The position numbers and the translations under genes were made by a program. A DNA stretch of 37,275 nt from a virus. This document shows positions 1 to 37,275 of the stretch, piece by piece. The notes below the pieces were generated by a model, which was not told the DNA's origin, did not search any database, and worked only from the letters and a program-made list of their open reading frames with translations. The stretch is taken from IMG/VR virus record IMGVR_UViG_3300043466_002532, positions 1 through 37,275 of that record. One strand, given 5' to 3'. Each line of letters opens with the position of its first letter. Positions within the stretch are counted from its first letter, which is position 1.

Positions 1-1993
1 TATATTTTAATTGAAATCTACCTTTCTTATCTTCAGGGGTTTCCACAAAAAATTGAGGCCATGGATACACGGGTATTTGACCGTTAACTAACCCTTGATT
101 AGAACTTTGAGCGTTTTGACTTATATTAACATTTCCTTCAGTCTCTGTACCTTGAGCTGAAGATGTATTATCTAAAATCGCAAGTTGTCTTACTGGGTCA
201 TATTTTACATTCCAAGCTTTAGTGTGTACCTCATCAAGTAATCGAATAAAACCTTCGGCTGAAGCCATAATTACCGCACATATATTTCTAACGGTCGGAT
301 TAAATCCTACTTTTTCTTCTATTTTTTTTGCCAACTCGCTCGTTAACGCGGTTTCAGCTTCTGATAGTTTTTGATTTGCTTGAGTTTCCATATTAGATAA
401 TAAATCTTGAAACTCTTCAAAATTATAAAGTGGTGGATTAACAAGATATCCAAATAAACTTTCAAATTTAGTATCGACACTACTTTTTTCAAAAGACGGT
501 TTTAAAGCCATTTGTAAACTCAACTGCATTGACTTAGTATCCGCAGTTGTTGGTAATAATTTACCTGTTTGAGATGTTGTTGTTTTTTCTAAATCTATGT
601 CAGTTAAAGCAACTTGTTTAAGCATAGTATTAAAAGTAATACTATTTTTAATAGGTGTTTTACCAGATTTACCTAAAGTTGGATTTTCTGCTAAAAAACT
701 ATTATACTCAATAGTATACGCACTTAAAAAACTAATTGCTTCCGCTCTTTTTGTTGGATTACTAATAAATTCTTGTTTAAAGTTATAAACTTCTTGTCCT
801 GTCCCTTTTAGTATGATTGGTTTTGGGTTTAAATACGTGTTAAACCAAGAGTCTCTATCACCATAAACTGAGTTGTAGTAATTTTTTAAAGTCTCTTTAT
901 ATGTTCTAATGTTTGTTAATGGTTCAACATCCGCTTTGGTATATTTACCCGCAATTGAATTTTCAAAAGTTAAAAGTTTATTCATTAATTGAGCAAGTGT
1001 AAATTCAGGAAAGTCAGGACTAATTAGTCCTTTAGCCTTATATTCACTATAAACTTCAATTATTTTTTGATATCCTCTTTCTGTAACTAATTCTGTTGTT
1101 ATGTTTTCTGTTGATATTGACGATTCTCTTGAAACTACGTCACTTTTTGATTGAGATTCAATAGATTTGTTTGTTCCTCCTTCAGGTGATGTTGGAGATT
1201 TTGAAATATCAAATCTAGTACTATACATGTGCGGAGCGGCAAGTAAGTTACCCATTGATACCTCATTTAAAATATTAAACTTATAACCAACAAATTCTAA
1301 TTCAATTGAGTAGTTACCGCTATAACTATTAAATCTAGCATTAAATGTCTTTAAATTTAATTGATATCTAATAGCCTGACCATAATAACCTTTTATGGTT
1401 AGATAAAATGGACAATATGGTAAATTAAAAAACGCTGAGTAAGGTGAATTGTCTCCAAGTTGGAATAAAGCTCTTCCCTGAATATCTTCAAGAGACATTG
1501 ATACTGATGGAATGAATGCAGTATTTGTTTTTATATTAATACTTGTAATTCCCAATAACCCATTATCAGTTGCTTTACCACCTGGGTCGGTTATTGTCAT
1601 TTTTGCATAAGGTTTTGTGCCGTTTTTTGGGTCATCAACAATCTGCTCTTGCATTTGATTTACCCCTAAACCATTCTTTGCGTTCTTACCAGTTAATTCA
1701 TCATAATAACCTGTTGTTAAAAATTTTTCTTCAGTAGGTCTCAAGAAATTCATTTTAGCAACTGAAATAGTTCTAATTCTATCTTCAGGACTACCTCCTA
1801 CCGATAGTTTAGTTCTTGGTACGACTTCAGCTTCAAGATTAGCGTACATTACTAAATTTTCGTGGTCAACTAATCTTTCACGAATATTTCCAAGGGCGTC
1901 AATAGTTTTATTAGGGTCAACTATAATAATATTATTATAATCAAACTCTACTAAAATATTTCCACTATTGTCTCCTTGTACATTACCTGCCAT
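1..1993 (-). CDS. Virion structural protein, probably baseplate or tail (C-terminus outside window)
   Basis: An open frame starts with ATG at 1993 and runs without a stop to the left edge, giving 664 visible residues beginning MAGNVQGDNSGNILVEF. The stretch at about residues 160-255 (around SLEDIQGRALFQLGDNSPYS and LTIKGYYGQAIRYQL) is beta-rich and resembles a recurrent domain of T4-like phage virion proteins. After it comes a Ser/Thr-rich linker and then a mostly helical, polar region. There is no signal peptide or membrane segment. Its ATG overlaps the stop region of the gp53-like gene by 11 bases, so the two are probably translationally coupled, and it is the last visible gene of the baseplate block. 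I infer a baseplate or tail role from position; the exact family is not recognised. Confidence 0.75.
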   Translation of the reverse strand, partial: MAGNVQGDNSGNILVEFDYNNIIIVDPNKTIDALGNIRERLVDHENLVMYANLEAEVVPRTKLSVGGSPEDRIRTISVAKMNFLRPTEEKFLTTGYYDELTGKNAKNGLGVNQMQEQIVDDPKNGTKPYAKMTITDPGGKATDNGLLGITSINIKTNTAFIPSVSMSLEDIQGRALFQLGDNSPYSAFFNLPYCPFYLTIKGYYGQAIRYQLNLKTFNARFNSYSGNYSIELEFVGYKFNILNEVSMGNLLAAPHMYSTRFDISKSPTSPEGGTNKSIESQSKSDVVSRESSISTENITTELVTERGYQKIIEVYSEYKAKGLISPDFPEFTLAQLMNKLLTFENSIAGKYTKADVEPLTNIRTYKETLKNYYNSVYGDRDSWFNTYLNPKPIILKGTGQEVYNFKQEFISNPTKRAEAISFLSAYTIEYNSFLAENPTLGKSGKTPIKNSITFNTMLKQVALTDIDLEKTTTSQTGKLLPTTADTKSMQLSLQMALKPSFEKSSVDTKFESLFGYLVNPPLYNFEEFQDLLSNMETQANQKLSEAETALTSELAKKIEEKVGFNPTVRNICAVIMASAEGFIRLLDEVHTKAWNVKYDPVRQLAILDNTSSAQGTETEGNVNISQNAQSSNQGLVNGQIPVYPWPQFFVETPEDKKGRFQLKY

Positions 1994-2306
1994 AATAATA
2001 AAAATAATTATCTAATGATGCTTTATAGTCTTGTAATGAAGGTAGTAAAGGAAAAGGAATTATCAATACCGCACCATCATATATATAATTTTCCAACCCA
2101 CCAAATTCAGAATTTGCTTGCAAAATTAACCACCCAAAGTATGGTGAATTATAAAATTCTTGGGAAACTACATCCAATCTACTTCTACCAACTTTGTATA
2201 TAAAAGTTTTGTCCGTTGTTTTTTGGGGTAATTGCACAAAAGGAACTACGGTTTGTTCACCGTTAATTAAAAAATCACTATATCTATTCCAATATTGATA
2301 TGCCAT
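1983..2306 (-). CDS. Baseplate wedge protein, T4 gp53-like with LysM-like fold
   Basis: The protein has 107 residues. After the N-terminal MAYQYWNRYSDF the sequence FIYKVGRSRLDVVSQEFYNS followed by PYFGWLILQANSEFGGLEN and IPFPLLPSLQDYK matches the pattern of gp53-type baseplate wedge proteins, whose core is a LysM-like fold. In T4, gp53 joins wedges into the baseplate. The start ATG overlaps the stop codon of the upstream 1680-aa gene by one base (TAATG), and the next gene starts 11 bases before this one ends, so the three form a tightly coupled baseplate set. The protein is shorter than T4 gp53 and corresponds mainly to its LysM-like part. Assignment rests on motif resemblance and neighbours. 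Confidence 0.6.
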   Translation of the reverse strand: MAYQYWNRYSDFLINGEQTVVPFVQLPQKTTDKTFIYKVGRSRLDVVSQEFYNSPYFGWLILQANSEFGGLENYIYDGAVLIIPFPLLPSLQDYKASLDNYFYYYGR

Positions 2307-5300
2307 TAGTTAAGTTTTGCTTTAGATATAAATACCTCTGCAGGCTTTTCGTCATTCCATGTTTTATTTTTTGTGTTTTGGTTTTCAACCCAACCTAAAC
2401 CTTTTATTAATTCTTTTTGTGCGGGTGTATTCGCGTCTTCAGTATCATATTCAAAGGTTCTTTTTTTCTTAAGTGTGAATGGAGTATAAATTAAGAAATT
2501 TTTTAATTTATTTTTTTCCATATCATTTATAAACTCTTTAGTAATAGTATTCTCTTCAATAAATAATGGTTTTGCTATCTTATCCCAATATGCATCAAAA
2601 ACTTTATCAATATCCTTCGCACCATCACCAATCAATCCTTCGTTTTTAATTGTATTACCAATTAATGCATTTTTAAATGTTTCATATTTTTTAGTGTCGG
2701 TAACATCATCAGAAACAATCATATATACTCTTCTAAAAATGGGATTATCAAATGTCGACCCAGGACTTAAACTAATATAGTCTTGATTAACACTAAAAGG
2801 TTCGAATACTTCTTCACCTGAAGGTAATTTATAAGGTAAAGGTAAAACTAAAGTTCCTGTATACGATTTACCGTTGTATGTAAAAGTATTTGCACTCCAT
2901 ATAATTTTGTTAAATTCAGTAATTCCACTGTTAATTTTTTTAACATCATTTTCAAGTTCAACTAAAGTATTTGTTGCTGGTGCTGAACTAGCATCAACTT
3001 CTGTGGTTGGGTATAAAATGTATGAAAATACTTGTCCATTACTTTGTTGGTATCCATCAGTTCCTGTATTAGGGATTGCATTATATGTTATTGTGTTAAT
3101 TCTTCCAATATATCCAATATAACTTTGTTGTACCGCAACCATACTATTTGTGATATTAGTTACCGCACTTTGAAATGAACTTCTTTTATTTTTAACAAAA
3201 TTTGAATAGTTTTCTTTAACTTGTCTTATAAGTTTATTTGAAAACCTTTTAGATTTATCTGAAATAAATTGAATGAACGCCTCATCATCATTCTTAATAT
3301 CTTTAACAAGTTGACCAAATATCTCATCAGTTCTTTTTTCTAAATTGTAAGACTTACCAAACAGAGTAGTTCCTGAAGTTTTTGTAATTAAAAAATTACC
3401 CTCAGTATATACTCGTTCCATCATCCATTGTTGACGAACGGCATTATTATATTGGTTAACCGTTTCTCTATTTTTATTAACAACATTTGTAAAATATGAT
3501 TGAGTTTCGGCAACAACTTTATCCATAAAAGTACTATAGTTAATTGTACCTGTTTGACCTGTCTGACTAACAATATTACTTGTTACATCACCAATTGGTT
3601 TGTCATTACTTTGACCATTATTTGGTGTTGTTTGATTAAGTGTTGGGGGAGCAACATTACTTGGTGCTAATTTTAAAAATTCAGCATCAATAACTTTATA
3701 ACTTAAATCAGTAGAATCAGCTCTATCGTCATAGATTTCTGTGTTGGCGTAATAATTAAATGTTAATGCGTTTTGCAATTTATCAACGGATTCTTTTAAT
3801 CCGCTACCACCTACGAAGTTAAACCCTAATGTAATGTTTGCAATCATAGGTTGAACACCAATACCTTCAGGGTTTATATCCAAATTTTCATACTGAATAC
3901 CCAAACTTGTTGGGATTATTTTTGTGTTATAAAAATCACCAACTCTTAATATTAAAACAGGTGGTGCACCAAACGAAGTATTTGTTGCGTCATTATAAAC
4001 AGGTGTTGCTGCACCATTAATAGTTTTGATTGTTGGTATTGTATCACCAGGTCTCATACATTGTTGTAAAAATGTTAACCTTGAGTTAAGTCCTTCGGGT
4101 GTAATTGAGTGAAATGCTGGTTGGAAGAATTTTAATTTATCTCTAAGATTATCATAAACCATAGGAGTTTCTTCTTTAATTGTCTCAAAATAATCACATT
4201 CAGAAAGTAATGAACGTAAAACTCTTTTACTTATATTGTCTTTATCAATATACTTAGGTTCAATCGGAGGAGTTGTAACTGCCTTTGGAACATCATTAGG
4301 AACATTTTCTGTTGTTTCTTTTGCGGGAGGTACCACTTTAGGTGCCTTTAATGTTGATTGTATGTTAGAGATATACGCTCTCCTACAAGCCATTGCCCTT
4401 GTTGTATAAACTTCTTTATTTTGAACAGTACTGTTACTATTTCTGCCATCATTATCACCACAAGAAACACTACTTCCTGGTACAAAAGTTTTAGTTTTCT
4501 CATCAAATTTCATTACTTGGGTATTCTCACCACGACCTTCACCAATTTTAACAATTAAATTTGTTCCAACATATTTTGTCATTCTACTATTACCTGTAAT
4601 GAATATTGCAGCAGAATTAATTCTTTTTGCTGATAAAATATTATTATATGCTTGTGTTGCTGCAGGTGAAGTACTACTATCAATTGTAATTGTTACAACA
4701 CCTTCTATCTTACCTTCAGAGTTAGCGTTACTTATAAATTCTTTTTCTAACGCATCAATTAGACCATCAAGTTTTTGTTTATTAGATATAACCACACTAT
4801 CAAAAAACGAACTTGTTTGAGCTGAAGTTGTTTTTGATTGATATTCTGGTCTTTGTCCAATATAGTTATCATATAATGGAGTAAACGGTTGATTAAATTC
4901 TAATGGTATGTTATTAGCAAAATAAAAACCTACATTTTCAAAAGTCTTAAGTGTTGATTCAGGAGCACCACCAGTTCCCGTATCACTAGATAAATCAGGA
5001 GTTGTTTTAACCGTATTAATTGCAAACTCTAATTGTTCTTTTGATAGTTCTTTTGATGAAATTGCTTGTTGTATATCAAATAAATCGTTAGGTGATATTG
5101 TGTAATATTTTTTTGCAAGCTCATATAAATCATATTTTCTACATCCCGCAAAAAATGATTCTAAAATACTATCAACCCTAACCTTATTTGTTTCATTCGC
5201 TAAAACTTTATTAACAATAACATTTAAAACAGATGGATGGTCAACAACTATTTTCCAAGTTAAACTACCACTTCTACTAGTATTCTTGTAAGTATATATT

Positions 5301-7348
5301 GGCTCTGGTCTACCTATAAATTCATTAGGTTGCCAATTCGCCTGTACAGTTTCACTAAATGTTAATCCGTATGGTGGGAACCACATAACTCTACCTCCGT
5401 TTGGTCCTCTTTCACAAACAGGTAAATCTGCAACTGAAAATCCTGGAGTGTTTGAAGTCGCCCAAGCCAAGTTTTCAATTGAAAACATATATTTTTTAGC
5501 ATAAGCGTTATTAAATGTTCCAATCAAATTGGTTGAGTCTTGTCCCCCCTCTTGTTTATTAGGGGCAATATTAAGATTATATGTTTTATCTAAAACTGAA
5601 TATGAAAATCTTCTACCCTCAGTAACAATACCATCTGTTTTTTGTAGGTCATTATACTGAAGATATGGTATATCTTTGGCAAAAACTCTACAATATTCGG
5701 TTCCAACTTCTTGTCCAATAGCACCTGTATATTGTATAACCCTTGAACCTTTAGTTAATTCTTTGTAACCATCATGGAATACCTTACTAACTTGGTCTAT
5801 CGCATTACCAACGTGTTGTAATCTTTTGCCCCCTTCAGGTTGGCTATTAATAATTCTTTGAGTGTCATCAAGGATTGAACCTTCTCTAAAGGTTCTTTCT
5901 GTAGATTCGGTTGTATTATATGAAGAAGGTTTAAAATCTTCATCTTGGTCTAATATAACCCCACCAACACCTACTTTCTTACCCGCATTTCCTTTGTATT
6001 TTGGAGACACCCAAGTGAATCCACCTTCAATACCACCACCATTACTATATGTTGGACCATTCGCGCCTAAACGAATTTCCTTACTTGGACCTTCATATAA
6101 CTGTGCTAACTCATGTGGTCCATATACAGGTGATTGTTGTTCATTACCAAACGCATCAACAGGTAACGCTCTACTTGGTGAGAATACTCTTGACGGGTCA
6201 GAACTTATTGACCCAACATAAAAGTTAGAATTGTTTGTTTCGGTACCTACAATTGCTCCTCCTAATCTGTCAAGTAATGTTCTATCGTAATTTGGTTTGT
6301 ACCTATTGTAGTTAATATTTTTCCACAATATAGATTTTTGACCAGCACCTGTATTATTGTAAAATATTTGTGAACCAGTCTTACCCGCACCTAAAAGTTT
6401 ACTTGTTAAATTACCTAAAGCCGCAAGTGGATTTGCCAACAAAGCTTGTCCAATTGTCGTTGGTTGACCAGGATTAATGTTCGGGTCAAAGTATGAACCA
6501 GGTATTAATGAAAGAGGTAAGAATCCTCCACCTAATCTAAGTCCAAAGTCGGCTGCGGCTGTTATAGGATTAGCAGGAACGGTAATCTGATAATTAGGTT
6601 CAATTAACGGAACTCTACCTGTTAAAATATTAACAAGATTGGTACTACTATTAACATTTAAAAAGTTTGCACGACCAATAGTTTCTCTAATAATTGCTCT
6701 ACCAATTCTTTCTTCAAATTCTCTTTTAAGTGTTCTTGCACCTAAACGAGCAATAAACGAATCTTGACTTAATAATCCATTACTACCTGTTGGGTTTGGG
6801 TTTAATAGAATTGATAATGGACTATACGATGAAGGATTAAAGGTTGTTGGGTAAGGTTGGTTATCATATAACTGTCTTACTCCACCAGGTATTGAACTTG
6901 ATATTGTATCTGGTGTTGTAATATAAACTCCAGCGTCATACTGGTCTAACCCTCCATTACCAAAAGCATTAAGTGGTATCCAAGCAGGAGCAATAGCCCC
7001 AAATCCAATTTTTGACGCAATCTGTGCTTCATCAATTAAGTTAGCATCTTGTTGACCTGGACCGTATTCACCTTTATTTGATACAGTATTTAAGTTTCCA
7101 CTAATATCAGGTACTAGTTGGTAACCTCCGTCGTTACCCCACTTATTAAGCGGATATTGTTTATCCGCATAAAAAGTTGTATCAATAAGACCATCAGGAC
7201 TATCAACCACTGAAAAATCGGATTGAATTACTTCGTAAGTTGTTGGAGGCGTAACTTTAGTAGGGGACTTAGCATAAGGCACTAAATTCCTTGTAATTAG
7301 TTTTTTTCTAAAACCTTCTGTGCTTATATAATCTAATGGACTACCCAT
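2306..7348 (-). CDS. Very large virion protein, probably baseplate (1680 aa) with OmpA-like segment
   Basis: This is the largest gene in the window. It has no signal peptide or transmembrane segments. Visible pieces are a Gly/Pro/Asn-rich N-terminal third, a beta-rich tail-hub-like stretch near residue 675 (NWQPNEFIGRPEPIYTYKN, then SRSGSLTWKIVVDHPS), a segment near 860-925 that looks like an OmpA C-terminal domain (VVTITIDSSTSPAATQAYNN, then LSAKRINSAAIFI), a Pro-rich linker near 1005-1035, and a helical, Lys-rich C-terminal half. The gene sits between the tape measure and the gp53-like wedge gene, the usual place for baseplate proteins. Start ATG 7348 lies 14 bases after a TATTTAT box. Baseplate assignment is inferred from position and size; the OmpA-like call is tentative. 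Confidence 0.6.
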   Translation of the reverse strand: MGSPLDYISTEGFRKKLITRNLVPYAKSPTKVTPPTTYEVIQSDFSVVDSPDGLIDTTFYADKQYPLNKWGNDGGYQLVPDISGNLNTVSNKGEYGPGQQDANLIDEAQIASKIGFGAIAPAWIPLNAFGNGGLDQYDAGVYITTPDTISSSIPGGVRQLYDNQPYPTTFNPSSYSPLSILLNPNPTGSNGLLSQDSFIARLGARTLKREFEERIGRAIIRETIGRANFLNVNSSTNLVNILTGRVPLIEPNYQITVPANPITAAADFGLRLGGGFLPLSLIPGSYFDPNINPGQPTTIGQALLANPLAALGNLTSKLLGAGKTGSQIFYNNTGAGQKSILWKNINYNRYKPNYDRTLLDRLGGAIVGTETNNSNFYVGSISSDPSRVFSPSRALPVDAFGNEQQSPVYGPHELAQLYEGPSKEIRLGANGPTYSNGGGIEGGFTWVSPKYKGNAGKKVGVGGVILDQDEDFKPSSYNTTESTERTFREGSILDDTQRIINSQPEGGKRLQHVGNAIDQVSKVFHDGYKELTKGSRVIQYTGAIGQEVGTEYCRVFAKDIPYLQYNDLQKTDGIVTEGRRFSYSVLDKTYNLNIAPNKQEGGQDSTNLIGTFNNAYAKKYMFSIENLAWATSNTPGFSVADLPVCERGPNGGRVMWFPPYGLTFSETVQANWQPNEFIGRPEPIYTYKNTSRSGSLTWKIVVDHPSVLNVIVNKVLANETNKVRVDSILESFFAGCRKYDLYELAKKYYTISPNDLFDIQQAISSKELSKEQLEFAINTVKTTPDLSSDTGTGGAPESTLKTFENVGFYFANNIPLEFNQPFTPLYDNYIGQRPEYQSKTTSAQTSSFFDSVVISNKQKLDGLIDALEKEFISNANSEGKIEGVVTITIDSSTSPAATQAYNNILSAKRINSAAIFITGNSRMTKYVGTNLIVKIGEGRGENTQVMKFDEKTKTFVPGSSVSCGDNDGRNSNSTVQNKEVYTTRAMACRRAYISNIQSTLKAPKVVPPAKETTENVPNDVPKAVTTPPIEPKYIDKDNISKRVLRSLLSECDYFETIKEETPMVYDNLRDKLKFFQPAFHSITPEGLNSRLTFLQQCMRPGDTIPTIKTINGAATPVYNDATNTSFGAPPVLILRVGDFYNTKIIPTSLGIQYENLDINPEGIGVQPMIANITLGFNFVGGSGLKESVDKLQNALTFNYYANTEIYDDRADSTDLSYKVIDAEFLKLAPSNVAPPTLNQTTPNNGQSNDKPIGDVTSNIVSQTGQTGTINYSTFMDKVVAETQSYFTNVVNKNRETVNQYNNAVRQQWMMERVYTEGNFLITKTSGTTLFGKSYNLEKRTDEIFGQLVKDIKNDDEAFIQFISDKSKRFSNKLIRQVKENYSNFVKNKRSSFQSAVTNITNSMVAVQQSYIGYIGRINTITYNAIPNTGTDGYQQSNGQVFSYILYPTTEVDASSAPATNTLVELENDVKKINSGITEFNKIIWSANTFTYNGKSYTGTLVLPLPYKLPSGEEVFEPFSVNQDYISLSPGSTFDNPIFRRVYMIVSDDVTDTKKYETFKNALIGNTIKNEGLIGDGAKDIDKVFDAYWDKIAKPLFIEENTITKEFINDMEKNKLKNFLIYTPFTLKKKRTFEYDTEDANTPAQKELIKGLGWVENQNTKNKTWNDEKPAEVFISKAKLN

Positions 7349-7362
7349 TTATAGTTTTATTA

Positions 7363-7369
7363 ATAAATA
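7363..7369 (-). promoter_or_regulatory. TATTTAT box before the 1680-aa baseplate gene
   Basis: The coding strand reads CCTATTTATTAATAAAAC, with the box ending 14 bases before ATG 7348. It is one of eleven such boxes in the window; activity is unproven. Confidence 0.3.
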
Positions 7370-7396
7370 GGTTGATGGTGTTTTTTTGTTAGACAT

Positions 7397-9208
7397 TTAT
7401 CTTCTTTCTAACTCTTTTGCTTTTTGATTGTAATATTCGTAAATCTTTTTTTTGAATTCATCTGATTCAAAATATGTTTTAAATTGTTGTTCGCTAACAC
7501 CTGGAGGAGCGTCAACTTTAATTGTAATTGTACCCCCAAAATCAACTTGGGAACTAACTTGTTTTGTTTGTGAAACACTACCAGCATAATTGTTTGAAGA
7601 GGTCCCTTTACCCATTACAGCGTCTCTTGTTAAAGGCTTAGCCGTTGTTGGGGATTTTGTTTGTGTTGTTGGTATCATAGGTTTCTCAGATTTAGGTAAT
7701 ACCCTATCTCTAAAATACTTTTCAATGTCGCTACCACCTTTAACATTAGATGCAGTTTCTTTTAATATTTTTTGTATTGCTTTATATGATTCTTCACCCA
7801 AGTTTTCACCTTTTTTTAATAAACTATCTTCGATTGTTTTTACTTTATTAATAAATTCGGATGATGATATACCATTAGATTGAGCAGAGTTAAATAAATC
7901 TTTCATTTTATTTATAGCCTCAGTAACGCTTTCTCTAACTTCAGGTGTTTTTGGTATTGATTTTTGTGAAACATCAGCAAATTTTGTAACAATGTTTCTT
8001 AACCCTTCTATATTAGTACTAACATCTTTTGTAGAAACAGTACCAAATTTACCCGCATCAACCATTGCCTTCATGTCTCCAGCAATACTTTCTAACGCAC
8101 TTAATTGACTTCGTTGAATATCTTCGACTGTTTTTGGTGCGTTTTTCTGTTGTTCAATTAATTCATCAAACTCTTCTTGGTTAAGATTTTGTAATTCTTT
8201 TTTAGTACCATCGGTTAATGTTACTTCATATTTACCACCTTCACCCATTTTAGCAATGTTTGCCAAATATTGTTTATCTTCTTCGTTTTTAAATTTAAGT
8301 CCAGCACCACTAACCTGAGACAATCTTTTATCTAAGTCTGCAGCGGCTAAAGCAGATTTACTTAATGAACCCGCAGCTAAACCAGCCTCTTCTTCCATTT
8401 GTCTAAGAGTTAAAACCCCTTGAGGATTTATCTTAAACGATTTAGTTTCTTCATCAAAATATGTAAACTCTTGTCCTAATCTTGCCAAACTATTTTGTAA
8501 TCCTGTGGGGTCATTAATAGACTCATTCATTAATACAAATGGGTCAACTAAATTTCCTGCGGTTACACCTAATCTTTGGAATGCAGACGCCATGTTAATT
8601 GCATTTTCAGGGGTAAGCATTTTATCCGCAAAACTAAAAGTTTGTGCCATATCAAATCTCAACATAGATGCTTGGGCTGCCATTTTAGCTAATCCTGCAA
8701 CACCTCCGTCAAATTGATATCTATTCATTTTTTCCATGTTATTGGAAACATCTTTCATTACTTGTGTTGCATTTAGTCCAACACTTTGAATATATTCTAT
8801 TGACTCACTAAGGTTTGTTCCTATTTGAGACGTTTCATAACCAACATCTTTAAAATTATTAACTAATGTTTCAGACGAAGTACCTAATACTTTAGAGGCG
8901 GCATATAACTCACTAATAACTTTTTCATTTTCAATTACATTTCTATTTGAAGCCGCAGCGACACTAGTAATAGTATCAACAACATCATCTAAACTACCCC
9001 CTAATTTTTCAACACCTGCAGCAGAATCGGCAAAAGCCTTTTTCATCTCCTCAATTCTAGCCCTACCTAAACTAAAATTTTTATTAAGTTCATCTGCACC
9101 TGCAACCATTAATCCAACCGCTTCGGCAAGTGTTTGAATGGGCCTAAGAGCCTCTTCCGCCGCGGTTTTCATATCCTCTAAACCTTTTTTGTCTTTGTCT
9201 TCTGGCAT
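7397..9208 (-). CDS. Tail tape measure protein
   Basis: The 603-residue protein is almost entirely alpha-helical, with long Ala/Ser/Lys/Glu-rich stretches and a hydrophobic Gly/Ala-rich central part (near 170-250, around DGGVAGLAKMAAQASMLRFD). Its C-terminus ends in a Thr/Ser/Pro-rich linker (PTTQTKSPTTAKPL) and a small amphipathic module with QFKTYFESDEFKKKIYEYYN. This composition, and its place directly after the tail-assembly gene and before the baseplate genes, is typical of tape measure proteins, which set tail length and are ejected with DNA. About 600 residues is on the short side for myoviruses. No lysozyme or peptidase motif is visible. A TATTTAT box and a hairpin lie just upstream, so it may have its own transcript. 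Confidence 0.7.
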   Translation of the reverse strand: MPEDKDKKGLEDMKTAAEEALRPIQTLAEAVGLMVAGADELNKNFSLGRARIEEMKKAFADSAAGVEKLGGSLDDVVDTITSVAAASNRNVIENEKVISELYAASKVLGTSSETLVNNFKDVGYETSQIGTNLSESIEYIQSVGLNATQVMKDVSNNMEKMNRYQFDGGVAGLAKMAAQASMLRFDMAQTFSFADKMLTPENAINMASAFQRLGVTAGNLVDPFVLMNESINDPTGLQNSLARLGQEFTYFDEETKSFKINPQGVLTLRQMEEEAGLAAGSLSKSALAAADLDKRLSQVSGAGLKFKNEEDKQYLANIAKMGEGGKYEVTLTDGTKKELQNLNQEEFDELIEQQKNAPKTVEDIQRSQLSALESIAGDMKAMVDAGKFGTVSTKDVSTNIEGLRNIVTKFADVSQKSIPKTPEVRESVTEAINKMKDLFNSAQSNGISSSEFINKVKTIEDSLLKKGENLGEESYKAIQKILKETASNVKGGSDIEKYFRDRVLPKSEKPMIPTTQTKSPTTAKPLTRDAVMGKGTSSNNYAGSVSQTKQVSSQVDFGGTITIKVDAPPGVSEQQFKTYFESDEFKKKIYEYYNQKAKELERR

Positions 9209-9230
9209 AACAATATATTATAGTATCTAT

Positions 9231-9237
9231 ATAAATA
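9231..9237 (-). promoter_or_regulatory. TATTTAT box before the tape measure gene
   Basis: The coding strand reads CTATTTATATAGATACTATA. The box ends 22 bases before ATG 9208 and lies just beyond the hairpin at 9241-9264, an arrangement consistent with terminate-then-restart. Confidence 0.3.
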
Positions 9238-9240
9238 GAA

Positions 9241-9264
9241 GAAGGACTAATTTTTTAGTCCTTC
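9241..9264 (-). terminator. Perfect 10-bp hairpin between assembly protein and tape measure genes
   Basis: Two perfect 10-base arms (GAAGGACTAA and TTAGTCCTTC) flank a four-base A loop in the minus transcript. The stop codon of the out-of-frame extension lies in the left arm. Only a weak U-rich tail (UUCUAUUUAUAU) follows, so it could be an inefficient terminator or an mRNA-stabilising or processing hairpin. Confidence 0.5.
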
Positions 9265-9434
9265 TTATGTTCTTCAATCCATTTATCAAGTAAATATTTT
9301 CTAACAAACACTGGCATCTGTTGAAAATCTTGGTATGTCACTTTCATTAAATCATTCAAATAGTAAAATTCATCTATTTGACTTTTCCTATAATCAGAAG
9401 AAAGGACGAAAAAAGTCCGCCCCAAACCCAACAT
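9255..9434 (-). CDS. Out-of-frame extension of tail assembly protein (frameshift product or 59-aa overlapping gene)
   Basis: In the +1 frame relative to the 247-aa gene, an open stretch runs from ATG 9434 to TAA 9257-9255. After the overlap it reads YRKSQIDEFYYLNDLMK, then VTYQDFQQMPVFVRKYLL and DKWIEEHKKD. This resembles the short helical module (YR..I.E...L.Y......MP...R) that follows gp26-like domains in T4-like phages. A +1-frame stop at 9437-9435 means any shift must happen between 9434 and the frame-0 stop at 9396-9394. The run GAC TTT TTT CGT in that interval would let tRNA-Phe re-pair from UUU to UUC, giving +1 (or a -2 slip). Separate initiation at ATG 9434 is the alternative, as is a sequence error. 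Many phages express tail-assembly chaperones by frameshift directly before the tape measure gene, which is the position here. Confidence 0.65.
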   Translation of the reverse strand: MLGLGRTFFVLSSDYRKSQIDEFYYLNDLMKVTYQDFQQMPVFVRKYLLDKWIEEHKKD

Positions 9435-10137
9435 TTACTGTTAGTTTTTCTCCTGACGGGGCTATTAACATTCTTGTCATATCCAATCTAGGTTCATTTA
9501 GATTCATAAAGTTTCTAATAAATTTAGAATCGGCGATTGGCATTGATTCAATAAATTTTGCAATAACGGCTTTGTCGGTTGAGCCGTCAACCTCAATAAT
9601 TTCTTTTTGCATTCTCCAAGTAACTTTTGGAACTACCCTACCTTGGGGGTATGTTTCAGATAATCTTGCAATCTCCATGATTTCACCATAATTTAATGGT
9701 CTAATTTTAATTGTTGATTGAGATTTAGGTAAAAAAACAGTAAAGGTTCCGTCTTCATTTGGTTGTTGACCATTAATGATAGATAATTGGTCTAACATTA
9801 CTGTTGTTTGAAATTGTTTTTTAGTTCCAGGGTCAGTTGCTGATATTGACATATCAGGCCCAAAAGCAGTATTTCTTAAAAAAATTAAGATAGCCTCAAC
9901 ATCTCCTTCAAGTAAATCTTCAACTCTAACATCTGGTTCATAGATTTTTGCTCGTAATAAATTTAGTGTTAAATCCTGACCTCCACCCATTAAAATATTT
10001 TCATCAGAAGCGGTTAGATAACCAATCTTAAGTGATTTCTTTTTGTTTTTATAAAAAATACCTTGTGATGGTAAAGGTACCACATCGTGTGGTAATGTAA
10101 AATTTTGTTGACCGTAGTCGTTTGATTGTGTGTCCAT
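9394..10137 (-). CDS. Baseplate hub/tail assembly protein, T4 gp26-like (PF12322-type)
   Basis: The protein has 247 residues in frame 0. The N-terminal motif LPSQGIFY (22-29), followed by KIGYLTASDENILM and the later DLLEGDVEAILIFLRNTAFG, matches the T4 gp26-like baseplate protein family, which also occurs as tail-assembly chaperones. The Cys pairs that often form a zinc site in relatives are absent. The C-terminus ends in GFGADFFRPFF, the point where relatives continue into a helical module that here lies in another frame (see 9255-9434). The gene lies between tube and tape measure, the classical chaperone position. Hairpins at 10147-10177 and 9241-9264 bracket it, so its transcript level may be set independently. 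The family call is by motif, and the precise role (hub part or chaperone) is not settled. Confidence 0.6.
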   Translation of the reverse strand: MDTQSNDYGQQNFTLPHDVVPLPSQGIFYKNKKKSLKIGYLTASDENILMGGGQDLTLNLLRAKIYEPDVRVEDLLEGDVEAILIFLRNTAFGPDMSISATDPGTKKQFQTTVMLDQLSIINGQQPNEDGTFTVFLPKSQSTIKIRPLNYGEIMEIARLSETYPQGRVVPKVTWRMQKEIIEVDGSTDKAVIAKFIESMPIADSKFIRNFMNLNEPRLDMTRMLIAPSGEKLTVNVGFGADFFRPFF

Positions 10138-10146
10138 ATAAAAAAA

Positions 10147-10177
10147 TTAACCGTAAAGTTTATCGCTTTACGGTTAA
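10147..10177 (-). terminator. Intrinsic terminator after tail tube gene
   Basis: Perfect 12-base arms (TTAACCGTAAAG and CTTTACGGTTAA) enclose a seven-base loop. In the minus transcript the hairpin is followed by a run of seven U residues that ends just before the next start codon. It lies between the tube gene stop (10210) and the assembly protein start (10137). Confidence 0.75.
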
Positions 10178-10209
10178 ATATAATTAGATTTTAAAATTTG
10201 TAAACAATA

Positions 10210-10698
10210 TTAGTAAACTAACACACATCTGTCCATTCTTAAGGTTGCAGATATTGTCGCTAATCCATCTGTATTGTACGCTAACGAATCAAAGTTAACG
10301 TCAGTTAAGAATGTTCCATAAAGAATCCATTTCTCAACAACAACTCCTGTTGGGTCCAACATTTCAAGGTCGATGTCTTTTTTGTAACCCGCAGCATAAC
10401 CCATACGACCCGTAACTGATTCTGCATGTAAACGAACCCACTCCATAAGAGCTTGAGCCGCTGACGGTCCAATAGGGTCACGGAATTTAACTGGAATTGT
10501 TTGCCAATTAAATCTACCTGCAACGTAAGTAGATGTGTTTAAAAACGGTATTTCTGTTGCAGCAATTGTAATGTGTGGTCTAGCCGTTGACTCTACAAAC
10601 CATTCGTTAATACCCAAACTTGATGGAAACCTTAGAATAAAACGATTTTGACGTTTAGGTTCGTAAGGTATCGGCATTTTCATTAATAAATCAGCCAT
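10210..10698 (-). CDS. Tail tube protein, T4 gp19-like
   Basis: The protein has 162 residues, the usual length for myovirus tube subunits. MKMPIPYEPKRQNRFILRFP near the N-terminus, a central RFNWQTIPVKFRDPIGPSAA and the C-terminal ISATLRMDRCVLVY follow the T4 gp19/T4-like tube pattern of a beta-barrel subunit that stacks as hexameric rings inside the sheath. It follows the sheath gene with one HAD-like gene in between and precedes the assembly protein, as expected. A strong terminator follows it and a TATTTAT box stands 40 bases before ATG 10698, which fits a highly expressed separate transcript. Confidence 0.85.
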   Translation of the reverse strand: MADLLMKMPIPYEPKRQNRFILRFPSSLGINEWFVESTARPHITIAATEIPFLNTSTYVAGRFNWQTIPVKFRDPIGPSAAQALMEWVRLHAESVTGRMGYAAGYKKDIDLEMLDPTGVVVEKWILYGTFLTDVNFDSLAYNTDGLATISATLRMDRCVLVY

Positions 10699-10738
10699 GT
10701 TATTTTATTTTTTTTTAATTTCTTTGTTGTTTATATCT

Positions 10739-10745
10739 ATAAATA
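10739..10745 (-). promoter_or_regulatory. TATTTAT box before tail tube gene
   Basis: The coding strand reads ACTATATTTATAGATATAAA in the 99-base gap between the HAD-like gene and the tube gene. The box ends 40 bases before ATG 10698, a reasonable distance for a promoter with a leader. Confidence 0.35.
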
Positions 10746-10797
10746 TAGTCTTGTTAAAAAATTTTTCTCTTTACTTTTTTTTATGTGAGATTATTCT

Positions 10798-11625
10798 TTA
10801 TTTATATTCCTTTTTAATGCCTCCAGCAGTAGAATAAGTCTTAACTATATTATCTGGTTTATCTTTAAAATGTTTACTCATTACTTCCACATTTCTTATA
10901 TCATCATCTGAAAATCCTATACTAGGTTCCATTGGAATAAAGTTATTAGATATTTCATTTTTAATATATGCTTTCTTATTAAGTATTCCTGCCATTCCTT
11001 TTATGTAAGAAACAAAGTTTTCCATTGCCTTAACTTTTAATTCTTCAGGGTTAGCCGCACTTCCTTCTCCAAAAGTCACTGGATGATACTTATTGAGTTC
11101 TAAATATGATTTAATTAAATCATCTTCACTCATATCTTCCTCACCGACAAACGTCCTGTATTTTTTAAGATTCTTAATTAGTTGGTCTTTATCAATACCA
11201 TTATACCCACTAACAATATAATTGTAAACCGCTTGTTTTAACGTTTCAGGATTGTGACCTCTTGCGGTAATTATTGAAAAAATTGAGCCGTTATTAATAG
11301 CTTCTCTAAAGTCACCAAATGCAGGACCTTCTTTAGCCCTCATTGCGTCAATTAAAAAATCTTTATCTCCTGCGGTTCTAAAATTTCTAAAAGGGTCTTC
11401 AGCAAATCCAACAATTGTATCGCCTTTATATTCAAAAGGGGTTTTACCTAAATCGTGTCTATGTTCAGCAAAATCGTCAGTACTCATACCGATTTCTTCA
11501 CCGTCTTCAGTTTTTACTACAATTTTTGTTGGCATATGAACAATATTGTCATCCCAATCAAAAGCGTAATATTTCATGTCTGGAGTCCCTTCTCCTTTAA
11601 ATCCTTCTTTAATTTGTCTTTTCAT
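10798..11625 (-). CDS. HAD-like hydrolase (phosphatase-type) of the phage tail block
   Basis: The protein has 275 residues. HAD motif I is seen as YYAFDWDDN (D23/D25, nucleophile and acid/base positions), motif II as FSIITARG (T120), and motif IV as GFSDDD (238-242). A Lys near 199 could serve as motif III. The segment 40-100 is probably the cap. The motifs predict a Mg2+-dependent phosphohydrolase of unknown substrate in the cytoplasm. Start: ATG 11625 adds 16 residues before Met17 at 11577, which begins MKYYAFDWDD and is a good alternative start. The gene is wedged between sheath and tube genes on the same strand, an odd place for an enzyme. It follows a cUUCGg hairpin by only 16 bases. Confidence 0.7.
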   Translation of the reverse strand: MKRQIKEGFKGEGTPDMKYYAFDWDDNIVHMPTKIVVKTEDGEEIGMSTDDFAEHRHDLGKTPFEYKGDTIVGFAEDPFRNFRTAGDKDFLIDAMRAKEGPAFGDFREAINNGSIFSIITARGHNPETLKQAVYNYIVSGYNGIDKDQLIKNLKKYRTFVGEEDMSEDDLIKSYLELNKYHPVTFGEGSAANPEELKVKAMENFVSYIKGMAGILNKKAYIKNEISNNFIPMEPSIGFSDDDIRNVEVMSKHFKDKPDNIVKTYSTAGGIKKEYK

Positions 11626-11640
11626 ACTTTGGCAATTAAA

Positions 11641-11660
11641 GGGGATACCGAAGTACCCCC
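11641..11660 (-). ncRNA. cUUCGg tetraloop hairpin in mRNA after the sheath gene
   Basis: The minus transcript reads GGGGGTAC TTCG GTATCCCC, giving eight pairs including one G-U and a C(UUCG)G loop, an unusually stable RNA hairpin known from T4 intercistronic regions. It lies between the sheath stop (11671) and the HAD-like start (11625). The following TTTAATTG is a weak U tract, so it may protect the sheath mRNA from 3' decay or partly terminate transcription. Confidence 0.6.
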
Positions 11661-11670
11661 GTTAAATTTA

Positions 11671-14600
11671 TTAGATATTTTCAAACGAAGCTCCTGTTGG
11701 AGTGATGAAGAACTCAATGTCGATGAATTCTAACGCCTTCGTTGGTTTTAAGTAGATTTTACCTACAAGTCTGTTAGCGTCTAAATCTTCAGGTGTTGAA
11801 GATACAGTTACACGGAAATCGTACAAACCTCTATCTCTTCTGATTGAATCTAATATAGGGTTAACACTATCCAAGAATTGTTGTCTAACTACTTGGTCAT
11901 TTTGTTCAAACAATAATCTAATCGCTACTGCCGAAATTAACTTACGAGCTTGAAGTAATAATCGTCTTACATTCAATCTGTTAAGTGCGGTGTCCGCAAC
12001 TTGTAATGTTTTATTACCCCAAATTACGGTTCCAACATCAGAGAAAGTTGCAATAGGGTTGATTCTACCTTGATACAACGTATCTCTATCTGTTTGTGTA
12101 AGTTTTTGTCTAGCTTTGATTGAATTAACAAGACCTCTTGTGTAACCCGCAGATGCGAACCAAGGGAATGAAATGTTATCTGTCAATGCTAAGTTTCTAC
12201 AAACCTCACCAGTTGGTGGTAAATAAATTTGTGTATTATTTACTGTATCTCTTGTTAAAATCCAAGGATAGTAAGTTGCGGTATAATTAGAATCAATTCC
12301 TGTGTTATCCAAGTTATCAACTGCTTCTTGTGAGTAGATAATATCTTGAGGATTTGTTGAGTCAGGAGTAAACATGTTGTAGTCAGGAGTTGTTGCGATA
12401 TAAACCGAGTCAGCTCTTGAGAATTGTACCATGTCAATCGCCTCTTCAACAAGGTTTGAATTGTTCACATAGTCGATACTTGAAGTTGCAAACACGTTAA
12501 TGTTTGTTGCTTCAGGATTTGCGAATGTTAAAATACCAAGTAAATAAGCGTAATAGTCAGTATTTGCAAAATCTTGAGTATTGTTTTGTATAACAATTCT
12601 TTTAAATATACCTTCACCTGTTGCTGTTGGGTATCTTGAAGATGGAGATGCTCCTGCTAAGTAACCTGTAGCACCTATTTGGAATCTATCTTGGTTAGTT
12701 CTCCATTCTCTATAAATGTCCCATCCGTCAAATCCACCCGCAAAACATACGGTATATTTTCTTGAAAAGATGAAGTAGTACGGGTTTTCTTGAGTTTCAG
12801 GGTCTTCTCTAAATTCAGCAACACCACACTCAAATGCTGTTTCACCACTTGACATTGACGAGATTCCAATAGTAACAACGGTTGCTCCTGAGTCCATATG
12901 GAAACCTTTACTAATAACATTCCAACGTTGACCTTCAACCAAAGGATTTGAAATCCAATTTGAAGGATTTTGTTTACCTTTATATGTTAAGAAAGACTCA
13001 TCAATACCAAATTGACTTGAGAATCCTAAATAACTTCTTCTAACAATATCACCTGCAGATTCAACTGGTGCTCCACCTGCGTTTGTACCAAAAGGAGGAT
13101 TATAAATTACTTCTCCTGGGAAATAGTATTTTGTTTTATATTTCGGATACGGTGAAGGATAAACATTATAATCTAAATATTCTCTTTGAGTGTATCCATA
13201 GAATCCACAAGGTAATGCATCAATTGGTGCCTCATCAGCCATTTCCACCATTATTAATTTTGATACTAAAGCGAATTCACCATTTGAAGAACCTATTTTT
13301 TTAGCAACAAAGTTATTTGAACCTGGGTCCATATTACAATTTGTAAACTTTTCAATAACAACAGGGTTAGCATCAGTATCAAAGAAATTTCTAACTAATA
13401 CGTCAAATGTCATATTATTATATGACAAGTTTGCAATTGAAACTTTAATCTCGGTGTTTGCAGAATCACCATCAGAAATTGAAATAAATTTAAATAAATT
13501 ATAAACTTTATTACCTCTCAATTCTGAAACTAAAAATGGTGTTTCAGGTGATTGATATTGTTCTAAATTGTATGCGATTGAAGTTGATTGTTCACTTCTA
13601 GCTTCAGGTAATGCTATTAATCCACAAGCTAAACCACGAATATAACCTTCATTGTAAGCGTAGTTTAATGAAGCTTGGTAAGCCTCTTCAACATAAATTG
13701 GAACTTCAAATCTTGATTTACCAAAATTATCAACACCCAATACTTTAGTTATGTATTTTGCCGATGAAGCCAATAACGAAGTTTCAAATGTAAATGTTTC
13801 CTCATTTTTAGTTATACCTGATAATAAAAACGTTGCGTAAGGATATTTTGTAATACCTGAATATTGTCCTGTACACACTAATTGTAAATCTGTAAGACCG
13901 CTTACTTGGTAAACTGGTCCGTGATTTTCACTTGTACTACTGTTTTGAAATAAAGATATACCTCTTGAACGAATAGTACCTACAATCATGTTATTAAATT
14001 CTGTGTATGCAGTACCTGTAAATGTATATGAGTTACCAACAATAGTACCTGTAAATGAGTTAGAATCTCCTGAAACTAAGTTTGACACTGTATAGTAGAA
14101 TGAATAACCAGTATAATTGTTTGTTGTTGAGTCATTGTTTTCAAACTCAAAATTTGCATAATACCAAGAATCGTTAGCCCCTTCAGTTAACTCATTTTGA
14201 GTAAAATTATTTTCACAACCATAAGGATTATAATCATTTGAATATGTACTAACTAACGTTTGATAATCTGTTTCAGGAATTGCACCATATATAACCGCAG
14301 TAGTTGCAGATGTTGATGGTAAATCCATGATTGAATCTAAAAAATTATTAAAATCGTCTTGTAATGTTGATGTTGTACCGTCTTGTAGTCTATATTGTAC
14401 GTTTAAATTTGTACTAACTTCAACAGGTAACGACCCTGATATAAATTCAATTGTATTTCCTGTTGAGGAACCTGTAAAAGTTGCAGTAAATGGAACACCA
14501 ACAGATGGGTTTCCAATAGTCGTTGGGTCTACATTAGCTGTAACACTAAGAGACCATGAAGGACCCGCATCATAACCTGATAATCCCAAAACTCTGGTAA

Positions 14601-14886
14601 CAAACAATTGGTTTGATTGTTGTAAATATGATTTGGCGATATATGCCGCCTCATATTTTGGTATTTGAGTATTAAAAAACTTAACGGGTTGTGTTCCCCC
14701 GAAATAAGCTTGGAACTCATCATAGTTAGTTATGAATACTGGTTCAAATGCTGGACCTTTTATAGTTTCTCCAACAAGACCTAAAGTCGTTACACCCACA
14801 CTTTGGGCTACGAATGATAAGTCGGTTTCAGATGTGTAAACGCCTGGTGATACGAATACTTTTTGATTTGCTTGTGCTGTTGCCAT
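11671..14886 (-). CDS. Contractile tail sheath protein, T4 gp18-like
   Basis: The protein has 1071 residues. The N-terminus (KVFVSPGVYTSETDLSFVAQ, then GLVGETIKGPAFEPVFITNY and FGGTQP) and the C-terminal domain (ISAVAIRLLFEQNDQVVRQQ, then RDRGLYDFRVTVSSTP and LKPTKALEFIDIEFFIT) are characteristic of contractile sheath subunits. The C-terminal handshake domain and the N-terminal arm form the mesh that drives contraction. It is much longer than T4 gp18 (659 aa); the excess lies in the middle, about residues 110-640, which is Ser/Thr/Asn/Gly-rich and beta-rich and should form surface domains. A TATTTAT box lies 34 bases before ATG 14886, and the upstream gap is a divergent promoter region shared with the 53-aa plus-strand gene. 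Confidence 0.92.
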   Translation of the reverse strand: MATAQANQKVFVSPGVYTSETDLSFVAQSVGVTTLGLVGETIKGPAFEPVFITNYDEFQAYFGGTQPVKFFNTQIPKYEAAYIAKSYLQQSNQLFVTRVLGLSGYDAGPSWSLSVTANVDPTTIGNPSVGVPFTATFTGSSTGNTIEFISGSLPVEVSTNLNVQYRLQDGTTSTLQDDFNNFLDSIMDLPSTSATTAVIYGAIPETDYQTLVSTYSNDYNPYGCENNFTQNELTEGANDSWYYANFEFENNDSTTNNYTGYSFYYTVSNLVSGDSNSFTGTIVGNSYTFTGTAYTEFNNMIVGTIRSRGISLFQNSSTSENHGPVYQVSGLTDLQLVCTGQYSGITKYPYATFLLSGITKNEETFTFETSLLASSAKYITKVLGVDNFGKSRFEVPIYVEEAYQASLNYAYNEGYIRGLACGLIALPEARSEQSTSIAYNLEQYQSPETPFLVSELRGNKVYNLFKFISISDGDSANTEIKVSIANLSYNNMTFDVLVRNFFDTDANPVVIEKFTNCNMDPGSNNFVAKKIGSSNGEFALVSKLIMVEMADEAPIDALPCGFYGYTQREYLDYNVYPSPYPKYKTKYYFPGEVIYNPPFGTNAGGAPVESAGDIVRRSYLGFSSQFGIDESFLTYKGKQNPSNWISNPLVEGQRWNVISKGFHMDSGATVVTIGISSMSSGETAFECGVAEFREDPETQENPYYFIFSRKYTVCFAGGFDGWDIYREWRTNQDRFQIGATGYLAGASPSSRYPTATGEGIFKRIVIQNNTQDFANTDYYAYLLGILTFANPEATNINVFATSSIDYVNNSNLVEEAIDMVQFSRADSVYIATTPDYNMFTPDSTNPQDIIYSQEAVDNLDNTGIDSNYTATYYPWILTRDTVNNTQIYLPPTGEVCRNLALTDNISFPWFASAGYTRGLVNSIKARQKLTQTDRDTLYQGRINPIATFSDVGTVIWGNKTLQVADTALNRLNVRRLLLQARKLISAVAIRLLFEQNDQVVRQQFLDSVNPILDSIRRDRGLYDFRVTVSSTPEDLDANRLVGKIYLKPTKALEFIDIEFFITPTGASFENI

Positions 14887-14920
14887 TATTAAATTATTCT
14901 GTTACAGATTTATTTTATAG

Positions 14921-14927
14921 ATAAATA
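14921..14927 (-). promoter_or_regulatory. TATTTAT box before sheath gene
   Basis: The coding strand reads GAATATTTATCTATAAAATA, ending 34 bases before ATG 14886, in the 120-base divergent gap. Confidence 0.35.
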
Positions 14928-14964
14928 TTCATTATTATATGAAAAAACTTTACTTTTGGGTAAG

Positions 14965-14971
14965 TATTTAT
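14965..14971 (+). promoter_or_regulatory. TATTTAT box before the 53-aa plus-strand gene
   Basis: The plus strand reads TAAGTATTTATAAACGG, 35 bases before ATG 15007. Together with the sheath box it makes the gap a divergent regulatory region. Confidence 0.35.
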
Positions 14972-14975
14972 AAAC

Positions 14976-15000
14976 GGTAGGAATTAATTCTGCCTTTTTT
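14976..15000 (+). terminator. Terminator-like hairpin in leader of the 53-aa gene (possible attenuator or operator)
   Basis: GGTAG-GAATTAATTC-TGCC can fold into about seven pairs with two G-U wobbles and is followed by six T residues. It stands six bases before ATG 15007 and five bases after the TATTTAT box, so it would lie in the leader. The inner GAATTAATTC is also a perfect DNA palindrome, as expected for an operator of a dimeric repressor. Confidence 0.35.
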
Positions 15001-15006
15001 CTCACC

Positions 15007-15168
15007 ATGAAAACAAAGAAAGAAATCAAAAACATAAAAATATCCCCTGAATCACACAATATACTAAAAAAGTACTGTGATAAGAGGGGAATTAAGATTT
15101 ATAAGTTTTTAGAAAATTTAATAATTGAAAAATGTAAAGAAAAAAAAGATATATACGGAGAGGATTAA
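15007..15168 (+). CDS. Small ribbon-helix-helix-like protein (53 aa)
   Basis: The frame ATG 15007 to TAA 15168 encodes MKTKKEIKNIKISPESHNIL, then KKYCDKRGIKIYKFLENLII and EKCKEKKDIYGED. A short beta-strand-like start (IKNIKISPE), then a helix, a Gly turn and a second helix (YKFLENLIIEKC) is the layout of small ribbon-helix-helix DNA-binding proteins, and similar small proteins occur in other phages. It is the only plus-strand gene inside the minus-strand tail block. Its stop codon overlaps the stop of the convergent gp15-like gene in the four bases TTAA. A TATTTAT box and a hairpin/palindrome precede it. The coding call is from frame and composition; DNA-binding function is inferred. Confidence 0.65.
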   Translation: MKTKKEIKNIKISPESHNILKKYCDKRGIKIYKFLENLIIEKCKEKKDIYGED

Positions 15169-16208
15169 ACTAACTTACTATTAAAAGTAATTTTAGATTC
15201 CTGAGTATTATCAATTTTTGTAACCTCAATTCTTAAAATATCATTAGTCGTGATTTGAATTACTGAAACATCACTACCATAATAATCATCATTAATGTAG
15301 ACATCGTATGTATTAACATTATCTGTTCCCACAAGAGACATGTCCGCACTAAAGTCAATCATGTCAATTAATGTTGTATTACCTGAAACAAATAAAAAAT
15401 TAGATTCAAATTCATTTGGGTTTTCAGGATATTTGTTTCTTCTTGGTCTTCTTGTTGTTGTGTCTAATTCAATTAATTGAGTTATTCTTTGAATAGCGGG
15501 TTTAATTTCAAACTCATCCTCATCGATTAGATATCCCAACATTGTAAAATCATAATTCTGAATATAGTATTTTCTTGCATCCATTGTCATTTGAGATTCG
15601 TCTGAAACATTATCTAAAATAATTGGAACATATTGACCCTTAATAAATGTATATGCCTGTCTTGATGAAAATGTTTGCATAACAACTTTATTAAGTTGAT
15701 TAAGCTCTCTCATTCTGTTACAAATAATTTTAACACTATATTTGATATCAACAGGAACAGGTTGTGGAATTGTATAAATGTCCATACCTTGTTCATTACC
15801 ATTCCAAGTTGGGACGGAGGCGTAATAAAATTGTTTTCTATTTGGAATTGTATATTGAAGTGATGGGTTTGTACCATACTTAACTTCAGGTTGTCTAACA
15901 ACCGTAATAAATGGTGGTGACGGATTATAATCCAAATCCACAAACTTCCAAGTTTCTAAATATTGTGACCAGTTTTGCGTTGTAATAATAATATCCAACA
16001 TAGGTACAATTTTTCCTGCAGTAACAACTTCAAGTTCTGTTTTAACAAAATCCAACATACCCCTATCCAAATCAGCGTGTAATACCGACTTAGGTAAATA
16101 AGTTCCGTCCTCTTTAATATACTCTAAAAGTTGTTCTCTTCTTTCAGATAAAACTTTTCTTGGTACTAAAGGTAAGGTTGGTTTAACTATGGTTTTAGGT
16201 AATGGCAT
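15165..16208 (-). CDS. Tail sheath stabiliser/completion protein, T4 gp15-like
   Basis: The protein has 347 residues. The arrangement NYNPSPPFITVV-type strand (DLDYNPSPPFITVVRQPE), then PVDIKYSVKIICNRMRELNQ followed by a helix and a long strand-turn segment (YIQNYDFTMLGYLIDEDEFE), resembles T4 gp15, which caps the tail and joins it to the neck. The N-terminus is basic and Pro-rich (MPLPKTIVKPTLPLVPRKVL) and the C-terminal 80 residues are an extra beta-rich domain (VSGNTTLIDMIDFSADMSLV onward). It lies immediately upstream of the sheath gene and downstream of neck-like genes in the same orientation, as expected for a completion protein. The similarity is judged by eye, so the family call is moderate; a general tail-terminator or head-tail connector role is the alternative. 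Confidence 0.5.
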   Translation of the reverse strand: MPLPKTIVKPTLPLVPRKVLSERREQLLEYIKEDGTYLPKSVLHADLDRGMLDFVKTELEVVTAGKIVPMLDIIITTQNWSQYLETWKFVDLDYNPSPPFITVVRQPEVKYGTNPSLQYTIPNRKQFYYASVPTWNGNEQGMDIYTIPQPVPVDIKYSVKIICNRMRELNQLNKVVMQTFSSRQAYTFIKGQYVPIILDNVSDESQMTMDARKYYIQNYDFTMLGYLIDEDEFEIKPAIQRITQLIELDTTTRRPRRNKYPENPNEFESNFLFVSGNTTLIDMIDFSADMSLVGTDNVNTYDVYINDDYYGSDVSVIQITTNDILRIEVTKIDNTQESKITFNSKLV

Positions 16209-16212
16209 TATT

Positions 16213-16623
16213 TTATTTTACAACAAATAGTTTATCTTTTGCGTTTATCATATCAACCTCTTGTACATAATAAACAGGCTCTTCTGTATTTTTAAATACA
16301 AATGTATCGTGTTTGTATGGGTTATATGTTACAACATTATCTGATGATGGTGTTGGCATTTCATCACAAGGATATTCACAATAGTTCAATAATTTTCCAA
16401 TCACAAATGCGTGAACATTTTTTGATTTTTCAGAACGAACTTTTTCTTTACCACCTTGTCTAACTCTAAATTCAACATCACCCAATTTAACATAATCCGC
16501 ATACATAATAACTTTACTGTCATAGGTAACTGAAAAAGTATGTTTGTGTAAATTATAATACACCATAACTTTTTTACCAATAAATAAAGAATCAAATTGT
16601 GATTCGGTAATTACAACTTTCAT
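16213..16623 (-). CDS. Conserved-looking phage protein of unknown function (136 aa)
   Basis: The protein starts MKVVITESQFDSLFIGKKVM and has a beta-rich core (HKHTFSVTYDSKVIMYADYV, then KLGDVEFRVRQGGKEKVRSE) followed by KSKNVHAFVIGKL. The core reads like a small beta-domain that ends in a basic loop. There is no catalytic motif, signal peptide or membrane segment. Its ATG overlaps the stop of the upstream gene by one base and its stop lies four bases before the gp15-like start, so it is co-expressed with neck and tail genes. I cannot name a function. Confidence 0.6.
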   Translation of the reverse strand: MKVVITESQFDSLFIGKKVMVYYNLHKHTFSVTYDSKVIMYADYVKLGDVEFRVRQGGKEKVRSEKSKNVHAFVIGKLLNYCEYPCDEMPTPSSDNVVTYNPYKHDTFVFKNTEEPVYYVQEVDMINAKDKLFVVK

Positions 16624-17135
16624 TAAATTCCTCTAAATTCGTTTTCACTAACATATGTTGCAACAATTGTTCTATAGAACGGTTTGTAACCCGCATATGT
16701 ATGTTTATTGTCAGACCTTACGTATCCGTCATCACTAACAGAATAGTATCTAACTCGGTCTTCTGTTTCATAATAACCAAGATAATCACCTTGAAAAATC
16801 TCAACACCCAAATCATCAAGTTGTTTTTGATAAACCGAGAATTTCATATTACCAGGTTCTTGTTGTTCAACCCTAGAATTACCCAAAAATTTATTGGTTG
16901 GAGCCATAACCTGAACAAGACCTTTTAATTCAATAGGTGCCAAGAATTGTATTCCATCTTCTAAAACCTCACCATATACACTATCAGTCTTTGTTTTATA
17001 TCGGTCAATACGATATAACACAACCGTGAAGTTCATATCACCTTCTAACCACTCTTGGCCCATATTGGTATCCAAAGTGTAGTCTTCTCCACCAAAGAAC
17101 TTACCTAATCTTGTTATTGGAACTAATTTTTGCAT
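16623..17135 (-). CDS. Possible neck protein (gp14-like), 170 aa
   Basis: The protein opens MQKLVPITRLGKFFGGEDYT and contains a beta-rich segment, KFSVYQKQLDDLGVEIFQGD then YLGYYETEDRVRYYSVSDDG. The pattern of a helix or strand followed by Q.GD.IGY and an FEI/YYSV strand resembles the tail-proximal part of T4 gp14, one of two proteins of the neck. The gene lies two genes upstream of the gp15-like protein, and the gp13-like gene is nearby on the other strand, which supports a neck role. It is shorter than T4 gp14 (256 aa), and the similarity is weak, so a generic head-tail connector is equally possible. It is coupled to the next gene by a one-base stop/start overlap. Confidence 0.45.
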   Translation of the reverse strand: MQKLVPITRLGKFFGGEDYTLDTNMGQEWLEGDMNFTVVLYRIDRYKTKTDSVYGEVLEDGIQFLAPIELKGLVQVMAPTNKFLGNSRVEQQEPGNMKFSVYQKQLDDLGVEIFQGDYLGYYETEDRVRYYSVSDDGYVRSDNKHTYAGYKPFYRTIVATYVSENEFRGI

Positions 17136-17136
17136 A

Positions 17137-17460
17137 TTAATTTTCGTTTTGTCTATTGTAGTACGATTCAGATGATATACCTGATGAATTGATTATTACG
17201 TCTGTATTAAAATAATTTTTAATCGCAGTTTTTATCTCATTATTCCATCCCATTCTAATATCGTTGAAGGAGCGAGGAGATTTACCCATTTTTAATAATG
17301 GGCTATCATCAGGAACTATATAAGTTATATTCATATAGTATTCATCATTTCTAATACCTAAAGGTTCCAAACGAAACGTAATACCCAAAACCCCATTAGG
17401 TTTAATCACATTAGTCAATTTCTTAATTGCGTTGGTTAATTGTTCTTCAGACATTTTCAT
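17137..17460 (-). CDS. Hypothetical protein (107 aa) at head of the neck/tail operon
   Basis: I place the start at ATG 17460 (MKMSEEQLTNAIKKLTNVIK). A longer frame would need a TTG start at 17478 that lies inside a TATTTAT box, so it is unlikely. The protein has an N-terminal helix, a beta-hairpin-like core (GVLGITFRLEPLGIRNDEYY, then MNITYIVPDDSPLLKMGKSP) and a C-terminal helix with SFNDIRMGWNNEIKTAIKNY. No family is recognised. Its stop codon is one base from the start of the next gene, so it is probably the first cistron of the minus-strand neck and tail transcript. Confidence 0.6.
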   Translation of the reverse strand: MKMSEEQLTNAIKKLTNVIKPNGVLGITFRLEPLGIRNDEYYMNITYIVPDDSPLLKMGKSPRSFNDIRMGWNNEIKTAIKNYFNTDVIINSSGISSESYYNRQNEN

Positions 17461-17466
17461 ATATTG

Positions 17467-17473
17467 ATAAATA
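17467..17473 (-). promoter_or_regulatory. TATTTAT box in divergent gap 17461-17509
   Basis: The coding strand reads TTTGAGTATTTATCAATATA, with the box ending six bases before ATG 17460. The same 49-base gap must also drive the plus-strand SET gene. If the box is a -10 element, the transcript would be almost leaderless. Confidence 0.35.
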
Positions 17474-17509
17474 CTCAAACTTTAACTATATTTAAGACAA
17501 ACTTTTATA

Positions 17510-17902
17510 ATGATACTTCCACCAAAAAAAATTTATATTTCCAATAGTGATGTACACGGGTTAGGTGTGTTTGCTTTGGAGAAAATATATGAAGGAGAAA
17601 TTATTGAAATTTGTCCTGTTATTGATATGGGATTAAAAAAAGAATCAAGTCATATTTTAATTGATTATCGGTTTAATTGGCCTCAAGGAGGAATAAATTG
17701 GGATAAACAAGTAGTTTCAACAGGTTATGGAATGTTATATAACCATAGTGTTAATTATAATGCTCTTTGGAGGTCAAATATGGAAAACGATTCATTTGAA
17801 TTCTATGCGGTAAAAGAAATAAACCCTAACGAAGAAATTTTCGTTTATTACGGAGATGTTAGTTATTGGAATGATGGTAGAACTCACACAAATATTGTAT
17901 AA
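17510..17902 (+). CDS. SET-domain protein (putative protein lysine methyltransferase)
   Basis: The protein has 130 residues, essentially a bare SET domain. Visible motifs in order are HGLGVFA (16-22, the N-terminal SET motif that contacts AdoMet), GYGMLYNHS (72-80, containing the NHS cofactor-binding/knot motif) and NPNEEIFVYYGD (105-116, the GEEI.x.YG.-type C-terminal motif with the Tyr that lies near the active site). SET enzymes transfer a methyl group from AdoMet to lysine side chains. There is no pre-SET or post-SET Cys cluster. The stop is directly followed by the start of the SNF2-like helicase gene (TAAATG), so the two are very likely co-translated. The target protein is unknown; it could be a phage virion or host protein. 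Confidence 0.75.
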   Translation: MILPPKKIYISNSDVHGLGVFALEKIYEGEIIEICPVIDMGLKKESSHILIDYRFNWPQGGINWDKQVVSTGYGMLYNHSVNYNALWRSNMENDSFEFYAVKEINPNEEIFVYYGDVSYWNDGRTHTNIV

Positions 17903-19657
17903 ATGAATGAAATTAGTTTAGAGTCGAAAGCGATGACTATTCTTGAGACTTATGATGGGGGTAATAACTATCTTTTAGAATTAAAACGTAAATCACAGAT
18001 TAATAAAAAATTCTACCCAACAAGGAGTCAATCGGAATACATTATATCATTTTACGACAAGCAGCCAAAAGTAGCTAAGAAGTGGGTAATTCTTGATGCT
18101 TATTTTGCTCAGAAATTAGCAGATGACAAACTATATACAGAAATCCCACAAAAAGTTTGGGTTGAAAAACTTTTAGCAGATAAAGAAAAGGCATACCACA
18201 TTTGGGGTAAAGTTTTTGATGGTGAAGAACTTCACGATTTTTGGTTACCAAAAGCTGCAATCATAAAAGACAACTCAGTTAAAGATGTGGTAATTGATTA
18301 TTCAAAATACTCTCATCGTCCACCGCTTGAACATCAAAAAGAAGCAATCCAAAAATTGGTTGAAAATAAAAAGTTTATCTTGGCAGATGATATGGGTCTT
18401 GGTAAAACAACTTCAACAATTATTGCTGCATTAGAGGCAGGTTCCAAAAAGGCTTTGATTATTTGTCCTGCCACTTTAAAAATTAACTGGAAACGTGAAA
18501 TTGAAAACTATTCAGATAAAACAGTATTCATTGCCGAAAGTAAAAACTTTAGTACTGAAGCAGATTTTGTTATCATAAACTACGATATTATTAAAAATTT
18601 CCATGACACTAAGAAGAAAGATGAGTCGCAAATTCTTGCTTCCAATTTTGATTTGGTCATTGTTGATGAAGCACACTATATTAAGAATGCTACAGCGCAA
18701 AGAACAAAATTAATTAACGATATTGTTAAAAAAACAGATAGATTGTGGTTGTTAACGGGAACACCAATGACATCACGACCAATTGATTATTTTAACTTGT
18801 TAAGTTTGATTGATTCTCCTGTAAGTAGAAACTGGATGGCGTATGCGATTAGATATTGTCAGGGCTATCAATTTAATGTTGGAGGAAGAAAAGTTTGGAA
18901 CGTGACTGGAGCTTCAAACTTAGAAGAATTAAGAGACCGAACATTAGGATTAACTTTAAGAAGATTAAAAGAAAATGTTCTTGACCTACCTGACAAAATT
19001 ATTACACCTGTTTACTTAAGATTGAAATCAAAACAATACGAAGAAGTAATGGGAGAATACTACGATTGGTATGATAAGAATCCTGAAGAATCAAAATCAT
19101 TAACGGTTCAATTCTCAAAACTAACAAAGGTTAGACAAATTATTGCTGACGAAAAAATTGCTCAAACAATTGAACTTGCAGAAAACATTTTAGAACAAGA
19201 TAAAAAAGTTATTATATTCTGTAACTTTACCGATTCATTAAATAAAATTACCGAACATTTTGGAAAAGCGGCGGTTAAACTTGATGGTTCAATGTCAAAA
19301 CCTGAACGTCAACATTCGGTTGACCAATTCCAAGATAATCCAAAAGTTAAAGTTTTTGTGGGTAATATTAAAGCTGCGGGTGTTGGTATTACATTAACTG
19401 CGGCGGAAGCGGTTATTATGAATGACCTGTCATTTTTACCTTCAGACCACGCCCAATCAGAAGACCGAGCTTATCGTTACGGACAAAAAAATAATGTTTT
19501 GGTTTATTATCCAATCTTTGAAAATACAATAGAAGGAATCATCTACGATATCCTAAACAACAAAAAACAAGTCATCGCAACAGTAATGGGTGACAACCAA
19601 CATCCCGCCGACGCCGCAGAAGAAATTCTACAAAGAATTAATAATCTGAGAAATTAG
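17903..19657 (+). CDS. SNF2-type DNA helicase/translocase
   Basis: The protein has 584 residues with a complete SF2/SNF2 core: Walker A DDMGLGKT (162-169), Walker B DEAH (255-258), motif III LTGTPM (284-289), then in the second RecA-like domain VIIFCNFTDS, KLDGSMSKPERQ, GNIKAAGVGITLTAAE and SEDRAYRYGQ (the Arg-finger motif). These are the hallmarks of ATP-driven dsDNA translocases such as SMARCAL1/HepA-type proteins, which remodel forks or DNA-protein complexes. The N-terminal 130 residues may be a nucleic-acid-binding module and contain WGKVFDGEELHDFWLPKAAI. No nuclease domain is visible. It probably acts in phage replication, repair or recombination, as UvsW does in T4, but the SNF2 motif set is different from UvsW. 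It is coupled to the SET gene upstream. Confidence 0.9.
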   Translation: MNEISLESKAMTILETYDGGNNYLLELKRKSQINKKFYPTRSQSEYIISFYDKQPKVAKKWVILDAYFAQKLADDKLYTEIPQKVWVEKLLADKEKAYHIWGKVFDGEELHDFWLPKAAIIKDNSVKDVVIDYSKYSHRPPLEHQKEAIQKLVENKKFILADDMGLGKTTSTIIAALEAGSKKALIICPATLKINWKREIENYSDKTVFIAESKNFSTEADFVIINYDIIKNFHDTKKKDESQILASNFDLVIVDEAHYIKNATAQRTKLINDIVKKTDRLWLLTGTPMTSRPIDYFNLLSLIDSPVSRNWMAYAIRYCQGYQFNVGGRKVWNVTGASNLEELRDRTLGLTLRRLKENVLDLPDKIITPVYLRLKSKQYEEVMGEYYDWYDKNPEESKSLTVQFSKLTKVRQIIADEKIAQTIELAENILEQDKKVIIFCNFTDSLNKITEHFGKAAVKLDGSMSKPERQHSVDQFQDNPKVKVFVGNIKAAGVGITLTAAEAVIMNDLSFLPSDHAQSEDRAYRYGQKNNVLVYYPIFENTIEGIIYDILNNKKQVIATVMGDNQHPADAAEEILQRINNLRN

Positions 19658-19665
19658 GGAACTAC

Positions 19666-19692
19666 GGATTATTTATATATAATGGATAATCC
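19666..19692 (+). promoter_or_regulatory. Inverted repeat and TATTTAT box before the SOD-fusion gene
   Basis: Arms GGATTAT and ATAATCC (7 bases each) flank a 13-base centre. A TATTTAT box (19670-19676) overlaps the left arm and ends 22 bases before ATG 19699. The layout could be a promoter with an overlapping operator. Confidence 0.3.
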
Positions 19693-19698
19693 AAATTT

Positions 19699-21231
19699 AT
19701 GAAAAAAACACAAGAGAAAATCCAACAACTAGAAACACAAATACTTGAAAACCACGTTAACCAAGAAAAAAAGTTGTTGATTACCGAAATGAAAAAAATA
19801 GGAATAGAAAAATTACCTTACTCCTATACAGCCCTCAAACAGTTTATTGACCCAGAGACAATGAACTTTCATTATAATAAACATTATAAAGGGTACGTGG
19901 ATAAACTAAACGACGCGTTAGCTAAAAAGAAATACGGAGATTTAGATTTAGAAAAAATTATCAAGACCATAAGTCGTTTTGATAAGACAATAAGAAACAA
20001 CGCAGGTGGGGCATTTAACCACGCATTGTTTTGGAACATGTTAACTCCTGACCCTAAAAAACTTGACGGTGAACTTTATAAAAAGATAACCAAACAATGG
20101 GGGACTTTCACAAACTTTAAAAAAGAATTTGAAAAACAAGCCAAAGACCGTTTTGGTTCAGGTTGGGTTTGGTTAATTCTCACATCAAATAATACATTAA
20201 AAATTATGTCAACTCCAAACCAAGACAATCCATTAATGAATGTGATTGAAGGTGGTGGATTTCCTTTACTTGGATTAGATTTGTGGGAACACGCTTATTA
20301 TTTAAAATATAGAAACAAAAGAGACGAATATATCACAAACTTTTGGAAAGTTGTTAATTGGGATTTTGTCACCAAGATGTATGAAATGAGAGTTGAAACA
20401 AAACTTACCGAATCAACAAAAATGAAACAAGTTTTAAGTGAAGGTAAATCTGAAATGTGTTCTCAATCTGAAAATGAATTTTACAGAATGTTGTTTAACG
20501 TAAATTCAGATGTTAAATGGACTTACATGAATGGTATCAATAAAATAATGAAGGATGTATTTCCTGAAAATTATATTGTAAATCCTGAGAACGACCAATT
20601 ACCTGGTGTTTATGACCTTGAAGGACATGGTAGGTCAGTTATCAATAAGTTAAACACAAATTACACATCTTTTTGTATTTTATTAAAAGATTTAAATCAG
20701 GTTATTACAAAAATTCCTGGCAAACAACCAATTAGTTTCATGGATAAAAAACCTATGGAACAAAAGAAAGAGGTTGAAAGATTTATTAAAGCAATAGACC
20801 ACTTCAAATATAGAATCTTTGATAAGGATAGTTTAACTCTTCATAACTTATTAAGAACCTTAACCGAAAAAGACAAGGCTGGTTCCAAAAGAGAAGAAAT
20901 CACCGCGTCAATTCTCAAGAGACATTTTGGTAAAGATGTTAAGATTGAAGTGATTGGTGAGTTAGGAAACAAAAGGGATGCAATCCAAGGAGTTGATTTG
21001 GAAATAACAAAAGACGGTGAAGTTTTAACTGGTCAAATTAAACCATTTAGAACTATGATTATTGGTGAAGATGGGATTACTTTAGAGGGAACCGCAAGTG
21101 TTAAAATTTATAACACAGACTTAATGATTTTTCAAAAAGGTAAGAATGTTTTGATATTTAATAAGAAACCTAAAATTGTTAGAGGTAATTTTGTGTTTCC
21201 TGTGGATTCACTAATGTACAATATACAATAA
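19699..21231 (+). CDS. Mn-type superoxide dismutase fused to a C-terminal nuclease-like domain
   Basis: The protein has 510 residues. Residues 35-231 form a complete Fe/Mn superoxide dismutase: metal ligands H58 (FHYNKHYKGY), H108 (NHALFW), D194 and H198 (LDLWEHAYYLKY). Gly in NNAGGAFNH and Gln in TPNQDNPLM are the Mn-type pattern, so it should convert superoxide to peroxide and oxygen. Normal SODs end about here, but this protein continues for about 280 residues. In that part KREEITASILKRHF is followed by GNKRDAIQGVDLEI and LTGQIKPF, a D433-x12-Q446-x-K448 arrangement like a PD-(D/E)XK nuclease core with Gln in place of Glu. No linker stop or frameshift is visible. The nuclease call is tentative. 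It follows the SNF2-like gene on the same strand and precedes the gp13-like gene. Confidence 0.85.
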   Translation: MKKTQEKIQQLETQILENHVNQEKKLLITEMKKIGIEKLPYSYTALKQFIDPETMNFHYNKHYKGYVDKLNDALAKKKYGDLDLEKIIKTISRFDKTIRNNAGGAFNHALFWNMLTPDPKKLDGELYKKITKQWGTFTNFKKEFEKQAKDRFGSGWVWLILTSNNTLKIMSTPNQDNPLMNVIEGGGFPLLGLDLWEHAYYLKYRNKRDEYITNFWKVVNWDFVTKMYEMRVETKLTESTKMKQVLSEGKSEMCSQSENEFYRMLFNVNSDVKWTYMNGINKIMKDVFPENYIVNPENDQLPGVYDLEGHGRSVINKLNTNYTSFCILLKDLNQVITKIPGKQPISFMDKKPMEQKKEVERFIKAIDHFKYRIFDKDSLTLHNLLRTLTEKDKAGSKREEITASILKRHFGKDVKIEVIGELGNKRDAIQGVDLEITKDGEVLTGQIKPFRTMIIGEDGITLEGTASVKIYNTDLMIFQKGKNVLIFNKKPKIVRGNFVFPVDSLMYNIQ

Positions 21232-21243
21232 TAAACTAATTGA

Positions 21244-21250
21244 TATTTAT
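21244..21250 (+). promoter_or_regulatory. TATTTAT box five bases before the gp13-like gene
   Basis: The plus strand reads TTGATATTTATTAGATATG. The box is so near the start that a promoter here would give a leaderless message; a role as an AU-rich initiation signal is as likely. Confidence 0.25.
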
Positions 21251-21255
21251 TAGAT

Positions 21256-22377
21256 ATGGCAGTTATTCCAGAACCAGAAAGGTCAAAAATTTATACAAGA
21301 GTTAAACACTTATTGGGTGCACCAATAAGAAGTGTTGAGATTGAAGATGAAATGATGGATTCTTTAATGGAACTCTCTATTCAAGATTATGAACAATACA
21401 TTTTAAATTGGTTGATTGATAGTCAATGGGTTAACTTGGTTAACTTAAACATGACAGAAAAATCTGTTTCAAGAGCATTGATTACAAGAACAATGGATTT
21501 TGAACAACAGTTCTCATATTCGTATTCAAAAATTGTTGGTTTACAAGCTGAAGGTCCTTGGGTATTAAAGAAAGATTATATCATTCTTGAAGAGAACAAA
21601 CAAAACTACGAAATACCTGCTGGCCGTGAAATTAACGAAGTATTATGGTTTAGCAATCAACCTATTACCGCATTTGGTATGGGGGGTATTGGTGGATTTG
21701 GAGGTGTAGGTCTTGGAGCCAACGAAGCTGGTTTTGCTCAAATGGGGTATCAAGGTTCTTATTTTATGATGTCAGGGTTTGACTATCTAATAAGAATGCA
21801 AGAGGCAAACATCTTGAATAGAATTCTTGGTGGTTCTTTAACTTATAGAATAACGGCATTACCTGATGGTAAAAAAGATTTACAATTATATAACGCTCCT
21901 GGTAACCAATTTAATTGGGGTAACTATAGTCAATATGTTGGTAAAGCTGTGTGGTATTGGTATTACGATGTAACACCTGACAGTAGAGCAGATTGTTTAA
22001 AAAATAATCCTGATGTAATTAAATCACCAAATGATGTTCCATTAGAAGAACTTACTTGGTCTGACTTAAACGTACCCGCACAACAATGGGTTAGAAGGTG
22101 GTTTACCGCTTACGTTAAAGAAACATTAGGTAGGGTTAGAGGAAAATATAGTGGAAACTTGAAGGTTCCTGATTCAGAATTAACCATGGACTACACAAGT
22201 TTGTTGACCGAAGGTAAAGATGAAAAAACAAAATTAATAGAAGAACTTACAGGTGCTGAAGGTTGGTTAACAAGACTAAGACCTGAAAAAGTTATGGAAC
22301 GAGAAGCGTTAATCGCAGAGAACTTAAATAAACAAATGAAGTTCCGAGCAATGCCTCGTCAAATATATGTAATTTAA
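21256..22377 (+). CDS. Neck protein, T4 gp13-like
   Basis: The protein has 373 residues. The N-terminal VKHLLGAPIRSVEIEDEMMD followed by helix SLMELSIQDYEQYI is the typical opening of gp13-type neck proteins (LGAP...VE...), and the C-terminal part VRRWFTAYVKETLGRVRGKY, then KVPDSELTMDYTSLLTEGKD, matches the closing helices and loop of that family. gp13 and gp14 complete the head after DNA packaging and connect it to the tail. A Gly-rich insert (MGGIGGFGGVGLGANEAGFA) near residues 138-160 is unusual for T4 itself. It lies on the strand opposite to the tail operon, with the neck-like and gp15-like genes about 4 kb away. Confidence 0.7.
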   Translation: MAVIPEPERSKIYTRVKHLLGAPIRSVEIEDEMMDSLMELSIQDYEQYILNWLIDSQWVNLVNLNMTEKSVSRALITRTMDFEQQFSYSYSKIVGLQAEGPWVLKKDYIILEENKQNYEIPAGREINEVLWFSNQPITAFGMGGIGGFGGVGLGANEAGFAQMGYQGSYFMMSGFDYLIRMQEANILNRILGGSLTYRITALPDGKKDLQLYNAPGNQFNWGNYSQYVGKAVWYWYYDVTPDSRADCLKNNPDVIKSPNDVPLEELTWSDLNVPAQQWVRRWFTAYVKETLGRVRGKYSGNLKVPDSELTMDYTSLLTEGKDEKTKLIEELTGAEGWLTRLRPEKVMEREALIAENLNKQMKFRAMPRQIYVI

Positions 22378-22381
22378 CATT

Positions 22382-22717
22382 ATGGCAATTATAAGAACAA
22401 TCCCATCTACAAGATTAATCAATGGGGAAATATTAGAAACATCAGAAATTTCAATTGTATCTGAAAGAGAATACAGAACTAATGGAGAGGAATGTATAAT
22501 CATTAGAAATGTGGCAGAATCTACAATTATTTTAGATTCTAAAACAACTGACCACGTTGTGGTAAAGGCAATGACAAGAATAATAATCAAACCTGACACA
22601 GGTAAGATTGATGAGGACTACGATGAAATAGTTGCCGACAAATACGCTTGTATTGAATTTAGATTCTGCTCAGGTAACTGGTATATTTTATCTTCAGATG
22701 GATTGAAGCAGTCCTAA
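22382..22717 (+). CDS. Small beta-rich virion-like protein (111 aa)
   Basis: The protein starts MAIIRTIPSTRLINGEILET and continues as alternating short strands, with EECIIIRNVAESTIILDSKT, DHVVVKAMTRIIIKPDTGKI and a closing FRFCSGNWYILSSDGLK. This regular strand pattern ending in GNWY.LSSDG is common in small phage fibre, head-decoration or tail-tip proteins. It begins four bases after the gp13-like gene, so it is probably expressed with it. Its last 24 bases overlap the end of the convergent DNA polymerase gene. No specific function is recognised. Confidence 0.6.
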   Translation: MAIIRTIPSTRLINGEILETSEISIVSEREYRTNGEECIIIRNVAESTIILDSKTTDHVVVKAMTRIIIKPDTGKIDEDYDEIVADKYACIEFRFCSGNWYILSSDGLKQS

Positions 22718-25423
22718 TTTTTCTTCCCAACCTTCTTCCGCTAATTCATACATATAATCAGGACTCAATCCTCTTTTATTCCAGTAAGACATTTCAGCGT
22801 CAGTAATTGCTAATACATCTTCTAATTTATCTTGGTCTGATTCTTCAAATGGATGACCATTAATAAGTTCACATTGTGCTGTTGTAAATATGCCTCTTTG
22901 TTCAGGGTCGTTAACAATTAAACCATTTCTAACCTCATCTTTAAAACAAACCAATAATGGCTCAATTCTTTTATTGAATGTGGTTATTGCTCTTGGTACG
23001 TTATAATCACCAGTTAAGTTAGGGTCATTATCCAAAATATCTTTATCTAACATATAACAGTTAATTTGTACACCATCACCTTTTTTCTGAACATCACCAT
23101 GAGATGCCTTAAGTCCGTTGTTAACATACAAAATAACATCACCCAAACTTACATTTAAGTTTGACTGTAACGCCAACTCCATGTGAGCCATACGACTCAT
23201 GCTGTTACCTGATTTAGTTTTTTCTGTTAAACGTTTCTTATAGTCTTCCATTGACAATTTAACCTTAGCTCTTTGAGCAATCTTACTTAACGGTATTTTC
23301 TTATCAAAGATTGTTTGTAAATACTCGTAGTAATATTCCACGAATGATTTACCATCTCCTTGAAGTAACATCTTAATTCCTTTATCCAAAAACGCCTCAA
23401 TATATAATGGAAGTTTCTTTGACTTAATACTATTACCCGTCAATTTTATTTTACCCTTGGCATCCATAACCGCATAGTTCTTACGAGCCAAGTTAATACA
23501 CGAAGGCCAAACCCCATCCGTATCAAGAGCCATTTCACCTCTCATGAAGATATCGTTGTACTCCGCAACATCCGCTTCAGGTCCATAGTATTCTTTACCC
23601 AACTTAACTTTCCAATTCAATCCACGACCAACATAAACTCGGTCTTTTGCATCAGATGGGGTTGAGAAGTTAACACCGTCCGTATCCATTACTAAAGGAA
23701 CATAACCTTTTGTCATAAAAAACTTAATCATTTGACGAAGGTATTGTCTACCTGTACAAGTAATTTGTTCTCCCATATACATGTCACCCCAAGCATAAAC
23801 CTGTGGTGCTGACAAGGCCCCGAACATTGAGTTAATGAAAATCTTAATCGGTAACTGTTTATTACCATATGATTCAGATTTCTTACGGTCAGTTTCGTAA
23901 TACTCCTCAGCAAGTTGTTTGTATTTGATACGGGTATCACGGAAATACTTTAACATACCTTTCATTGCCCCTGTTACGTCACAGTCAGGAAATACATCAT
24001 GTACGAGTTGAATAGAGGGGTATAGAGACGAGAAGTCGAGCTTAAGTACATCTTTAGAGTAACCAACTTTAAGTAGTCGTGAAAGACCTCCTACGAAGTC
24101 TGTCTTACCTTGTTTGGCAGGAATGGCAATTCCGTGTTTATACGACCAAGCCAACATTAACATTTTCCACAATGTTGCGGTACCCATAGTTGAAACCCTT
24201 TCATATGTTGTTGGAATCATCGCCGCCAACAAGAACGAACCTTGGTTGAACTCTTGGTCAACTTTTAAGGTTTCATCCAAGTCATCGTCAAGATACATCT
24301 CAACCAACTTGTCACCCGTAATCTTGTTATAAACATCAGAACGTTTTGAACATGCTTCGTCAATCTTAGAATCAACACCAATTTTTTTATACTTACCGTT
24401 TTGAGTGTTTAACCAAAAGTCTTCTTTCTTTACATAGAATGGTCCTATATCTAAGTGGTCAATATATACACGGTCAGGTGCTTCAGCATTGATATATTGG
24501 GTGATATATTTCAAACCAGCAGATTTAATACTTGAATTAATTGCCTGAGCTCTACGAACAGCGTGGATAATATCAATTACATTATAACCCCAAATTGAAG
24601 TTTGAGTAAACGTCTCAACTTCATTTGCAAGTTTTAACATACTATCTTTTCTTGTGAACGAATGGTCAGGGTGTAATGACTTACATATTTTCTTTGGGTC
24701 TATTCCCAATATGTTGCATCTTTCAAAAATCCAATGCCAGTCAAAGTTTGCCGAATTATATCCACCAATTATACTTGGTTTTAATTCGTTAATCACCTTG
24801 AAGAATTCAATGATGGCGTTTTTTTCTTCTGCCTCATCCATACACTCAATAACTCGGTGATATCCTTTATTTGTTTTAATTCCAATCATGAAGATACGAC
24901 CGTCCTTTGGTTCAAGAGCGGTCGTCTCTAAGTCATATACAAGTCTGGTTACCTCTTCATAGTTTTCAAACCCTTTAAATAATCTTTTTTCTTTGGATAT
25001 TAAATATTGTTCTACAGGAGGTAGAACCATTACTTTGTCTTTTGTTTTTTCACCCCATGGGTCACAACCACCCTCTCTAAAGAATTGAATAAGTTCTCGA
25101 TATCCTTTAAGTGATTTAACCATGAAAGTCATACCATTTTGTAATCTTTCATTACCATGGGTTTCCAACTTATCAATCATAATACCATGTTTGGTCATGG
25201 CTTCTTTCTGAGCGGCTTTTGAATTACCGTAAAAGTTAATACCACGTAGGTCACCTACCCACGCAAATGGTGTAAATGTATCCTTACGGATTTCTTTTCC
25301 TTTACCAGGAATCTCTTTGATTTTGTAAATGCAGTTTTCGCGATAATCGTATTCGATTGCGACTATAAATTCTTCAGGGTCATTCCCGTGTAAGAACGAT
25401 TCGATTTCTTCGTTTGATATCAT
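22694..25423 (-). CDS. Family B DNA polymerase with 3'-5' exonuclease, T4 gp43-like
   Basis: The protein has 909 residues, close to T4 gp43 (898). Exonuclease motifs: Exo I LVYDLETTAL (D164, E166), Exo II GGYNSANFDW (D228), Exo III MYLDDDLDETL (near 377-386). Polymerase motifs: A KLDFSSLYPS (D463), B KIFINSMFGA (527-536), C VMDTDGVNF (D580, D582). All catalytic positions are intact, so this should be the proofreading replicative polymerase. It is the last gene of the minus-strand group that starts at 33461 and follows the small 125-aa gene after an 87-base leader that contains a hairpin. No intein or split is visible, unlike in several T4-like phages. Confidence 0.97.
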   Translation of the reverse strand: MISNEEIESFLHGNDPEEFIVAIEYDYRENCIYKIKEIPGKGKEIRKDTFTPFAWVGDLRGINFYGNSKAAQKEAMTKHGIMIDKLETHGNERLQNGMTFMVKSLKGYRELIQFFREGGCDPWGEKTKDKVMVLPPVEQYLISKEKRLFKGFENYEEVTRLVYDLETTALEPKDGRIFMIGIKTNKGYHRVIECMDEAEEKNAIIEFFKVINELKPSIIGGYNSANFDWHWIFERCNILGIDPKKICKSLHPDHSFTRKDSMLKLANEVETFTQTSIWGYNVIDIIHAVRRAQAINSSIKSAGLKYITQYINAEAPDRVYIDHLDIGPFYVKKEDFWLNTQNGKYKKIGVDSKIDEACSKRSDVYNKITGDKLVEMYLDDDLDETLKVDQEFNQGSFLLAAMIPTTYERVSTMGTATLWKMLMLAWSYKHGIAIPAKQGKTDFVGGLSRLLKVGYSKDVLKLDFSSLYPSIQLVHDVFPDCDVTGAMKGMLKYFRDTRIKYKQLAEEYYETDRKKSESYGNKQLPIKIFINSMFGALSAPQVYAWGDMYMGEQITCTGRQYLRQMIKFFMTKGYVPLVMDTDGVNFSTPSDAKDRVYVGRGLNWKVKLGKEYYGPEADVAEYNDIFMRGEMALDTDGVWPSCINLARKNYAVMDAKGKIKLTGNSIKSKKLPLYIEAFLDKGIKMLLQGDGKSFVEYYYEYLQTIFDKKIPLSKIAQRAKVKLSMEDYKKRLTEKTKSGNSMSRMAHMELALQSNLNVSLGDVILYVNNGLKASHGDVQKKGDGVQINCYMLDKDILDNDPNLTGDYNVPRAITTFNKRIEPLLVCFKDEVRNGLIVNDPEQRGIFTTAQCELINGHPFEESDQDKLEDVLAITDAEMSYWNKRGLSPDYMYELAEEGWEEKLGLLQSI

Positions 25424-25447
25424 AATTTATATAGTTGGTTTATTAGC

Positions 25448-25465
25448 TTTCACACCATCGTGAAA
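25448..25465 (-). promoter_or_regulatory. Hairpin in leader of the DNA polymerase mRNA
   Basis: The minus transcript reads TTTCAC GATGGT GTGAAA, six pairs with a six-base loop, 24 bases before ATG 25423. It is reminiscent of the translational operator that T4 gp43 binds in its own leader, but the sequence and spacing differ, so this is only a candidate. Confidence 0.3.
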
Positions 25466-25510
25466 TTTACCTTCTATTGCAAATATAAAATAAAAAACTG
25501 AGTAATCAAA

Positions 25511-25888
25511 TTAACAACACGCGGTTTCTGAAATAAAACTTTCTTGGATATTAATGTATAATTCTTCTCTAATTGGAAGAATTAAATTACCTTCGTCATT
25601 TCTAATTAAAAATTGACCTTGATATCTACCTGGCGTATTTGTATCCCTTGCGGTGAATTGAAAATATACGTAATATTCGGGAGCAGCACCAACAGGTAAT
25701 ATTAAAGGTACGATACCACATGGAGCGGAAACTATTTTAGGAATTCCTGTCTCCACATCTATCATTGTGAAAAAGATAGTAGAAACCGCCAAATCTTCCA
25801 TTAGTTGTAGAAACCCTGCTCTACCATCTTTAACAACCTGCATTTTTAATACAGGAAGAGTTGCGTTCTGTTTTATGTAAAATTCCAT
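25511..25888 (-). CDS. Small beta-sandwich protein, BppU N-terminal-like, possible baseplate/fibre component
   Basis: The protein has 125 residues. It starts MEFYIKQNATLPVLKMQVVK and has strands such as FFTMIDVETGIPKIVSAPCG, YYVYFQFTARDTNTPGRYQG and FLIRNDEGNLILPIREELYI. The pattern of a ligand-type Ig-like beta-sandwich with 'DT...G.Y.G.F.I' near the end resembles N-terminal domains of upper baseplate/receptor-binding proteins (BppU/DUF2479 type). No enzyme motif is visible. It ends in two Cys residues. The gene lies between the glycosylation cluster and DNA polymerase, and its start codon is buried in a perfect hairpin shared with the stop of the upstream gene. The role is inferred and could be an adaptor for fibres. 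Confidence 0.5.
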   Translation of the reverse strand: MEFYIKQNATLPVLKMQVVKDGRAGFLQLMEDLAVSTIFFTMIDVETGIPKIVSAPCGIVPLILPVGAAPEYYVYFQFTARDTNTPGRYQGQFLIRNDEGNLILPIREELYINIQESFISETACC

Positions 25889-25909
25889 AACAATAAATAT
25901 ATTGTTATG
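25886..25909 (-). promoter_or_regulatory. Perfect 10-bp hairpin covering upstream stop and downstream start codon
   Basis: Arms CATAACAATA and TATTGTTATG (forward strand) are perfectly complementary around a four-base spacer. In the minus transcript one arm includes the TAA stop (25907-25905) of the 781-aa gene and the other the ATG (25888-25886) of the 125-aa gene. Translation of the upstream gene would have to open the hairpin for the downstream start to be read. A TATTTAT sequence (25893-25899) lies in its loop and arm, so it could also be a DNA palindrome for a regulator. Confidence 0.6.
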
Positions 25910-28250
25910 ACTCTTTTCTTAAACTTCTTTCATAATGGTCAAATCTATCGTGTTCGGTTGGTGTCATAAGTAATAACCCAGGATATAATTCACCTTCTTT
26001 AACTAATTGATACATATGACTCATCCACGTCTGCTCAAAAGGATGCCCCCATGTTGTATCTAAGAACATTTTTTGATTACCTGTTCTGGTCACAATTTGT
26101 GGCCAGTTACAATAATAAACATCTCCAGTCACATATGGGACACCTTGATGTGTCCTAACTGAATTGTATTCCGCTTTTGGTGCATTTGGGTCTAAACCTT
26201 GTTCAGGTAATCTATTTTTACCTGGCCAATATTTTTGTCTAACATTTTGTGGAACATTGTACCAAGCCCATTGGGTTCCATTATCACCAAAAAACTCACT
26301 AAAATTAAGTTTAAGAAAATCAAAATTTTCTTTTTTAACGATTTGAAGTGTTTTACTGTATAAGTTTGGAACATATCTGTTAAAACCATTTCTACATACT
26401 TTGCCTTCGTTTGGATAAAAAAACATGTCGTCCTCAAAAAATAAATAAAAATCTAACTCAGTTTCATTTTGAAAATGTTCCGCAATCCATTGACGACCAC
26501 CACAAATCCCTAAATTATCTTTTTTAATATGTTCAAAATTATATTCAATACAAAGTTTACTATACTCTTCAAAAGTTGAGACATCAGATGAATTATCTAA
26601 TAAGAATTTTGTTGTCTTATTAAGATAATCTTTATCGTATGCCAACATAGAATCTATTAAAGTTCTAAATTGTTTTGGACTATTAAATGTAATAACATAT
26701 AACCCAACTTTATTAGTATCTAAATTATTAACAACAGATATTTTACTTTCAGATTTAGGTTTTAAATCATTATTTTTTAAATCTTCAAAAAACTTACTCA
26801 TTAACCCATTTGATTCTATTTCAAAATAATTAATTAAATCCGAATGTTTATATGACATAATGGTGAAAACACTTTCTTCTGTTCCCATATAACCATCATT
26901 TAATGTTGATGATAGTAGTCCATAATAGATTGAATTAATATCTGATATTGTATGTTTTGGACCACCAAAGAATCCTCCTCTAGCCACTTTATTTACTTTA
27001 TCACCAGCAATTGAATTTAACTTATTATATTCAAATCCGTGTATTTCGGTCTCCGCACCATACGGAAAACAAACAAATGAAAACTTTGAAATATATTTGG
27101 GTAATTTTTCTAAAACTTTATCGTGTGTGAAATATCCTGGATGAACAGTATTTGTTAATCCCGCATCAATCCAAAACATATATTCCGAATCAAACTTATC
27201 CATTATTTTAGCATCATTTAATAGAAACACTTTAGACATCACCAATGGATTGTAATTATCTAATTTGGCTTGTGTTGATTCTGATAACCATCCAGCTCGG
27301 TTGTACCATTCAGGATTATTTCTTATTTCTTGTATTTTATCGTATGGAACCGTTTGTTTAAACCATTCTTGTTGTCTAACAATAAATTGTGTATTTGATT
27401 TATCCCTTCTCTCAAAGACAAATGATTCTAATTCAGAATCGCCAAATATTATCATTGGATTGTCAACCCGTAAAAGTTGTTCAAATTTATCTAAATAATG
27501 TTGAAATGAACGAGACCAACCTTCACCAAGTGATTCTCTATTAATGTTCCAAAGTCCTGTTACTAAAGTTATGTCATTTGATTTGATTGTTTCCTTAATA
27601 ATATCTTGTTGTACTAGTTTTGCGTTTTTTCTAAATGCTCCAACTTGTGTAGTAACTTCAACTACATTATTTTCAATACCTCTTAATTCAAAGAAATCCT
27701 TAATCGCCGCTTCAACACCAGGTAAATCATTTCTTTTATAATCGTGGAAAAATATATAACCACCATCAACAACTCTATCATAAATTTTAACTAAACTATC
27801 ATATATTGAATCGTAAAAATCCCCATCTAAAAACGCAAATGAAATTTTTTCAGGTAATTTATCTTCAGGAATATCACAAAACCAACCTTTTGTTATTATT
27901 GGTGTCGGTAAATTATTCTCAATAAAATTACTTGTTAAAACATCTTCGCTACTTACTAAAGTTCTAGGTTTCCATCCAGTGTTAATTTCCCATTTAGATA
28001 AATCTGGCAATCCCTCAAATGAATCATATACATATAATTTTTTATTAGAATTAGTTTCAATTAAAGTTTTCATTAGGTATTTACTTGATTCTCCAACATA
28101 ACAACCTAATTCAACCACATCACCGTCTATATTATTTTCAATGGTATCTAACAAATAATATACTAATTTTTCAATTTGTGTGCTATTAATTATTGAAGAA
28201 TTAACTTGTTTATTGTTAAATCCCATTATTTTCTTTAAAAGATGCTTCAT
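25905..28250 (-). CDS. Three-domain protein: TylF-like methyltransferase, HtrL/YibB-like domain, GT-A glycosyltransferase
   Basis: The protein has 781 residues. Residues 25-205 look like a TylF/MycF-type O-methyltransferase (AdoMet motif VVELGCYVGESSKYL at 45-59, metal-ligand-like FLDGDFYDS at 140-148 and FFHDY at 167-171). Residues 225-490 resemble the HtrL/YibB family (LVTGLWNINRES, MFWIDAGLTN, ARGGFFGGPK), a GT-A-like group of poorly known function. Residues 512-775 form a glycosyltransferase 2-like domain (LYVITFNSPKQFRTLIDSML, with a DxD-like FFEDDMFF at 604-611). The three enzymes would be expected to build and methylate a glycan. It ends the glycosylation cluster and lies 25 bases after the CmcI-like methyltransferase gene. 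The domain order is clear; substrates are unknown. Sequencing of a single long fusion is intact with no frameshift seen. Confidence 0.75.
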   Translation of the reverse strand: MKHLLKKIMGFNNKQVNSSIINSTQIEKLVYYLLDTIENNIDGDVVELGCYVGESSKYLMKTLIETNSNKKLYVYDSFEGLPDLSKWEINTGWKPRTLVSSEDVLTSNFIENNLPTPIITKGWFCDIPEDKLPEKISFAFLDGDFYDSIYDSLVKIYDRVVDGGYIFFHDYKRNDLPGVEAAIKDFFELRGIENNVVEVTTQVGAFRKNAKLVQQDIIKETIKSNDITLVTGLWNINRESLGEGWSRSFQHYLDKFEQLLRVDNPMIIFGDSELESFVFERRDKSNTQFIVRQQEWFKQTVPYDKIQEIRNNPEWYNRAGWLSESTQAKLDNYNPLVMSKVFLLNDAKIMDKFDSEYMFWIDAGLTNTVHPGYFTHDKVLEKLPKYISKFSFVCFPYGAETEIHGFEYNKLNSIAGDKVNKVARGGFFGGPKHTISDINSIYYGLLSSTLNDGYMGTEESVFTIMSYKHSDLINYFEIESNGLMSKFFEDLKNNDLKPKSESKISVVNNLDTNKVGLYVITFNSPKQFRTLIDSMLAYDKDYLNKTTKFLLDNSSDVSTFEEYSKLCIEYNFEHIKKDNLGICGGRQWIAEHFQNETELDFYLFFEDDMFFYPNEGKVCRNGFNRYVPNLYSKTLQIVKKENFDFLKLNFSEFFGDNGTQWAWYNVPQNVRQKYWPGKNRLPEQGLDPNAPKAEYNSVRTHQGVPYVTGDVYYCNWPQIVTRTGNQKMFLDTTWGHPFEQTWMSHMYQLVKEGELYPGLLLMTPTEHDRFDHYERSLRKES

Positions 28251-28275
28251 ATTTTTTTAATTATATTATTTGATA

Positions 28276-28905
28276 TTATTTTTTTTGTCTACATGTCCAC
28301 ACCACGGTTTCAAAAACTTCCTTATTATAATAGTCTAAATTGTTAGAAACACAAGAGTCCTTAATATCATCATTAGATATTTCAAACCAATTCCATATTT
28401 TTCTATTAATTTTTTCTTCAAAAATTTCTCGGTTTTCACCATAATCGTGTGCCATAATAAAATCACCTGATTTTATATATTTAGACAAAACATTAAATTC
28501 CCCAATTTTATATCCACCATCACATAACACAACTGTTAAACCGTCTTGTTGAATAAAATCAATGACTTCTTGTTTAACTATTTGATAGTTATCACTAAAA
28601 ATATCTTCAACCCTAACATTAATTCCTTCATTAATCATATCAGTATACCATCCCATTCTGTGAATATCATATGATATAATTTCAATATCTAAATTAGATT
28701 CGTCGGAAACTTTTTTTAAGAATTGAGTAAATCCCCCTAAGGCAGTGCCTATTTCTAATATTCTTTTTGGTTTTACTTCATTTAAAAAATCATAAAATAC
28801 TTGATACACATTATGGTTTTGTTGAGACGCCATTCCCAAATACGATGACAATCCATCATTTTCTTCTAAATTAATTTTTTTAGTTATTTTTTCTTCTATA
28901 TTCAT
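28276..28905 (-). CDS. SAM-dependent methyltransferase, CmcI/cephalosporin-hydroxylase-like
   Basis: The protein has 209 residues. Motif I is ILEIGTALGG (49-58), followed by an acidic strand ISYDIH, then VVLCDGGYKIGEFNVLSKYI (126-145) and FIMAHDYGEN (149-158). The CDGG and HDYG pair is typical of the CmcI/Rossmann methyltransferase group that modifies sugars and antibiotics. No signal peptide. The gene follows the GT10-like gene by one base and precedes the three-domain gene, so it probably methylates sugars made by the cluster. Substrate unknown. Confidence 0.7.
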   Translation of the reverse strand: MNIEEKITKKINLEENDGLSSYLGMASQQNHNVYQVFYDFLNEVKPKRILEIGTALGGFTQFLKKVSDESNLDIEIISYDIHRMGWYTDMINEGINVRVEDIFSDNYQIVKQEVIDFIQQDGLTVVLCDGGYKIGEFNVLSKYIKSGDFIMAHDYGENREIFEEKINRKIWNWFEISNDDIKDSCVSNNLDYYNKEVFETVVWTCRQKK

Positions 28906-28906
28906 A

Positions 28907-29764
28907 TTATAATGTTATTATTTTTTTTAATGGATTATTTTTTTTAAAATATTTTTCTTTAATAATTTTTAGGCCACTTATTTTTTGTTGATAAATTTCA
29001 TTAGGATGTTCTAATATATTATTTAATAAATTTTCAATTCCATTAATATCGTTAATATCATCTATTAAAATATAACCATCTTCAGGGTATATATCTTTAA
29101 TATTTTTACAACCAAAATAAATTGGTATTGTATCTGTTAATATATTATCATAAAATTTTTCAGTAATCCAGTTTTTTTCAAAAGAATTTTCTATTGATAT
29201 ATTAAATTTATAATCAACTAACGCATCCTTACGTTTTGGACTATTACTACCGTCAAACACATCTATTGTACCCATCTGTCTAATTCTTTCAAGTATCTTA
29301 TATCTTTGTGGGTATAAACAGGTGCTACCACTATCAGTATTTAAATTTGTCATTGAACTTGAAATTATTTTAGTTTTTATAAATGTTGAATTAATTAATG
29401 TTTCGTAATTCCAAAAATCTAATGTGTCAACCCAAGGACCTCTTCCACCATAAAAAGTATGTGCAATAGATTCTATAAAATTACCATTGTATAATTCGTT
29501 AGAAAACCCATAAACACTTGTTTTTTCATCAAAGTTTTTTTGATGAGAACCAGACCAAGATGGTTCATGAGGAAATACAAAAGATTTTGCACCAGATTTA
29601 ATTTCAAGATTAACGTAATTAAAAAATATTACTGTATCATATGAATCATCAAAAACAAATTCAATTTTTGATAAATCTATTTCAGGGGTTTTAAATTGTT
29701 TTATTAATCTTTTTGTAAGATTCTCAGACGTATCGTATCCTGCGGATATTCTTATTTTCTTCAT
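28907..29764 (-). CDS. GT10-like (fucosyltransferase-type) glycosyltransferase
   Basis: The protein has 285 residues from ATG 29764, which I chose because it overlaps the upstream TGA stop as ATGA; a longer version would need a TTG start at 29782. The C-terminal half carries the signature of alpha-1,3-fucosyltransferases: KDALVDYKFNISIENS (179-194), NWITEKFYDNIL (198-209) and PIYFGCKNI (214-222), which bind GDP-sugar. The N-terminal part supports acceptor binding and has FPHEPSW. It lacks a membrane anchor, so it is soluble. It is one of four consecutive glycosyltransferase or methyltransferase genes with overlapping or near-touching ends. The donor may be GDP-fucose or a related GDP-sugar; acceptor unknown. 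Confidence 0.75.
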   Translation of the reverse strand: MKKIRISAGYDTSENLTKRLIKQFKTPEIDLSKIEFVFDDSYDTVIFFNYVNLEIKSGAKSFVFPHEPSWSGSHQKNFDEKTSVYGFSNELYNGNFIESIAHTFYGGRGPWVDTLDFWNYETLINSTFIKTKIISSSMTNLNTDSGSTCLYPQRYKILERIRQMGTIDVFDGSNSPKRKDALVDYKFNISIENSFEKNWITEKFYDNILTDTIPIYFGCKNIKDIYPEDGYILIDDINDINGIENLLNNILEHPNEIYQQKISGLKIIKEKYFKKNNPLKKIITL

Positions 29765-30540
29765 CGTTTTATCTTTTCCCAATTATTATAATTAAACCCT
29801 ACTTTAAGAACATTACATTGATTATTCCAATCCATTTCACCAACATTATATCCCGCTAAAAAAGCCGAAACACCAATTTCAAAAGCTTCCATATCCCAAG
29901 TTATTGGATGATTAATATCTTGGCTTTCAAATTTGGTACAAAACGTTTCAAATTCATTTGCCATTACTTGTAATTTTTCATTATTTTTTATTAAAAGAAT
30001 ATGTTCACTTGGAAAACACGACCCTCTCCATTCAGGTTTAATCCCATAAAATTTAAATTTATTATCAAATAAATAACTTTTATTATTAGATAATCCATCT
30101 AAATATTGAAGTTCAGAATCAACATAAGTTGCATTAGTTCTTAACGCCACCATATCATGCCCCCCTGATTCCCAATTATCTATTAATTTTTCTAAAACAT
30201 TAACATCAATTTTTTCTGTGAAACCAGCATCGCAATCCAAATATAAAACCCAATCATATTTTTTATCAATATCCTTTATAGCATTAAACTTTAATAGTTG
30301 ATTAAAAACCCCAACATGAGTTTTATGGTTTTCTAATAATTCATGTCTGATTATTATTTTAGAATTATTTAAACCAATAACATCTGAAAAATTGTCAATG
30401 TTATTTGTGGTTATCATAATATCATAAGGTGTTTTTGTTAAAACATCATTAATTAATCTTTTTGCAAATGTTGCATAAATTTCGGAACCATTTTTTGTTG
30501 GATTAACAAACGATATTGCTGATACTAATATATTCCTCAT
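29761..30540 (-). CDS. GT-A-like glycosyltransferase (DxD motif)
   Basis: The protein has 259 residues. It opens with a Rossmann-like strand (MRNILVSAISFVNPT) and has DWVLYLDCDAGFTEKI (96-111) with the DCD metal-binding motif at 102-104. Downstream, GSCFPSEHILLIKNNEK and ITWDMEAFEIGVSAFLAGYN resemble the acceptor half of GT-A enzymes such as GT8/GT34-like transferases. The gene overlaps its upstream and downstream neighbours by four bases each (ATGA), so the three are translationally coupled. Donor and acceptor are unknown. Confidence 0.65.
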   Translation of the reverse strand: MRNILVSAISFVNPTKNGSEIYATFAKRLINDVLTKTPYDIMITTNNIDNFSDVIGLNNSKIIIRHELLENHKTHVGVFNQLLKFNAIKDIDKKYDWVLYLDCDAGFTEKIDVNVLEKLIDNWESGGHDMVALRTNATYVDSELQYLDGLSNNKSYLFDNKFKFYGIKPEWRGSCFPSEHILLIKNNEKLQVMANEFETFCTKFESQDINHPITWDMEAFEIGVSAFLAGYNVGEMDWNNQCNVLKVGFNYNNWEKIKR

Positions 30541-31472
30541 AATTCTAATAAATTTAATGTGTGTTTAACATTGTTATATCTGCTCAAATAGGTGTCATAA
30601 TATTCTTTAGCATTTTTTGAAATAAAGGATAAAAATTCTTTATCATCTTTAACTTCTAAAAATCTTTTTTCAATCATTGCCGCATGAGTTTCATTACCTA
30701 ATCTATCAATTACTAAATCACTTGGTCTATCAATTGAAATGTAATGGTAATTTGGAATTAATTTAGGATTTAAGTTTGTTGTGTATTCAAATCTTATAAA
30801 AGGAACACCGATTGCCATGTATTCAATATCTCGGTAACATAATTCACCTCTACCTGCAACAGACAAACCAACTTTATAATTAATTAAATCTTTGAAATAC
30901 ACATTAGGCCCTCCGATTGGTCTAATACCTTCCAAATAATCTTGATTAAAATGGCTCAATATTGACCTATCCTCAATTGAAGTACCTCTAAAGTACATTT
31001 TATCAATTAAGGTTTCTTTATTCTTACGTTCTTCAAAAAACGGTACTAAATCATTTATCGTACAAGGGAAATAAATCCAAGGACTATATTTTTCAAAGTT
31101 ATCGTTGCCAACGTTATTTAATATTTCATTTTTTGTAAATTGAGAGACCAAAACTTTTTTTAATTTTGGATTATTTTTTTCATTTAAAATACAATGTGTT
31201 AAATTATCTGATACTGACATAATGTAAAATTCACCCGTATCTTCAAATTCAATAACATATTCACATTCTAATAATAAAAAATTATTTTCATCTGATGTTT
31301 GGTTTTTTAGGTTAACTTTAAATCTTTGTGAATTTGCAAATTCGTAATAACGATTTTCTTCTACAATGTATTTCTTCTTTAATTCTTCCGTTAAATCATC
31401 CCAAAATAAATTATAATTTCTAAAGTATCTTGTGTGCTCATTACACGGATTGTGTACTATTATTTTTCTCAT
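30537..31472 (-). CDS. GT-B-like glycosyltransferase, GT90/exostosin-like
   Basis: The protein has 311 residues. After an N-terminal beta-rich half comes KMYFRGTSIEDRSILSHFN (158-176), then INYKVGLSVAGRGELCYRDI (197-216) and EYMAIGVPFIRFEYTTN (217-233) and NYHYISIDRPSDL. The pattern of a conserved R..IL, an S.AG.GE..YRD motif and a P...hYI closing strand resembles CAP10/GT90 and exostosin-like enzymes. It has no membrane anchor. Overlap of four bases with the next gene indicates coupling; the preceding gene ends 22 bases upstream. The family call is by motif only; it might be a different GT-B family. Confidence 0.55.
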   Translation of the reverse strand: MRKIIVHNPCNEHTRYFRNYNLFWDDLTEELKKKYIVEENRYYEFANSQRFKVNLKNQTSDENNFLLLECEYVIEFEDTGEFYIMSVSDNLTHCILNEKNNPKLKKVLVSQFTKNEILNNVGNDNFEKYSPWIYFPCTINDLVPFFEERKNKETLIDKMYFRGTSIEDRSILSHFNQDYLEGIRPIGGPNVYFKDLINYKVGLSVAGRGELCYRDIEYMAIGVPFIRFEYTTNLNPKLIPNYHYISIDRPSDLVIDRLGNETHAAMIEKRFLEVKDDKEFLSFISKNAKEYYDTYLSRYNNVKHTLNLLEL

Positions 31473-31494
31473 TAATTACTATTAATTTGATTGT

Positions 31495-32184
31495 TTATTT
31501 TTTTCTTAGGATGAACCATACCTCCTGTTCCCTAAAACTATCAAATTTTTTAGATACAATTTCAAGACCCAATGACTCCAATATTTTTTCTGTAGTGACC
31601 GCATTATCCAAAATGTGTAAACCTAACGGCATTGACCCACAATGTACCATATAACCATGTTCATGTGTTATATCTGAACAAATAACATTAGGGTATGGAA
31701 CTACTAAATAAAACAAACCATTAGTTTTTAATGTTTTTAACATATTTTTAATACTATATTCAGGATTTAAAACATGTTCCATTGTATGTGATGAATATAG
31801 AACATCAAAAAACTCTGAAAATTCTAAATCAAAACTATCAGAACAAATATCTTGTTTTATTACAGGATATCCGTAAGTTACTGAATAATCAATTTTCTTA
31901 TCAGAAATTTCAAAACCAACAACATTTTTAAATCCTAATTCTTTAAAGAAGTCTAAACCAACACCATCCCCACAGCACATATCAGCAATTTTTAAATTCC
32001 TATCCAAATCATTAAAATTTTCAATTATATATCTTCTTTGCCCCTCTTTAAAATTTTCATAAAAAGATTCAAAAGAACATCCTGTAATTGTTTGCCAATT
32101 AATATAATCCTCATATGATGAAAATTTAGGACCAATGTCGCCATTTCTTTTGTTTGCAAAATTTACTAATTCTTGTTTTTTCAT
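31495..32184 (-). CDS. Class I SAM-dependent methyltransferase (Methyltransf_11/23-like)
   Basis: The protein has 229 residues. AdoMet motif I is KIADMCCGDGVGLDFF (65-80), motif II VVGFEISDKK (88-97), and post-motif FFDVLYSSHTMEHVLNPEYS (near 123-142) followed by a strand, helix and LFYLVVPYPN. This is the standard layout of methyltransferases that act on sugars or small molecules. It lies between the GT60-like gene (11 bases upstream) and the GT90-like gene, so it belongs to the same operon. Substrate unknown. Confidence 0.75.
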   Translation of the reverse strand: MKKQELVNFANKRNGDIGPKFSSYEDYINWQTITGCSFESFYENFKEGQRRYIIENFNDLDRNLKIADMCCGDGVGLDFFKELGFKNVVGFEISDKKIDYSVTYGYPVIKQDICSDSFDLEFSEFFDVLYSSHTMEHVLNPEYSIKNMLKTLKTNGLFYLVVPYPNVICSDITHEHGYMVHCGSMPLGLHILDNAVTTEKILESLGLEIVSKKFDSFREQEVWFILRKK

Positions 32185-32195
32185 TTTTTTTTATT

Positions 32196-33461
32196 TTAAC
32201 TTACCGTATTATGTGTTAATTGACCTGTGATTCTATCACACCATCCTTTTGATTCTGAGTGAGGCCAAACCACCCAATGTGAAGGTAACTCATCAGTTTG
32301 GAATTCTCTCCATACTTTACAATATTTGTCAGGGTCTCTCATGAAACCAGCAATTTCATTTTTGTCTGCATCTTTACGGAACAATGTTTTATCATCTTTA
32401 CCATGGAATGCAACAACCCAAAAATCATAATCTGTTTCAGGAACTTGAGAATAACCAATATCAATACAGTGTTTAAACATCATACAGAAACTATCTTTCC
32501 ATTCTTGTTCTGTTTCAAAATTATATGGATTTGGTGGGTAATTTTTATCTAAAGTATATTTGTCAATTGCTCTTTTTGAAAAAAGAATACCAGCATATTT
32601 TTCATAATCTGTTAAACTTCTAACAGGACCAAAACCATAAGGACCATCATGACCTTCTTGAGTTTCACCATCCATACCAAATAATTTTCTATTTGTTAAG
32701 TGTGAGTGACTATTCTTTTGTCCCCAAGTTTTATCATCATCCCATTGTTTTGTTCTACCCTTACGAGTGTATTCATGGTAAACAACAGGAATATGTGTAT
32801 GGAATAAATCATAACCCCAAGTGTAAGCTCTTGCTGCGATTGAAATCTCTTCACCATGGAAATAATATTCAGGGTTGTGTTGAACTTCAGTTGAAAATTG
32901 TCCTAATGTAAAACAGAAGTGAGCTGAGTAAAATCTTGCGGTTACAGGTTTTTTCATTTCTTTCCAACCTGGTATTGTTTCAGGTAAGAAAAATACTGCA
33001 CCTTCAGGAATAAAACGGTCAAACGCCATTCTCCACGCATCAGTTGCTCTTCCTGCAGGGTCATTATCGGGGTCGAAAGAAGGTACGTAGCCCGTAAGTA
33101 GAGGCTTCTTGTACCCGTCCTTCTGCAACCCCTTTATCATTTTGATAAGAATATCATCCCAATCCTTAACAAATCTCATGTGAGAATCTATTTGTAATGT
33201 GTATGTCTCACCTTTATAAAGTTGTTGAACTTGGTGTCTCGCCCAACATACACCTTTGGCGTCTTGATATGGAATATCTAAGATTCTAAATCTTTTGTCG
33301 TCTTTATATTCATCTAAATTATCAAACCCGTCTTCAGGACTATATTGTCTTGCAATACCGATAACAAGGTTATTTGGTTTTTTGGCGTTTGCCAACATGT
33401 CTTTAATAGTAGGGACCAACTGAGGGTCTCTGTAAGATGCTATTTGAACGAATATTTTCAT
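32196..33461 (-). CDS. GT60-like polypeptide GlcNAc-transferase (PF11397-type)
   Basis: The protein has 421 residues. It starts MKIFVQIASYRDPQLVPTIK, followed by a Lys/Asn-rich loop and VIGIARQYSPEDG; then QIDSHMRFVKDWDDILIKMI (90-109) gives the DxH metal motif, and HGEEISIAARAYTWGYDLFH then VVYHEYTR (near 202-232) completes the pattern. These are the hallmarks of the family that includes Dictyostelium Skp1 GlcNAc-transferase and trypanosomal mucin O-GlcNAc-transferases, which attach GlcNAc to hydroxyproline or threonine of proteins. No membrane anchor is present, so it is cytoplasmic like Skp1 GnT. It is the first gene of the glycosylation cluster, directly downstream of Thr/Pro-rich fibre genes but separated by a terminator. 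Its target here is unproven. Confidence 0.8.
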   Translation of the reverse strand: MKIFVQIASYRDPQLVPTIKDMLANAKKPNNLVIGIARQYSPEDGFDNLDEYKDDKRFRILDIPYQDAKGVCWARHQVQQLYKGETYTLQIDSHMRFVKDWDDILIKMIKGLQKDGYKKPLLTGYVPSFDPDNDPAGRATDAWRMAFDRFIPEGAVFFLPETIPGWKEMKKPVTARFYSAHFCFTLGQFSTEVQHNPEYYFHGEEISIAARAYTWGYDLFHTHIPVVYHEYTRKGRTKQWDDDKTWGQKNSHSHLTNRKLFGMDGETQEGHDGPYGFGPVRSLTDYEKYAGILFSKRAIDKYTLDKNYPPNPYNFETEQEWKDSFCMMFKHCIDIGYSQVPETDYDFWVVAFHGKDDKTLFRKDADKNEIAGFMRDPDKYCKVWREFQTDELPSHWVVWPHSESKGWCDRITGQLTHNTVS

Positions 33462-33487
33462 GTATGTTATAATTTATATATAAAAAT

Positions 33488-33519
33488 AAAAAACCCTCCA
33501 CGAAGGTGAAGGGTTTTTT
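33488..33519 (-). terminator. Strong hairpin terminator between fibre genes and glycosylation cluster
   Basis: Arms AAAAAACCCTCCAC and GTGAAGGGTTTTTT pair over 14 bases with one non-Watson-Crick position around a four-base loop. In the minus transcript it is followed by UUUUUUAUUUUU-like sequence, a good intrinsic terminator after the fibre gene ending at 33543. The A-run on the other side makes it potentially bidirectional. It implies a separate promoter for the GT60-like gene in 33462-33487 (AT-rich, TATATATAAATTATAAC). Confidence 0.8.
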
Positions 33520-33542
33520 AAAATATATTTGTATTGTTTTTT

Positions 33543-34649
33543 TTAAATACATCCGTTAGGGTCAGTCGCAGTAATTAAACCAGCTCCTCCCGTAATTTGC
33601 CACCAAGCAACTCCATTAGAGTAATAACCGTCTGCTGATGGTGTTGTAAGTGTGTTATCATCATAAAGATATTCACTAATGTTTGGTTGAGGTCTATCAA
33701 CATATGCGCTATAGTATGGGTTGGTCGCTCCACTACAAGCATCTACTGTTGTAGAAGAGTCAAAACCTAAATTATATGTGACAAAGAATGTTTGTGACGC
33801 AGTAGGTGTGATAGTAGGTGTTGGAGTAGGTGTTGAAGTACTTGTCGATGTTGGGGTAGGTGTTGGGACTACAGAACAAGAAATAAATCCTCCTGTCTCT
33901 GCTCCAGAATCATCTAACTCAACAACATCACCACCAAAACTATAGAATCCTGACATAGACCCAGTAACGGTTCCATTTGAATTATTATAGAATTGAGTAT
34001 TTTGGTCAAACATTGAATTTTCAGCGTAAATTGTTCCTGAAGCACCAGCACCAGCACATGCATTGTTAGCTGTTGAGCCTGAGGCAATTAAAAACGAATC
34101 AAGTGCATTTGTCGGTGTAACAGTCGGTGTTGGAGTATTAGTTGGAGTTTGAGTTTGAGTTGGAGTGTTAGTTGGGGTTTCGGTTTGAGTGTTAGTTGGA
34201 GTATTAGTTGGGGTTTCTGTTTGAGTATTAGTTGGAGTATTAGTTGGAGTGTTAGTTGGGGTTTCGGTTTGAGTGTTAGTTGGTGTTTGAGTGTTAGTTG
34301 GTGTTTGAGTATTAGTTGGAGTGTTAGTTTGAGTATTAGTTGGTGTTTGAGTATTAGTTGGTGTTTGAGTATTAGTTGGTGTTACACTCGGAGTTGGTGT
34401 TGCGTTTGGAGTTTGCGTTGGAGTTCTTGTTGGAGTTGGGGTTAACGGAAATACTCCGTTATTAACTAAAACAATGCTTGCCTCAAAAATTTGAGCCGCG
34501 TCATAGGTTCCGTCAATTAACCAAATATTTTTAGTTTGATTTGGGTCAAGATTTACTTGATAATCCCACATAGAGTCATCGCATTTTCTATAGTTGAAGT
34601 TTACTGCGGTTGTACCCGTATTTGTTAGAGTATATTTACTACATGCCAT
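33543..34649 (-). CDS. Mucin-like Thr/Pro-rich fibre protein (368 aa)
   Basis: After an N-terminal beta-rich domain ([20 protein letters not shown], then [20 protein letters not shown]) comes a long Thr/Pro/Asn/Gln repeat (about 71-183, units such as [12 protein letters not shown] and [11 protein letters not shown]). Then follows a Cys-bracketed module ([20 protein letters not shown] ... GGFISC), a second shorter Thr/Pro stretch ([19 protein letters not shown]) and another Cys-bracketed module ([20 protein letters not shown] ... DPNGC). The repeats are encoded by imperfect short DNA repeats. The protein has no signal peptide or anchor, consistent with a virion fibre. The Thr-rich linkers resemble mucin domains, and a polypeptide GlcNAc-transferase gene lies directly downstream. 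A TATTTAT box lies 18 bases before ATG 34649. Confidence 0.7.
34149..34445. repeat. Imperfect short tandem repeats encoding the Thr/Pro linker
   Basis: Forward-strand units GTTGGAGTATTAGTTGG-like and GTGTTAGTTGG(A/T)GT repeat many times with small changes (GTTTGAGTATTAGTTGGTGT recurs). The repeats are in frame in the minus-strand fibre gene and would let linker length change by slippage or recombination. Similar but more diverged repeats occur at 34727-34850, 35085-35340, 35980-36290 and 36765-36875. Confidence 0.75.
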
Positions 34650-34667
34650 TTTAAATTCTGTTTAAAT

Positions 34668-34674
34668 ATAAATA
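34668..34674 (-). promoter_or_regulatory. TATTTAT box before 368-aa fibre gene
   Basis: The coding strand reads CGTAGTATTTATATTTAAAC, ending 18 bases before ATG 34649. Confidence 0.3.
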
Positions 34675-34711
34675 CTACGTTATTGTTTATTGTTTTAAAA
34701 TTTTTTAAAAA

Positions 34712-36484
34712 TTATGATGTTGGTGTCGGTGTACTGGTTGGTGTTTCTGTAGGTGTTTCTGTAATTGTTGGCGTTGGAGTTACCGTTGGTGTTTCTGTAG
34801 GTGTTGGTGTGTTAGTTGGAGTTTCGGTATTCGTAGGAGTTGGGGTTGGAGTTATATAAGTACTCTCACAATCATTACATCCACCAGTTCCAAATGATGT
34901 GGTAAACGCGTCGTCTATCGGAGCATTTATCTTACCAATTACTGAATAACATCCACTTGGTGTTGCTCCTGTGAATGTGTAATAGTTTACATCTCCAGGA
35001 ACTATAAATCCTGGTCCTAAATCGACAACTAAAACATTTAGATTAGTACATCCTGAAATTGTGTATGTAGTTATTGAACTCGAATCAGTTGAAGTTGGAG
35101 TTGGTGTATTCGTAGGTGTTTCTGCTGGAGTTTCAGTCACCGTTGGTGTTGGAGTCTCAGTTGGTGTTTCCGTAGGAGTTTCAGTTACCGTAGGTGTGGG
35201 AGTCTCTGTTGGCGTAGGTGTAGGAGTTTCCGTCTCCGTTGGTGTCGCACCAATTGTTTCTGTCGGAGTAGGTGTAGGAGTCTCCGTCTCAGTAGGAGTT
35301 GGAGTTAATACCTCAGTCTCTGTTGGCGTAGGTGTAGGTGTTATTTCAATAAATCTTGGAGACAAAGAATTATATTGTTGCGTGATTTCACTCAATGTCA
35401 ATTTTCTATCATATAGATAACAATTGGCGAGATATCCAAATGATTGTGCAAATCCCCAATAGTCATGTCTATTACCACCAGCTCCCGCGGCCGTTGTTCC
35501 AACTTGAGTTCCGTTTACGTAAAATACACTATTGGATGAATCACCAACTACAGATAATTGAGCCCAAACACTTTCGATTGGGGCCACATCATAACCTGAA
35601 TCTATAAATGATGTTGTATCGGTATCATAAAACCCTAAGTTATTATTTCCAAGGTCAATAATTATTGGATGGTCATTAGGTGCTGTTCTAAATAAACTTC
35701 TAAAATCAAAAGATAATGGTTTTATTCTTACCCATGCAATATAGGTATATCCTGTATTTGGAAGCAACGGCCCTACGCCATTTACTCGAATGTTTCCATT
35801 AAAAGTATCATTATCAAAACATTTAATTCCGTTTAATATTGTAAATGGTGTTGAATTAATTGTATGGTCGTATGTTCCTGTTAAATCATAAATTGTAGTT
35901 CCTGTTCCAGGGTAACTCACATCACTATACGCGTCAAGTTGCATTGTTAAACCAGAAGTCACAATTGATGGACCTGGTGATGGTGTTATTGATGGTGTTG
36001 TGGTGTTAGTTGGTGTTTGAGTTGGAGTTTCTGTACTTGTTATTGTTGGGGTTACTGTTGATGTAGGGGTTTCAGTCGGAGTATTTGTCGGAGTTTCTGT
36101 TACTGTTGGTGTCGGAGTTTCTGTTACTGTTGGTGTCGGAGTATTGGTTGGAGTTTCAGTCGGAGTATTGGTTGGAGTTTCAGTCGGTGTTTCTGTTACT
36201 GTCGGAGTATTTGTTACTGTTGGTGTTACAGTTGCGGTTGGAGTTAAACCTGTTTGGGTTGCAGTTGGTGAAGGTGTTGGTGTTGGTCCTGGCACATTAA
36301 TAACATAATTGTATCCATAAGTTGGAACATAACAATCGTAGTTACCATAATAGTAACTTGATATATAATTAAACGGGAATACTTTAGTCCCCAAATCAAT
36401 TGTACCTCCAGTGTCTGGAAAATACGTAACATTTGTGGTCTGACCACTTAAATTATCACTTAAAATTCTTACTCCAATTGCCAT
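34712..36484 (-). CDS. Mucin-like fibre protein with LamG-like lectin domain (590 aa)
   Basis: Order of parts: a short N-terminal domain with many Tyr ([20 protein letters not shown]), a Thr/Pro repeat (about 70-175), a concanavalin A/LamG-like jelly-roll (about 176-382; [76 protein letters not shown]), a second Thr/Pro/Glu repeat, a Cys-containing module ([20 protein letters not shown] ... GGCNDCE) and a final Thr/Pro tail. LamG-type domains typically bind glycans, so this is probably a receptor-binding fibre with extended mucin-like stalks. It begins four bases after a TATTTAT box. Repeats could be sites for glycosylation by the enzymes downstream; this is inferred. Confidence 0.75.
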
Positions 36485-36488
36485 ATAA

Positions 36489-36495
36489 ATAAATA
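36489..36495 (-). promoter_or_regulatory. TATTTAT box four bases before 590-aa fibre gene
   Basis: The coding strand reads TTAAGTATTTATTTATATG, with the start ATG at its end. The spacing is too short for a normal leader. Confidence 0.25.
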
Positions 36496-36510
36496 CTTAA
36501 TTATTTTAAA

Positions 36511-37080
36511 TTAACACAATCCGACATTAATTACTAACGTTCCACTTAATTGAATAAATCGATTACCATTTGAAATTGTAAAATTAGCATTTACTGGAGG
36601 TATTGTTAATGATTGATTACCAAATGCGTTATCTCCAGGAACTAAAAGATTAAATGGTTTTGTGGTATAGATTGTTACATTTGCAGGGTTTGCAAACATA
36701 CCTGCAGCTTCACAAGCATTTTGATAGTATCCACCAGTCCATAAATTATACATATAAATAACGGTTGGCGTTGCACTTGGAGTTGGTGTTTGAGTTGGCG
36801 TAACAGGTGTTGGTGTAGGTGTTGGAGTTACAGGAGTTTGTGTTGGAGTCGGAGTTAACGTTGGTGTTGGAGTATTTGACGGACATAAACCAATAAAGAC
36901 CACTTCAAGTGGTGCGCCATATTCTTCAACATAAATGTCTTTAGCACAAAAATAACTTGTCTGAAGAGGGTCAACTGGATTAACACCAATTATATCAGTA
37001 CAACCAGTCCATCTATAATATCCTTCTTGGACATTATTATAATTTGTTATTCTATAGTAATTACAGTCTGTGGTGTACAT
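36511..37080 (-). CDS. Small mucin-like fibre protein (189 aa)
   Basis: The protein has an N-terminal Cys/Tyr-rich domain (MYTTDCNYYRITNYNNVQEG, then YYRWTGCTDIIGVNPVDPLQ, ending GLCPSN), a Thr/Pro linker at about 70-107 (TPTPTLTPTPTQTPVTPTPT) and a C-terminal beta-rich module with YYQNACEAAGMFANPANVTI and a final GTLVINVGLC. The C-terminal module shares the 'NAC...TIY...' opening with modules in the 368-aa protein, so the fibres look assembled from interchangeable pieces. It lies 2 bases after the partial fibre gene and 26 bases before the 590-aa gene. Exact virion location is unknown. Confidence 0.65.
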   Translation of the reverse strand: MYTTDCNYYRITNYNNVQEGYYRWTGCTDIIGVNPVDPLQTSYFCAKDIYVEEYGAPLEVVFIGLCPSNTPTPTLTPTPTQTPVTPTPTPTPVTPTQTPTPSATPTVIYMYNLWTGGYYQNACEAAGMFANPANVTIYTTKPFNLLVPGDNAFGNQSLTIPPVNANFTISNGNRFIQLSGTLVINVGLC

Positions 37081-37082
37081 TT

Positions 37083-37275
37083 TTATAATCCATATTTTGA
37101 TTTATCGGCATTATAGTTTTGTAAAACTTGGGTAGAGGTAAGTGATGCGTTGTATAAACGAGTTATACCAATTTTTCCATCAAACCATTGAGAAAACTCA
37201 CCACCATTGTAACTGCCAATGTAAAGTGGGTTAGACGTGTTTAGTATACTTGCCAAACTATGGCTCACACTTCCT
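37083..37275 (-). CDS. C-terminus of a LamG-like fibre protein (cut by right edge)
   Basis: The frame is open to the edge of the window and ends at TAA 37083. The visible 63 residues read GSVSHSLASILNTSNPLYIG, then SYNGGEFSQWFDGKIGITRL and YNASLTSTQVLQNYNADKSK YGL. The strand-turn pattern PLYIGSYNGG...FDGKIG..RLYN..LT..QV..NYN is the closing part of the LamG/concanavalin A-like fold. The gene is the first visible cistron of the fibre group and its stop is two bases from the next start. The N-terminus lies outside the window. Confidence 0.75.
   Translation of the reverse strand, partial: GSVSHSLASILNTSNPLYIGSYNGGEFSQWFDGKIGITRLYNASLTSTQVLQNYNADKSKYGL

Follow-up and report, generated by a model that had tools for sequence, protein, structure and literature searches.

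Why would a bacteriophage encode a superoxide dismutase (SOD) in one reading frame with a nuclease-like domain? The question is posed by a 510-residue frame in the window, by which we mean the whole stretch of DNA analysed here, a linear IMG/VR record of 37,275 bp. The initial annotation had described one uninterrupted frame with an SOD followed by about 280 extra residues. The frame is indeed unbroken and the extension is real, but the latter comprises approximately 262 residues (249-510), and the two recognised domains are preceded by a 30-residue leader, ahead of an SOD starting near residue 36, that had gone unmentioned (Table 1).

Table 1. Features of the SOD-nuclease locus, in window coordinates
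Feature	Position	Strand	Basis
SOD-nuclease gene (putative precursor)	19699..21231	+	one uninterrupted ORF, 510 aa
N-terminal leader, 30 residues, ending ITE (residues 28-30)	19699..19788	+	homologous to SOD-less leaders
Mn-type SOD domain, residues 36-229	19804..20385	+	Pfam, PDB alignment, invariant residues
SOD ligand codons	19870, 20020, 20278, 20290	+	metal ligands
Candidate prohead-protease site 1, L236-T237-E238, then S	20404..20412	+	conserved motif
Candidate prohead-protease site 2, L246-S247-E248, then G	20434..20442	+	conserved motif
Helical part of nuclease module, residues 249-377	20443..20829	+	confident model; invariant NKLNTNY
PD-(D/E)XK-like core, residues 378-510	20830..21228	+	invariant residues, model, fold search
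Core codons E399, D433, Q446, K448	20893, 20995, 21034, 21040	+	invariant residues
SNF2-type helicase, constant upstream neighbour	17903..19657	+	synteny
Neck/head-tail adaptor-like protein, constant downstream neighbour	21256..22377	+	weak phrog_211 match (7e-10); synteny
Conserved 111-aa protein, same cluster	22382..22717	+	synteny
TATTTATA promoter-like motif (19670-19677) in inverted repeat GGATTAT...ATAATCC	19666..19692	+	upstream of gene

An assembly or base-call error that merged two genes, the possibility raised against the initial annotation, now deserves almost no credence. At the first 186 loci, which were retrieved with the 510-residue protein as query so that their counts are not frequencies, SOD and C-terminal module share a single frame in 186 of 187 domain-bearing ORFs, and the length of the fused protein is nearly constant, mostly 508-512 aa. 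These loci, assembled independently, yield 71 distinct fused proteins with a conserved linker, which rules the artefact out. Only at L119 does a frame break interrupt the C-terminal module, and only L337, discussed below, carries the two parts as separate genes; we found no other support for an artefact. In viral contigs, 560 stretches contain a relative of the protein, and the 80 of them that were retained match over essentially its full length except for three, in which the match stops at residue 418, 473 or 453 at a contig end.

The first domain is, by its sequence, an intact Mn-type SOD. Pfam recognises Sod_Fe_N (1.1e-21) and Sod_Fe_C (7.8e-40) over residues 36-226, both above the curated cut-off (SOD scores of 135.5 and 77.5 bits against cut-offs of 20.9 and 27), and MnSODs of the PDB align to residues 38-230 at 4e-58. 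The four metal ligands noticed at the outset (H58, H108, D194 and H198) are invariant among 39 diverse homologues, as are the Mn-type second-sphere residues G104 and Q175, likewise anticipated, and the dimer-interface residues WEHAYY and H62. We rely on sequence for this identity because the full-length model was poor over its SOD half, probably owing to a shallow alignment. The nearest cellular SODs come mostly from Bacteroidota, at about 50% identity; the fused architecture is absent from the best 80 cellular SOD homologues, whose longest stop-to-stop frame is 323 aa.

Sequence, a confident model and a fold search support the two-domain reading of an Mn-SOD plus a PD-(D/E)XK-like nuclease, whose C-terminal module consists of an alpha-helical part and a PD-(D/E)XK-like core. 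The pattern GVDLEI...TGQIKPF, from which the initial annotation had proposed such a core, is real and its key residues are invariant, but the motif reads D-QxK, not D-ExK, and besides the proposed D433 the helix before it supplies one more invariant acidic residue, E399. E399, G431, D433, Q446 and K448 are all invariant in the 39 diverse homologues; the equivalents of E399, D433, Q446 and K448 are invariant in 11 sequences with identity down to 23%, and G431, D433, Q446 and K448 are kept even in far homologues from phages of 735 kb and 634 kb. Because a fold search with the full-length model gave only SODs among the matches listed, the module was modelled by itself. The structure prediction and fold search suggested earlier gave a confident model (AlphaFold2, 39 natural sequences; pLDDT 92, pTM 0.87), in which E399 sits on a long helix, D433 immediately precedes a strand, and Q446 and K448 lie on the next strand; nuclease folds are among its best matches. 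The best PDB match is I-Ssp6803I (2ost; probability 1.00, E 0.014, partial alignment), Hjc enzymes match with probabilities of 0.94-0.97, and RecU, MGME1 and restriction enzymes lie lower; the high-probability matches are PD-(D/E)XK enzymes, and several family-B polymerases match with probability below 0.1. Since no fold match reaches E 0.001, the assignment rests on fold plus motif.

Sequence profiles tie the module to no curated family above cut-off. A PDB sequence search with module profiles returned nothing relevant, the Hjc profile (PF01870) matched 0 of 12 relatives' records at E<=10, and curated PD-(D/E)XK families gave no match above cut-off; an identity with DUF6602, MC4 or EcoO109I was dropped, as these Pfam scores were sub-threshold and inconsistent from member to member. 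A profile built without these sequences does find homologues in the 735-kb phage (7e-24) and the 634-kb phage (9e-11) and a second protein in an SOD-less relative (4e-14). A second homologue of the module, 375 aa long with a different N-terminal half, is encoded in an SOD-less 272-kb phage (L409:17805-18929). No homologues were found in cellular genome contigs, nor in 296 Bacteroidota genomes, the latter by a weak search with no positive control. The earlier suggestion of a toxin-like or defence-related nuclease was not borne out and was dropped: PADLOC gave no match for P0001 or P0002, and its best matches in relatives were short and no better than E ~0.003. We likewise found no support for the SOD part as a sensor.

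Comparison among relatives shows that the nuclease is the conserved part of the fusion, the SOD being absent in frame in one clade. In another clade it has been lost or has become a separate gene, and the syntenic position is the same in every case. In L337, found by searching with the neighbouring neck-like gene, the SOD (241 aa) and the module are encoded separately, by two intact genes with about 65 bp between them. A search with the L337 module recovered divergent fused members (L364-367) and, as the initial annotation had suggested looking for, modules without SOD in other phages (L343-349, L350-363 and L368-369); the SOD-less contigs, which reach 309 kb and may be incomplete, showed no SOD_C domain at any other place. 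A tree built from helicase, neck-like protein and PolB puts the pair L337 (split) and L343 (SOD-less) inside the fused phages, with the fused L364 as sister to another SOD-less clade. The L337 SOD is 92% identical to that of a close fused relative, while its nuclease is 69-82% identical to those of SOD-less phages and at most 48% identical to the main fused group (60% to L364). Similarly, in L114 and L115 the SOD is 85-100% identical to that of the window and similarity drops sharply after about residue 238. These patterns show that nuclease modules have been exchanged at the domain boundary while the SOD stayed constant. At the place expected for the SOD in L345, an HNH-endonuclease-like ORF (724-1419) lies between helicase and SOD-less nuclease.

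The gene sits in a constant order of helicase, SOD-nuclease, neck-like protein, 111-aa protein and PolB. Its promoter-like motif TATTTATA starts 29 bases before the start codon and recurs upstream of nearly all homologues; in a 182-kb relative it precedes 29 of 172 genes against 1.9 expected, and its core TATTTAT stands upstream of the sheath, tube, protease and portal genes. Other genes carry TATATTTG, which fits the TAnnTTTG element of Bacteroidota promoters. The lineage consists of T4-type myoviruses that probably infect freshwater Bacteroidota. Several further features were observed in this region and its counterparts. The GGATTAT/ATAATCC repeat around TATTTATA is kept in many relatives with differing loop lengths and is a possible operator. 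A SET-domain protein (17510-17902; PF00856, 1.1e-13) adjoins the helicase, and a SET-like ORF (L374:5482-5919) adjoins the nuclease gene of the 735-kb phage. At 948 aa, the L337 helicase (473-3319) is longer than its counterparts of about 583 aa and contains an intein-like insertion in the Walker B region (VDE-CFTYDTKI...VSNC-H). A methyltransferase and glycosyltransferase cluster at 25905-33461 includes TylF with HtrL_YibB, CmcI-like, GT10 fucosyltransferase and GlcNAc transferase members.

The anatomy of leader and linker bears on how the two domains may be used. T4 gp21 cuts after L/I-X-E, and the propeptides serve as capsid-targeting sequences (PMC9026906); the leader end and both linker positions apparently match this rule. 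At site 1, L236 and E238 are invariant in 39 of 39 homologues with S, T or N at P1', and at site 2 all 39 have L, I or M at 246 and E248 with only G, A or S at P1', while the residues between the sites vary. In the proteomes of relatives, 0.075% of positions have two such motifs within a 16-aa window. The fused leader is always 30 aa and ends in L/I-T-E; in SOD-less versions (the L351 clade) the leader is likewise exactly 30 aa long and ends in VLSE before S. When 613 N-termini are scored against the fused-leader profile, this SOD-less leader comes first or second, only one or two others do as well, and no more than 20 of 5000 shuffles reach its score. The SOD is thus an in-frame cassette between a shared leader and the nuclease. 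A gp21-type protease is found above cut-off in 10 of 12 long relatives, and relatives also encode a gp23 capsid protein (1.5e-71). Near N-termini, L/I-x-E is enriched across three relatives' proteomes (141 against 72.5 expected, a count that may include paralogues), with no significant enrichment of the controls LTD, LTQ and LTK; the effect is weak in one genome (G010, p=0.046), and association with TATTTAT is significant in two of the three. Such motifs can persist for other reasons, since the neck-like neighbour, whose cleavage is unexpected, carries a conserved SLLTEGK. In the 634-kb phage the first ten residues of the nuclease end in I-K-E before S. Many small proteins in L380-L411 (G009, G010 and G003) begin MK(V/I)(I/V)ITE(S/N), with leaders of 7 residues that end in I/L-T-E; G003 has 23 such proteins among 309, where 2.6 are expected. 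They may form a large group of proteins packaged in the head.

We therefore favour, at a probability a little below one half, a late head precursor that is cut by a phage protease into SOD and nuclease, which are probably ejected with the DNA. A late core gene would encode a three-part precursor of leader, Mn-type SOD and D-QxK PD-(D/E)XK nuclease; the leader would take it into the prohead core, where the lineage's gp21-type protease would cut after L/I-x-E at the leader end and at two places in the linker, freeing SOD and nuclease from each other inside the capsid. Both would enter the next host together with the DNA, the SOD removing superoxide at infection and the nuclease cutting host or competing DNA. 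Somewhat more tentatively, both enzymes may be injected at the very first moment of infection, so that superoxide defence and DNA attack would arrive together. Late expression, packaging, cleavage, ejection, the enzyme activities and the nuclease target are inferences. In favour of the proposal are the promoter-like motif shared with structural genes and the invariant L/I/M-x-E linker sites together with the lineage's protease and gp23. There are precedents: T4 packages enzymes in this manner, the SOD of PBCV-1 is made late and packaged in the virion (PMC7019647), and foreign nucleases packaged T4-style can stay silent until activated (PMC9026906). Further observations weaken this proposal. 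In T4 internal proteins the targeting sequences have 10-19 aa, fewer than the 30 of this leader; split and SOD-less forms make the SOD dispensable, and the homologue in the 735-kb phage has no L/I-x-E leader.

The strongest rival, though on balance unlikely, is that the module serves the lineage as its Holliday-junction or branch-resolving enzyme, acting in the cytoplasm before packaging in place of T4 gp49 (EndoVII), with an optional SOD limiting oxidative damage near DNA. It would suit a core gene whose catalytic residues are invariant in all members, including SOD-less ones, a late-type promoter motif and the presence of Hjc among the best fold matches. EndoVII, RuvC, RusA and Hjc were not detected above cut-off in 11-12 long relatives, and the EndoVII profile (PF02945) found the T4 gp49 control at 3.9e-23; the relatives searched are, however, fragments, and the search covered those four families. 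A resolvase would also leave the leader and L/I-x-E sites unexplained, the module has no sequence match to Hjc, and its alleles are swapped and diverge faster than the SOD, more like an arms-race protein. The head-precursor and resolvase readings are not mutually exclusive.

An oxidative-stress enzyme tethered to DNA processing, as first proposed, is less probable again, although its Mn-SOD and nuclease-like domains are both present. Here an uncleaved SOD dimer would both hold the nuclease at DNA and dimerise it, shielding phage DNA synthesis from superoxide or providing the nuclease with Mn; this would fit a near-constant fusion conserved in most members and the invariant dimer interface. Tethering is disfavoured because the linker contains two expected substrate sites of the lineage's own protease and because the nuclease also occurs without SOD or as a separate gene. 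Least plausible among the functional accounts is a host-protecting auxiliary SOD fused by chance to an unrelated gene. Freshwater phages often carry genes for defence against reactive oxygen species, including SODs (PMC6802176), and unfused SODs are present in other phages, but the fused proteins are 65-100% identical with invariant linker and leader, which a random fusion would be unlikely to keep.

The protein resembles several known systems and matches none of them entirely. It shares with the T4 internal head proteins (IPI-III, Alt) a gp21-type protease in the lineage, a structural-gene promoter motif and allele variability. Its candidate targeting leader ends in L/I-x-E but is 30 aa long, each precursor holds two enzymes, and its presence in the virion is predicted. 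The PBCV-1 enzyme is likewise a viral SOD, late and packaged, as is proposed here, but it is an unfused Cu/Zn SOD of an unrelated family in a eukaryotic virus. Relative to Fe/Mn SODs (PF00081/PF02777), from which it differs by the leader ahead and the module behind, it keeps both domains, all ligands, the Mn-type second sphere and the dimer interface. The module gives a fold match to I-Ssp6803I and resembles the DREN domain of SPARDA in its motif, DREN having a documented D-QxK active site (D41/Q60/K62) and itself resembling I-Ssp6803I (PMC12205087). It has no significant sequence similarity to either and possesses an extra helical part with NKLNTNY; unlike I-Ssp6803I it is not in an intron, being a constant syntenic core gene with no mobile context in the loci examined, and unlike DREN it is not accompanied by an Argonaute. 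Archaeal Hjc is likewise a fold match, but the module is larger and without a profile match, and any resolvase activity is hypothetical.

Phage SODs were already known (PMC6802176), and the same architecture is probably present in UniProt as A0A6J5L953 ('superoxide dismutase [uncultured Caudovirales phage]', 501 aa), judging by length, name and fold (TM 0.89, 34% identity over the C-terminal part); its annotation covers the SOD only and leaves the C-terminal half without description. A marine phage protein, A0A8D9CCA0 (1113 aa), also matches the module in fold (TM 0.84). We found no description of an SOD-nuclease fusion in the literature searched. As far as we searched, what is new is the nuclease module and its ability to occur independently of the SOD, the anatomy of leader and candidate protease sites, and the exchange of modules.

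These findings bear on how phage SODs are viewed, since they are usually classed as auxiliary metabolic genes that aid the infected host. In this large family of freshwater T4-type phages, the SOD is instead an optional module with exact boundaries within a core gene beside a neck gene, joined through protease-like sites to a nuclease family that reaches phages of 634-735 kb and is, as far as searched, undescribed. The fused, split and SOD-less forms, together with the swapped nuclease alleles, constitute a natural series for testing the packaging idea. If the precursor is packaged, redox enzymes would be among the proteins that phages inject, and these phages would have to face superoxide as a barrier when their DNA enters the cell.
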